A stretch of DNA of 64,000 nt from Kappaphycus alvarezii (Eukaryota > Rhodophyta > Florideophyceae > Gigartinales > Solieriaceae). Within the stretch, counting starts at the first letter, position 1. Every line of letters begins with the position of its first letter. The DNA is taken from NCBI GenBank assembly GCA_002205965.3, contig NADL03000024.1, positions 372,001-436,000 of the forward strand. The letters run 5' to 3'. The notes under the pieces are model-generated. The model was not told the DNA's origin. It searched no databases and saw only the letters and a list, made by a program, of their open reading frames with translations. Positions 1-64,000 of the stretch are shown here, piece after piece. The position numbers and the translations under genes were made by a program.

Positions 1-378
1 CAGCACCAACACGAGCTGAACGGCGGAAAAGGGAATACTATGCGCTACCTTGTCGCCGAGGGTATGGACCTTCTCCTATCGCCATTGATATTTATGGACA
101 AATGGAGGCAATAGATCTCAGGCGCCTCATGATTTTGTATATTGACAGCCGGCCGTCAAGGAAGCATCCCATGTCTGAATTTCGAAGGCTGAAGACACGT
201 GTGTCGACATTTGTTCTCCAGTAAACCGCGTCATGCTGAATCACCGAAAAAGGGCACGTTCCCAACCACCGGACCTCCAGAAGAGGCTCCTGCTGATCCC
301 CGCCAGAATCCATAAAATAAAAATCTCTTTTCTCTTGTAGCAGCTGAACTGATTATTTGGCTACTGTTTAACTGAGTA

Positions 379-415
379 GTCGGTCAATCAGTGCACACTG
401 TAGATTCGTAATAAG
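379..415 (+). repeat. Tail-only copy of the endonuclease non-LTR family
   Basis: The string GTCGGTCAATCAGTGCACAC followed by an ATTCGTAATAAG end matches the sequence downstream of the coding region of the non-LTR relic at 52.2-53.2 kb (GTCGGTCAGTGAGTGTACAC, then a CATTACGAGTAA end). It is read as the 3' tail of a very short, 5'-truncated copy. The match is by eye, so the assignment to that family is inference. Confidence 0.45.
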
Positions 416-461
416 CAAAAAAATCCCCCTCTCACTTCCAAAGTTAGAAATGAACCGGTAG

Positions 462-500
462 GTCGGTCGCGGTGCACACTCAAGATACGTAACGAGTAAG
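462..500 (+). repeat. Second tail-only copy, same family
   Basis: It carries GTCGGTCGCGGTGCACACTC and then ATACGTAACGAGTAAG, the best-conserved part of the motif. It lies 46 bp after the copy at 379-415 in the same orientation, so the pair could be a tandem or two separate insertions into one site. Confidence 0.45.
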
Positions 501-1592
501 TATCATTTCATCAAGTCTAAATGAGATGACCCATCTCCGCAGGATGCGGGGCACAATCTGAAATTGATGCAGCACACCTGGACAACATCGCAAAGCTGAG
601 CTGTTTGTGCAGCCGGTCTTCACCGCGGGCGACGAGCATCCGTTGCGTATCCCGACGACAGCCGCATATTCTTGGACGACTTTTGTCATCGCCTCAGACG
701 TGACCCAGCAAGTCAAAAGCTGGGAGCCAAGTTCCAGTCTCGTCGCCGTGGTCTTGACAATGCGTCGTTTGGAATGCCCTCCAGTTTCATTGGCAGGTCC
801 CTCTCTTTCCATTGTGTGCGGCGGCGGCAGCCGCTCGCGCCTTTTGTGCTCCTAGAAACATGAGCTCCGTTGGAATGGCACGACACTGTTCTAGCGTATG
901 CCACGGGGAGGGGAGGCGTGATGTTTTCGTCACTGGCTGCGGGTGGACGAGGATGTCCGCAGGGCGGGCATTCAGTCCGGCAGTAGGTATTTCGCACTTT
1001 CTCGGACGCCGACGCCGCTATGGCTTTGAAAAGCTTGTTGCCAGGATCTCGGTTACTGCCTTGTACTATTTAAGCAGCCCTTGCCTTGTGCTTAGGTCGG
1101 CGGGTGGTCTTCCATGGATCCACAGTCTGGGTGGCGCACTCGCAGCGCGGTATGCAGTACAGTACTAGTCGTTCTGATAGCAGTATGAGGACCGTTGGGA
1201 CCTGGCGGCGTTTTGCGTCAGACAACCTGGGGGATTTTTTGGGTTATTTAATGTTTGGAAGATATGGTCGTTGTAGTACGTATCCAGCGCTGCAAGTGCG
1301 TTGCGCGGGACAAGTCGTCACCAGGAAACATTAAATAAAAACACCTAGCACTGTACTGTAATTGCGTAAATGCACTTATTTCTGTGATGAAATTTAGCGG
1401 TCCTAGTTTTTTGGATAAAATAACTACTTGCGTAGAACTGGAGTTTTAGTCTCAGGCCAAAACGGGCCATATCGGGTTTACACGTATTTACAATTCGAAG
1501 GTGCGCAAATTGGTTACGGAGGCTCCCGGTTCAAATCAAAATGTCTCAATTCAGACTTTGTAAAACATCCTTGCGTCCATTAGGTGTAATTT

Positions 1593-1691
1593 CTGTACTG
1601 TACTGTACTGTACATGATATTACTGTACTGTACATACATTACTGTACTGCACAAAACCGTGTGCACCTAAAGCGAACTGTACTGTACAGTA
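1593..1691. repeat. GTACTGTAC palindromic repeat cluster
   Basis: Repeated TACTGTACTGTAC units, with one TACTGTACTGTACATAC block and a final ACTGTACAGTATC. The 5-bp step GTACT is self-complementary over TACTGTACAGTA. The same motif recurs at many places between genes in this window. Confidence 0.75.
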
Positions 1692-2145
1692 TCATCTCCG
1701 CCTCTTGGGCTCCCATTTAACCTCCAATACTCAAGGCGCCTGGAATGGTACAGAAACGCTCGAGCCCATCTCCTTTGGCGATCTGGAAGCTCCACCGCCC
1801 CCTCTTCTGAAACTACTGTTTTGCTTCCATGTCTTTCATCCACCTCCTGCCAGTTGCTTGAGCCACGCCTACGCCAATGAGCGATCATCATTTCATCCAG
1901 GTGCGGTACTTACTACGGTGGACTGCGAGATGCAACCCTGCTCAACTTCTCCTCAAAGAGGGCATTGTAGTGATTGCACTTACAATTTCTCTTTCTCGAT
2001 TGAAGTGGGACAAACCGCGTATGGTCCCAGCTTGAATAGTCACGCCGTTTTGCCAGAGACATCGAGTGAGGACGTCGATAGAAAAGCAAGCATTTTTTGA
2101 CTATTTTGACGGCGCTACTGAATTTGAGTATTCACTCCTAACAGG

Positions 2146-3144
2146 CTAAGGTCTCGATAAATCTTCCCTATCCACATTTAGCCCCCATCCTCGCCCTGCA
2201 TCTCTTGCACTAACTTCCGCCGCACTTACCACGTGCTCATCATCGTCATCCTGCAATAAATCCAGTCTGCAGTATGGCCCACAATACGGACATATAAGAA
2301 CCCTTCTGGCACCACTCGAGTAGACAGTGTTCATGATATTCATGGCCACAGGGCAGCTTGACAGCGTCTTCACTGACGCCATTACCGTCTCCAAGTCCTC
2401 CAAACATATCGGGCACGTACCGCCCGCACCTACATCTCCGAAACCCCGAAGCTTCTCCATAAGCTTCTTCGCCTCTGTCCTGCACAAGGGTCGTTTGCCA
2501 GCACTCGATCAATACTAGGCGGTTTGTTAAACCAAAAGTATCCAAATTTGCATTATCAATGACGACATCATCCATAGGCACTGAACGCAATCGACTCACT
2601 CGCAGCTCTAGCGGAGGATCCAAAATTGCAGAGCCCATGCGAATGACTACGTGGAGTCGATAAAGCGCGTACAAAGTTAGTAAACCTGAGAGAGCGGCGG
2701 CGACGATGGGAAAGATGGTGCGTAACAGGTGCTTGTAGATTTGATTTGAAGGGGCGAGGCCTGGGGAGAGGCTGATAAAAACACCATCGGTGTAACATTC
2801 CTTCTCTTCTCCGGGGATACTTGGCGGCAAAGTCGTCTGCAGCGTTCACGAGTAGCAAAAGGACACTCAATGAATCTGAGGTAGGGAAGGCTGCGATTCC
2901 GGCGTTACCATTCGGGTTCACGAGGGAGTTTTGAAAGACAAAGGAAGAAGAGTAACACGGACGGTGAAACGGGGATTGGGTGAACAAGGAGGACTTGTGA
3001 ACGATCGACTGTACAGGGACGGGATAAGGGCGAGGTGCGAATGGTATGAAAGTCACGCCAGGTGATGAGGGAAAAGGCGACGGATATGACGAAGATTGCA
3101 ATTGAGGTGGAGACGAGAAGGGCGACGCGGCACACTTTGCCCAT
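2146..3144 (-). pseudogene. Membrane-anchored RING-H2 protein, frameshifted
   Basis: Likely a membrane E3 ubiquitin ligase. Reading from the ATG at 3144, the N-terminus has a membrane segment (ALLVSTSIAIFVISVAFSL). A second segment (IFPIVAAALSGLLTLYAL) lies about 130 residues on. The C-terminal RING then reads CPICLED, LPCGHEYHEHCLLEW and ICPYC, the C3H2C3 order of a RING-H2 finger. Two membrane segments followed by a C-terminal RING resemble organelle-membrane E3 ligases in layout; the exact family is not identified. The RING itself is spread over two frames with compensating shifts near 2385 and 2300, and the upstream part needs more. The shifts are too short to be introns, so this is either a pseudogene or a gene damaged by sequence errors. 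Two long C-runs on the sense strand (3168-3182 and 3354-3363) lie just upstream of the start. Confidence 0.6.
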
Positions 3145-3167
3145 GGAGCGGCATGAGGCCGAGATGC

Positions 3168-3182
3168 GGGGGGGGGGGGGGG
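3168..3182 (+). repeat. Poly-G tract (15 G)
   Basis: A run of fifteen G followed by G-rich sequence; a second run of ten G lies at 3354-3363. Both sit just upstream of the RING gene start, on its non-template side as poly-C. Such runs are prone to length error in sequencing. Confidence 0.9.
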
Positions 3183-4577
3183 AGGGGAGGGAGGGGGTTG
3201 GAGGAGGACGGACGCGGGGTAGTGTAGTGCAAAGAGGAGAGGAAAGTGAGTCACGCGGTGGTAGGGTCAAGACGGTATACAGGGAGATGCGAAGGTGCGA
3301 AGGGCGGATGTGGCCAGCTGGTGTGTGCATGAGCACAAAGGGCGGGTGGTCGCGGGGGGGGGGTCGGTGTAAATGCGAAATGCAGGGTATCATACTGATT
3401 GTGGGAAAGAAACTAGGGCTGAATTTCGCGATGATGGCGACATGAGGCAGTTTTTTGAGCATTTTTGGTCGCAAAGTGAGAAAAAAAATTGTTGCTAAAA
3501 AGGTAGATCAAATATGATTCAATTCACAAAGGTGTCGGGGGATCACCCGGGTTTGGTGGAATAGTCCATGCTGAAATCAGTCCAACAATATGGAAAGTGT
3601 CGAGTGGTAGGCAAATTCAACTTTTTTAAATATTTTTGAATCAGTTTTGAGATATTTGGGCTGGTTTGAACATGAAACTATGTAAATTTCTTTAAGCACT
3701 GTTGATTTTAATGGAGGGTGTCAAGGAGTTGGGGGGGTATATAAAGCAGCAAAATGGATAAGGGCCTTTCAACCAATTATTGGATGGAAGATGTCTCTGT
3801 CCACGCAAAGGCTTTGCGCAAAGCTGTTCAAGAATAGGATTCCACTTGAAAGAGAGTGCAACTTTCAAGCAGTTTTCAAGGTGCAGTATGTCCTCTTTAA
3901 ATACTCTTTTCAGTTTTTGATACATGGTACATGTATGTATGCTTCCTGGCGGCTATATTCAAAGTCAGTTACTCAGTTGTGTCTCCAAGAAAGATTGACA
4001 CGCAGTGCATTGGATTCCTTCGGTCTTGGGCGACATTTACTGTACAGTACAGTACTGTAGTAGCAGCTGCACTCCTGCGCATTACAGTTTTTTCATCTAT
4101 GCAATTTATTTTAGGGCAAAGTACTGATCTATTTCAGCAATTCTATTTCTAAGCGACTCTGGTACCAGTTATCAGGAAATCCTTTTTAATTACGGAATCA
4201 CTTCTGTACAAATTATAGAAAAGGTTTTCCGTTTGGGAAAGGTGAAAATGAAATACAAAAATAAGAGCATATTGCTCTTTGCAAAGGGCTTGACAGAGAA
4301 ATTTCGTATCGATTGCAGAATTGCCAATATAAATATAGAGTGCAGCGCCGTGCAATACGGTACAGACCAGTCCAATACAGTACTGTCTGCTGTACATACT
4401 GTACTATTGCAGTCTTGTACAGCACCGACCTGAAGAGATTTATTTTACTGTGCAGTACTGTACATGTACTGTAGACAACAGACGACATCGGTTCAAGACG
4501 TTGATTTTTGCATCGCTCAAATGCTCTGTTGGTTAGGTTATTCATTCATCCAACCAATTTGAAATCAACACTTCCCT
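3183..4577. other. Intergenic, no gene recognised
   Basis: Between the RING gene start and the possible exon at 4578, open frames are short and without motifs. GTACTGTAC units occur at 4039-4059 and repeatedly between 4370 and 4475. Confidence 0.55.
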
Positions 4578-4724
4578 TCACGGTTTCTCCCAAATTGGCC
4601 CGTGCAGAGGCTCAATTTTGTTCATTGGCATCTGCGTGAGATACGTGGCGGCCAGCACATAGGCGGCCTTCCAAACATAGTCCAGGTGTACAGCACAGTA
4701 TATCTGTTCCACGCCGTCTCTAAC
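4578..4724 (-). CDS. Possible terminal exon, unknown protein
   Basis: On the minus strand an acceptor-like sequence (a pyrimidine/T-rich stretch then TTTGCAATGTCAG) is followed by 48 open codons and TGA. The peptide begins VRDGVEQIYCAVHLDYVWKA and ends PLHGPIWEKP. It looks like protein sequence: balanced composition and no low complexity. An upstream exon could lie at about 4840-4905, where two frames are both plausible, separated by a roughly 115-nt intron with GT...AG ends. No family was recognised. It may equally be a chance frame; a transcript would decide. Confidence 0.3.
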   Translation of the reverse strand, partial: VRDGVEQIYCAVHLDYVWKAAYVLAATYLTQMPMNKIEPLHGPIWEKP

Positions 4725-4905
4725 CTGACATTGCAAATGAGACAAGAGAGGTTTGAGTAGAAAAAAATTTGGGGCCTAGAAAAGAGCTAGCAATCAGACT
4801 CTGATGTGATGATGTCCTGTAATACCACCTAATAATGCGGGAAATTTTCTCGAAGCTGTCGCCAAAAGTTTTCCACTGTGGTTCAGGTCCAACAGCGATT
4901 GCGCA

Positions 4906-6737
4906 GTCCCTTCAAATTTGATCTCACGTGACCATTATTTATAAATTTACTACCAGCACCGTACTGTACCGTACAGTAAGTAGTTTCAACTGTACCGTAT
5001 GGGTCCTGTGCAGTACTTGACTGTAGCCAGTTTGTACAGCATCTTGCCTGTCCTGGCAGCTCACTTGGATCAGCTTCGGTACAGGTCGTAAAGTGCTCTG
5101 AACAATAAATGCATTCCCCTTTGCAATCTGTTACACAGCTAATACTCAAAAATGCTGCAAAACTCCTTGCATGTTCTTAAACAACAACACACACGTGACT
5201 ATGCCAATATGGTATCGCATCGTGCTGCAATTGTAACTTTCAACAGTAGGGCGACTAGCAAAACATTCTGCAGAAAACGTTTCATCGGTAGTAATCAATA
5301 GCTACACAATCTTATCGGGCAGTGCTATCGGGAGCTCTTTCTACCCCGTTTGCGGAATTCGTGAATTTTTGTGGAAGGACAAAAGTCAGAAATACACAAA
5401 ATCCGACAAGGTACGGTAGGATAACGGCCATTCCGTTCATAGCACGGTATTTCGCGGACAGGCCTTGCAGTTCACATCAGGCGCATCCTGTCGTACCCAA
5501 AGCAGCGCCTCCTGAAAGATTTACATTTTCACCCCGCCTCTCCCACCCCTGTCCCAATCCAATTACACATAAAACCTTGCAAGCAAAAACGGCCTCATGT
5601 CAGCATTACTCAAAAAAAAACAAACCTCACCCTTTACATCCAACACCGTTCAACAATCACAGGCATTCTCCCCAACCTCAACATACAACTGTCCAAACCC
5701 GCCATCAACCCAAAACCCCCACAACCTTCAATACCTCAACTCTCTCTGCCGTCAACGCACCCAACACACCCCCCGGCTCCTCCTCTACCGCCGTCCCCCC
5801 CGTCCCATCCACCCAACCCCACAATGCACTCGCAACCACACCACAACCCAGCCCATCATCCCCCGACACTCCCCATCCAATCACCACCCCCCCACCCATC
5901 CCCAGCGCCCCATCCACCTCTGACAAAACGCAATCCATGCCCCACCAACAGTCGCGCCGCTGCAAACCGCAGAATCACTATCGCACCCTGACCGTCCACG
6001 AATCGATATTCTTACCGATATGCCACATGCGGGTGCCGCTTTTCCCGCCCTCACCCGACTCCCCGCTACTTGCCGCTCGCGTGTGCCATACCCTTTGGAA
6101 TGCACGTACTTGCAGTGGTACGGAAATCGACATTCAATTGATTGCATGCAGCCACGTGTTATCTCTAGTCCTCTACCAGGTGTCTACTGTACTTTTAATC
6201 GCGGATCCTTTTTTTCTTGGATATGGCGGGGTGTGTGAGTCGTAGGACGATAACGAAACAAAGGGTCGGCTCGATAGGGCAATGACGTGAATCACTTTTC
6301 TTCTCCCTCGCACCTCGTTTGCATTGTCTGACATGCACTATCTACCATTTTCTACTTGTTTCGCACACGAGCCCTGCCAAACACCAAGCGTCATCCGCGC
6401 CCTACATTGCCCTGCATCGGCGGTGCCGGTGCCGCAGAATTGAAAACTTGAATTCCATGCTTTGTCAGCGGCGTTGATCTCACGTGGACACCATGCTGCA
6501 ATGCAAGATCTAAACCGGCGGAGTCGATCTGACCGGAAAGACATGTCATAAATGTGAAGTCCTGCATGCATCACCATCTACAGTTGAGAAAGTCACTGCA
6601 TAACACAATCGCGAGGTCCTCGACCGATCCATCAAGACAGCGGAACACTATGACAGCGACCAATAACAACTTTGCGTCCTCTAGATATTCGAAAAGTCCA
6701 ACAAGCCTACAATATTTACAAGCCGCTGTTGTCCAAC
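4906..6737 (+). other. Open frame rich in Pro/Ser/Thr/His; no supported gene
   Basis: From 5322 to 6245 the plus strand has 307 codons without a stop. The frame opens with GTG, has no ATG until about 5938, and its middle (about 5480-5950) is a C-rich strand giving Pro, Thr, Ser and His in nearly equal measure in two frames. That composition alone keeps stops rare. It could be a disordered protein fragment or non-coding C-rich DNA upstream of another gene. No domain is visible. GTACTGTAC units occur near 4961-4978. Confidence 0.3.
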
Positions 6738-7910
6738 CTAATCCTTCCCTCTGTCATCATTCGTTCCCTCATGAAATGCGGCATCAATTTCGTCATCCCA
6801 ATTCGTCTCCCCACCCGCAGCCTCCAGTCCCTGAGTCCCACTCCCCCATCCTTATTCCCAGCAAGCGAGGGCGACTGCAACGCCGCAAGCTCCACGTCAT
6901 CTTCATCCTCTCCAAATAGCGTGGCAGGGTCCTCATCACTCCTCTTCCTCCACCTCTGGCATCACACCTTGATTGGCCACCAACGCTTGCCGAATCCTGT
7001 GCACGTGATAAAATACGTCCTCCAAAACTCATCCTCCTTCATCTTTCCAGGCACCAAACCCGCTCTCAAACGCCGCATGTTACGATCGGCCTCAGGCAGC
7101 CATAGCCATTCCGGCGTTATCGTCCATGACAAACTCGAATTTCTCACGGTCCGCCACGCCAGACAAAAAGAGATCCGTTCTCTTCTTCTTCGAGTAGATG
7201 GAATCGAACAATAGCCAGCATTTCTCTCTGCAACGTCTCGGAATACGGGCGTTCACTTTCGGCAGAGCCTTGTCATCCCACGGCGGCACCCAGCGCTGCT
7301 TCCAACCACTTTCTCCTTGTCCACGAAAATCTCAAACGCCTCCGCTTTCCCTGCTCCAACCGCTGCATTCCCTTGTCCAAAAGCTCTTTGGTAGAGGTTG
7401 ACAAAACCTCTGCCTTCTTTTGCAACTCCTCTTGATCGATGCTAAGGTTGATTCTGCACACTCTTCGACACATCCCATCAACCGACCACTGCGCTGTCGA
7501 ATGACCTCCACCTGTTCGGTCAAGCCTGCGGTATCCACGCCTTCGGCAGCAGACTTTAATTTGGAGCCGACATCCTTGACTGCGGATTCCCATATTTTGC
7601 CCGCACCGGTGAGCCATTCATTTGCAGCAGCGGCGGCAGCTGCAACTTGGTCATTGGCAGTGGTCGATGTGGGTGTTGATTCGATTGGGAATTAGTGGTG
7701 GGGGTGTATCGGTGGTTTGAGTGGAACGAGTGGGTGCCATCCAGCCGCTCCACATTGAACCCAGGGCGGATAGCGGGTCGGGGATGGTGGATGTGAGTTG
7801 CGGTTGAGAAGTGGGAGTGGCCGCTCTTGTGGGGCGTGGGAGGGTGTGGGGATCGAGGGGGCCGGCTCGGATTCGGGTTGCGTTGCCGCTGGTTGGGTTG
7901 ATGTGGCCAT
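6738..7910 (-). pseudogene. BSD-domain protein, frameshifted
   Basis: From the ATG at 7910 the protein opens with a Pro/Ser/Thr-rich stretch (MATSTQPAATQPESEPAP). A helical segment follows (Ala run, then EWLTGAGKIWESAVKDVGSK), and a second one with QEELQKKAEVL. The BSD domain shows PPWDDKALP, SERPYSETLQREMLAIVR, KFEFVMDDN, EADRNMRRLRAGLVP and the diagnostic KEDEFWRTYF. An acidic tail ends NWDDEID...HEGTNDDRGKD and a stop at 6738. BSD domains occur in TFIIH p62-type subunits, synapse-associated proteins and plant/algal proteins of unknown role; the layout here fits the last group. Pieces lie in all three frames, with at least five single-base shifts, yet the domain residues are preserved. Sequence error or recent decay would both explain this. 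The biological role is unknown. Confidence 0.75.
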
Positions 7911-8571
7911 GATTGGGATGGGCCGAAAGTTAGTGTGGTGATTGTAATGGGGAAAAGGGGTGTAGCGCAGGTTGTGGAGACTCGTGGAAGCGGGAATGAT
8001 AGGGTGGCGGCGTTGGCTGCGATTACGGTGGAGAAGGTGCATGAGAAAAAAATGCATTTTATTTCATTACAGTGATGAGCGGGGGCTTGTGACTAGAAGA
8101 CTGGAGGAGAGTCTGCTCTTTAAGTACAGTACTGTACTGTACTGTAGACGAAATATTCGATGAAAAAGTTTCAAGCTTGTTCTTAAATGCCTGCTCTATA
8201 TGGACAGTATGTGTACAGTATAGAAGAGCAACGTGTGTACAACGCAGTACAAAGTTGGTCATTTTTCTGGAAAATTGTCCAAAGTTTAAATTAGAAAGAG
8301 ATGATTGGATGATAATCGATCACCTCCCTTCCAATCATTCCAGGTTTGGATTTTTGGCCAAATTTAAATGCAAATTCCGGCATTTTTCTTGTTGGCCAAC
8401 AAGAAACTAAAGTCAATATGTTCGGTACTGGAAGATTTGTTCTGAGACAAATACTGTGCATCAAAGACAGTGCAATATTGCTTTACTGTAATGCTCTGTA
8501 AATATCTTTTGTTCAAACGGTACAGTAAACTTACTGGAACCACTATTCCGCTGAGAGTGGCTCCAACTGGA
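7911..8571. other. Intergenic between BSD gene and non-LTR element
   Basis: No coding motif is seen. A GTACTGTAC block lies at 8123-8146, about 210 bp upstream of the BSD gene start, with further single TACAGTA units near 8215, 8245 and 8520. Confidence 0.5.
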
Positions 8572-8719
8572 TGTTCCACGTTGGCCACGTGCGGTCAATC
8601 AGCGGGAAGTTAACTTTATGGCATCAGTAGAACGGGTGTCTGCTGCAGGATCCGACTATACTGCTAGCTAAGTGCTAACCGGGTGGTCCACGTCGGCCAC
8701 GTGCAGCGACATACGCGAT

Positions 8720-11473
8720 TCAATAGATTGTGCTCGACGACCACATTGTGCTACTAATGCGCCTATAAATCCGATTGCGGATAACTCCTGTCGACGTGTG
8801 GAATTTGTCAGCAATGCGAGGCACCAGTCCCTCTATGAAGCGGACGGTTTCGGGGGAAGGGGAACCCAAGGAATCAAAGGCCAGCGGTTGAAATTCGAAA
8901 TCGGGGGCCTGTGTGGGGTTATCGGAGGGCGGGGGGAGTCGACGCGACAATTTTCTCTCCAGGTCCGTCACCTTGTTGCGGTGTGCAATTGCAGCTGCAC
9001 CGCCCACTTCCCTTGTAGCTCTCGTTCTGATATCGTCCTTGAATGGCGAGACTATGGTAACGTCGCAGGCGATCGGGCGGGCCACAGTGCCTTCCGGGGC
9101 TGCTGGTGGGTGAACCAGTATGTCAGCGGGTCGCAGCTCGGTGCCGGGCACGAGGAGTGGGACCTCGAGCTGGCAATCCAGGCCGGCGGCACGGGCGATA
9201 CGCCAGCGATGACGTTGCGCAGTGAGTTATGCCGGTGTTTGCGACCAAACCCAGACGGGCACAAGTCTACAGCGTGATCGCCTAATATGTCCATTTGGCG
9301 TTTACAATGCTCGCAGTTCCGAGGAAGCGAGTCATCATAAACGGGCAGTCCCAAATATCGGCGAAGCATTATTTTCCAGTGCACCGCGGACACCTCCGTG
9401 TCAGCCGAGGGATGTGCGTAAAGAAAGGCAGCACCGGGGCCTTTGCGTAGTGCTAGACCGCGTATGCGTTGCCGTACATGTGCATCCGTGTGTCGGTCCG
9501 GGTTCGGAGCTCTAGCCCAGTGGTCGTCGCCAGTGACCTTGGCCAGCGCCTCCTGCTGCACACGTTTTAGGTAGGTTTGGATGTGTGTGTGTGCAGTAGC
9601 AAGAGGGAGCGGGTCGAAGGAACCGAGGTCAACGGGGTAGGCCATTCCAGGGATGTGCAGGAGGAAGTCTCGAATGTGACGGGCGGCTTGACCGAGAAGG
9701 AAAGCCTTGTCACGGCGGTAGCGGGCGCCCGTGAGCGCGGTGGAGCGGGGCCCGATATGGGCTGCGGACCGCAGTCGTGCCGGTGCTGCATCCATGATAC
9801 TCGAGGCAGCGGCGCCATCTAGGAACGGTGAGATGAGGGTAAACCCAAGACCGCCCTGATGGATAGGCAAGGTAGCCTGCGACCACGCGTTGTCGCTGAG
9901 TTGAACACCATGAAGCTCGGTGAAGGACTTTTGCAGCAGAGTATCAAAAGCCTCGGCGGCAGTACGGGCTTCCCGTGGGTCAGCCAGCTTGAAGGCGTGG
10001 TCCACCAGACAGGCCGACGCACAGAGGCGGTGCATGTGAAACCGCGCGCGCGGGTCGTCAACCATGGGCAGGAGTTGGAGAGTTCGGCGGCACCCCTCAA
10101 TCTTGTCTCGTAGAAAGGCAGTCGTGAAATGCCGGTTTCCGAGCGGAGCCCCGAGGAGCTCGAATCCGTCCGGGGAGCATTCAGCGAGGCGAAATTCCTG
10201 GAGAAAAGCCTCGCGCTGTGGGCGTAGGACCGTTGGCCAATGAATGCGCGTTTTCCCCGGATTGAGATGTAGCCGTAGGTGGGTCCCTCGTCGCGGAGAA
10301 TGCGGAGGGCTTGTCGGAGGTCGGGGAGGGACCCCATCAATGTACCATCATCGGCGTACCATTGGTTGAGGACGATGCCCGTGTTTTCTGCAATCCGGCG
10401 GATGAGGGGCTGGATCGTCAGTGAGAACAGGAGCATGCTGGCAGGGTCGCCTTGCTGTGTGCCTTGAGCACTCGCGATGGTCGTTTTGTCACGATTCGGC
10501 ACGATCAACGGTGGTTGCGAGCGTGCATAAATCATGTTGATGAACCGGGCGAGACTTGGGGCGCGCGTGGGCAGCTGGTCTAGCATTGACTGGCGATCAA
10601 CGCGGTTGAAGGCGTTATTCGCGTCAACGAGAACAGTGGCGGTATCCTTGCGATTAGAGAAGCGACGGAGCAGCATGCGCGTGTCGTGTACGATGGCGTC
10701 CATCCCAGCCCTGATGCCGTTAGCCAATTGGAAGGGGGCCAGAAATTGACGAGAATCATCAATGGCGGGTGGGAGGAGTGTCTTCGTTACCACTTCGGAG
10801 GATCGTTCCTACGGCGATGGGCCGAATCTTGTTGGGTTTGGGCCGCAGAGGTAGCAGGGTTGCTGCAGCCAGGAGCGGCAGGACTGAGGTTGGCAGGTCA
10901 CCTCTCGCGATCCGAGAAACGAGTTGCGTAAGCACCCCCTTGCCCGTAATACCGGCTTCCGGGCTTACTGGCGTCTGCACGAGCAGATGGAACCAGCGCG
11001 CCGGCGTACGATCAGGGCCGGCCGCCGTATCCCGGGAAAGGCGCGGACGGCGTTCTCAACGGCTTCTCTTGTAACAACAGGCGGCGGTGGGAGGGAGTCT
11101 GTTGGATGGGTGTGATCGGGCGCGGGGGCGCGGGGTGTAAGGTGCGGAGTGCTTCGATGGTTGCAGGGTCGTTCACATCTGCTAGCGGGGCATTGTGAAG
11201 CGACCTCATTGCCTTGCCGTAGCGGGCATCAGCACATAGAACTTGCGCTCGCCGCGCCCTGCGCGCGGGGCTGGACGCAGGCCTTGGGCGGTGTTGTTCC
11301 GTCCATTCGGTGCGGGCGTGGTGTGCATTCAAGGCTTCAGACCAGAGGGCTGCCCACTCAGTGCCAGTATGGGCCCGACGGATCCGGGAGCTGAGTGCTG
11401 CGTGTTGGCCCTTGGGGTGCTGCCATCCTTGTTCTCCTCGTAGGGAGCGGCGCATGACCGCAGTAGGAAGCAT
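8720..11473 (-). pseudogene. RT and restriction-like endonuclease polyprotein, frameshifted
   Basis: Upstream linker 11473-11012. RT core: LLPLRPKPNKIRPIAVG (about 10870-10820), DANNAFNRVDR, QGDPASMLLFSL and the catalytic QWYADDGTL near 10360. The thumb and connector continue through ATLPIHQGGLGFTLISPF. Then comes a zinc knuckle CEHCKRQMDILGDHAVDLC (C-x2-C-x9-H-x4-C, about 9315-9260). The endonuclease signature follows: RPADILV, a spacer, then ACDVTI, the RPD...D order of R2-type restriction-like endonucleases, with Lys/Arg-rich sequence after it. It ends IYRRISSTMWSSSTIY. Frame changes near 10790, 10240 and 9200 break the reading; each keeps family motifs on both sides. As written the copy cannot give full-length protein. 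Confidence 0.85.
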
Positions 11474-11726
11474 GTGGAGATGAAGAAATGCCCGGCGGGT
11501 GGCATCATCGCCTCGAGCGTTGGCCGCTGTGCGGATCAGCTTGATGAACAGTAGGATGAAGGGCTTGAGGCATGGGAAGGGAATGTTTTGGAAGATGTCC
11601 GCCTCACGAAATGGGGTGCGGAGGACTTCAGGGGGGAAGGAAGGTGAGAGTTGCTTCGGGGATGGGGGGAAGGGGATTGAGGGATAGAGGAGTCATTGCG
11701 ATGTGTTGAGGGGGGGGTGTGAGCGA

Positions 11727-12540
11727 TTACGCAGATTGGCCCTGCGGGTGGGTCGACACCGCCACGGCCATTTCACATACATCCTCTGGGGTCGGCACTT
11801 CCTTCGTGACGAGTGCAGCCGGCGGAGCGTCCGGCATGGCGGAGTCCAAGGTAGTCACGGGAGGGGGGATCGGGTCCGCGGGGACAGCCGACGGTTGGTC
11901 GGGGCCTCGCTCTGCCGTGTTGCCGGGAGAGTCGGGAGGGGTGGCACCATGAGGGTGTCGACTCCTTTTTCTTGTGCCGGCCCGGCGGGTTGGTCGCTGC
12001 CGGGCAGCGACGCTTCGTGGCCGACGGGGAGCCGCCGGGCGAGTTAAGGGTTGCATCCTCGTCTCGGACGGGGTGCCTTGGGTCTTATGGCGGGCGACGA
12101 TGTAGGCGGGGTGGCAGAAGGGCGTTTGGGGGCCTGGGACGGGGAGGAAGGATGGGGGAAGGAGCGGCTGGGGTGGCGGTCACGGGAGGGGCCTGGGTGC
12201 GGTGGAGGTCGAGGTGTTGACGGTCGGGGTGTTGGGGCTTGGGTCGGGAGCCGTGAGGATGGCTCGGGTGGCGTTTCTTCTTTCGTTGAGGGCGGTCTCG
12301 AGGGCCTGGCGAGATGCCACGAGAGCGTCGCGGAGGGCTCGCGCGTCTCGAGTGGGACCGTGGAGCGCACAGAGGTGCTGGTGATGGCCCGGATTTCTCG
12401 GGCAAGCCAGGCAGCGGCGCCGCGTGCCGCATGGGGCGGAGGCAGTGTAGTGAGGCGGCCGGTGAGGACGTCGTCACCTGGAGGTCCTTGAATGAGAATT
12501 TCATTTGGGCTAGAATGCGGTAGAACGCGGCGGGTCGAAA
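11727..12540 (-). pseudogene. ORF1-like region of the non-LTR element
   Basis: It begins with FYRILAQMKFSFKDLQVTT, the same peptide as in the plus-strand piece at 13112-13246. It continues as Pro/Arg/Ser-rich sequence in two overlapping frames. The position ahead of the RT fits an RNA-binding ORF1 (gag-like) protein, but no zinc finger or RNA-recognition fold is visible. It is broken by several frameshifts. Between it and the RT frame (about 11480-11720) no motif is seen. Confidence 0.5.
12402..12535 (-). repeat. Inverted repeat arm 1 (partner at 13112-13246)
   Basis: The minus strand here reads GTTCTACCGCATTCTAGCCC and onward to the AGCCAGGCAGCGGCGCCGCG region, matching the plus strand of 13112-13246 with few differences. 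The arms face each other across about 575 bp that hold the 5' end of the same element family. Confidence 0.85.
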
Positions 12541-12559
12541 GTTAACCAATTAACCAACC

Positions 12560-13246
12560 ACCTGGCGTAGTTAACCCAAGCTTCACTTCTTCCATCTCCT
12601 TCGACTTCTTTTTCCTCCGTCTATCCTCCAACAAAATCCACCACGCCCCTCATGCCCCCTCTTTCTTACGCGGCTGTGGCGGCGGCCGCTGCGCCGCCTC
12701 AGGTCCCTACCGCTACCCTCGTGGAGATATCCCCCACTGACGTACCGGACCTCTCCACCTTCTTCCACCCCCCACCAACCCGCCGCTTACCCTGGCAGAA
12801 GCGGAGATAATCATGGCCGACCCTACCCTCCGCACCGACCCCCGCCGTTCCGAGGCCCGACGCCTAGTCTCTTCCGTCGGCCCATTCAGAATCTGTGCCC
12901 ACGCACTGGCCTCCTTCCCACCCCCCGAAAAATGTCATCTCCATTGGCATTTCCCCATCGTTGACCCCAGCCGTGCGTTCCGCTCTATGACCAAGCGCAA
13001 AAGGCCCTCCTTGCTGCGGCGGCTGACGTCGGTCTCGCTATGCCGTCCCACGTCCTCCTTCCGCATTTCGGGCAGTGGACCTACGTCTACATCCCCGAAC
13101 CGACCCTGCCGCGGTTCTACCGCATTCTAGCCCAAATGAAATTCTCATTCAAGGACCTCCAGGTGACGACGTCCTCACCGGCCGCCTCACGACACTTCCT
13201 CGCGCCCCATGCGGCACGCGGCGCCGCTGCCTGGCTAGAGATACTC
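12560..13246 (+). mobile_element. Inverted 5' part of the same non-LTR element
   Basis: After a short leader, an ATG at 12653 opens MPPLSYAAVAAAAAPPQ, followed by ISPTDVPDLSTFFHPPP, EAEIIMADPTLRTDPRRSEA, GLAMPSHVLLPHFGQWTYVY and FYRILAQMKFSFKDLQVTT. It stops inside a Leu-Glu codon pair at about 13246. This is the 5' end of the ORF1 whose later part lies on the other strand. The piece keeps the 5' end and lacks everything downstream, the opposite of ordinary 5' truncation. It is best explained as the inverted 5' segment of the element at 8572-12540 (twin-priming-like), or less simply as a second, 3'-deleted copy. Frameshifts lie near 12810 and 12990. Confidence 0.7.
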
Positions 13247-13297
13247 AATGAAGTAAAGTTTCTTCTAAGCACTACTGTACGTTGCACACAGAATAGC

Positions 13298-13334
13298 ACA
13301 GTACAGTACAATAATGTATAGTACAGTACAGTAG
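13298..13334. repeat. GTACAGTAC repeat block
   Basis: CAGTACAGTACAATAATG followed by GTACAGTACAGTAG, about 180 bp upstream of the acid phosphatase start. It belongs to the dispersed GTACTGTAC family. Confidence 0.7.
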
Positions 13335-13516
13335 AAAGAAAGAAGTTTAATGCGTTCAGTATCTACTGCCCATGCGTTCGAATGAACACTGTCAGGTGAT
13401 GTCAGTTGAGCAGGAAACGCGTTATTTGTGTTACAAATTCCTGCTTTTTTCAAAACCATCCACACCCGCGCTTTCCCATCGCCACTCTCGCCATTCCCAT
13501 ACTTATCAATCTAACT

Positions 13517-14976
13517 ATGACCTCAGCAATGTATTCGTTGCTCGTCTCACTCTCCCTCATCCTTCTCCTCACTCCCGCCCATAGCCAGGAGCCAACCCCA
13601 GTCCCAGTCCGCACCTTACTTTTCGCCGCCGAACTATGTCGCCACGGAGACCGAACCCGCTCGATGAATTCCCAGCAGACGCACTCCCAGCCTCCAAATG
13701 GCCGGAGGGCGTCGGCCAACTCACCGCCATCGGCATGTGCCCATTACAACCTCGGATCCCGTCTACGCGCCCGTTACGTAGACACAGGTTTCCTCCCTCC
13801 AGCCTACAATGTCCGCGACGTCTACATCCGATCCACAGACATCGATCGTACCCTCATGTCCGCCGTCTCACAAATGGCAGGTCTCTATCCACCTGGCTCT
13901 GCACCAAACTATGACGTTCGTGTCCGCTTTGGCGAGGACCCGTTGCATGATGATGAGGGTGGCTTGCCTCATGCCTATCAACCCAGTCCCCGTTCATACC
14001 GAGAGTACCAAACTGGACCAGTTGTTGTTGCCTGGCAATGCATGTCCCCGTCACGCCTGGTTGATGGCTCACAAGTATAACAGCGACGAATTTCAACGCG
14101 TCGTCAACGCAAACGCAGACTTTTTGCACACTGTAGGTGCCATTGTGGGCAAACCGGACCTCAACTTGTTCGAGTTGGACGGCGTACATGACACCTGGAC
14201 TGTGTTCAAGGCGCATCATGTCCCCCTGCCGTCACAGGCCACCCCCGATTGTGGACAGGGCCCGTAATTTGTCAAACTGGCTCCTCACTTTTGGAACCAG
14301 GGCACGGATATTCATAGGCTGCGCGCCGGTTTGCTTCTTTTCGAGATTCGCCAACGTATGCAGGCCATTGCCCTCGATCGCTTCGGGTTGCTCAATGATC
14401 CGGATATGAAGGAGCTTACGCACAAGTTTGTGCTCTACAGCGCATGATACTACTGTTGCAGCAACTTTGGCTGCAATGAGGGTTTTCGATGACCAGTACC
14501 CACCGTACAACTCCACCGTAATCTGGGAGCTGTTCAAAGATGACGCCAAGTCATTCACCGTACGCGTTGAGTACAATGGGAAACCGCTTATGTTGCCTGG
14601 ATGCTCGGCAGAGTTTTGTCCGATCGAGGAGTATGTTGCTTCCATTGAAAATGTCATGGTCCCTGGAGAGGCAGCAAGGACAGTCGAGTGTCTCACGGGT
14701 TGGAGGAGATACGCGTCCATGCTTTACTACAAATTTTCACGGAAAGGGCCTGCGGACATTGGCTCGTTTGTGACCAACAGTCCCGAGGACGGCGGGTCCT
14801 CAGCTCCGACAGGTCTTGTGCTGGCTGCAATTGTGCTACTGATTTTTTTTGTTGCAGGGGTGGGAGCTACATGGGTCGCCCGGTCAAGGTACGGAGGATA
14901 TTCGCGGGCAAGCTCAGACCCCAAGCCCATTCTGGGAGGGCAAGACAATTTCGAGCGGCGAGAAATTCTTATGTAG
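13517..14976 (+). pseudogene. Histidine acid phosphatase, type I membrane protein, frameshifted
   Basis: A phosphomonoesterase of the histidine acid phosphatase family, probably acting in the secretory/vacuolar lumen or outside the cell. The ATG at 13517 gives a signal peptide (MTSAMYSLLVSLSLILLLTP). The catalytic motif LCRHGDR follows at residues 40-46, with the nucleophile His at 43. Family-typical YNLGSRLRARYVDTGF, VYIRSTDIDRTLMSA and a PRHAWLM...FELDGVHDTW region come next. The proton-donor HD motif (AHDTTVAATLAAM) is at 14443. A hydrophobic segment (14815-14880) and a short basic tail end the protein, as in lysosomal acid phosphatase. About 485 codons is usual for the membrane type. Single-base losses near 13655, 13733, 14030, 14265 and 14441 break the frame, one directly before the HD motif. 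Every conserved block survives, so sequence error is as likely as decay. An earlier in-frame ATG at 13406 would bury the signal peptide. Confidence 0.85.
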
Positions 14977-15155
14977 GTTGGCGAGATGTGATGAAGCGTT
15001 TAATGCTTGACCGCCGAAGATGACTGCGTCCGAGGGGATCAACTGATTATCACGTCAGGATTAACTGATTTGAATGCATTCGCATCGACAAGGGATTACT
15101 ATCGGCAGAAGTCTTCTTTCATATCCGGCAATCGAAACACCAAACTTGGAGCTAA

Positions 15156-18100
15156 TCATGGCGCAAACCGGCAAACGTCGCCTTGTGAACCAATGGTATC
15201 ACCGCGGGTCGGGCGATTGTTTATTCGAACCTCGTCAGCAGTTGAAGCTGGCCCTTCTGGAGCAGGGCAGCAAATCTTTTGCAAATCCAGAATGGAGCGA
15301 ATATCCGAGACCCGTTCTGACAACAAACTATCACTCTCGAGTTTTTCGGACTTGCTTTCGTGCATGAAGCTAACATCCACATCAACGCGAGCGAGGAATT
15401 GCCGCATAACGTCGTTCGGAGCTGCTATCGAATCTTCAAGCGCTTCCAAAATTGAGGTGACCACCTTAAGTTTGAAATTAGCACTCGCGTATGGGGAGCA
15501 ACCGTCTTTTGATTTTGATCCATGCTGTCGACTAGGAAGCCGTAGATTGTGCTCGGATCCCTGCTCTCGTTTTTAGAAGGGCTGACCACAAGATCGACAA
15601 TCATTGAGTAAACGAGTTTCGGTAGGACTTCAGTTTGCGCCTTCTCGATGGTTGCAAAGCATGAGTTTAGCCGCTCTCCAATTGACCTGTGCTTTCCACT
15701 TCATTACCATCGTACGAGAAGGCCATCAGCAAGTCCCCCAGAAACCTACAAAGAGTATTTGTTTCTCCTAAGTTAGTTATATCTCCAGCCGCCTGCAGGA
15801 GGCCAGTACATCAAATGCTGTTACAAGCACAGAAGCTGAGGCCCTTGATGTGGGTTTGCTTAGGTTCTCGTGCTCGCTGTCATTGATGAAGTGATAGTGT
15901 TGCTGCTTCAGTTGGAATGAAAGCCGGACAAGCTCAGCGACAGTGGCCAGTGCATCTGTTTGTCCCGACCAATCGACAGCGGCAGCAATGTTCGATGTGA
16001 TCTTCAACACAAGAGGCATGTCTATCTCCCCGAAGACCTCGATTGTTGCGGCGTCAGCGAGAAAACGGATTGACATCGTTGCGAGTGACCGCGCAAACTT
16101 TGCATTGACGCGCATTGCGCCCGTGATAAGCTCTAGTCCAGCTGTCCATTGCAAGATCTCGCGAATTTCTGATGACAGAGATTTCTGAGACGGAGTTGAA
16201 GCCAATGAAGAAAGGAGAAAATTGCCAAAGACGGACAACGCGTCAAGCAATGCTTGGAGTTGCAAACCCTCATCACTCTCGTCTTCATCTGAGTTATGTT
16301 CCAAATACTTGTCAATCGCATCGAGAAATCCCTTACGGATACAACGAATGATTCGTACCGAGTCGGAATCTTGCGCGGTACGGCCCTTTTCCCTGATTCC
16401 AACAAAGACACACGAAATTCCTCGCTCACATCCCTTCCTTCAGTCAAAATAACCGTAAGAGAGCGTAACGCGAACAAGGGGCTCATTCGCATTTCGGAAG
16501 GGTGAACTTCGCCGCTGCTGCGGGTGGGACGACTCGTACTTTTCCTTTTCGCGTTGCTCCATTTCCGTCTCCGTTTACTCAATGCTGAGTTATTTCTCGA
16601 ATCTGCCCATTTTGAGACTACTGAGCACAATAGTTGTAATAAGTTCCATCGGAAGCCACAAAGAACAAGGGCTGAAAGAAGCGTCTCAAATTCTTGAATC
16701 TCCCTCTGGTTGAACCGGGGCAAGTCCAAAATTTCTCCAACTGCTCGCGCCAGAAAGCCGTCACAGGCTTCATATTTGACGATGAAATGCAGCTTGCGAT
16801 TCGCCATGAAGTCGCACGGACCGTAATAGAATTTCGGCTCTCAGTTAGCAATGGAAGAAGTCCCTCTCCGCCGAAAATTTCATCAATGTAGCGACGGAGG
16901 TTTCGATTCGTTGGTTTTTGAAGACTTTGAGAAATAGACGTTAGAACGTCACCAACAATCTGCAAGAGACATCCACGCCTGTGTGCAACCTCTTGATGTT
17001 CTTGGTCGTTATCCAAATGACTGCTGTCCTCCCTTTCTATCGGCAGGCGGGTCATTTTCGTCGTTGGGTCTCCTTCGAGTGCGTCTCTTCGGTCGCCTTC
17101 CTCTCGTTGCTTGTGCCGAAGGGTTTTCCTCTCCCTCATCAGGAGCCTCTAGGGCGATGGCAGATATCCTCATAGCAAATTCACATAGAGGCCCAGGCGG
17201 CACGTGGAGGTTGAGATTCGATAAAAGTACCCTGAAGCATCCTTGTTTGAACGCAGCATGGAGAGGCATGCTCGAACTTGACTCTTGGTGATTTGCTCAG
17301 CTGTTTTCCCAACTCGCTCCATGGGAAAGTATGATGACACAACAAGTGACATGATTTTGGTCGCGACGGGTGGGGAATCTATTGGGAGTCTGGTCAACAA
17401 TCATCAAGGGGGGCGACATCAAAATATCGCACGGCTTGTATTCGTTTCGATTTAAGTGTAAGCAGAAGGTCGAGAAACGCCAATCTGACCTTTTCCACGT
17501 TGTCATTGATGAGTGGACCGAGACGAGGAAGGGCGACGGATAATGTGCGATGGGTTAGGTGGTTATTCACGACAGATTTGAGCCCTTCAAATACCGCAAT
17601 ACGGACCTGAGCTGATGAATCGAATGCAAGCTTGGTCGTGATAATATCCAGCATCTTTGATGCATGTAATTGCGGGACGAGATCCCAAAGAACACATAGT
17701 ACCCGGCATGTGCCCTCAATTGTTGCCTTCCGCACCACTGGGGCAGGATCCACCAACAAGTCAACCATTTTGGCGCACTGTTTGTCAATTGCTTCGGTAA
17801 TTTCCTGCACTAGACTTCTCGGGTCGTGAATCGGAAAAGACTCTGCCAGAATCGTAACCGCATTTCTTCTGACTCGAGGATTTGCGACCATCAGATTCTT
17901 GTAAAGAATTGGAGCATACAAACGATGCAGAAGTTTATCGACGTTGAGATCGCGCTTGGTCTTGTGAAATGACGATAGCACGGTTCGCAAATTAGTACCC
18001 AGAGGCTCGGCGGCGGCAAAAATGGCTTTTTCAGCGAGGTCCATTAGACGATTGAAAAACCACTCCGACTGTGAAAGCCTCCAGGCGTACAGAATAATGC

Positions 18101-18905
18101 ACCATAGTCGCTAGCGCGATTCTTCCTCACGACGGCCAGTTGGTTCATTAAGGATTGGAAAGTCGAATCGCGAATGTCCTCAACAGTGAGCAAGTGGGCG
18201 AGAAACTTGCGACCATGATCGCTTTGCACGTACAAAGAGGATGTTGTGCAACGCAGCAGCAGATTTCGGGCAGTGGCCGCATCGGAATCACCCTCGACCA
18301 GCTCAACACAGTCCAAGGCATGTCTCATGTTGTAGACTCGGATAACATCAGGCGGCCGTCCTCTCAGGACATGAGAATTGTCCTGCGCGACATTTTCACT
18401 ACCAAAACTCCGGTACAAAAGAAAGAGAACGGTCTGGGGCACAATAAGCTCACGCCGGGTATCTTTGGTACCCCACAACCATTCGCAGGTTTTCGAAATT
18501 CGGTTGCGCACTCTGGCGTCCGGCACGGCGAAAATAACATCGTGGAGATCGCAGATCAATTCAAAGATGGTGCCGTCGGGAACTTGGTTGCGGTGTGGAC
18601 AAACAACCAAACGAGCTCAACTGTAGCTTGAATAGCAGAGAGATGGGAGGCGAAGGTGGAGTCAGTAGGCGGAGCGTTTTCTTCGAGAAGCTTAAGCGCT
18701 TGTTCCTTGTAGAAGGAAATTGATGGGAGATTATTGCTCGTAAGCGTTCGGCAAAAGTGGGGTGAAGTCGCTCGGGCATAAACGAGAGTACTTCTTGGAG
18801 GTTAAAGGCGTCATCCCGTGCACGGTGGCGAGATTGAACGGCAATGAGAGAGTCTGGGGATGTATCACCGAGAGTTTCAAGCAGCCAATTTGTTGCGGCG
18901 TCCAT
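15156..18905 (-). pseudogene. NCAPG2: Condensin-2 complex subunit G2, frameshifted
   Basis: HEAT-repeat subunit of condensin II, which compacts chromosomes from within the nucleus. From the ATG at 18905 (MDAATNWLLETLGD) the protein carries SFMPERLHPTFAERLR, ISKTCEWLWGTKDTRRELIV, LLHRLYAPILYKNLMVANP, RRNAVTILAESFPIHDPRS, LLVDPAPVVRKATIEGTCRV, KLAFDSSAQVRIAVFEGLKS and NDNVEKVRLAFLDLLLTLKS. These follow the order known in NCAPG2. The C-terminal half is more diverged and ends at 15156. About 1,250 codons compares with roughly 1,140 in animals. The longest clean frame is 17394-18044. Shifts lie near 18560, 18044, 17400, 17140, 16700, 16200, 15780 and 15480. It converges with the acid phosphatase, 179 bp apart. 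An in-frame ATG at 18953 is an alternative start. Confidence 0.88.
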
Positions 18906-19950
18906 CTCGGCGAAAGCAAGGAAACAAGAAAGGTGGATAATGGAAGGTTGCATAGAATTTGGGTATGTTTGACAGACGCAAAACTGCTGCGTTGACGTCG
19001 GAAGAAATGTCCTGATATCCGCAAGGTCTTCACCAGTTGCGAAGCGACAATGGACTCAAATGTAAAGCTTGATGGCAGCATCATCCAAAAGCCACGAATG
19101 ATGTTGAATTGCACTTTGGCTTTGCATGAGTCACAGAAGTGATAGATGTGGATCAACTAATTGCGCGCCTTTTTTCGTTTCCGTTTTTCAAACTCAAATT
19201 TCGAAAGAAATGCACTGTGATGGTACACACTATCCCGCGGCAAAAAAGTAGCTGTGGAAAATATGTTCCTTACAGTACTGTAAGGAAGTTGACCTTCGAA
19301 AATAGCACAGTGACGCGGCGAGACGAAGAGTGGTCCAAACCTCCGTGGAATGAAACTTGTCTCCCGCCTCGCTATTGTCGAAAGTGGCCATGTCGGCAGG
19401 AGCCCGCGTGGTCCACAAGGTGTGACGGAGGGGAATTTGGGGTGATGTTATTAGAGATGTACAGTAGGACGGCAATTTCCAAGACCGGGGGCAGCACGAG
19501 TAAAGGGAGCAGGCTACGGTAGACATGAAATGTACAGTACAGTACAGTACAAGTGCAGTACAGTACAGTACAGTACGTGTGCAGTGCAGTACTGTACATG
19601 AACTTTACAGAACCGTGTGATCTTTTGATGTGTTCAACCATAACGGGAGAAAATAAGAGGAAAAGTGGTAGTGGGGATGAACATTTCATTTACTCCCAGC
19701 GAAATGCTAGTGGTGGTACCCTTCCCAAAGGGCTTAGTTATTGTTTTAGGTATTTTAGCATTAGTTTAATTCTAGGCAGCGAAACTTAGTGCTCCCGCCA
19801 ATTGTTGATCCAAGTGGTTTGGCGCCCTTCACTTTCCCGCCTCACCCGTCTATAGCCATCTGTTGTACAACCTTGGGATAAAACCAAGTACGAAGGGTAC
19901 GACTCTTAAAGGAGCAACTGAGGTAGATACCCTGCAACAGAGCATTCCTT
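18906..19950. other. Intergenic, repeat-bearing
   Basis: No coding motif is seen. The main structure is a run of GTACAGTAC units at 19531-19600, plus one TACAGTACTGTA at about 19273. This stretch lies between the condensin gene start and the pogo relic. Confidence 0.55.
19531..19600. repeat. GTACAGTAC repeat array
   Basis: The longest run of the dispersed motif in the window: ATGTACAGTACAGTACAGTA, then AAGTGCAGTACAGTACAGTA, then GTGCAGTGCAGTACTGTACA. The phase is a 5-bp step (GTACA). Confidence 0.85.
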
Positions 19951-19959
19951 ATTGCCATT

Positions 19960-20820
19960 CCATTTTGTTTCCACATATCTCACCTTCCCCCCCTTGTCCT
20001 GATGTCTCCCTCCATGCGTCGCGAAACGCAGCAGCGCACAAAAGTGCAGCGCTAGAAGGCCGCTTATACGGCGAACAGATTAAAAGCTCTGAATCCGCTA
20101 CACTTGCGGCCGACGGCAAATCAAGCCTGAGCAACCGCCGATTTGGAGAACAACCAATGTCCTAGACTCAGTAGTGGACATCATGGAGAGAAAAATCCGC
20201 ACAGAAGACCTCGAGTCTCATTCTAGACCGGCCGTCAATCCTAGTCTCCAACGCATCTTTTCCAACGACGAAGAAAAGCTCATCGTCAACCCTTTGCTCA
20301 CACCAGAAGAGAGAGGAGCACCAATCGGCCATGAAGGCCTCCGTTTCATGATAGGAGAGGTAGCTGCAGATGGCAGGACTCACCACACCGCAGTGAATTG
20401 CCCAGCTATGCTGCTGTCAGGGCATTTCGCGCTCGACATCGTGGGAATACCTTCCAGGCACAGGAGTCAAAGGATGCCAGTAAGCTTTGGGCTGCAAACA
20501 AAGAGCACGTGCAGCCTTTCTTTGGTATTATGCGGACCTCGGGAGAACAGAATTCCGGCCTGCTAACCAATACGCATAGAATCTGGAAATTTGAGGGAAC
20601 TGCTGTGAGTCCAAGTTACAGAAAGAAGGAAAAGTTGTTCCTTTCCTTGGCGAGCAATTATAGTGGCTCCAGAAAGTGCAGCACCGCATACGCTTCATCT
20701 CTCCACATCCCCGCAGTAGTTTTCTTGTCCGGTAGTGGCTTGAAAACGCCTTCTATGTTCAATGTAGAAGGCAAAAAAAATCAGCGAGCAGTTGTTCAAA
20801 CCGATTACCGGTATGCCTAA
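19960..20820 (+). pseudogene. Pogo/CENP-B-type transposase relic
   Basis: Three adjoining frames give the order of a pogo-type DDE transposase. An N-terminal helix-turn-helix region comes first (AALEGRLYGEQIKSSESATL, then SLSNRRFGEQPMS). Next is a CENP-B-like HTH with LTPEERGAPIGHEGLRFMI, SYAAVRAFRARHRG and LWAANKEHVQPFF. Then the start of the DDE domain (TNTHRIWKFEGTAV, followed by IPAVVFLSGSGLK). In active members the last block reads N-x-D-E-T; here Asp is not visible, so the first catalytic residue seems lost. The rest of the DDE domain is missing after 20820. Frame shifts lie near 20165 and 20395. No terminal repeats were found. Confidence 0.65.
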
Positions 20821-20896
20821 AGATGGTCCGCCGACTGGAATTTGCGAACGGTTTAGAAATGTTGACTAGTTTCCTTCAGGAACTGCTGTTTTCCTC

Positions 20897-20942
20897 ATTC
20901 CCACTCTCTTCTTCTTCTTATCGAAGAAGAGAGAGTGGGAAT
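20897..20942. repeat. Hairpin-forming inverted repeat
   Basis: ATTCCCACTCTCTTCTTC at 20897 pairs with GAAGAAGAGAGAGTGGGAAT at 20923, with a 2-nt bulge and an 8-nt loop. A second GAAGAAGAAGAGAATGAG at about 20961 can pair with the same left arm. It lies 75 bp after the pogo relic. It is pyrimidine/purine-biased and could extrude as a cruciform. Confidence 0.8.
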
Positions 20943-21501
20943 TCTTATCGAATCTTATCGAAGAAGAAGAGAATGAGTGCGGAGAACGAAGAGAGGCGTT
21001 CGCGTGGCAGGATGGAGGAGCCGACAGCGGTGATTTCCCGCTCCCAGCGCCTTCCTGCAACCACACCCACAACGGACAACTGCGGTAGTCGTTTTGGGCT
21101 TAGTTTAAAAATTCTGTAGGAGTACAAATGTAGGATCGAGTCTGTTGCGCGTTCCGTCTTGCGTGTCTACAGTGAAGCAAATGGCGCAAAATCGAGGGCT
21201 CCGGATGGTGATATGGAAAATGGAGCTGTAGCAAAAACCAGAAGTCTAATCGTCAATAGACGAATGTAAATGAACACTGTCTTTCAGCTCTTAATCAGCT
21301 GGCGGGAGTTTTTTTCAGATTGAACTTTTATTTCTTAATTTTATTGAGTTACGAAGCTTGGTTGTCTATATTTTAGCTCCCGGGAAGGGTAGATCTTTAC
21401 GAATTGTACTGTACAGCAAGGGAAACAATAAGCGTTAGCATTTCCGCTGTCGGAATGTAGGCCGCTACTTCTATGCAAGCGTACAGTGCGCGAAATGACT
21501 A
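20943..21501. other. Intergenic, no gene recognised
   Basis: No coding motif. One GTACTGTACAG unit occurs at about 21407. The right edge is the TA at 21500-21501 that borders the Tc1/mariner element. Confidence 0.5.
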
Positions 21502-22987
21502 CACATCCGGGTGTGTTCTCAACTTATTTGGGGCAAAGCAAGAATCAATTTGAAAAAAAACTACCCAAAATTGTTCTTATAGCAAGTCTCGTGTTCCCGC
21601 GAAATTTCAGAACGTTTCATTATTTTTTTACAAAATTTATGCCAAGAAGGCTACCAAAGGGGGTCTCAAAAATATAGACGCAGGGACCTTTATTAATGGC
21701 CATTGACCAAATAACGGACTTTATTCAGGAATAAAAATAGTGCAATCAAAGAAACCCCTCTGCTGCCACACAGATTGACAAGGATGCCTTGAAAGGGAAG
21801 ATTGCCACTGATCGAGCAAGTTAAGGTGCAGGCATGGGCGTGTGGCATGAAAAGAAAAAGTATTGAATAGAGATACCGCAAAACACCCAAAAAGATCGGT
21901 AAAAGCTGTCCGCACGTCCTCAAAGACCGCGACAGCTTCAATAAAGGAGGTCGTTCACAAAATCCTTACTACAAGACCTCCTCCATCTTCTTCAGGAAGT
22001 ATCTAAAGGTCAAAACTAGGAAGAAACTGAAAAGAGAGAGCTGAAACCCTCATCAAGAAGCGAAGAACACAGAAGCTCCTTTCCCAGGTCAGTATTTGTG
22101 CAATAAAGGAAGTTAAAAGGCTCTTGTATGAAGCAATGTTATATTACAGCCAGAATTTCTTGGGCACGGGATACGACAAGCTAGAAAATGGTCCAGTGGG
22201 GTCGCGTTATCTTCTCAGATGAAAAGTTCAACCTGAACGGCCCTGATTGGCTGCAGTATTACTGAAATGATTTACGGAAGGAGGAAGTCTATACTTCGCG
22301 AAGACAAGGTGGGGATCGGTAATGGTTTGGAGCGAGTTTTCAGGGATGTTTTTTTCTGCTCTTTGCATTTTGAGCAGCAAGCAAATACTTGGGGAACTAT
22401 GCGAAAACCCTGAAGCACTTCTTGCTATCTTTTGTGACCGAGAAAAACCAGAATAGGTTTATATTTCAGCAGGACAACCCCTCTATACATACGTCATCTC
22501 TGTCGAGAATTTGGCTTATGAGCATAATAATATGAATGTAATGAGGTGGCCTTCTAAAAGTCCTCATTTTCACCCAATAGAGAACATGTGTGGGTATTTT
22601 CGCGGGCATTTTGTGGTGGGTTGAGGCAGTACTCGAACGTAAGGGATCTGAAAGCTATCTTGAAGGAGTGGGAGCAACTGGATAAAAGGTACCTTTAAAA
22701 CCTGGTCCGCGGCAGGCATCAGCGCTGCTTGGATGTCCTCGAGCGCCATGGTGACAAGAATGATTAGAAAGCACCTTTTAAGTGACTGACAAGATTTTTT
22801 TAATGCCAGTGCGTCTATAGTTCTGACACCCCATGCAATAGCCGCTTTGAAGCATAGTTTTCAAAAAATTAATGAATTGTTCTTTAATATAGAGGAAGCA
22901 CTAGTTTTGCTGAAAACGATTTTAAGTAGGTAGTTTTTATAAATGGACCCTCGCTTGCCTCAAATAAGTTTGAAAGACCCCGGCGTG
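21502..22987 (+). mobile_element. Tc1/mariner-type element, decayed
   Basis: Both ends carry related inverted termini: CACATCCGGGTGTGTTCTCA at the left against the complement of ...CCCCGGCGTG at the right. They continue with AACTTATTTGGGGCAAAGC versus AACTTATTTGAGGCAAGC. A further matching block (TATAGACGCA, about 21673 and 22812) makes the inverted repeat roughly 170 bp long. TA flanks both ends (21500-21501 and 22988-22989), as expected for this superfamily's target duplication. The length is 1,486 bp. Confidence 0.75.
21930..22770 (+). pseudogene. Tc1/mariner transposase relic
   Basis: Recognisable pieces in order are VIFSDEKFNLNGPD (first catalytic Asp), LRKEEVYTSRRQGG, FIFQQDNPSIHTS (second Asp), MRWPSKSPHFHPIENMCG (final Glu, with the usual DLN changed to HFH) and RHQRCLDVLERHG. 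Stops, such as the one replacing Trp before NDLRKE, and frameshifts make it inactive. The N-terminal helix-turn-helix part (about 21930-22140) is barely readable. Confidence 0.75.
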
Positions 22988-23117
22988 TATATTTATTTCC
23001 CGCACTGTACTGTGTTCACGTCTGTTTGTCGACGGCGGTTCGCTTTTTGCTCTCTATTGCATCAAGACAGCCTGTCTTGTCTTCTCTGTGCACACGATTT
23101 GTTCCACTGTTTTCTGA

Positions 23118-24870
23118 TCACCTTAAGTCCGTTGTCAGGTCCCGGGGAAAATGCTGGGTCTGAATCGCGTGGGCTGTCGAAGATGGATGCTTCAGTGTGC
23201 TGTTGTGGGCTTGCACTCGTTTAGGGTGGGCCAGTGGTTTGTTTCCGACGAGTGTGGGGAGTACGGTGACATTCGATAAGGCGGCTGGCTGCGCTGCGCG
23301 GATTCGACCAAGTGGTTTGGGGAGTAAATCCGCGATGTTATGTGTGGTAGCCATTTAGCGTGCTGATACTTTTTATCTTATTCACGTGATGGCACCGGTG
23401 ATGATCGTAATATCAATGAGTTTGTGGCGTTTCATGTGTGAGCGACTTGTAGCTACTTGGTTCGACGACATGTTGTAATTTAGAATGTTCATTTGCTGTC
23501 CTGACTTGATGCCACAATCGCGAACGAGGCGTTGCGGCGAGGGGGGTGCTGTTATCTTTCGGAGTCTGCGAGGTAATCGGTCTCGCATGTGGATTTGGCT
23601 ACCGCTTGTTGTTTCGCGCTTGTATAAGACGCAGAGGAGCCGCAACCTGTGATAATTAGCCCACTGCGTGACATGTGATCTTTGAGGTTGGCGAAATCGG
23701 TTTTAGCTGAAAAAGTCACATGCCCCGCATTGGGTGTCGGTGAGCGTTTTTTACAAGATTCCATGGTGTTCAGTGTGATTTAGGTATTGGACAAGCCACT
23801 TGACAATAAGGATGTGGTGGTTTGTTGGCCATTGCATGGTTTTAACGAAACTTTTCACTGCATATCCAACATTAAGGCGTGCTCTTTCGTTCTAGTAGCA
23901 CAGATTGCCTATTTCTTGTTTAAATTGCGTTTTACTGTCCGAGAACGAGATGTGCGTTTTGCGATTCTGGGAAGTTCATTTCTTTCTGGTAAAGGAGTGT
24001 TACGGGCTGTAGAGTGAGTGAGGTGGGTCTTATGAAGGAATGATTGGATGATTGGGGTTGGTTTTTACGTATTTGTTCCAGCGGAGAGGTTTTCATTTGC
24101 CACTTGAGATAAGTTGTGGGCTGTTCGAGGTCTGGTATGTTGTATTTCTGTTGCAGCACTATAAAAAGTTACTGAATCTGGCGGCGAGATATGGATACTG
24201 GGAGCAAATCTTTCATCCTCACGGAGATTAAGAAAGGCTTACTGCAGACGAATTTTTGAAAGGGCACAGATCGGATTGGTGGAGTGGCACGGTTCTTCTC
24301 AGCTTTTCACATTGTCACGAGTGTTCAGGAGGCATAGAAGGTGTGTGTGCTATGTGTGAGCGGCAGAGCGGGTTCCAAAAATTTCCATGAGGAGGACAAC
24401 TGTTGTGTGAACGGCGCCTTTCTCCATTGAACCGAAGTTCTTCCCGAATCCAGACTAGTTTGGTGTTATTTAGTGCTTATGGAGATTTGTTGCCGTTAAG
24501 TCAAAGTGACTGGGACGCCATCTATAGTGGGCGGTAAGTGCGATCAGATGTCGGACGGTCATTTTTTTCAGATATTTATTTAATGGCATTGTCGTTTTAA
24601 TAGTGATGATAAGGTCCCATTTTATCCCGAATGGAGTAGCGGGCATTTTCATCCAGGTCAAGTGCAGAGGAGTACTTTTAACTATAGAATATTTCAAGAC
24701 TATGACTTTGAAACCCGTGGGACTCGGTTTTTGTGTAACTCCTTGAAGTTGTTTTCGCGTTCTTGATTTTCGAGCCCCTTTTCATGCACTGCAGCCAATG
24801 CATTCTCTTCTGGGTTTGTTTTTGTCTGGCTCTCTGTTTGGGGCGGATCTGAAAGGTGCTGCAGGCCACA
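23118..24870 (-). mobile_element. Ty1/copia relic A
   Basis: In minus-strand order: diverged sequence (24870-24160), end of the RT (LQQKYNIPDLEQPTTYLKW, then ending KEMNFPESQNAHLVLGQ), and RNase H (DFANLKDHMSRSGLIITG, SYTSAKQQAVAKSTCETDYL). The typical C-terminal THNIADLLPKPLG follows near 23340. Integrase and gag are not recognised and no LTR was found. It is divergent from relic B, which starts within about 10 bp of its upstream limit. Many stops and shifts are present. Confidence 0.75.
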
Positions 24871-24879
24871 GCGTAAGAG

Positions 24880-26440
24880 GACTCAAACGAAATTTTGGAG
24901 CCCTTATGGGGCGGTGAGGGTCGCTACGCTGCTCGCTAATTCGGAACCTACTGCTGTGAAGCCGGAGTTATGATATTTTGAAGCCACACGAAGCCTCCAG
25001 GATGAACTTGCTGCCTTGGAGTATCTCAACACCTGTACTAGTACAGTAATTCATCCAGGCGGGCAATCCGTACCTACTAGATTTGTGATCACTCGCAAGT
25101 ATGGTGACGACGTAAATTATAAGTAGACATAAAGCAGGTTTAGTAGCGCAAAGATTTTTCAGGGTGCAGTTGAGAGCACATATGTGCCTGTTGCAGACTT
25201 CACTGCTGTTCTGATTTTTTGTCTCTGGGTATTCTAAGGAAGCTCGTTATGCATCAGTTAGATTTTAATCCGCCTTTATTAATGAGTAAAAGGACACAAA
25301 CGTTTATGTCCGACCTCCAAAGGTTATTTATATTAAAGGCTTTAAAGCTGAACAAATGGCTTAAACATTCATATAGGCTCTAATGAAAGAAATGCTGTGG
25401 ATTTTATGCTACGTTTAATTTCAGGAACTTTAAATCTGTGGATTGCTTTTCTATCGCCGGGATGGCGACAATTACTTATAGATGTGCTTTATGTCGATAA
25501 CACCGTTCTGGTTGGATCATCTGTAAAATGATTAACGGCTGTAAACAAAGAACTTAGAAATAACGTTCAAATAAAGGATCTTGGTGCTGTTCGCCAGTTT
25601 TTGGTCCTCGCCTTTGATAATAGATTTCGAAAACGTTTGTTTATCTCTGGAACATTTTATTGACCAGATCCTGAGAGTTTTGAGAATGGAAAAGTGCAAT
25701 TCGGCCACTACTCCTACCTCTGATGAGCACTTCAAGAAATTTGATCGTAGTTTGGCTCATTTCGACACTGTCAAGTACCAGGGATTGATGGGTGCTTTAT
25801 AGTTAAAATCAACTTTAAGAAGTCCTGACATTGCTGCTTCGGTTGCTATTCTCTGTCTATACACTTCATCTCCTACGGTAACTAACTTCAAAGCGGTCAA
25901 GCTTATCTTTGGCTACCTTGAGGGTACTTCGAACTTTGGAATTCGCTTTCAAAAGCACCTTGAAGGAGAGACCCAATCGTGATTTGAGATTTCGAATAGG
26001 CTTGAGAATTGTCTTCCAGAAAGTCTACGACTGGAATCACTTACAACTTGTTAGGAAAACAGTGGATTGAAGGACAATTAAGCACAGTTGCGTTGTTCTA
26101 CCACCACTGAAGCAGAGCATATCGTAATGATTGAACCACGCAAGACGGTTTTCTTTTTACGATCTCTACTCAGTACCCTGATATGTTGTCAGAGTAATGT
26201 TACGGTTTTGATGATTGAAAATCAAGGAGCTATATGTTGGTCTCAAGAAGGCGTGCCCCACCCTAAGCATATTTCAGCTCGCCGAAACTTTTTAAAAGAG
26301 CAGTCTGATCATGAAGTTGTTAATACTCAACACTTTCCGTCCGCTCAGATAACTCCCGACATCTTCACTGAGCCATTGGGAAGTGACTTGTTCCTCAGTC
26401 ATAGGAGATCAATTGGAAGCCTTATCGGAGTAAGAGGGAG
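24880..26440 (+). mobile_element. Ty1/copia relic B
   Basis: The plus strand carries RT and RNase H of a second copia family. RT start: SLQDELAALEYLNT, TRFVITRKYGDDVNYK. The active-site region reads LIDVLYVDNTVLVGSS (YVDD altered to YVDN). Then come LRNNVQIKDLGAVRQFLVLA and SPDIAASVAILCLY. RNase H: TTTEAEHIVMIEP, MIENQGAICWSQEG, HPKHISARRNFLKEQSDHEV and AQITPDIFTEPLGSDLF. The longest clean frame is 26088-26519. The YVDN change and several stops show it is dead. Integrase and gag are absent. Confidence 0.8.
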
Positions 26441-26809
26441 TGTTAGAATATCTTCTCAGTTAAACTTCCACTGGGTTGTCAAAGTATCGGGAACTTTTGT
26501 TAAGGTATTACATATTTGAATTTGTTTTCATTTTTATATTCAAGTATGTTGGTTCATATATTATCTATTGATTTGATTCGTAATCTTTTGATGTCATTTC
26601 GAGTTTTTTTCAGTCTACTCGTAAACGTAATTTCGATCTCGATTTTACTGCGCATGTTTGTCTTGGTTATTGGCTCATATTTATATCTCATGAGCGGGGA
26701 TGTATTCTGAGGGCATATGAAATTATTTACAACTGCCTTGCCCCCGCAAGTTTCTGTCCGTGCGGTTGGTTTCGTAACCCCCCATCTGCGGGTTTGCGAG
26801 GGTGTTACA
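26441..26809 (+). repeat. Possible 3' LTR of copia relic B
   Basis: Directly after the RNase H end the sequence begins TGTTAGAATATC and a plausible end is GGGTGTTACA at 26809, giving TG...CA. No second copy was seen upstream, so this rests on position and termini only. Confidence 0.35.
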
Positions 26810-27612
26810 GTGTTTGTTTAAGTTGTAGAAGATATAAAATGGTGCTTTCTTCTGAAGTACAGGTTGCGAAGCTAAGCAGTGAATATCTTCCAGCTGTGTT
26901 CTTTCATCTTATTCTCTAGCCAGTACAGTTTCTTAATATAAGTGTCCTTCACTCTTCAAGTATCTGGAGGGCGGCAAGTGCTTTGACAAGATTATAGAGA
27001 AATGCGTCCAATACCTGACCATAGACCTTTCGACCGTGAGTTCTTTCAAGAACTCCAGCTCCCTTTGAAATTGCTAGACCAAGAAAACATAGCTTGAGAT
27101 ATGCATCATGTCGGTGCATGACATCTCCGCCAATTTTCTGACCTTTTGCGCCGCTTCTGATACACTTCTGTCCCTCCATCTCTTCAGCTTCAGTAAGAGC
27201 GCTCAGCATTACAACGATGTGGTTGACGCCTATTAGGTGTGGTCTGCCTCACTTCCGCAATCTAAATTAGCTCCATTCAGCCCCTTTTGCTCAACAACAC
27301 GCCATGGTAAAAATATGATTGACTCAATTCAAGAAGCGGCTTAAGATCGCTTACCCACTAGCGACAGCAGGAGACAATCTATTCGCTCGCCGATGGGCCT
27401 CTCTTGTGCTAAAAATGGATTCACCAGGCATTATTCCGGTCTTAAGATACTGTATAGATACACTCCTGGACACTGCTATTAGACAATCACGAAATTGGCA
27501 CTACCAGGGATAAAATATTATTTTCTAAAAAGGTGCCTCCTTTTTGATTATCTGGTGTGGATAAACCTCAGTTGAATCCTTTTCTTTAAAAAATGCTTAC
27601 ATCTGTTACCTG
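26810..27612. other. Between copia elements; small open frames only
   Basis: An 86-codon minus frame (26949-27209, MLSALTEAEEMEGQKCIRSG onward) and a 64-codon plus frame (27319-27513) are open and not of low complexity, but match no family I recognise. They could be fragments of a host gene cut by the flanking retroelements. No promoter or splice evidence. Confidence 0.4.
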
Positions 27613-27830
27613 TGATAAGATTGATCCAAAGTGTCCTCCCTTGGGCTTTCGTCTGGTATGAAGTCCTTTGCTCAGACACCTTATTATTAACTTACATTTG
27701 TCCCTGGTTCATGGTAGAAGGGCCGCAAACCTCCCGAGATACACACAGGAGGTGCAGATATTTTAGATCCGAAATTCCGTTGGATCCATTTGATCCAAAT
27801 TGGGCCCCGGTACGATATCATATAGTAACA
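27613..27830 (-). repeat. 3' LTR of the 5.35 kb copia element
   Basis: Shares GATAAGATTGATCC, TTCGTCTGGTATGAA, CATTTGTCCCTGGTTCATGG and CGAGATACACACAGGAGGTG with 32767-32965. It includes about 20 extra bp near 27775-27800. An inverted-type end (TG...CA) is kept. Confidence 0.85.
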
Positions 27831-28316
27831 ACCCTCCTCGGGCCACTGCATCCTCCTTCGGGTACCTTCTTGTACCACATCTCTTGTGAGTTAATTCGAA
27901 AGGTACCTGCTTGTACCAGTCTACAATTCTGTTCATCATTCAATTCGTTGCTTTGTTATTTAGTGTCGTGTTTCAATCTTTCAAAGCAGTACCTATTCGT
28001 GCTTCTGATTTGATTGCGATTTCTGCCCTTGCGAATAGTTGCTCGCGAACATTACTACGCCCCTCCTCGGGCACTATTGCCGCAAAGCTCTTGCAGGTTG
28101 CGCACAAGGTATCAGTACCTTCTCGGGCTGCGGCGATTTAGCAGTCTTTCCCTTCTCAAGCCTTGATGCACTTAACTGTTGATAATAATTTCAGTCTTTA
28201 CACCGCTTATTGGGTCACCAATAGATTCCACCTTATTCAAGATTGAGAAGGATTAACCCATTGCAATATAAAGTCACAAGTTGTGATGCGTAATTTCCTG
28301 GGGCGACTTGGATATT
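27831..28316 (-). other. 3' noncoding region of the copia element
   Basis: 485 bp between the RNase H stop and the 3' LTR. CCTCCTCGGGC occurs twice (27833 and 28061), and GGTACCTTCTTGTACC-like palindromic strings occur at about 27868, 27900 and 28108. The repeated unit next to the polypurine tract suggests a partial internal duplication. Confidence 0.5.
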
Positions 28317-31300
28317 TTACCGTTGCACTAGATGCCTCGTAATATTCAGCGACTTGGTCAATATGTCTGCCGGCTGCATAGCCGTTGGCACATACTCCAT
28401 CTTGATGATTCCTTTCGGAAACAGATCGCGAACATGATGGAATTTTAAGTCAATATATTTGCTGGCTTCGGAATCTTGTTCGCTCGATGCTAGAGATATC
28501 GCTGCTGTCGAATCAACGAATACGCGAACCAGCGGACCATAAGAAATGCTTTCAACGAAGGGTTGACAATTTAGAATCTCCCAAAAGAGTTTCTGCAGCC
28601 ACGAAACCTGCCTCGCGCAACAGGAAAGTGCGATGTACTCATCCTTGCTGATGAGAGGGCAATAAAGGTCTGCATATGGCTTTTCCAAAAGATTGGGGAA
28701 CCGCTGACGCTGACTAAAAAACCTGTAGTAGAGTTGCGTGTCTCTGGGCATCTCCCCAAGTCGGCGTCGGCGTGTGCCTGAAGTGAATCGAGAGTGATGG
28801 GATGTCGAGAATATTGAATGCCATAATTTTTGGTGCCAGCGATGTATTGAAGTATGCGTTTCAAGTACAATTGATGACGATGGGCTGGAGCGTGAACATG
28901 ACCAGCAAGTGCAGCGACTGCAAAAGAAATATCTGGCCGTGTACACACGGTAAGGTAGAAAGTCCACCGACCAAAGCGCGTTAATTACCATGGTCTCGGC
29001 GATTTAGAGCAGGTTCGTTGGGAAGCCCAGATGAAAGATCGACACGAGCCGGTAGCGGAGTGCGCACAGAGTTGCATTGCGCATATTCGAAGCGCTGAAG
29101 CAACTCCGATGCATATCTGGTTTGGGTAACATAGAGCCCCTGCGGCGAACGAGTAATCTCCCAACCGATAAAGTAATTGAGAGCGCCCAACAATTTCACG
29201 TCGAACGTGACTGAAAGTTGTCTCTTCACCGAGTCACACAATCGAGTGGAGTTGTGGACGAACTTGATAACGTCCACGACGACAGCCAAGATGACAAAGT
29301 TCCTTTTGCGAACTAGAAAGAAGATTTTTTTGTCGAGGTTAGAAATTTTGATGCACCAATCAAGAAGATATGTGACAAGAACGGAGCCCTATATTTGACG
29401 GGTTGTCTTGTTCCGTATATCGATCTCTTCAGTTGACAACAGTATCCGGGTTTTGATTCTCGACCAGTACTGTCTGTCAGTTGCTTCATGAATATCGGAA
29501 TTTCAATTTTCCCGTACAGGTATGCGCTTGCGATATCGGCTCCTTCTAGAATGAAGTCATTGCTAGCCGCAAACGATAATAGCATACGGATACCCTTATG
29601 CGTGGCCAAGGGTGCGCACATTTTCGGGATAAGAGTCAATAAAAGGAAGCTGCTTATCACCGCGAGCAACGCACCTAGCCTTGCGGAGGAATGAAGTCCC
29701 AACTTTGTCGAGGATTTTCAACCTGAATACCCACGTGTATGCCACAAGATGCATATCAGAGCGCCATTTGACGTAGCGGCAAGTTCCTCTACTCATTGGA
29801 GCTCGGTACTCTCTTTTCAATCGCGGCAGCCCATTTTGGGTCTTGAACGGCTTCTCCGAAGCTAAGAGTGAGTCCTGGGTCTGACATCATCCGCTTTCTA
29901 CAGCCAGAAAACAATACGGTGTTCAGCGGAACGTGGAATGACTGGAAGGCATGCACAAGCGCATCCTCAGCGGAACTGTCATCTCGGTTTTGTTTTTCGG
30001 TATGCTGTAACTCACTTTGACGAGCTAAGCCGTCCAACAAGGCTTTAACACTGGGGAGCTGCTCATTCTTTATAGATTTGAAGTCTTGGCGGAGATTATG
30101 CATGATAGTCTTCGTACTTGGAACATATACCCGAAACATCGTTTCTTCACTTTCCATGCCAACGAATTGGCCATGGACGGATCTCGCTAGGAGGTTCTTG
30201 TTAGGTTCAGTCGGCGATCGATAGACGAAGGCAAAGCCTGGCTGATCAAACATAGGGATGTTCGAAAATGTAATTCTTGTTCGAGGGTTCAATGCTAGAA
30301 TCGTAATGCGCCCGTTGATGCGACTTGCAGGTAAACGCTTGCGCAAGAAATTTCCGTGGTTGATGGCTCCCCTCATAGGTTGTCAGGGAGCTTGGCTTCG
30401 AAGAGGAACACTGTCCAACGTGCCCAATGTTCCTGAATAAGGCGCTCTGCTACTCTGTGAGGAATGATGCGGAGTATAATATAGCACAATGCCGTATTGG
30501 CGGCAAAAGTTCGTGACAATGTCCACAAATTTCTCTCCTGCTCTATCGGGCTTAACTTAAAAACGTGAGAACCCAACTAAAAGCTCTGAACGTGCCTCAT
30601 ATTCCACCAGGAGAAAGGATAGTTCTGCACGGGTTTCATTAGGAACGCATCGGAATTGGCGCTATTGTCATCAAGAACAGATAAGGTGTAACGATTTCCC
30701 ACTAAAGACGGAAGAACGAGGCCGGATACATCCATGTGTACCAGCTCCAATGGCTGAAAATTTTGCATGGATGATGGGAGAACGGGAGCACTTTTCATTT
30801 TCCCAGTTGCACACCCTACACATATACGGCTATCTAGGGCCTTTCTTGAAAAGAATGGGACATCTGGAAAGATGGTAGATTGGCGGAGGTATCTGGCTGA
30901 CTAGGGTGCCGGTACGGCAATAATATTACGAATTGCGTCTAAAGCAGTAGTATTGGTCTGAAATGAAGCAGAATGAGATTATCGAAATACAAGATACAGT
31001 AAACGTTGCTGAATTGTACAGATGGCTGCGTGTCCATCTCATGCCATAATTGCGGCCAGTCTAGGGATTGATGTTGGTTTGGTGCGGGTAGAAAAGCAGC
31101 GCAAATAGTTCGTAGAGCAAGAATATGAAGCACATATCAGTCCGTCCTTGCACTGTTTAGAGTGATTAATTTGACCAGATGACCGGAGGCGAAACATACA
31201 AAGCGAAATAGGCGACAGTATGGTATCGGTGTTCTCTCCTGGTGCGGCAATGTCGAACTCGGATTTTAAATTGATACGAAAGCAGCCCCACGGATAAAAT

Positions 31301-31492
31301 ATTCGTGTTGAAGTCGGGAGCATGGTAGGTTTCGACAAGAATTCCAGTGTGGAGAGGAATGCAAACTTGACCTTTTCCTACAACTGATGAAACACTCGCT
31401 GCTGCTTCCATATCTTCGACAGTAATTCGTTTGTAGGTGTTGAAGGAAGCACGTGAGTGAACGAAGTGGTGACTTGCACCGAAATCAATCAA
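28317..31492 (-). pseudogene. Copia pol: protease, integrase, RT, RNase H
   Basis: Protease near 31480: IDFGASHHFVHSR (canonical DSG altered to DFG), then NILSVGLLSYQFKIRV. Integrase: start near 30800 (FQPLELVHMDVSGLVLPSLV), C-terminal region 30376-29789 (PGFAFVYRSPTEPNKNLLAR, GQFVGMESEETMFRVYVP). RT: IRMLLSFAASNDFILEGADI, ASAYLYGKIEIPIFMK, and from 29289 VKRQLSVTFDVKLLGALNYF. RNase H: FVDSTAAISLASSEQDSEAS, YIDLKFHHVRDLF, VPTAMQPADILTKSLN, ending at 28317. The usual 4-domain copia order is complete, but each domain is cut by stops and shifts. The YVDD box is not readable in the present frame. Confidence 0.8.
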
Positions 31493-31739
31493 TCACGGCG
31501 TCGGGATTTTTCTAACCTTGTATTTTGGCTACGGTGCCCTTGAAATTAATTGATGCCATGAATCCATATGGTTGCCCGGATAGGCCTCCGTCTTGAGCTC
31601 CAGAATTTCCGGGGATGAAAGTACCTTAGATGCCTTGTGATTTCATTTGACTGAGATTTGCCTGTTGCAGAGATTGATGTCCATTAGGAGGCAGTTATTG
31701 AAAAGATGAATCCGTTCCTGGGTTCCAAGTATTATTGTT

Positions 31740-32760
31740 CCTAAAATGGTTTGAAAGCAAATGGCTACCACGGCCGCGACCGCGGCCTCTTCCGCGCCCA
31801 CGGTTCATACCTCGACCACCTCGTCCAACGCCACGTCCACGATTAGAATCGCCTTGCTGGTACCAATATTATACGGCAAATTGTCCGGGGGGCCACATAC
31901 GTAGCCCAGGTCTTTCTTCGAGACACGACAGTTATCACTCTTGAACCGTTTCTACAACACTATTACTGCCTCGATTACCATTAGCTTGTGTCATATTGGA
32001 TGATAGCTTGGGCTTAGTAGGCAATTCAGGACATGACTTGTTGAGACTTGGTTCTTCTTGCCTGCACTCTCTGCGCTCACTGCGTTCACCAACTTGTCAA
32101 ATTCCAATTCTTTTAGGTGAAACACCAAAGCGAGTGGGAAAAAGATTCCGGAAGCGTACGAAGCAACTTTGATGGCTCTTTGTCATTTACTTCTGTATCA
32201 TACATTTCAAGATTGCAAATGATGAACTGAAACTTGTTGACATGTTAATCCCAGTCCATGTCATCTGATAACTTCAGAAAATCAAGCTCTAAGCGTAATT
32301 TAAGTACTGCTTGTGCATTTGAGGTTGTAGAGACTCGTCCTAATTCCTCCAACGCTCCTTAGCGGATTTACTATCATCATAGACTAGCAACCTAGTCTTG
32401 CTTAGCAGTGAATCACCAAGGCACAAAATGATTGTGCTCTTGGCTATTGTTGATGCTTGACGCAAACGTTGATGCTGCGCCGGCGATGACAACCTGAGGT
32501 TATTCTGATAGAACATGTATATCGATGTCATCTCTCTTCGGTATGCATGTAACGGCGACACCAGAGAATGTAGTCTGAAGCGTTGCTGGCTTTGGCAGCT
32601 TTGTGATCGGATCTTGGTCCAGATGAGACATAATTCAATGCGTGTGAAAACGAAGTAGTTACAAGTGAATGTCCAAGCGATACGGTCGCACGCGTTTCGC
32701 ATTGCTGAAGGAAAAGGCAGACTACGATTTCCCTTGTTTTTAGTTAAGCAAGAAGCGATG
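31740..32760 (-). pseudogene. Copia gag with zinc knuckle and RGG-like tail
   Basis: Gag occupies the region between the primer site and protease. The N-terminal half (32760-32000) is badly broken. Near 31900 a damaged zinc knuckle (C-x2-C-G then a lost His) is followed at about 31850-31770 by an almost pure Arg/Gly stretch of about 24 residues (RGRGVGRGGRG... GRGRGRG). The knuckle is standard for gag nucleocapsid; an RGG-like extension is unusual and probably helps RNA binding. Confidence 0.6.
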
Positions 32761-32766
32761 ATACCA

Positions 32767-32965
32767 TGATAAGATTGATCCCAAAGTGTCTCCCTCGGGC
32801 CTTCGTCTGGTATGAATGTCCTTTGCTCAGACAATTTACTATTAACCCTTACATTTGTCCCTGGTTCATGGTAGCAGGGCCGCGCACCTCCCGAGATACA
32901 CACAGGAGGTGCTGATATTTTAGATCGAAATTACATGGATGCCGGTATGATGTCATATCGTAACA
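32767..32965 (-). repeat. 5' LTR of the 5.35 kb copia element
   Basis: Minus-strand start TGTTACGATATGAC, end CTTATCA, with the primer binding site adjoining. 199 bp, about 20 bp shorter than its partner at 27613-27830. Confidence 0.85.
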
Positions 32966-34239
32966 AAACTGATGGTGTTCATTGAGTAAGCCGATATGAA
33001 TAAAAGGCAGTAGCATGAATACACGCCAGAAGATTATATCAGTCAATAATTTCAAGATTGAACAGATTGCCTTACTTCTTCAAGCCTCAAGACCCTCTAC
33101 ATCATTTTTATTCATGGAATTATTGGGAAAAATACAATATTGAGTTATATTATCCATACATCTTTGATACGCTTCAAAGCTTTGAAAAATGTCTAATTCA
33201 CTGAAACAACTTATTATTTTCTAACGAATCAGTCCATATATTCCCATAGTGTTAAGATCGCTAGTTTCGATAGCCACTTCATGAACCCGATTTCCTGAGT
33301 TGACAGCTATTCTGCGCAGCAAAAATGACATGAATGGAGCAGTTATATTGCTGAGACGTCCAACTAATAACAATCTTTTAAAAACGGAAGTGATTCATCC
33401 TCCACAATTCTTACATAGAATTGTTTTGTGTCAGTCCTTTCCCTCTAAGCTTGACTTTATGAAACTGCAAGGTTGCTCCCGGAACACGATACCATCCATT
33501 CTTTTTTGTCTTCTCAATAAACCACATTTGCAGATCGCAAATTATACCAATAGCTTGGGTGTCCGCCGATACTTATAACAAAAAATTTTTATCTGAGAGA
33601 GCAACCGAACTTAATTTTGATCAATCAATAACAGTGACATTGAAACGAGGCCGTTTTTCTCGATTTTTTGTGTTCAGTAGTGAGCGACGCCGCCGAAGCC
33701 CCCAATCGAGTTAAAATAACCTTAGCAGCTTAAAAGTGTCAAATGTGTCGATTAGAGATTCTGAGTTCCAGCTGGGACTTCAAGTTTCCAGAAGTTGTGA
33801 ATCCAATGAAATAGTCCTTACTAACCATCTATCATACACCATCAGCCTGCGGCTAGGACCTCAAGTCTTCTTAGTACTGTATATTTTAGGGTTCTGCAAG
33901 AATTTGTACAGCATAAATTGTCTTGTAGACAGCTTGGTAGCAATGGCGGATACAATGAGTCCTTATGAGCGGTACAAAAGCGCTTGACCTTCCTCAGTTT
34001 CGGTAAGAGGTGTTCCATTGTGTATTATAAATTTCTGAAGTGTTGAGGAGGAGAAGAGTGTTCAGTCTGAGCTTTCATGTTGGCGAGAATCACCCGTTTT
34101 TGTCTTATCGTAAAAATGCTTAAGGTAGAACTGCCCCTATTTAGAGATAATTGATGTATAAGCGTGAGATATTTATGACATCAGCATGCGGAACTGTCAT
34201 AGTTTACGGTATTAATATCAAGGTTCTAGTGCAGTAACC
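32966..34239. other. AT-rich spacer, no gene recognised
   Basis: Short frames only (for example 33300-33578 and 33736-33987 on plus). None carries a motif, and no LTR or terminal repeat was found. Confidence 0.5.
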
Positions 34240-34296
34240 TACTATTTAGATAGCCAAGTTCTAACCGGGTGGTGGACGTCGGCGAAGTGCACAGGT
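34240..34296 (-). repeat. Tail-only copy of the endonuclease non-LTR family
   Basis: TTCTAACCGGGTGGTGGACG followed by TCGGCGAAGTGCAC matches GCTAACCGGGTGGTCCACGT in the 3' tail of the element at 8572 (position 8675). Same orientation as that element. A severely 5'-truncated copy is the likely origin. Confidence 0.5.
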
Positions 34297-34447
34297 GTGA
34301 GCAACACGATAGAGCTCTCCAAAGACATAATATTGCGTTGTATCCTATAGCTGTGTCCAGAAGTGCTGATCCAAAAGCTTCTTTCATCTGGTTCCAATAC
34401 TACTTTCAGGTACCACTTGTATTGCTTGTAGAACTTCCTTTTTTGCC

Positions 34448-35668
34448 GTGGGGCCAAGCGGAAACTACCTCTCCTCCCTTTTTTCGGACTTAAGCAACCC
34501 CATGCCTTCTTATTGGGGGACATCGGGCCCGAGTTTATACGCTCGTACAGCTTATTTTATGGGGCCCTCTTGTCTCCTATCGTCCGGTCTGAACTACTAC
34601 TATGCAGCGCACTCCTCAGCTCCCGTCAGGCGAACGACCGGAGTGCCGACGAACGGCCGGTATACGACCGAAGGTTCCATTTTCCGCACTGACCAACAAA
34701 AATCTCGCGAAGAAGTTCTCCATTTCCTCTAACAAGAGCTCATGCCAATCAGATATCCCGTTTGGGCACTGGTGGTCGTGCTTTTCTCAAGAATATCGCC
34801 GCAAAGGAGGCGCAAATTGCCCGCGACGCAAGGGAATCCCTTCAGTAGCTCATGCAAATCTCATGCGCCTGTTATCGGAACGATCGGTCGGATATTAAAA
34901 AGCTTCTCTTCCTCGGCGGGGAGGAGCGGAACCACTGCACCACCCATACCGAATCATTTGAGATTCATCTGTATCGCGTATCGCGTCAGGAGTTCCTTGA
35001 TATCTTCGGAACACACATCACGGACTACGTGACCCACTGAGCTGGTGAGGAATTCACCGGGGAGTATACATTATAACTTGGTCTCACAGAGTCTAAACAC
35101 GATCGTCGCGTATAGGATAAGGTAATAGAATACAAATGGACAATTAGCACTGTTCGCTGGGATGATAATGCCCAAAAATACCGAGTGGTTGATTCATACA
35201 CTAGAAAGGAGCATTCCGCCTTGCTCTACACTATCTAATTCCAGGGTCCTCTAGAACCGGACGTTCACTCAATCTTCAAACAGTCTAGGTTCTCTTCAGG
35301 GTGCGAAGGTCGAATCAGTGCTGTCTCAAGCGTTCATAGATAGTGCCGACTTTATCCCGGTCGTCTTCTCCAGTTACACTCAGCTCGTTCGAGAGAGCCA
35401 CATTCTCTTCTCGGTTCTTTTCTGGCCTCATCGAACACCGATGTCTGACTTGCGCATCGGTTTCTCGATCTCCAATGATCTCTTGCAGCTAGATGATAAT
35501 TCCATGGCTATAGAGTGGCTTCAATACTATGAAGGTAACGATAGAGCTTTGATGGCTGATATCACGCGCGAGAGACGTATTAGGAGCGAAAGGGATGCTC
35601 AAAAACATGTGCCTCCCTGTGAATTTGCTCGTTCTTCATCAGATGCTGAGTCCTTATTCATAACTTAA
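34448..35668 (+). other. Coding-like region of unknown nature
   Basis: Consecutive plus-strand frames (34448-34732, 34602-34898, 34852-35040, then 35318-35668) give peptides of normal composition, for example EVLHFL, SRQEFLDIFGTHITDY, KYRVVDSYTRKEHSALLYTI (about 35180-35240) and SNDLLQLDDNSMAIEWLQYY. The frames look like one or two proteins broken by single-base shifts. I recognise no domain. The location between a copia and a gypsy element suggests gag-like or captured sequence, but nothing proves it. Confidence 0.3.
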
Positions 35669-36182
35669 GAAGTTTTTGGACATTCCTGGTGTGGTTTACG
35701 TCTTGAAGATCAAGGGTTAACATGGAATGCATCACTGACTAATGATGAACACAGAGACCGGTCAGATCTGGGAACCGTGGGATCCCTTTGCTTGAACACT
35801 CTCTTCTCAAGCTCTCTTTGATTTTGTCGGCCGTCATTTCTAATTCATCTCCATTTTAGAGGTCCGGAAGGCGGTGCTCGCGACCGCAGTGAAGCGCAGG
35901 AAGCGGCGTACAGGTCTCAATTCCTTGCCCGTCCTGAAGTGCGAACTGTAGCTGCGGAAAAGCGAAGAAGGCACCAGCGCTGCTCCCCAGTTACTCAAAA
36001 TTCAAAGCTTTAACCTCAATGCTTGCGAAAAATCTGCATGCTTCTTTAGTTTTTATCCTTTCACAGTGTATTCTTCTCGGTCATTGTTCTTCAAATTGCT
36101 TTAATTCTTGATTCTATTCCTCTTGCTTCATTTAGTTTCTTGCTTTTCCTTAGATGAGTAAATGGGTAGGACTTTACTTAAA
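35669..36182. other. Spacer before the gypsy relic
   Basis: No gene recognised. The right end merges with the gypsy integrase C-terminus on the minus strand. A gypsy 3' LTR would be expected here but no repeat partner was found. Confidence 0.4.
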
Positions 36183-36424
36183 AAACGATCCGGCGCGAAT
36201 TTATTCCTTTCCGCGTAGCGAGACCAGTCGATGACACTAACTCGCAGCGTGGGTAGTTCGACTTAATCATTCGTAAAGGCCCATAGAAATACGTATCGAA
36301 GGCTTTCCACTTGCTCCCATTATCAAAAAACGCGTCGTGCGCCACCAACGCCTAGTATACAACTTCGAACTCCTTAACGTCTCCCTTGGCCTTACGGGGT
36401 TCGCTGGAATTGTCTAGCTCGGCA

Positions 36425-37372
36425 GCGAGAATGAGAAAGAAAACAAACACAAACTAAGACTTTCAGGGTGTTCCCTGTCCTCTTTTTATTTAAGAACACT
36501 GCGGCACAATAGCACAGCTCACCGACGGCGAGGATAAGTTGAGGTGGTACAGCGGAGGAATTTCCTTGGACGGCTGGACGGTATACTTTTCCTCCTGGTT
36601 TTAAGGCCGGACCGGGTTGCTTGGAATGCTAGAAACTTGAGAAAATTGAGTCCAAAGTACCCTGGACACAAGGGATGCAATATTGGGCAAGAAAAGAGAT
36701 ATAGTAGCGGGTCAGCAGTGCTGATTTTCTCCTTTGTAGATAAGGTTGTTTTCATAAAATCCAACCCTGAAGTTCCTACTTGTATATAGACGCCATAGTA
36801 CGGGGCGCGAAGTGTGAGTAAATATCACAGACGAAAAATGTAAGGGATAGTATATATTTGATGTAAAGGGGGAAATGAAAGGGGAACCAGGGCACATAAA
36901 CGAGCCTTTAGCCAAAGTTGCCGTTGGAATTGTTGTTGCAAAGGCGGAAATTGGCAGTCAAGTTCAGACCCAAAACCGAGGTGGCTGTTTAGTCTGGGGC
37001 CCTAGCGGCCAGGTAGGTATAAATGATGGTTAGCTAGGTTAGAATTATGTACGAATTCTGGGTAAGTAAAGTCAATTTCAGCGAGGTAATGGAGATCCAA
37101 GTTAGAGATGAGTAAAGTCGAAACTTGGGCCAGGGGTTCCTTTGTCCTGCGAAAATATCAGGTCCAAGTTAGCGACGAGTGGTCTGGACTGCCCGCCTTC
37201 AGGCCCTCCCGAATGAGCATACAGTACCAAGAGCAATTATCAGCGACGATCGAAAATTGGCTTTACTGTGGAGTACAATGCCTGTAAGTGGCAGTGCAAA
37301 AGATTGGATCATAAAAAGATGACTAAAATCAGCTCTGCCGGTGGAACTACCGTACGAATTACACTTTCAATA
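36425..37372. repeat. 0.95 kb repeated block, copy 1
   Basis: Homologous over its whole length to 58093-59044: ATGAGAAA then ACACAAAC/ACACACAA at the left, GGAATTTCCTTGGAC, GGGTCAGCAGTGCTGA, GAAGTTCCTA then TTGTATATAGACGCC, AAAATATCAGGTCCAA, AAAATCAGCTCTGCCG at the right. Here it sits inside gypsy pol, and in copy 2 inside copia protease, so it is a mobile unit of its own. It could be a solo LTR of an unseen gypsy family or a non-autonomous element. It contains no open frame with a motif. A TATA-like TATATATTTG lies near 36852. Confidence 0.75.
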
Positions 37373-37375
37373 CGG

Positions 37376-38060
37376 TAAATCATGAACTGGTCATATTTTC
37401 CGGCACGGGAGCCTCTACGATTTCCTTAATCTTGTCGGCATCTATCGTTACTCCGCCAGAATTGGCAGTATAACTGAGCAACTTCACTTCTGACTGAGCA
37501 AAGCTGCAATTGGTTACCTTCAGCTTACAATTCGCTTCATTGATCCTTCTAAACACTTCTTTGCAATGAGCTATGTGTTCCTCTAACGTCTTAGAGCGTA
37601 TTAACAATCGTACACATAAAAAATCACGAACAGTAGCCCGCGAAGAACCTCTTCCATCATCCTTTAAACGTCGCTAGTGCTTTCATGAGTCCAAACGGTC
37701 GATTTTGTACGTTCCATATCCAGAGACAAACCTCGTCTTTTCCTTGCAAGGCTCGGAAATCCTAACCTGGTAGTATCTTATATAAAGGCATAAAATTGTG
37801 AAGGACTCTGCGCCGGGGATTTAGTCGAAAATTTCTTCTATTTTAGGTAATGGCCAGCGGTCTGGCTTCATGGCCCAGTTCAAATTTCGGTAATCTATGC
37901 TGAACCTGTACCTTCGTCTTTCTCGTGGCTATAACTACCGGAATCGACCAGGCAGACCTTGACAACGTAATAGACTAGGCTTCCAATAGTTCCTTCACCT
38001 CTTTCCTTACTACGTCTTTATGCCTCGGCGGCATTCGACAGATTTTCGACTGTATCGGAG
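37376..38060 (-). pseudogene. Gypsy reverse transcriptase fragment
   Basis: Reads KELLEA, FSIDYRNLNWAMKPDRWPLP (palm start), YYQVRISEPCKEKTRFVSGY, YGTYKIDRLDS and then SKTLEEHIAHCKEVFRRINE with VKLLSYTANSGGVTIDADKI. This is standard Ty3/gypsy RT order. The YVDD region is shifted out of frame near 37630 (the sense reads close to a damaged FVRDFLCVRLL). Ends where the block begins. Confidence 0.8.
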
Positions 38061-38401
38061 TCTTGTCGTTCAACTCCAAAGAATGTACCACCGCAAATGA
38101 ACCGGCTCAAGATCGTGAATGTACCGCCCTATCCCATCTGTATTATAGAGCGCCTTCACCAGATTCTTCTGGTTATTCTCCTCAAGGTGGTCCAGCTTCG
38201 AAGCCCGTAAGGCAAATCGATCCAGACCAACCTCTTTCTCTTTCTTTATTTAATTCTTAGCAGATTGAGCCAGATCAGGCTCGTACGGTTCCTTTTTAAT
38301 GATGGCTAAGTTTGTTATCCAAACAATCACCACTCTCACTAGAAGATGAGGAAGAATGGAGAGTTTCCACATTATCTGAAATATTGGGATAAGTAAAGTC
38401 C

Positions 38402-38833
38402 TCACTGTTCGTCTGAGGTCCCGCTGATGTTGGACGACTCATTGATGAATGGTGACGCAACCTCGTCTTCCCCTATCACCGAAGTGAATTTCGGCAGGGC
38501 ATAAAAGATACGTGTCTGCAGGGATTCCGGAGTCGGACTTCTAGAGATAACATCGAAGGAAGCGTTGTTTAACACTAAGAAGTCTAGATACGCGACAATT
38601 AACCCGTAAGATACCGGTACTCTTTGAACATATCCTAGCACCTGTGTGACGGTTCCGTCAGATATCGTCACCTTACAGTCGGTCTCCGTCGGGGTGGGAA
38701 CCAACTTCTGACAGAAATCCCACGAGATGAGGTTGGGAACTTCACCCGTATCCAGAAGGGTATGGGTCTCTGTTCCATATAACTTCACAGCTATGAACTT
38801 GAGTCGACTTGACCCTTCCGAAGGATTAACCAT
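38402..38833 (-). pseudogene. Gypsy retropepsin-like protease
   Basis: A 143-codon clean frame with THTLLDTGEVPNLISWDFCQ: the aspartic protease motif D-T-G is kept, but the next residue, normally Ala, is Glu. CKVTISDGTVTQVLGYVQRV and FLVLNNASFDVI (usually LG followed by Asp) follow the retropepsin fold. The Ala-to-Glu change beside the catalytic Asp would probably inactivate it. Confidence 0.7.
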
Positions 38834-39471
38834 CGAGGCCTGTATTATCCCTCTTGGATAGCAATTGCTAAAACCTTCCTGGCCTCCTCGTATCCCTGCG
38901 CAATATTTGCCCGAGATTTATCCTTGCGGCAGCGGGGCCAGTTCGGTAAGAAATGTCATACTTCCCTACGTGATCTCAGATTCCATTGGAATTCTTTTTC
39001 AACCTTCGGTTTCCTCCTTTTTTTCTTCCTCCGAGGGTTAGGGGTAAAAATAGGTGTACGGTCACCAGGGGCATTTTTTATGATGGCATCAATATCCATC
39101 ACATTTTCTCTTTGCTGTTGTGGAGTGCCTGTCCATCCACCCGCTCTTCCTAGCAGAAAAAGGCCCTTTTCACGAGATTCCCGAACGCAGAGATGTTTTC
39201 ATCATCCCTCGGGGCCTTCATCTTCAATTCTTCTCCAGACTCAGGCAGGACCATGGCAACTCCGCTCGCCGATCACCACACGAGGGCTCTTGAACCAGCA
39301 TTTTTCCTCCCACAATTAAAGCAGGATGTCTTTGCGAGGGTCGTGCTGGAACACAGCCGACCCATTCCCTTCTGATTGTAGTAACTGCAATAATAATGTG
39401 AGTCCGTCCTTACCGACGGCAACGTGTTGTCAAATTGTTTCTTCAAAAGCAAAGATAGTTCAACAAAAAGA

Positions 39472-40074
39472 CTAGTAAGCTGATCCATTTTTTTTTCCAG
39501 ATGTTGTAAACTGAGTGCATCTGGCCTTTGGGGGATCTTCTTCGGCGTTCCACGCAAGGAGGCTCTTTGATTCTCTTCTCTGCGGATCGTCTTCTGTCAA
39601 AATGAAGAAGTCCATAGTGGCATTCTTGAGCCTCTTATAGTCCTCAGGGACTCTAAACATTACAATCTGAGTCATATTTTGGGTTTCTGCAACTGACTTC
39701 CGAAGCCGGCCAAAAAGAGCTGTATCATTGAATCCAACTCTCTTATTAAGGTCGTTCAACTGCGTTAAGAAGCTCCGCAAGTCCTTTGGGCCCAATCCGG
39801 CGTTAATATTGTTGTAGAGTTCTTCTTCCGGCTTTGGGGTCTTCCCAAACTCCTCGATGAGCTTGGCTTTTACGTTCGAGTATTTCTTGGCCTCCACCAT
39901 CAACGCTTCCTCGTGCACAAAAGCCTCGTAGTAATGCTCAAACGCTGCGCTCTCGAGGTGGCAGAGGATCTGGAATGCCTTTTTCTCGCCGCTTTTTCCG
40001 CGCATAAGTACATTCCCGTACGCGAAACTGAAGCGACCAATGTCCGAAGAAAGGGGGAAGCTCGAAAGAATCAA
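39472..40074 (-). pseudogene. Gypsy gag fragment
   Basis: A 200-codon frame with EKKAFQILCHLESAAFEHYY, YSNVKAKLIEEFGKTPKPEE and SFLTQLNDLNKRVGFNDTAL, the capsid-like helical pattern of gypsy gag proteins. Downstream (about 39400) NCGRKNAG remains of a zinc-binding motif. The frame opens with an alternative start codon at 40074, so the true start is unknown. Confidence 0.65.
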
Positions 40075-40080
40075 TCGTCA

Positions 40081-40493
40081 TGAACGCCAGGTTACAATTC
40101 TCACGTCGGACGTGGCAAAGGCTGCTCGGGATCCCAATGGCCACCACTGCACGAGGCCAGATACCAGGACTGTAGTAAGTACCCGAGGGATGAACTTCTT
40201 CGACGTTATGGTATGAGTTGGTGTAAAGAAAAGGAACTGTTGCCCACTACTACAGTACTGCGTATCCATCCACTTCATCACCAGCAAGGTGAAGTATAGA
40301 CCCCATACAGACAAAACCGTGGCTATCCCCTTGCTCGTAATAACCTCACTTGCGCGGCCAGTTGATGCCTGCACATGGACGCCTTAGGGGTTGACTATGA
40401 TAGGGGCGGCTTCCGTAGAAGAGAGGGGCTGCTCATCACCGATTGGTAACGTGTGAGGGTGTCGGCAGACGCGGAGGATTCAGCGCAGACTTT
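40081..40493. other. Upstream of gypsy gag; no gene recognised
   Basis: Probably the gypsy leader, and possibly its LTR remnant, but no repeat partner lies in the window. A 98-codon minus frame (40078-40374) has no motif. Confidence 0.4.
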
Positions 40494-41000
40494 TTAGTCT
40501 TGGGTACTGGAAGAAGTGGGGAGACCAATTGAAACAAAGGAGAGAAGAGCCGCAAAAATTCCACCCAAAATACCCGGCAGGACAAGACCCCCACAGCTTG
40601 AAAAAACAGGCTCCTTCGCCAGCCATTTAGAACCTTGCGAAGGATGCGACGGCGACAAGCTGCACCGCTGAAGGGCTACCTTGACGAAAACCATGTAGCG
40701 CCCTTTACAGCGCCGTTCGAAAAGCAACGCCATCCTTCCGCGCCATTCCCGGTTCGTCCAGCGCGCTCCGGGGGCAAGAGGTGGCGGTACTGTCGACATG
40801 GATATTGACGACATCGGTGCAGCGAGAGCGCAGCGGTCGCGGCATGTCGATCTGCAAGGGGAAACGGGCTAGACGAGTGGAGGTGGGCGCGCCCGCACCC
40901 GACGACATGTCGCACGGTGCGGGCGCCGAGAGCGGCGAAATGTTGAAGCCTCGCAGTGGGTGTCCGGGGAGTTGCTTCCGAACTGATGGGGGAAATTTAA
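40494..41000 (-). CDS. Unknown protein A, hydrophobic C-terminus, frameshifted
   Basis: Minus-strand frames give STVPPPLAPGARWTNREWRG, RMALLFERRCKGRYMVFVKV and a C-terminus GGLVLPGILGGIFAALLSFV that would span a membrane, ending at 40494. A diverged relative lies at 43980-44480 in the same orientation: RAPSARGTTWERRVRTALPL aligns with LAPGARWTNREWRGRMALLF, and both regions contain the DNA string GCGGGCGCCGAGA. The family is unknown. A start is not fixed; frames overlap upstream to about 41000. A GTACTGTAC unit lies just upstream at 41014-41033. Confidence 0.4.
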
Positions 41001-41194
41001 TTTCAGGGTACACGTACAGTACAGTACTGTAAGAGTCCTACTTTCATACCTTTGAGGGAATTGTTTAGGTATTTCAAGAAGTGGAAAGTGAGGTCATTTC
41101 CTGAAGCCGTCATGGGGGAGTACAGTACTGTACGATAGTTTCTTTCGGGCAACCGAGAAAAATTACGAATGCACATCCAGTGTGAGCTTGAAAC

Positions 41195-41856
41195 ATGCCC
41201 AGCCTTAGTGCCTTTTGTGCCGCACGGCCTCTATTCTTTTCCCAGCCTGTTCAACACCAGACTCCTCCTTATCACGCAACAAAATGTTCCATCCCACCAT
41301 CTCAACAAACAGTCAAAGCTCATATCATGGCGTGGGCTCGAGTCGTTGTTTGCGGTCTCAATCTCTGTCCCTTTGCGGAACAGGTTCTCGACTCAGGCAC
41401 TGTCCGTCTTCATGTCTCCCTCGCTTCTGATCCTCCTCTGTCAAATCCGCTGTCAACGATGAAGTTCACTTGCTTACGAATTCGTCACCCCGCGACATAT
41501 CTACTACACTCCTGGTATTACCGCAGTTTGCTCAGGAAGATTTTCTAACTTTTCATCGCGTATGCACTGATATCGAGATGGCTGTGGAAATGGATCAAGA
41601 GCTGGTGGATTGCGTCATGCTTGCGTGTTTTCATCCTATTCATCAGTGGGGTGATGCGGAAGGGCTTCATGACGCTATTAATTTTGATAAACGTGCCCCT
41701 TATCCAGTAATCAATTTACTGAGAGCAGAGCAGGTGGATGAGTATGTGCAACAAGGCCGAACTCAGAATATCCTGCACCGCAACAAGGCAACTTTACAGA
41801 GGTTGGGTTCAGAGAGGCTGAGGGAGATTTATCGCTCCCTTTTCGTCACCGATTAG
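41195..41856 (+). pseudogene. DUF1415 family protein, one frameshift
   Basis: The family is of unknown biochemical function and occurs in bacteria, plants and algae. The window copy has ARVVVCGLNLCPFAEQVLDS (the N-terminal LCPFA motif), then after a one-base shift at about 41450 STTLLVLPQFAQEDFLTFHR, VMLACFHPIHQWGD and KRAPYPVINLLRAEQVDEYV. These are the FHP and PYP-x-LLR motifs of the family. It ends at 41856. The ATG at 41195 adds a 44-residue leader that might be a transit peptide; the ATG at 41328 would start right at the domain. About 220 residues suits the family. The single shift leaves both halves well conserved, so the gene is probably functional in the organism. Confidence 0.8.
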
Positions 41857-42063
41857 ACTGCTCCTCACATGAATGTTAATCTTGGCCATGGTTCAAGCAG
41901 AAACATGCCGTCCGCAGCGCATTGCGTCGTTCACAATTCTCCGAGCATCCAAGAGAGATTTCCGAGCTTATATCAGCAGGCTGCGTACTCTTCTTGCGCT
42001 GTTCTGTACACAATCACTATCGGCATTGACACGAAAACCCCCTGGTTTTGCACCAAAATTGGT

Positions 42064-42118
42064 TAATTGCGGTCTGGATAACTCGTTTTCCAATTGCGGT
42101 CTTGATTACTCGTTTTCC
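42064..42118 (+). repeat. 27-bp tandem duplication
   Basis: AATTGCGGTCTGGATAACTC then GTTTTCC, followed at once by AATTGCGGTCTTGATTACTC and GTTTTCC. Two units with two differences, 200 bp downstream of the DUF1415 gene. A third AATTGCGGT lies at about 42171. Confidence 0.9.
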
Positions 42119-42746
42119 TCAAGTGGTCAATGTTATCTTGACGAGCGTTGGGCATGCAGATGAGAGTTGTAAATTGCGGTGCACTGCGACTGCACAGTTC
42201 TTGCCTAGTACTGTACGCCATATTTTACATGGAGATTGGTGTGGTTATGATCTGGGCCTACGTGGCCGGATAAAAATTTGAAAGAAAAACAATCCGTGCT
42301 TTGCGTTGACATACCCCAAGGCCCTTCAAAAGTGTTTGACATGTGTAGCCTGGAAATTCGTCATTTTTGAACGACATCAACCTTTCGTGATGGAGCCATT
42401 TCTCCATGAACTAAATCGAGACTCGCTGCGGCCTGCGCAATGTTACCCACTTGCTAACTCATTATGCAGGTGATAAAAGTCAGGGCGCAGCTTCAGTGCC
42501 ACCATTCACGTATTTAAGGCGTCATGATGCTTAAGCTCCACTTCACCAAAGTAGCGGAATTTAAACCCGTATGCTTCCAGTTTGGGCGTAGCCATTGCAA
42601 TTATACCACTCGCATCCGCAACCGTGACCCATTACTTCATTCAAAACTTGATTTCTTCCTGTCAAGGTGCCGATTAACTTTTTCGCAATCGTCAAGAAGT
42701 CGCCACTATTACATTCAACGTCTCTTTATCTGAGTGACCGTGCAGG
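42119..42746. other. Intergenic between DUF1415 and GST-like genes
   Basis: No gene recognised. One TAGTACTGTACG unit at about 42209. The promoter of the GST-like gene must lie here; no clear TATA box was found. Confidence 0.45.
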
Positions 42747-43453
42747 ATGGCATCAAACTCAATTCTGCTCTCAAAGTACGACATATCGTTGTTCCAAATG
42801 TCATACTCACGCTCCTTCCGTGTTACCTGGTTAGCCACGGAACTGGACATACTTGACAAAATTACGGTTCACGAGGTAGCGCTTACTGAGGGTGTGCAAT
42901 ACAAACCTGAGTTCACACGCATGAACAAAATGTCCGCCGTTCCGACACTTGTTCTCGTCGACAAGCAATCAAAAGAGCAAGCCGTCATGACAGAAAGTGC
43001 TGCAATCTGCACTTTCCTTACTGATCAGATTCCCTCTGGGGCCCGCTGCAAGCCGCAAACGGACAACATATTGGGTGTGAGCGCTTATCAGAGGTTCATC
43101 TCGTTTGGCGTTGCATCAATGGATCCGTTGCTTTGGACGATTCGTCTGCACGAGGAGCTGCTCCCTGAAAACAGGCGACTCCCGATGGCCTCGCAAATGG
43201 CCAGGAAATCGTTTCTTGAAAAAGTAATACCTACCCTGGAGGATGTTTTGGGTCATCAAGGTGTCCACTATATATGTGAGCCTCATCACCGAGGTTTCAC
43301 AACGGCAGACATTGTCGTTGGTACGCCTTGTTTTGGGCACAGGAACGGTACTCTTTACTGAAGGAGTCGTCCATACTTAAAGCATACCTAGCTAGGGTAG
43401 TCCAGCGCCATCACTTCAGGACGGCAATGCGACAAGCCCAGAATCGACTGTAA
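42747..43453 (+). pseudogene. Glutathione S-transferase-like protein, one frameshift
   Basis: A two-domain GST fold, expected in the cytosol, conjugating glutathione to electrophiles. The thioredoxin-like N-domain has SYSRSFRVTWLATELDI (Ser/Tyr near the expected glutathione-activating site), the cis-Pro loop MSAVPTLVLVD, and the ESAAICTFLTD motif that binds the glutathione glutamyl group. The helical C-domain has LPMASQMARKSFLEKVIPTL and the folding box GFTTADIVVG. A one-base loss near 43325 ends the frame early at 43361. In the other frame the C-terminus continues as LFWAQERYSLLKESSILKAY to a stop at 43453, giving about 235 residues, the normal GST size. The class (for example BphE/F- or fungal Ure2p-like) is not determined. 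Confidence 0.82.
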
Positions 43454-43541
43454 CGGTTTGCAGGAAATGAGTTTATTTGAATTCGCAAATCTTCATTTCG
43501 CACAGTAGCGGGTTTCTTCGAAGCAACAAACAATGCAGTAC

Positions 43542-43765
43542 TGTTACAACTTGACAATGAAGTTGTAAAGCACGGACCAGGACTGATAGTAACACAATCA
43601 CTGATGCCTGTCTGGACCTGGAGACCAGGTCAGGGGCGCTTATATAGACCTTTGCGGGGCTCTAAATGCAAACTAGGTACGTGGCTGACAGAATACTACT
43701 GTACGTGAATATGCACTTTGCTGACAATACACGTGTACGTGCCACGTACTAATTGAACCCTAACA
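43542..43765 (-). repeat. Left LTR of the gag-only element
   Basis: Begins TGTTACAACTTGACAATG and ends AATTGAACCCTAACA (TG...CA). Contains GGCGCTTATATAGACC, a TATA-like box on the plus strand, 15 bp after GACCTGGAGACCAGGTC, a palindrome. Confidence 0.9.
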
Positions 43766-43979
43766 TTCGTACCTTGTGCACACCTCGCGTACAATTAAAA
43801 AAATTCAAACAAATACAGAGGAAGAAACTTTACTTCATTGAGTATCTACAACAACAATAAAAATCAACACAAAAAACACGCAAATTCAATCACGCGAAAA
43901 ATTAAGTGGGGGGGGGGAATCTTTTAATGTGTTCAATAACCTGAACCGTACAGGTAGTGGTTACACTTAGAAGACTAAG
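43766..43979. other. Internal region beside the left LTR
   Basis: AT-rich with a ten-G run (about 43908-43917). No coding motif. Under minus orientation a polypurine tract is expected at about 43766-43780 but the sequence there is mixed. Confidence 0.45.
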
Positions 43980-44480
43980 AACATCTCCAGGCGACGGCTG
44001 AACCATCACCCACTCCAACAAGGACAAAGGGGGACTAGAAGAAAATTCCACCATCTAAATACGGGATCCAGACAGCTTGAAAACCTTCTAGTGTAAACAT
44101 GCGAACTTACAGACGACGACAACCAAGACGAAGAAAACTCCGGACGAACGAACTTGCCGACAGACTGACAGGGCTGCGCAGACCACGTTCCTTCGGAGAC
44201 TGTGACAAAGACAGTAGGTGAAAAGCGATAGGAAACAGCGAACTTTGGAAACCCTGTTCGAGTGGAAGAGCCGTCCTTACACGTCTTTCCCAGGTCGTCC
44301 CACGTGCGCTGGGGGCGCGGGACGACAATCCACTCGAAATAACCATCAGCAACAACGGTGCAGCAAGAGATCTTGAGTCATGGTTGTTCCGTCGCCAGGA
44401 CATGCGAGCGGACATAGATCCGGCGCCCGCGCCAAGTTCAGCGCGGGCGCCGAGAAGAGCGAAAACAAGCTTGAGGAGGT
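43980..44480 (-). CDS. Unknown protein B, relative of protein A, frameshifted
   Basis: Minus-strand frame SMSARMSWRRNNHDSRSLAA, then APLLLMVISSGLSSRAPSAR and TTWERRVRTALPLEQGFQSS. A stop at about 44105 is followed in another frame by a hydrophobic stretch near 44060 that corresponds to the C-terminus of protein A (40494-41000). The relation is clear but distant, so this is not a recent copy of the neighbour. It lies inside the LTR pair. Function unknown. Confidence 0.35.
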
Positions 44481-44550
44481 CAGTAAGATAGGGAGGACGG
44501 TGGGGACCGCCAATGAAAATTAAGTAGCTCGTTTTCCCTCAGACTCAATC

Positions 44551-44925
44551 TTGCCAGATTCTCAATTCGAAAAAATCCCTTTCACCAAATTACTTCTAAA
44601 GTCTCCACCGCGGTTCCCAATCGGTCCTTTCGTTCCCGCGCTCAATAGCGGTGCCTCATCCGCCATCGTCTCCGCTGCACCAAGTTCCGTAGCCACACCA
44701 CCACCGAGCCCAACCACGCCAGCGCCCTTATCTAACGCTTCCGCTCCATCTCCCACAGTAATATTAACCGACACAGTTCGCTCCCGTCTCAAACTGCCCA
44801 GCTTCAGCAGCAGACCTATTGCTGTGCACTTCCAGGTGACCCATCCACTCACGAGGCCTCAATCAACCTCAGTGTCCCAATCAACTACCAAGGGGGGGGA
44901 AATTTGGGGTGTTTTTAATGCATGA
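44551..44925 (+). other. Pro/Ser/Ala-rich open frame
   Basis: 125 codons opening with a non-ATG start, rich in Pro, Ser, Ala and Thr (for example SSVATPPPSPTTPAPLSNAS). It may be an upstream piece of the zinc-finger-like gene or non-coding C-rich DNA. No motif. Confidence 0.25.
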
Positions 44926-45143
44926 AAAATATGGTCAGCTGTTCCCTAAGGGATGTCGTGATGGTAAAGGCTTACAATATAAAGGGTTGGCGGGAAGTTG
45001 TCAAAACGCTAGAAAACTACCAAGGTGAATTCCCAACACGTCACGACCAGCCCGTGCATCCATTATCTCTGTCCAACTTCACCTTTCCTTTGCATCTTTT
45101 TATCCACTTGTCCCTTCTGTCCCGTACCCGCAACCGTAGAGCC

Positions 45144-46760
45144 ATGCCTCCCCCCCCGCATCAATCACCGCAGCCGCCTTTGCCAAATGCAAGTCACTCG
45201 GGCTATTGCCTGAGCTATACCACCAACTTATTCCAAGCATACAGATGATGTCGATGCTGCGGATGACCTTATGACTCTAGCCAGGCTGTCGAGCCGACCT
45301 CAGGATATACGAGCCGCACTCGTTTCGTCGACATTTCCCTATGACCAAATTACGAATTTCCAGGTCCCTTCAGTCCTTGATTCAATTTGTCCCGGATGCA
45401 GAGCAGGATCGGTTGACACGGGTGCCAATATTGCTATGTCCATCTCACTCAAGCCGCAACGAGCAATTGAGAGGCAAGTTATGGTTCCATCCCATCCGGG
45501 ATCCATCCTCGATCGCTCCGCACTGCTTGTTGAATCAGCACTCATCGGCATTGCTGCAGAACAATCCACCACCCTTTCCGCTAAAAGTACCGCAACCCCT
45601 GGCTCCCCAGTCTTACGGAGCGGCGCCTTAAGCAATACCACACCCTCAGGTTATGCTACAGGGGACATCATTGCATTCGGCGTTTCCGAGGTTATTGCCA
45701 GGGCGGAACTCGGTTGACGGTCAGTCTCATCCGTTTGGGACGCAGTTGATGCAGTGTATGGGAGAGGTCCCACGTCTACTCAAATTTGCATTCCCGATTT
45801 CACTTAGCCGAAGGCGAAGCAAATTGCTACTGCCACTCATGGTGGCCAGTTCTCCCCACATCCCCTTCTCCCGCTTGTGCTGCTAGTTCCTCAACGTCAC
45901 TCCAACTATCCAAACAGCAATCCGTCGCGTCACTTATTAACGCGAACGTAACGTCCGGAAAGCCTGGAGGGAATCCTCAACCTCCGTCGCGACGCTGCCC
46001 GGGCTATCCTCCCTGATTTGCAGGAGTGTGTTCCCGCTGCGGTACAATCGGAAATTGCACCTGTCGTCAAAGCTCATTGTAAGATGAGACTACCCTTGTC
46101 AGGACCGTCAAGCGGCCTCCTATCAAGTGGACTTCTGCAGGCAACACATTGCCATACGCCTCGTGGCGAGAAAATATGGACGTGCACACGTTGCATTCGA
46201 AAGTTTGGGTCAAAGCCTCACATGAAGATGTACATTGAAACGCCGCACTCAAGGATGCGCGTTCACCTGTGCTACTGTGAAAGCATTGGGACTTGATACA
46301 ACCTCACTTGGCGCCTGGAGAACGCATGAGCGAACCCCAACGAAGCATGTTTGCATTGTGTACAAGAGTCCTGTCGCGGTGTTGTCGAGCCTGGCCCGGC
46401 ATCAGCGAACTCTCCCAACCCAACTGCAGGTGTTGCCGCTGTCGTTGTACTGGAGATGCCGAGTTTCTTTCTACTTCCGCTGTGTCTCGAGCAGCGGGCT
46501 GTGCTCGATCTGCATCCTTTGCAACGAAAATTCTGGGCTCCCGCATTCTCCTGAGTCGCACGAACTACACGATGCGCTCGCTTCTTGGACCTCTTCACTA
46601 TCCTGCAACTTCCCAGTCTACCCTTTCGGCTGTCAACCTCGTCGTTCAACCGCTTCACTCGAATGAGGGCGGAACTACTCCATCGAGAGAGAGATGCCTT
46701 ACAGTGGGCCCTCTTACAGTGTCACATCCTACAGCACCGATTACGGCCCGGGTACAGTAA
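45144..46760 (+). pseudogene. C2H2 zinc-finger-like gene inside the LTR pair, frameshifted
   Basis: From the ATG at 45144 several frames give AFAKCKSLGLLPELYHQLIP, LARLSSRPQDIRAALVSSTF and a Ser/Ala-rich middle. At 46150-46260 a zinc finger reads GEKIWTCTRCIRKFGSKPHM with MKMYIETPH after it: C-x2-C and the final His are present, but the first His is Tyr. A second finger-like unit follows (YNLTWRLENA with a shifted HERTPTKHVC, Arg in place of His), and a third with SSLARHQRTLP. C2H2 fingers bind DNA, so an origin as a host transcription factor is likely. Loss of two zinc-binding residues and many shifts suggest decay. It lies antisense to gag within the element. Confidence 0.45.
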
Positions 46761-46807
46761 CCATTGAGGCCCGGGTACAGTAGCCGTGGAGGCCCGGTAA
46801 CCGTGGC
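46744..46807 (+). repeat. Triplicated 23-bp unit
   Basis: CGGCCCGGGTACAGTAACCA then TTGA; GGCCCGGGTACAGTAGCCGT then GGA; GGCCCGGTAACCGTGGC. The third unit is shorter. Directly downstream of the zinc-finger-like gene. Confidence 0.85.
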
Positions 46808-47559
46808 TTACTGTAAGCATACCTCAGGCGTTCTGCATTAGCAACCACTAACCTCCCGTCGGTGCTTCCGTACCATCAGTTTCAGCAAGGCTTGGACGAC
46901 GAGCGGTTGATGCGATTTTATCGCGGACGCGAGCCTGGCGACTTGAACTAATGCCGGTCGTACTGCCATGCTGCCTCGACCGGTCCTTAGGGGCGGATAA
47001 CGGTGAGTGCAAGCGAGTATTTCCGGCAGACAGGGTGTCGTGGCGAGCAGTCTTTGTCTTGACTGGAACTGGCCGCGCAATTTCTTGCAAGAGACCGGCT
47101 TGGCTAAGGGCGAAAACGGGCTTCCGCTAGTAGCTTCCTTGGGACGTCTCGTAGGGATCATTTGCACCCATCCCGTGCGTGCAGGGATGAGGCAGGCAGC
47201 TGAAAACACGTCCTACCCAGCGGGGTCGCTGGGCCGGTGTCCGACACCTAGGGACCCTTGCAATGATGTAGGGGTACCTGGCCCATCTTGGTTCGCGCAA
47301 GATGTGGTTAGCGATGAAATCGCGTCCCACCTACAGGGTCTGTAGGGGCCTGGAGTCGACTCCTGAAGAGTGTCCGAAGCTTGTAGCGTAGTCTCCCAGT
47401 GGGAGTCCGACCCGTCCTGTGCGAGCAGTTTATCACCCTTTGGGTACACGGCTGTCATACAAACGCACCACCTTCCGGTAATCACTTTCCGGGGTCCATC
47501 TCGGCGACCTTCTTCCGTAACTTTTTACCTTGAAATGAAGCTCTAATTAACACGTCTTC
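46808..47559. other. Interior of the LTR pair, no gene recognised
   Basis: GC-rich with overlapping frames on both strands up to 124 codons; none carries a motif. This is where pol would be expected next to gag in a complete minus-strand element, and it is not there. Confidence 0.5.
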
Positions 47560-48796
47560 TCATTCCTCCTCAATATATTGACCGGACTGCCACCTCTTCA
47601 TCGTCAACCATCCCCTGCCACCAAATCGGCTCCCGACAAGCGCAAACATCCTCACGTTGTTTTTTACCTCCTCCCGTGGAGCCATTACTTCTCGACTGGG
47701 GCTTTGGACCCCCCAGGCCTTCCTCCTGTGGGCTTTACCACGATAGCGCCGCATCACGCGTTCTTCTTCTTTCAGCAGTCCCTAACCATATGGCCCTTTT
47801 CGTGGCAGTAATAGCAGGTTACTTGAGGGTAGTTATACCCTTCTTCTCACGCGGGACTCCCCTGTATGGCTTGACTGGCTCTTGGACTCGCCGGACACTT
47901 TCCCGACTCGCAGACTGACTACTTCTGCAAGCCTAGAAATGGTACTCACCACGGTGTCGTAGTCCCCTGATACCAGAATTGCTTGCTCCTGGAGACTCGC
48001 GGGCAGACCTGCTTTAAAGCGGTTCACCATGATTTCGTCTGAGATTGGAACATGCAGAGTCATGGAATCAGACCTTAAGCGTTCTCCGAAAGCGGACACC
48101 GTTTCATATTTCTGATTCCATTTAATATTGAAAAACTTTCTTGCAATGTACTTAGCTGCCTTTGTTGCAGTCTAGCTCCAAGTGGTCCCAGAGCTCATCG
48201 GCGTTGGCATTCCAGTATACTCGCCACACTCTCGAATACTCTAGCCGAATCTCTTTCGAATGCACAAGACATAAGGAGCCTCTCGTCACTCTCCTGAACT
48301 GGAAAGTCCTTCAACAGGCGGTATAACGTTCTTTTAGCATCGAAGAAAGAGCTGTCTCCAGCCTCACGACATCGAGAGTTCTCGAGAGAGCTTTTGTATA
48401 TTTTGTGGGCTACGTGTACAGGATAAGTGCCGCGGGAATCCTTCTTTGAATCAATCTAGTCTTCATCTTCTTCGGCCGCCATCTCCGTATGGGCCTCTTC
48501 TGCGTTGGATCCGCAGAATGACTCCTTGGAAGCCCTTTTATCTGTTCAAACTTACTGGTTAGCTGAACTATCTCCTTCATTACAGCTGAAATGCCATTGA
48601 CCGCTCCATGGAGTTCCTCCGTTACCTCAACAGTGCACTGATTGTCTTGTGGCGAGGCTTCGGCGTTGATTTCTACCTCTGCGTGATGCGTATCCGAGTC
48701 TTGAGAAATCGAATATCGTGGATGAAGCTCAGCACCTTCCTGACCTTGGTCCGGATTTTCTGAATGTGGATTCTCTCTGGTTCCCGGGCGAACCAT
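47560..48796 (-). pseudogene. Gag of the LTR-bounded element
   Basis: Minus-strand order: N-terminal acidic/helical part from the ATG at 48796 (MVRPGTRENPHSENPDQGQE), a capsid-like part (TLYRLLKDFPVQESDERLLM near 48320, SAFGERLRSDSMTLHVP, then DEIMVNRFKAGLPASLQEQA) and a zinc knuckle CYYCHEKGHMVRDC (C-x2-C-x4-H-x4-C) at about 47815. This is nucleocapsid order. It is followed by a basic tail to 47560. Shifts lie near 48410, 48100 and 47830. Such gag proteins package the element's RNA. Confidence 0.65.
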
Positions 48797-49163
48797 GCTT
48801 ATTTCTTTAGGCGAAACTTGACCTTCTCAGTCAGCAGGTTGCGGCCCTGGTTCTGACTTTCGACTTTTTCCGAGGACGTCTCCTCTTGAACCGGAGTCTG
48901 ATCGCCTCGTGCGCAAAAACTTCTTTCCGGGAGTCCCCTCCCTTATTATCAGCTTCGAGCCTTGTTTAACGTATCTACGAGAAGTCTAGATCCCGTGAAT
49001 CCGAAAAGTGCCCTTCACGGACGCACCAAGAAGATGTTTTCTTGTAATAAAGCCGGCCTTGCCTTGGACGTTGGATGCCTTCCCAGATTCTTAAGACTCT
49101 CGTACCTTGATTGCACCCTCGCAATGGCTAGCTCGGGTAGTCGTTCCGGTAAAATCGATTTTA

Positions 49164-49388
49164 TGTTACAACTTGACAATGAAGTTGTAAAGCACGGACC
49201 AGGACTGATAGTAACACAATCACTGATGCCTGTCTGGACCTGGAGACCAGGTCAGGGGCGCTTTATATAGACCTTTGCGGGGCTCTAAATGCAAACTAGG
49301 TACGTGGCTGACAGAATACTACTGTACGTGAATATGCACTTTGCTGACAATACACGTGTACGTGCCACGTACTAATTGAACCCTAACA
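49164..49388 (-). repeat. Right LTR of the gag-only element
   Basis: Matches 43542-43765 apart from one extra T in CGCTTTATATAG. Followed by the AGTAC duplication, which overlaps the last A of the LTR. Confidence 0.9.
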
Positions 49389-49463
49389 GTACTGTACAGT
49401 GGTGAAAATAAAGATACGGCAGGTCGGTTTCTTAAAGGGGCAAAATTTTGGGAAATTTACTCA

Positions 49464-49496
49464 GTCGGTGTACACTCAAGATAACTAATGAATAAA
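49464..49496 (+). repeat. Tail motif of the non-LTR family
   Basis: CAGTCGGTGTACACTCAAGA followed by TAACTAATGAATAAAG, a shortened version of the tail motif at 53219-53258. It lies between the LTR element and the hAT terminus. Confidence 0.4.
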
Positions 49497-49567
49497 GATT
49501 TCTCGCTCTTACAGTAGTTGGAAATTAAGAAATGTCATTGCCTGCCGGGTTACGCATTCGTTCAAAC

Positions 49568-52047
49568 CAGGGTTGGGGGAAACGTGTCACTGAAAGGTAC
49601 ATGGACAGGTACATGTACAGGTATATTAGACATGTACCTTCCGAAAATTTGCTAAAAATCTCAAAAACGGTACGTGATATGTACCCCGGTACATGTTATT
49701 TTCGAAACACTGTAATGTACCGATGCCTGCCCGGAGCTCGAAAAATATTGTAACGTATCGTTACATGTACCGGCCAAAATGGTCGTTTTTGGCAAAATGG
49801 TCGGTACATACAGACGTATCTTCGACAGTGCTGCCATACTTTCGACTTCATTGCCCCTTCCATTCACAAAATGAATCCCCCACAACCGGAAGGACGACTC
49901 AATGATGACGAAGTAAACAAGGTCCCGAGCTCACTTTCTGCAAATGAAATTCTCAGAATCGCTCAAAAGACGTTGTCGACAAACAAGAAGTCTGGAAAAA
50001 AGGCAATTCTCTGGGGCTTTTACACAAAGCATGACAATAACACGTATGCTTGTATTGTTTGCAGCAAAATAAGCGGAGCGTAAAGGACTTCTGAAGTTTC
50101 AGAGCAACATGGGTACTAACGCACTACGAAGGCACTTGAGGGAAAATCACAAGGACCTTTTCAAGCAGTTCGAAGAATCCCAAACATCTACCGAGCCCCT
50201 AAGAAGAAGCAGAAGAAACTTCAGACTTATCTTGATACCCATCAGAAATACAATCCCACCTCAGATACTGCAGTGGAAGCAAACAAACGATTGATTTTGT
50301 TAATAGCAAAGGCAGGACTTCCCTTTTCGTTGGTTGATCATCCAGACTTCCGGAGATATGTTCACTTCTTGAACCCACGTGTATCGATCCCAGACAGGAA
50401 AAATTAGCTGATAAGCACATTCCGGCGTTTTCGAAGAAAGTGGAATTGGATCTCGTGATGCCACAGTTATCAAAATTGGACTCCGTTTCGATCTCATTTG
50501 ATCTATGGATGAGTCGAGGATGCGAAGACATATTTGACTTGATCGCACATGGAGTCGATGGAAACTTCAAGCAGACAAGAGTTCACCTAGCACTTATTCA
50601 ATGTAACAGTACAAGAGGTGAATCTCTACACGATCTTCTGGTTGAGCAGCTGGAAAAGTTTGGAATTAGGGACAAAGTTTTCGCGTGTGTCAAGGATGGG
50701 GGTGCGAATTTGAGGGCATGCACGAACATTATAAGGTCATCTACCTCTTTCAGTGCAGCGGAAATTGGAAGTTGTTTCAGTGGAGTTTGCTTTGCCCATA
50801 TCATTTCTGGGACATGCAATGCAGCTTTATCTAACAATGTGACAGACGGCCTACCGCTCATTGATTTTCGCAAAGTGCAATCCGCTTTGCAGAAGTGCAT
50901 AACTTGGACAAAGAAATCTTCGAAAGGGCGCAAGGAATGGATTGAAGCTTGCAAATATTTGGATGTCAATCCCAGACTCATGCCGACCCCAGTCAAGACT
51001 AGGTTTGTCAGTGTTCTGGTGATGTTTCGAATGATGCTCTCGTACAAAGAAGTTGTTCGCAAATGTTTTGGAACTCAAGCTGATCGTAATCTGCGCAACC
51101 GAGTACCAAGTCCTGAAACATGGGACATTGTTCAATGTGTTGTCGAAACACTTGAACAACTTGTGTTTTCCTGCCTTCAGAGCCAGAAGAAGACGTGGAC
51201 CGTCAGTGAGGCTGTTGCACATATTGCAAGTGTGTATTTGAAGTTTAAGAACAACTGCAAGACTATAGTTCCTGTGGCTTCAGATGATTTTGACGCACAG
51301 TTAAGTATGCTTAAGGCCAAAATGTCCTCTTCTGTGGTTGAATCACTTAGCAATGTGTTGGATCCGTTCTTCGAAATAACTCCATTGAATGGCGCCTATG
51401 TGCATCATTATCTTGCTGTGGTTTTCGATCCTGAGTTTAAGGATCTGAAGTCTACTCTTATGCGTCTACATCAGAGTGATCCAGGCAATGCGCGATCACT
51501 AGCAAAAAACTATGATGAAAAAATAATAGTACCTCTTATGGTAAGCATGAGGGAACAAAAAGAATCTGACTCGGTTCTGGATGTGGACGAGGCAGGAGAC
51601 ACTAATTCAAAAGCCAAGACAGGGGAAATAGAAGACTGCTTTTTGAGTAACGCAGATTCAGATGATACGGATGCTATTGTTAAGTCTATGGTTTCCGAAC
51701 TTCGCTTGTTTCGATCAGAGCCCTTCACGAAAGGAACTGACAAGTACAGCTGGTTATTGAAGAAGCAATCTTTGTTTCCGACAGTTGCAAAGCTTTGTCA
51801 ATTCTTTTTGGGTATTCCGGCGACTCAAATTGAAAATGAACGCATATTCAGCTTGGCGGGTAGAATTTGTAGTCCACTTCGTAACAGAATCACAACTGAC
51901 AACATCAATAATGTTGTCACAATTTCAAAGAACTATGATGAAGATTTTGATGTTTATAATCATGTTAAGTCAATGGAAGAGTTTAGTGACTATCTTTTGA
52001 AGATAGAAGATAATGCTTTAGATGACAAAAATACTGATGATGAGTAA
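49568..52047 (+). mobile_element. hAT transposon, 3' end not found
   Basis: The left end reads CAGGGTTGGGGGAAACGTG, a hAT-like CAGGG terminus. It is followed for 200 bp by many GGTACATG/CATGTACC units in both orientations, which look like subterminal transposase-binding repeats. The transposase gene follows. The matching inverted terminus was not seen after 52047, where within about 100 bp non-LTR element sequence begins; the right end is probably deleted. Confidence 0.75.
49871..52047 (+). CDS. hAT transposase (BED finger plus hAT dimerisation domain)
   Basis: Cut-and-paste transposase acting in the nucleus. The ATG at 49871 gives MNPPQPEGRLNDDEVNKVPS, then a BED-type finger with YACIVC and GTNALRRHLRENH (C-x2-C...H-x5-H). 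The catalytic RNase H-like core starts LDSVSISFDLWMSRGCEDIF (first Asp), followed by FACVKDGGANLRACTN. The C-terminal dimerisation domain has KKQSLFPTVAKLCQFFLGIP with ATQIENERIFSLAG (catalytic Glu region) and PLRNRITTDNINNVV. From 50440 to 52047 the frame is open for 535 codons, the longest in the window. Upstream, three single-base shifts (near 50080, 50205 and an A-run at 50405) separate the BED part. Total about 725 residues, normal for hAT. If the shifts are errors, this is an intact transposase. Confidence 0.88.
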
Positions 52048-52149
52048 AAGAAGTGCTTAGCCCGAAATCCCTATTGCATAGTTCCCGGTACTGACATCTG
52101 GCCATTAACAATGAGTGACGTTTAATTTCTAATCCTCGCCTTTGGAACC

Positions 52150-53258
52150 TTGGCTACGAAAGCTATTTCCATTGCCAGGATGGGAAAGATATAGCTCCAG
52201 GTAAAACCAAGGCGGGTCCTCAGACTAGAATTAAACTCCAAACGACAACCTACAACCTCTGGAACGACGTTCCCAGCTATACAGCTCACCGTCCCGAAGC
52301 CACACGTCGTCAGATACGCGGTCTAGGTTTTCCGTACTCCGAGGCCGCTGCGTTTCTACAAGCGCATCCGACTATTGCGACCAAAGTCTCTGATCCCATT
52401 GGAGCATCATGCTCCGTCGCCACCTCGGTCTTCTAGTATACACGGACTCGATTCCGCTGAAGTGTCATCACTGCCAGCAGACGTTAGATCTGTATGGAGT
52501 CCATGCGGCTGACCTCTGCCCCTCGGTGTTTGGCCGCCTAAACCGGCATAACTCCATCCGTAACGCCCTCGCATATCATATATTCCGCGCTGTGGATTTG
52601 GACTACAAGTTCGAAGTCCCTCTGTTAATTCCTGAACTGATTTTAGGCCTGCAGGCCTCCTCGTGCAACCCCGGCCCCTGCCATCGGCCCCAAGCAAAGG
52701 CCAATTGCCTGTGATGTTACTATTGCCTCGCCGTTCAAACAGGCATCTGTCAAGAAAGCAACGAAAGCCGCCGCAGGCGCCGCTACGCAAGCGTACCGCA
52801 ACAAGGTCCAGGACCTCGAGCGTAAGCTCTCTAGGAAAACGTTTGGGTGTTTTACTGTTGGAAGATATTTCCGACCTATCCCATGGTTTTCCAGACAACC
52901 GCAATCGACTCAAAAAGGGTATACCTACAGCGTCTAGGTGCCTGTATTATCACATGGCAACCGTCACGCCGGCTGAATTTCACATTCCAACCGCTTGCTT
53001 TCGACTCCCTTGGAGTGGCGTCCCCAGCCACTGCACTGTTTCTGGAAACGTTCATTCCCCGGATTGCGACCAGATATCACACCTCTGATGCCACTGTCCG
53101 CTCGTGAATCTATCAGCGCATCAGCTGTGTTCTGTGGTCCTCGGTGGCTATGGCCATCATTTCCCGTGCCCCACTGCACGTAACCGATGTTCACCATCCA
53201 CTTAGTTCTTAACCAATAGTCGGTCAGTGAGTGTACACTCCAGAAACATTACGAGTAA
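52150..53258 (+). mobile_element. 3' part of an endonuclease non-LTR element
   Basis: Plus-strand relative of 9500-8572. AHRPEATRRQIRGLGFPYSE and AAAFLQAHPTIATKVSD match the region before the zinc knuckle. LKCHHCQQTLDLYGVHAADL then CPSVFGRLNRHNSIRNA is the knuckle itself. IACDVTIASPFK lies near 52720, the ERKLS motif follows, and FQPLAFDSLGVASPATALFL leads to the C-terminus. The RPD part of the endonuclease is out of frame. The 3' tail contains GTCGGTCAGTGAGTGTACAC at 53219. 5'-truncated, as usual for this class. Confidence 0.8.
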
Positions 53259-53469
53259 AATATTATTACTATTTGGTGTATTTGCGAAGAAATTAAGTAC
53301 ATGATTCAAAGCTTGGCACACGTACAAAACGTGTAAACATACGTCTGACACAGAAAGAAAACTGAGTTCAATATGTAAGAAAATAGATACTTTACGTGCT
53401 TTATCAACAGACTACGGAAGTGCAGCGTACGGGGCCACTCAACTTGACTGAATGATAATTTTTATTCAT

Positions 53470-53745
53470 CTGACATTTCGATTGTGCTATGCCTGACCGC
53501 CGATTACGATTAGGATCTGATTAAATAATCCACATCGGCCACGTGCCGTGGAGCGCGCGAGTTCATGGCCATCGCTACCGACGACCACACTGTATGATGC
53601 AGCTTAACCGTTGATATAGGCATGTGCGGAAGATATTGGGAGAGACGTGACATTTTTCGCAGCTCGGTCGATTAAACGTTCAAGGAAACGGATGGTAGCA
53701 GAGCATGCAGCACCTAGCGAGTCAAAAGCGAGGGCTTGACAGCAG
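53470..53745 (-). mobile_element. 3' fragment of an endonuclease non-LTR element
   Basis: The minus strand reads ALAFDSLGAACSATIRFLER from about 53735 and continues to the GGCCACGTG-containing tail (about 53535), matching 8870-8572 and the end of 52150-53258. Only the last about 60 codons and the tail remain. Confidence 0.7.
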
Positions 53746-53831
53746 AAGAACGGTACAATCAAGCAAAGTTTAAGAGAAATTCACGAGCTCTGCTGGGTAG
53801 AGAGTCGTTGCACACGATGAAAGTGTGAGTG

Positions 53832-53960
53832 GTTGAGTAGAAGGAGTAGAATGGGAATGGCTAAAGGTAAAATGACAAGGGGGACAGTGTGAAAGTGTGG
53901 GTGGGTTGAGTAGAAGGAGTAGAATGGGAATGGCTAAAGGTAAAATGACAAGGGGGACAA
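53832..53960 (+). repeat. Two-copy tandem repeat, 73-bp period
   Basis: A 56-bp unit beginning GGTTGAGTAGAAGGAGTAGA and ending ACAAGGGGGACA occurs at 53832-53887 and 53905-53960 without difference. The 17 bp between are GTGTGAAAGTGTGGGTG-like and resemble the sequence before the first unit. Confidence 0.9.
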
Positions 53961-54178
53961 GTGGGGCACGAAGGGAGAAACAGAAAAGTGAAAGGGTGCT
54001 ACCAAGTTCTGAGTTCACACTCAACCCAACTCGGCAAAAGGAAATAATTCAATACTTAACTTGCTACCCAACCCTAACCCTTCGCAACTTTTCTCAATTA
54101 AAAAGGATTTTAGCAAGCGCTACTCATCGTTAGATCCTTTGAATATATGATTCGTATGATGAAAGTACTAATAATTAC

Positions 54179-54544
54179 TCAATAATTACTACTTACTTGC
54201 ACTTTCCGTATCTCCAAGGTGTTTTTTGCCTTACGACTGCGGAATTCAAAGAATCCATCACAAAAATTTACCAGAGTGCACGGTGGCTCTTTCCAATCAT
54301 AATTTTCACTGGCATCTTCGCTTGTGAAAATTTCTTCCCCAGCCACAAACTCCTCAAATGACAACAATGCATGAAAGTACTCCTCATTCTCATCCTGAGA
54401 TGCTTCCACTGCCTTTAACTCAACCAAATTAGTGATAGAGTCCCCAAAGTCCAAAGCAAGATTCTTCCTTTCTTCATCAGATATTTCTTCTACCTTGGCT
54501 ATGTTTTTTCTCACTTTATTTGCTGCCATGAATGTGACAACCAT
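54179..54544 (-). CDS. Small acidic hypothetical protein
   Basis: 121 codons from ATG 54544 to the stop at 54179: MVVTFMAANKVRKNIAKVEE, then ISDEERKNLALDFGDSI, ELKAVEASQDENEEYFHALL and APLV-free acidic stretches ending RKVQVSSNY. Composition is that of a real protein (acidic, alpha-helical) and distinct from the C-rich shadow frames elsewhere. No family recognised. Upstream (54774-54547) another frame may continue it after a shift. It could be part of a transposon ORF. Confidence 0.35.
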   Translation of the reverse strand: MVVTFMAANKVRKNIAKVEEISDEERKNLALDFGDSITNLVELKAVEASQDENEEYFHALLSFEEFVAGEEIFTSEDASENYDWKEPPCTLVNFCDGFFEFRSRKAKNTLEIRKVQVSSNY

Positions 54545-54963
54545 TCCTACCTTTGGTTTGACAATAACCCGTGTCGGCCGGAGAGGTGCGCAAAATGGAT
54601 TTGTACAGATGGAGGGGTGTTCACGGGCGCGACATCCTTGGCGGGAGAAACGTCGAGTGGCTGAAGATGCGGCTGAAGAGAAGTCCTTATTGGAGAAGCG
54701 GCGAGAGGATGAAATAATGGGAGTGAAGAAAGGGGAATTTCAAGGGTGGAAAGATGCGGAAATGGGTGGTTCAAGGTGGGACGGCTAACAAAAATCCCGT
54801 GATAGGATGACTATATATGCTGTTTAGCAGAAAAACAACTTGGCTTGTGGTATTTTAGCATAAAAATATGGTAGTGGTGGGCCGGCGTAGTAAGAAAATG
54901 AAAATAGGGGCAATCAGGGGTAAAAGAGGGGGAGTGTGACATGCGATAACGTAGAAAACGAGC
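54545..54963. other. Spacer, no gene recognised
   Basis: Purine-rich on plus (54600-54790). A 75-codon minus frame lies directly upstream of the small acidic gene and may belong to it. Nothing else is visible. Confidence 0.4.
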
Positions 54964-55640
54964 TTATTTGCGCAGGACAGCAATGATATGAAAAAGTGTC
55001 ACGTCTATGGGCTGGACATGATTCAAAATTATAATTCGTGCACACATGAAAGGGCTGAAACTGGAATCAAAGGTCGCGTTATCGCGTGACGGGCCCATGG
55101 AAGGGGAGACCATTCGCCTGGACATCTCGTGTTCCAACTTATCAATCTTCCGGCAATATCCTTGGGCAGCGGCGCCACCAGCGACTCGAGTCGAACTTTC
55201 GGCGGCGGACAACGTAAACGGCGATGTAATGACAACGTCACATGCGAATGGTTTCTCACGGGGTTCAGTGGGGGAAGCAGGAGGATCTACAATGATATCC
55301 CTGGGCCGATGTTCGGAATCATGGATGAGGTCAGGAACCTCGAGCTGGATGCCCAAACCAGTGGTTCGGAAAAGGTGATAGGAGATTGCGTTCCGAATGG
55401 AGTCATGCCGGTGTCGACACTAGCTTTGAAGGGAAGGCAAAAATCTGCGTGTTGCGGACTACGAATAATCGCTGAAGCTGCCCACGTGGACCAAACGGCT
55501 TGGCTCAGCTTCTGATGATGCCGAAGTGACACATTTGCCTTAATGCTTCGTACACGGGCCGCGATGACAGCCGAACATTCGTCTTTCACTCTAGATGTGG
55601 TCACCAACGGGAATCCTAGGGAGCCAATGGCTAGCGGGAA
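54964..55640 (-). mobile_element. Third diverged relic of the endonuclease non-LTR family
   Basis: The minus strand reads HDSIRNAISYHLFRTTGLGI, QLEVPDLIHDSEHRPRDIIV (RPxD of the endonuclease), KPFACDVVITSPF (second Asp block), AAAQGYCRKIDKLEHEMSRR. This matches LVPGTELRPADILV, ARPIACDVTIVSPF and NKVTDLERKLSRR of the element at 8720. It is more diverged than the copies at 9 and 52 kb, so the family has several ages of insertion here. 5'-truncated; the zinc knuckle is only partly readable near 55430. Confidence 0.75.
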
Positions 55641-56258
55641 CAAACTGCAATCTGAGTTGCGGGCGTCCAAGTGAAGCTTGGCCAGGAATGGCGGCGATTT
55701 TGGTTGCAAATTACCTCAGATTTCGTCGTTCCGCAGCATTGGCTGCAGCGCGCGCTTCCAGGGATCCCTTGGAAAGGAAGCACTGTTGGAAAGGTGAGGA
55801 GACTGTGATGTCATGAGCATCCTGGAGAGGAGGACTAGGGTTTTCCCGAGAGGAAGTCTAGTGAACGAGGATGTCGGCAGATCGGGCGTCCAGACCAGGA
55901 GGTAAGCATGGGACTTCGTAGTGAACACCGGCTCGAGCGGCACTGCATAGGTCTTCGCCGAGCACTTTTGCCACTGCTTCGTGGCATTTCTTCTAACCGA
56001 AACCTTTGTTGCATAGGTCAGCGACATGGTCGTCGAAGCGTTCTATAGGATTCTTGCATTTCCCGCAAAGGAGCGGGGTACTTTAATCGAAGACGGGAAC
56101 TCCGAAGTGGAGACGCAGCACTACAGACCACACGTCATCGTAGAAAATGGATGGTTTTGACAAATCAGGTGGCAAATACTCACTGAAAGGCACGCCGCAG
56201 CGGCATAAATGTCCAATGATGCTTGCCCGATGGCCGGACTCCAGCCCATTTTTTACAG
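55641..56258. other. Spacer before copia element; no gene recognised
   Basis: A 103-codon minus frame (55716-56027) opens with ATG but carries no motif. It may be upstream remnant of the non-LTR relic. Confidence 0.4.
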
Positions 56259-56370
56259 TGACCCGTTACAAAGCAACCAAGACAGGCTGTCGCTCACAAC
56301 AAGGTATATAAACAACGGACGACGAGTGACTAGACAAGAAGTAAAATAAATCACGGCCTACGTTCCGTCA
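56259..56370 (+). repeat. 5' LTR, 112 bp
   Basis: From TGACCCGTTACAAAGC to CTACGTTCCGTCA. Contains the TATA-like GGTATATAAACAAC. Matches 62122-62230 with about ten differences. Confidence 0.8.
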
Positions 56371-57054
56371 GGTTATCAGCAAAGCTACCTAACCTATCGA
56401 TACTACATTCACCAAGTCACTAGACTAAACACACAGGGCCTCACTGGTAATCAATCACAGATTCAGCACCGTCAATATAGCCTCACTGCTATCAGTTCGC
56501 ACCGCCCGCGAACAAAAACGGTCAGAACAAGCCCCCTTCGCCGACCTCAAGTTTGATCTCCTCAGGTATTCTAAATTGGCAGAACAAGTGTTATAAAAGC
56601 ACGTGTAAACAGATGCATATACTTATGCATCTGCGTACAGAAGAGCAATTTGTCCTTCTATATTTTTACAAGATCATTGCACATGAACGCTGGACAGCAC
56701 GATAAGCTTGGTTGTCTTCGTTTTTAAATTAGATTTTTAATTATAGCTCTACACTATATAAGCGATTTTCATAACTGTCTAGTAAGTTTGAGTCAAGTAA
56801 GGACGATAAAAACCAATTTTCCTTGGTGAGCTAAATCCCGACTAATACCATCGAACTAACTAAGACCGGTACTGAAAAATTCTACACTTGCAGTATCTTG
56901 AGATCCAATTTACGACTAACATCGCAGATTTCATCGCTATTCGTGTACCCAAGTACAAGAACAAGAAAAACAGTATCAGGAAACCCCACAACGACAACCA
57001 CCAATATATCCAAGCTAAACATACAGCCCACCGCAAGACTCAACAGAGCCAACT

Positions 57055-57726
57055 ATGCACCGTGGATGCTCTCTTTTAGTGGAGCGGCACCATCAATCAA
57101 ACGCACGACATATGATAACCCAAGATCCGAACCCACCAACAGACCCTGCTATCCAGGCCCAGTTCGAGGATAAAAACGACATGCTCCTCTGGTCCCTAAT
57201 ATCATCCATTTCCGATGACATCGCAAGTCTAGTCATAATACCAGATGCTATGCTCGCACAATATTATCTAATTAAGTTAATCAAAACCCACCCAGACACG
57301 ACGAAGTCCGGAGATCACAAATAGTTGCAATCACTAGCCGAAAACATACAATAAACAAAAGGCCAAGGCATTAACAAGTACATGATATAGCATGAGGCTC
57401 TGCGCGCCAAATTAATAGCCGCAAAGTATCTCAAAATCAAAAATCCGCAAACTGCTGTCGAATTTATGATCGAAGCCCTCATGTTCAACTCGACGAACTC
57501 CACCTCCGGCATGATATTTCTCACAAACAAGCCAACAAACCCCAAAGAATTCGTGCAGAGATTGAACGAGCTCCAAATGTTCACAAACTCAACCGCAGCT
57601 GGACTATCCACCAATACTGCACCTCGTACACCGGACACCCAAACAGAAGTCCAGGAAATACTCCGCCACATAAAAGCACTACGTCAACTGCCCAGACAGA
57701 TCCGTGGTCGCTTTCGCCCATGTTAG
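57055..57726 (+). pseudogene. Copia gag
   Basis: Peptides include FEDKNDMLLWSLISSISDDI, LAQYYLIKLIKTHPDT and, after stops, AVEFMIEALMFNSTNSTSGM and LTNKPTNPKEFVQRLNELQM. The helical layout matches the gag (UBN2-type) of copia elements. A stop at 57322 and shifts break the frame. A zinc knuckle expected at about 57800-58000 is not readable. Confidence 0.65.
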
Positions 57727-58092
57727 AACCATATAGCACTTGGATTTAAGACAACCGCCATACAGATGACCAATATCGCCACCCGGACCACCCTTAAAAC
57801 AAACAAGGGAAGAAAACCGCAAAACTAGACAGCATCTAATACGACGACTTCGCAAAGGAAATACAACACATCATCGACAGCAAAACCAAGAAAGAAAACA
57901 CTGACAGCGACACCGAAAGCAATTTTTTCTCGTTTCCGCCGCACAACCGACACTCATGGCAAAACCTACCCCCACTATGTAAAGACTCGACTCACCTCTA
58001 CCTACCTCCACTGCAATCAAACAAAAATCCTACCGCACCATGCAGTGCAATGCGCGGTGCACAGTCCTTCTCGTTTAGGAACGGGACACCGT

Positions 58093-59044
58093 CAGCCAAT
58101 GAGAAACCCAATACACACACAACAAGACCCACAGGGTGCTCGCTGTCCCTCTTTCTCTGTAAGACCCTGCGATGCAGTAGCACGGCGCGTCGACAGCGAG
58201 GAGAAATGGGGTTGGAAGAGCGGGGGAATTTCCTTGGACTTCTGGACTATATACTTGTCCTTCGGGTTGTAAGGCCGAGCCGGGGTCCGCGGAATGCTAG
58301 AACCTTGATAAGGATAGATTCCAAACAATCGTATACACCAAGGGTGTAATGTTAGACAAAGAAGATGTAGTAGTGGGTCAGCAGTGCTGAAAATCTCCTT
58401 TGGAGAGAAGGATGTTATCACCAACGACAACCTTGAAGTTCCTATTTGTATATAGACGCCGGAGTCCGGGGCTCCAAGCGTGAGTAACTATCACAAAAAA
58501 ACAAAAAAAGGGGTATTTTAATATTGGATAGAGAGGGGGAAATAGAAAGGGGGACCCGGGCGGATAAACGTGGCTATAGCCAAAGTTGCCGTTGGCAAGG
58601 TTTCTGCAAAGGCGAAAGTTGGGAGTCAAGTTCAGAGCCAACACCGGCGTGACTGTTTAATTTGGGGCCCTAGTGGCCATGTAGTAATAAGTAATAGTTA
58701 ACTAGGTTAAGGTTATCTAAGACGGCGGGGTGAGTGAAGTTAGGGTCAGTTAGGGAGATCCAAGTTAGAGATAAGTAAACTCGAAACTTGGCCCAATAGA
58801 TGCCTTTCGCATGCGAAAATATCAGGTCCAATTTGGGGGCCGAGTGATCCAGATTTCAAGCCCTCAAGCCCCATCGGGTGAGTATACAGTACCAGGAATA
58901 ATAGTGGGCGACAAAAGAAAATTGCCCTTACTGTACAGTACAGTACAGTGCCTGCTGGTTAACAGTGAATCAGATCAAAAAAAGATCACCAAAATCAGCT
59001 CTGCCGATGGCAGTACAGTATGAGTGCCAATTGCACTACACACC
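58093..59044. repeat. 0.95 kb repeated block, copy 2, inside copia protease
   Basis: Second copy of the block at 36425-37372, here between the start of the copia protease region and its continuation (HHGTFNIKVNKNKKLCIPVL at 59042). It contains a GTACAGTAC run at 58929-58950 that the first copy lacks in full (TACTGTGGAGTAC there). Confidence 0.75.
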
Positions 59045-61870
59045 CATCATGGAACTTTCAATATCAAGGTGAACAAGAATAAGAAACTCTGCATCCCCGT
59101 GCTTGCCAACAAATACATACAAACCAACCTATTATCAGTGCAAGCAGTTGCCACAAAATACTTTTCTATAATCTTCACCGCCGAAACCGCCTATACCGGA
59201 TATACATTCTCAACTAGAACACCCAAGCTAAAATTGCCAACACCTCAGGCATCTTATGCGAACAACGCAAACCACGAACCACCAGCTTCAACCCTCCACC
59301 ACTTCTGCACCACAGCTAACCCAGTCCACCTCCCCGAGAACACAAAAATCCCAACACCGCACAAAAAAGGTCGGCAAAAAGATATACCATCCGCAAAAAC
59401 AACCAAAAATCAGACCGACACAACCCCTAACACCCATTTCACCAAGATCAAACACTAAGCAGGCCGAGGAGCTCCAAGGATAGCATTTAACACACAAAAA
59501 TGACTCCCCATGCTTACTGCAAACAATGGAACGCGACAGAACACTCCCAATACTCCCAGCCAATCTAGAAAAATCGCCCTCACCAATCACATGCGTCTCA
59601 TCCTTTCATGCCAAGCTAACAAATGTTCCACATCGCCCCAACACCAAGAATTACATAATTGGAGCCTACTGTAGCTCCGACACATGCGACTCCCTCAATC
59701 TCACATCAAAACACTGAAACAGACACTTTCTGACGTTCCTCTATGTCGAAAATCGATACCTCTCCATATACATACTGAAAAACAGAGACTAAGTAGCCAT
59801 CCGCATACCAAGACACATCTCCCTAATCTACACAATACATGGGTCCCCTCCACGCATCATCAGAGTCGAAAACGCCAAATAATTCCTCTCCGAGCCCCAC
59901 CGTGAACTATACATGGCATAGGGAACCAGATTGAAAACCCGAAAGGCCTAAGACCCACAAGAAAACTCTCGAGCCAAACCCCTAAACGTCACCTCTATGA
60001 ACACAACAAGGGCTGCCCTCAACAATGCCACCCTACCTCTTGAATTCTGGGAGGACACACTCCACGACGCGGCATACAAGTACAACATAATTCGACACAG
60101 CGCAACTGGCAAATCGCCGTATGAATTATGGCATGGAATAACACCGCAACTGTCCAAACTATTCATATCCGGCGAACACCGACACATCCCGATCCTCAAG
60201 ATCAAGTCTAATCTCGATCCCCGCGCCCTGCTAGTCAGAGACATGGCAGCAATCGACGAAAAACTGCTACTCGTCCGAATCCCCGCTACAAACACCTACC
60301 AACAAGCAAGAGAAACGAACTTCAAGCACTATGGCCTCGGCACCGACCCATCTCGCACCCAAACAAGAGCACGCCACAGAACTATCGATCGCCTACTAGA
60401 ACGACCCTCAACAACTGGGGAAACCAGAAACCACCCGGACGAGGACAATTGGGCAGCAACCCACAGCAAAGAACTCGAGACAATAGGACAGGAAAATAAA
60501 TTCATGTGGATGTACAACAACAAGGTCCCCAAAGGAGTCAAAGTAATACCCCTCAAGATGACCTACCGCTACAGACACTCCTCAACGCTCACTATATAAA
60601 CAAAGACGCGATGCTTGGTACGAAGGGACAAAATCAAGCCACATTTCCACTACAAAACCAACCACACAACATCGTATATAGCAGAAAAGACCACTACACG
60701 CCTACCCCTGGCCATAGCACCACAATATCAATGGCACATAGGAAACTTCGACGAAGCTTATACGCAACCCAAACCAGTTTACAGACGCGACCATCAGCGA
60801 TTCAATGGAAAACTCAGGCACCCGCACCAAACAGGCATCCTACTGCGCAACCTCTACTGCACAAAACCAGCCGCCCACACCTATCTAGCAGGCCTGATCA
60901 ACCACCTCGTTCACTACGGGTACATGCAAAGCCATATCGACTAGTGTCTATTCTCTAAACTCGACGATAATGAACCCATACTAATGGCAATCAGCATGGA
61001 CTACTTCCTTCCCATCTCATCATTCAAACGCGCAATAAACGAACTCTTCATGTGCCTAGCCACCAAATACAAGATCAGCAACCATGGTGTCCCTCCACAT
61101 ATCTCAAATGGCATATAAGAAGTACTCCAGAAGGCTACATCAACATTCTAGCAACCGCGTTTGCAACAAGAACTCCTAGACAAGACAAAAATGACTCACT
61201 CCAACTCCCGAGTCACACCGATTCCTGAACAAACGAAATGGGCAGAAGCCGCCAAAGCCATGCCACTCAAAGCAGCTCAAAACGACCTATTTCGCCAAAT
61301 TATAGGAGATCTACGACATTTTACAGACAGATTTCGATGCGACCTCCAGTTCGCTGTCAAAATTCTTGCGCAAGTCCCACACAGCCCGACAGCGTACGAA
61401 AAAGAATAAAAAGGGGCCGGTACGTACAATACCTCAATCACACAATATCGGACCGCATACTGTACAAACGCAAGGCCAAAGAGACAAAAGGCCATCCCAT
61501 CATTACATACTGCGATGCGGACTACGCAAATGGAGCAGACAGAAAATCAAGAACTTGTATCATCCACACCGCATGGGGTGCTCATATAAGCTGGACCAGC
61601 AGTAAAAAACAGACAGTCAGCAAGAAAATATGCGAAGCAGAATACCTCGCGGCATCCCGTGCAGTGAAGCGAACGGCATGGCTTCGTCGCGTAGTACAAT
61701 ACTGCGGTTTTGAGAAGGCACGGCCCACGAAGCTGCTCATCGACAACACCGCAGCCATCTAAATCTCCAACAGCACCAGCCCAGCAAAAGAAGGAAACTA
61801 AACGACATAGCACACCACAACCTACTATACTGCATCCAGAATCATACAATCGTGGTGAAAAATGTGCCGT
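59024..61870 (+). pseudogene. Copia pol: protease end, integrase, RT, RNase H
   Basis: Protease end: HHGTFNIKVNKNKKLCIPVL, QTNLLSVQAVATKYFSIIF. Integrase: about 59490-60200, with VENRYLSIYILKNRD and AALNNATLPLEFWEDTLHDA, YNIIRHSATGKSPYELWHG. RT: NNKVPKGVKVIPLKMTYRY, LRNLYCTKPAAHTYLAGLIN, and an active-site variant ISMDYFLPI (consensus Y/M-x-D-D, second Asp changed to Tyr). RNase H: HPIITYCDADYANGADRKSR, SWTSSKKQTVSKKICEAEYL, KLLIDNTAAI, and VKNVPSQQNAADPLTKYLEI to 61910. All four domains are present in order, but stops and the MDYF change show it is inactive. Confidence 0.82.
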
Positions 61871-62121
61871 CACAACAAAATGCCGCCGACCCGCTCACAA
61901 AATATTTAGAAATACTGAAAAACTCACGATACATGGCACACATGCAACTGACACCCATACCCGACCTCACCACGTCAGCCAAACCAGCCCCCTGCAAACC
62001 CTCCCAAGCACCGAAGCGGCAGGGGACCACAGGCCATCGCCACACGACCAGGTGTCTGCGTTTTCACAAGGGACTGACAAAGCAAACCAGAACCAAATAA
62101 AGAAAAAGCGCCGCCAGGTCG

Positions 62122-62230
62122 TGCGTAACAAAGCAACCAAGACAGACTGTCACACAAAACAAGGTATATAAACAACCGACGACGAGTGAATAGACAAACA
62201 GTAATAGAGATAAAGGCCTACGTTCCGTCA
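62122..62230 (+). repeat. 3' LTR, 109 bp
   Basis: From TGCGTAACAAAGCAACCAAG to the final CCTACGTTCCGTCA. Preceded by the purine-rich AATAAAGAAAAAGCG, a plausible polypurine tract. Confidence 0.8.
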
Positions 62231-64000
62231 ACCCGGCCACGCTGCTACCCCGAGCTCTGTAAGCTAATACTCACTCATCTCCATTCCTAATGGAACATCT
62301 GGCTTCACTTTCAGAAATGACCTGAGTTGGCCAAAACGAACGGAAATATGAAGAGGCGCATAAAAACTGAGGATTCAATGGAAATTTGATCCCGAGAGTG
62401 GCGGTGAGAGCGCTACAGCTTCCAGTGCAACCGTGTTCATTTCCCGGCCTGCTTAAAATGAAGGGATCTCTTCATTATAAAAGTTTCGCGCGCATCCCAT
62501 CTATAGAAGCAGGACATGAGACAAACTGTTTGAGTTGTGCATTGGATAGAGTGAACTGGACATAAGCTAAATGAGAAACAGTTGCATCCGATGATAAAAT
62601 TTTAATCTTGACGGCTCTGACGGTCGTTGACGGCTCCGACGGTGGTCCCTACAAGTGGTAAGATCTGCGAGGGAGAAAGAGTGGGCTTCGAAGAGGCAAA
62701 ATAGAAGGGTAAATTTTAATGGTATGGGTTTCTTTCGCTGGGAACAAGCTTTCACCGCTGATCAGTTTTCACGGAAAGCAACATGGTGTCAATTAAGTTA
62801 TTAAATTCGAGCGAAATTTGCTTCTCGTTGAAAATATTTCCCTTTGAAATGGAAATGTATGAAAAATAGGGCACTTTTTCACCGTTATGTCATAGCAAAA
62901 AAGGCTTCAATACAACTTTTTTTCATTTTTGGACTGGGAAGCTTACTCCACTGGTCTCAACTTGATTAAAATATACGCTCACCAACGGCAGTTTGAATGC
63001 GTTGAATCGTTTATTGATTGTAAAATTAACGCATGGGCAAAAAGTACCTTGGTATGATCAAAAGGGTAGTGTTTTGTATGCACAAACGTTGTGTAACCAT
63101 CATCCAAGGTAATGGAAAGAAAATAGACTACTAAAGCTCCTCTTGTAAAGCATTGATTTTCTATATTGGGCTCCTATTTTGAAATGTATCTATATTTTTG
63201 CCACCTGATTCGTCAGGAACCTCCTTTAATTTTTTAAAGAATGAAGTTTTTTTAAGTTTTTTTTCTGTGTCATATGCGTGTTTAAACTTTTTGTACGTGT
63301 TTCAAGCCATTTCTCATGTTTTTAATTTCTTCGCAATATACCTTTAAAAATCGACATTTCGTATCTTTATTGCCACCTCTGTACAGTACCGTACTGTACT
63401 ATTAGAGATTCGAGTAGCACTGTTCATTTCTGGTGCCGGTGGAAGGTTCGGTAGAGTTTAGACTTACGGTTTTACGAACAAAGTTGTATTAGCGTACACT
63501 CGAACGTCTATAGAAACTTCCGCCAACCTTTGGTGAGGCATAAATAATTGTATGATCAAAATCGAAGTCTGCTATTTACAAATTGATTTCCAAGTTGTGA
63601 AATAAAATCTATTTGGCCAATAATAACTTACCTGCAAGAGCATCCAAGTTGATATTCGCAACGGTGCAATCACGGTAATACCGTATCGCAGTAATTTAAG
63701 GACAAATTCTCGCCATTGAGGAGAGTAAACGCCATTTACGGAGGAGATTCTCGCACTGCGGGTCAGTCGCGAAATTTGGCGGGCCCAAGGGAATTGAACT
63801 TCCCGCAGGCACGTAAAGATAGGGTCATGATTCCGTCGGCTATTGAAGGGGCTTCCCCTAACAATTTGAGTACTCATGGAGCGACATTTTTCCATCTAAT
63901 AGGACACTTCCTTGAAGAAAAGGCCAAGAAAAGGGCAATTCTACGCTAATTAGCAGTACAAATTTCTCCTGTAAAAAATTACAAATTTTTACCTGTAGTA
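62231..64000. other. AT-rich right end, no gene recognised
   Basis: A degenerate CGACGGCTCTGACGGTCGTT then GACGGCTCCGACGGT repeat lies at about 62605-62645. A GTACAGTACCGTACTGTAC palindrome lies at 63380-63398. The longest frame is 107 codons (63572-63895, minus) without motifs. Confidence 0.5.

Follow-up and report, generated by a model that had tools for sequence, protein, structure and literature searches.

The LTR element at positions 43,538 to 49,392 of the window, i.e. the whole stretch of 64,000 nucleotides analysed here, raises the question of how a retroelement with gag but without pol came to carry zinc-finger-like sequence, and whether this sequence replaced pol. According to the sequence-only reading, it looks like a non-autonomous element, possibly of an undescribed kind. 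Our data strongly favour a different explanation, namely that the focal copy is a single insertion from a multicopy family of Ty3/Gypsy LTR elements, sense on the minus strand, and represents a pol-deleted, presumably trans-mobilised internal-deletion derivative.

Structure of the focal copy

The element is bounded by direct TG..CA LTRs on the minus strand, of which the one at 43,542–43,765 (224 bp) is the 3' LTR in gag sense and the one at 49,164–49,388 (225 bp) the 5' LTR. In their direct alignment 224 positions match, none mismatches and a single 1-bp gap occurs, hence they are one base apart as initially claimed. The target duplication at both outer edges was likewise confirmed, and it consists of the 4 bp GTAC (43,538–43,541 and 49,389–49,392); a 5-bp duplication AGTAC was discarded, since it needs an LTR shortened by one base. 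LTRs of this type with duplications of 4–6 bp correspond to Ty3/Gypsy elements, and locus L017 also shows a 4-bp duplication, CACC. The proposed recent insertion is supported by the LTR pair alone, but the focal copy may only look young because LTR gene conversion could equalise the LTRs. Despite the mismatch-free LTRs, its tree branch is 4.3% long on the gag side and 1.3% on the 3' side, in trees where L018 and L019 extend over 0.75 and 0.48, respectively, of the gag side, the 3' side having no L018.

A gag-like reading was found at 47,775–48,826 on the minus strand, which is fragmented over more than one frame. It comprises an amino-terminal piece (48,413–48,826), a piece in a different frame (48,198–48,455), a further piece (47,836–48,171) and the CCHC zinc knuckle CYYCHEKGHMVRDC (47,775–47,816), the latter recognised by eye. 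The earlier assignment of gag to the minus strand thus holds for this reading with its knuckle, but it is broken and Pfam gave it no gag name. A PDB search with the 112-aa gag piece (best E 1.2), its predicted fold (mean pLDDT 47.7) and a likeness to gag of the neighbouring element (E 0.18) were discarded. In the sister copies L009 and L011 gag is open over 354 codons. Assembly error may account for some of the broken frames: between L012 and L009, gag shows 19 frame-changing indels as against 14 substitutions. The gag comparison included 15 pairs, while L011, L015 and L018 were placed on the frame and left unpaired; in all synonymous counts, for gag and for the zinc-finger relic, gapped codons were skipped and only single-change codons counted.

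The absence of pol from the focal copy was borne out. A Pfam scan of 75 of its 87 open pieces of at least 40 aa detected no pol and had DUF6532 (0.048) as the sole match at E<=0.1; the neighbouring broken Ty3-like element, used as control region, gave a weak RVT_1 match (0.0017). Neither was pol found when the interior was compared with the window by tblastx.

Two small insertions distinguish the focal copy, each of them absent from its site in all seven copies checked. The first, at 43,908–44,515, comprises about 598 bp plus the 10-bp duplication AAAATTAAGT (608 bp) and lies next to the 3' untranslated end (43,766–43,907, minus), while the second (44,894–45,014), with the duplication AACTACCAAGG, is situated within the zinc-finger block. 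The first insertion accounts for the supposed relative of a gene 3 kb outside the element. The DNA similarity between 44,237–44,464 and 40,697–40,940 is real (score 44, best of 100 shuffles 20), but it falls within this insertion and is an interspersed repeat rather than coding sequence; a third-position bias was not seen by eye.

The zinc-finger block

The block at 44,516–47,569, located between pol and the 3' LTR and also found in pol-bearing relatives, contains a decayed C2H2 relic on the plus strand, antisense to gag. One C2H2-like finger, CTRCIRKFGSKPHMKMYIETPH, is encoded at 46,183–46,248 (plus) and shows Tyr instead of His; more finger-like stretches are off-frame, among them CIVYKSPVAVLSSLARHQRTL at 46,352–46,414 (plus), which was recognised by eye in another frame, had no match in the PDB and is cleaner in its L045 form. 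The C2H2-like stretch matched C2H2 chains of the PDB in phmmer searches (best E 2.1e-5), whereas Pfam returned nothing at E<=1. Hence, the postulated C2H2-like gene on the plus strand exists as a detectable stretch, but only as a broken relic. Among 13 paired copies inspected by eye, the relic is broken or frame-split in 12 and absent from L018. In the genome, at least 54 C2H2 matches were obtained among 150 scored of 1483 candidates, and copies of the block were sought by scoring 40 of 176 candidates.

It might be possible, though we regard it as unlikely, that the zinc-finger ORF still functions as an accessory gene, comparable to the antisense ORFs known from Retand or Grande. Its orientation and its position between pol and the 3' LTR agree with such a role, L045 retains a 217-codon frame, cleaner fingers were seen by eye in L039, L040 and L045, and the comparison of the second L039 copy with L045 gave p 0.035. 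However, an open and constrained reading frame is not a feature of the group, the 217 open codons occurring in L045 alone next to the many damaged relics. Moreover, selection on the relic was not detected by the synonymous share of differences, which ranged from 0.19 to 0.48 in 20 comparisons with L045, against a neutral value of 0.28 and with p<0.05 in only one case (uncorrected), and from 0.12 to 0.47 in eight other pairs, none of them with p<0.05.

Relatives with pol and the origin of the deletion

The search of the window's own genome (336 Mb, 884 contigs) revealed at least 41 matches to the LTR, with 40 of 606 first-look candidates scored; the best other LTR among these is 97% identical to the focal one, and the parent of the focal copy was not among them. 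No match was found in viral contigs (searched with the LTR pattern and a gag piece) or plasmid records, and Rfam gave nothing on the window. The most informative relative is L012, which is 7,963 bp long, has an LTR 97% identical to the focal LTR and harbours 3,238 bp of protease-RT-RNaseH-integrase sequence between the bases that join in the focal copy at 47,569–47,572 (minus). Such a longer relative with matching LTR, matching interior and the missing part characterises the focal copy as an internal-deletion derivative. Among ten open pieces of the relatives (seven from L019, three from L012), five had Pfam matches, comprising RVT_1, RT_RNaseH, Integrase_H2C2 and rve, arranged as in Ty3 elements; the RT-RNaseH-integrase order is found in the L019 pieces, RNaseH in L012 too, and these domains are absent from the focal copy. 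The autonomous partner that had been asked for is thus partly in sight as pol-bearing relatives with LTR identities of up to 97% (L012), but a helper element can only be postulated, because an intact reading frame was demonstrated in none of the pol-bearing copies found.

Of 31 loci with readable interior, eight hold pol in full or in part on the far side of the zinc-finger block, namely L012, which is complete across the junction, L019 and six others, and ten including the focal copy share the focal junction (at base level in nine, by spacing in L043). Five more have a similar junction and an identical right flank and are probably duplicates of one insertion. A second pol deletion is common to three loci, a third occurs in one, L018 and L037 have a different pol deletion and no zinc-finger block, and two loci are other fragments. 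L021, L023, L024 and L025 were kept outside this set, each showing only an LTR with flanks or an LTR separated from its interior, with L023 lying within L043. Eight bases are missing beside the focal junction in L009–L011. The deletion junctions lie at short microhomologies, with 9 nt in L018 and L037, and the edges of the focal deletion are by eye not GT..AG, which dismisses an origin from spliced RNA. Pol DNA at least 98% identical to L012 was found in at least 16 other places, with 40 of 252 candidates scored.

The segment at 45,356–45,683 provides a second marker. It is kept in the focal copy, L014, L019, L020, L029, L030, L046 and others, deleted via one common junction in L009, L012, L013, L015 and L017, and also missing from L010, L011 and L016. 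All four combinations of this deletion and the pol deletion are present, suggesting that pol-plus RNAs recombined with pol-minus ones.

These data permit an evaluation of the order of events. That the block first entered a pol-deleted copy, from which pol-bearing copies acquired it later via recombination, seems distinctly improbable: the focal deletion does end, on its 3' side, only a few bases from the block edge and recombination is indicated for the family, but the divergent pol-bearing loci L019 and L045 carry the block too, with 72–92% identity over its pieces, so that it is old in them, and a single simple deletion suffices for the focal form. Even less probable is the initial view of a zinc-finger gene captured instead of pol in an element of undescribed kind. 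The focal copy taken alone has this look, but the same block stands beside pol, on its 3' side, in pol-bearing copies of the same genome, where pol occupies the focal junction. Pol at this position was the very outcome that the sequence-only reading had named as its refutation. The block is present in pol-bearing and pol-less copies, though not in all, and pol loss is independent of it, because L018 and L037 are pol-deleted yet lack the block. Separate insertions of two solo LTRs on either side of unrelated DNA are practically ruled out: both could have landed near the preferred target GTAC, but neither has a separate duplication at its inner edge, and 12 other LTR pairs with similar inner edges and related interior exist in the genome. 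What stood of the first interpretation is a non-autonomous LTR retroelement with extra sequence, one belonging to a multicopy Ty3/Gypsy family.

Collectively, the following scenario is strongly favoured for the deletion derivative. An ancestral LTR-gag-pol-LTR element would have gained an antisense C2H2 zinc-finger gene, presumably of host origin, between pol and the 3' LTR, where it decayed and is now a passenger. Subsequently, about 3.2 kb from the protease start to past the integrase was lost, presumably from RNA or cDNA, the most likely mechanism being that the reverse transcriptase jumped between templates at a short microhomology rich in G. The deleted form retained LTRs, leader and gag region and probably gave rise to many copies by means of enzymes that pol-bearing relatives provided in trans, a notion suggested by pol-less copies with their own flanks, and pol-plus and pol-minus RNAs seem to have recombined during reverse transcription. 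The family integrase then set the focal copy at GTAC, two small mobile sequences entered this copy or its parent, and its gag is broken.

Target site and start of reverse transcription

The GTAC occupied by the focal copy lies where a hAT-like element terminates. Among the paired copies, GTAC flanks the left side in 12 of 13 and the right side in 11 of 13, L017 having CACC on both sides, and in a sister group it was found in 10 of 10 cases. Beside the 5' LTR, a primer site for a tRNA 3' end with its TGG start is lacking; this position is taken by a conserved stretch (49,148–49,163, minus), the first 14 nt of which form a perfect palindrome. Likewise, no polypurine tract was seen by eye beside the 3' LTR. 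The missing tRNA primer site does not expel the element from Ty3/Gypsy, because among known elements there are some that prime themselves or that employ internal portions of a tRNA. The 16-nt stretch has 97 exact occurrences, of which 20 were read; no tRNA gene was found in the window or at L077, the one unrelated occurrence of the stretch. In the Tf1 model the RNA 5' end serves for self-priming, but a simple version of this was rejected here, since by eye the LTR contains no complement of the stretch. A speculative possibility, to which we give little credence at present, is that all members of the lineage, with or without pol, initiate reverse transcription via the 14-nt palindrome instead of a tRNA 3' end, and that the integrase is specific for the palindromic GTAC.

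Relation to known elements and implications

Terminal-repeat retrotransposons with GAG domain (TR-GAG) are described in PMC8704663, and the focal copy resembles them in having two LTRs, a gag region, no pol and presumed copying in trans. The sister copies L009 and L011 combine an LTR pair, an intact gag ORF and lack of pol as TR-GAG elements do, while the focal copy deviates by its broken gag and the extra 3' block with the zinc-finger relic, and its host may not be a land plant. According to PMC7264820 and PMC11963269, Ty3 elements of the Retand/Grande type carry, between pol and the 3' LTR, ORFs in antisense orientation, and they share with our family the long region at this position, an antisense gene of DNA-binding type and non-autonomous members; they differ by a TRP28 domain instead of C2H2 fingers, and the gene is here a decayed relic with no selection detected. 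Transduction of host gene pieces of the Bs1 type, named in PMC7264820, is similar regarding gene-like non-retroviral sequence within an LTR element, but here this sequence is antisense and common to much of the family including pol-bearing members.

What looked like a zinc finger standing in for pol is thus resolved as a pol deletion adjoining the relic of an old accessory gene. The focal copy is mostly ordinary, because pol-bearing relatives exist elsewhere in the same genome, and the insertion at GTAC and the palindromic start site are the more interesting traits of the family. It also offers a useful natural case, in which several pol deletions, a common deletion found on different branches and the four-way marker combinations reveal, within a single genome, the likely parasitism of pol-less LTR elements on pol-bearing ones. 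The GTAC target together with the palindrome at the primer-site position would, if confirmed, be of interest to retrotransposon specialists. If the proposed start of reverse transcription were true, the palindrome inside the 5' LTR would let one element RNA, or a host RNA with the same sequence, prime another. Hence, the RNAs of the family would pair, prime and recombine via one sequence, which would also account for the frequent pol-minus recombinants.

Structure of the focal element

The LTR element at 43537..49392 is a pol-deleted, probably recombining member of a Ty3/Gypsy family that carries an antisense zinc-finger relic. Its direct repeats (43542-43765 and 49164-49388) show 224 matching positions and one extra base, begin with TGTTA, end with TAACA and are bordered on the outside by GTAC as a 4-bp duplication, which confirms the earlier claim of LTRs one base apart with a common target duplication. 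The minus strand, where the sequence-only reading had placed gag, carries gag-like pieces and a CCHC knuckle recognised by eye, but they lie in differing frames and do not form one reading. No pol domain was detected among the 75 of 87 open pieces of the interior that were scanned; since the neighbouring broken element used as control gave RVT_1 at only 0.0017, the domain scan alone is weak evidence for the absence of pol. The C2H2-like gene proposed for the plus strand retained its similarity in phmmer (best E 2.1e-5), but it is split across frames and Pfam gave nothing at E<=1.

Two insertions, 43908-44515 (flanked by a 10-base duplication) and 44894-45014 (flanked by an 11-base duplication), are missing at the same sites in all seven other copies read; at the site of the former, copy L014 carries four different extra bases. 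The larger insertion contains similarity to 40697-40940, and some 120 bases of it match at 98% a sequence lying next to another copy, L034. Hence, the supposed relative of a gene outside the element is an interspersed repeat.

Pol at the focal junction

The assembly searched comprises 336,021,096 bases in 884 contigs, with the window as C24:372001-436000. The expected further copies with the focal LTR exist, since at least 41 matches were found with 40 of 606 candidates scored. Besides the focal copy, 12 further LTR pairs, 10 longer stretches at other LTR places and 8 at places with the zinc-finger block were fetched, giving 31 loci with readable interior, focal copy included. The zinc-finger block (focal 44516..47569) had been taken to stand in place of pol; however, locus L012 holds 3,238 bp of pol between the two bases joined at focal 47569/47572. 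Among 10 pieces from L019 and L012 scanned for Pfam-type domains, five had no match at 0.01; the domains of L019 lie in Ty3 order (RVT_1, RT_RNaseH, Integrase_H2C2, rve), and L012 yielded RT_RNaseH.

Pol, whole or in part, follows beyond the block in 8 of the 31 loci (L012, L019, L039, L040, L041, L044, L045, L046), of which L039, L040 and L046 run off the fetched stretch and L041, L044 and L045 lack parts. The focal junction is found in ten (the focal copy, L009, L010, L011, L013, L015, L016, L017, L029 and, assigned from spacing only, L043); 8 bases beside it are missing in L009-L011. Five truncated pol-less copies with a like junction (L031, L032, L033, L035, L036) are probably one duplicated insertion, because their 14-base right flank is identical and a flank repeat is equidistant in three of them. 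Their flanks point to segmental or larger-element duplication. A common deletion leaving about 300 bp of pol was found in L020, L030 and L034, and another, separate one in L014. The zinc-finger part is not present in all copies, as L018 and L037 lack the block and keep the 3' half of pol; their flanks are alike, hence they may be one event. Other fragments are L038 and L042, the latter on the contig of L034 and possibly its other half, separated by an insertion. Short, G-rich microhomologies, of 9 nt in L018 and L037, mark the deletion junctions, as expected if template jumps at such sites removed pol.

Probable recombination and the sister group

Segment 45356-45683 is kept in the focal copy, L014, L019, L020, L029, L030 and L046, is gone with one common junction in L009, L012, L013, L015 and L017, and is also missing from L010, L011 and L016. 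It is thus present (focal, L029) or missing (L009 and others) in pol-less copies, and likewise present (L019, L046) or missing (L012) in pol-bearing ones. Because the pol deletion cuts across that of the segment, these four combinations with one exact deletion each would arise only with recombination or repetition of an identical deletion.

Partial trees for either side of pol place L012 next to the pol-less copies L009-L011. The pol DNA of L012 recurs at 98% or more in at least 16 other places (40 of 252 candidates scored), ten of which, with 5' ends read, form the sister group. Their leaders are 89-91% alike, and their LTRs of about 296-299 bp match the focal LTR in parts only (83% over 110 bases, 80-91% over 45 bases). 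Hence, L012 may be a composite of focal-type LTRs and the sister group's pol, and this group is the likeliest candidate for a present helper of the pol-less copies.

Constraint on gag and on the relic

When copies were placed on the open gag of L009, the synonymous share against FOC (the focal copy), L013, L014, L016, L017, L019 and L020 was 0.38-0.59 (neutral 0.24, p 0.007 or less), while the excess was not significant against L012 (0.36) and L010 (0.25). Five pairs among FOC, L013, L014, L016, L017 and L020 gave 0.20-0.29, and L016 against L012 gave 0.52. Constraint on gag therefore acts at some point of the L009/L012 line and is not visible in the focal line. Despite having no pol, L009 and L011 retain 354 open gag codons; the focal gag differs from that of L009 by 9 frame-changing indels and one stop. 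In gag, L012 and L009 differ by 19 frame-changing indels against 14 substitutions; between the copies L015 and L016 there are 69 gap openings against 33 mismatches, which together suggests uncorrected assembly indels among these close copies.

No constraint was seen on the relic, neither in 20 comparisons with the divergent copy L045 (synonymous share 0.19-0.48, neutral 0.28; one at p 0.035, uncorrected) nor in 8 other pairs (0.12-0.47, none at p<0.05). Cleaner C2H2 fingers, judged by eye, are retained in the divergent copies L039, L040 and L045, which supports the derivation from a true zinc finger. L039 and L040 carry the block twice in tandem; of the two, the first is more diverged (76-78%) and holds a clean C2H2 finger by eye.

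Target site and neighbouring elements

GTAC lies on the left of 12 and on the right of 11 of the 13 paired copies, the exceptions being L017, with CACC on either side, and L019, whose right flank is GCAC. Among ten further loci it was found on the right in eight, five of which are probably one insertion (L034 has GTAT, L038 GTTA), and on the left in all three read. All ten left flanks read in sister copies also carry GTAC. GTAC occurs 275 times in the 64,000 positions of the window (0.43%) vs 152 expected from a first-order Markov model, and AGTACWGTAC occurs 19 times vs 0.05 expected from such a model, for example within 1593-1653, 19532-19598 and 41014-41133.

The focal copy is located at one end of a hAT-like element (49389-53363) that begins with GTACTGTACAG and contains an ORF with Dimer_Tnp_hAT (50338-52047); at 63255-63389 its two ends are joined in a deletion derivative. 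Furthermore, a broken Ty3-like element lies on the minus strand at 36400-40077, with a gag-like ORF (39475-40077) and traces of protease and RT; its part 36430-37373 is 74% identical to 58098-59039.

The primer-site position

Neither TGG beside the focal 5' LTR nor a polypurine tract beside the 3' LTR was found in either sense. By contrast, the minus-strand LTR element at 27613-32932, copia-like by eye and with 91% LTRs, has the primer site TGGTATCA; its ORF 28317-29003 gave no Pfam match. In gag sense, the first 14 nt after the 5' LTR are perfectly palindromic in 20 of the 23 copies, five of them probably one insertion, and in all ten sister copies; L020 and L029 keep 12 and L030 keeps 10 of the 14 positions. 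No other 14-column stretch within the first 200 columns of 23 aligned rows is as well conserved as this one, by a small margin (0.997, others 0.87-0.994).

The 16-nt primer-site stretch (49148..49163) has 97 genomic occurrences (control 0), a count that is no measure of conservation because an exact pattern was searched. In 18 of the 20 occurrences read, an end resembling that of the family LTR immediately precedes the stretch, and many of these are diverged. In L070 an inverted copy lies 8 bases away with TGTTAACA between, looking as if an LTR were reduced to terminal inverted repeats. The L076 occurrence has no recognised context, and no tRNA was found there. At 531-546 of L077 the stretch follows the LTR-like end CATCA without similarity to the family LTR; it may belong to an unrelated LTR family that shares the primer.

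Relation to known elements

The focal anatomy is covered by published work on TR-GAG elements, including how they move in Arabidopsis (PMC8704663), on ORFs lying antisense in the interval from pol to the 3' LTR (PMC7264820) and on Retand (PMC11963269). The focal copy, once rated the strongest candidate for something undescribed, is of an ordinary kind and was probably trans-mobilised. The family and its GTAC habit were not found in a literature search not directed at GTAC, which is no proof of absence. The interest of the family rests chiefly on its target and primer-site traits.
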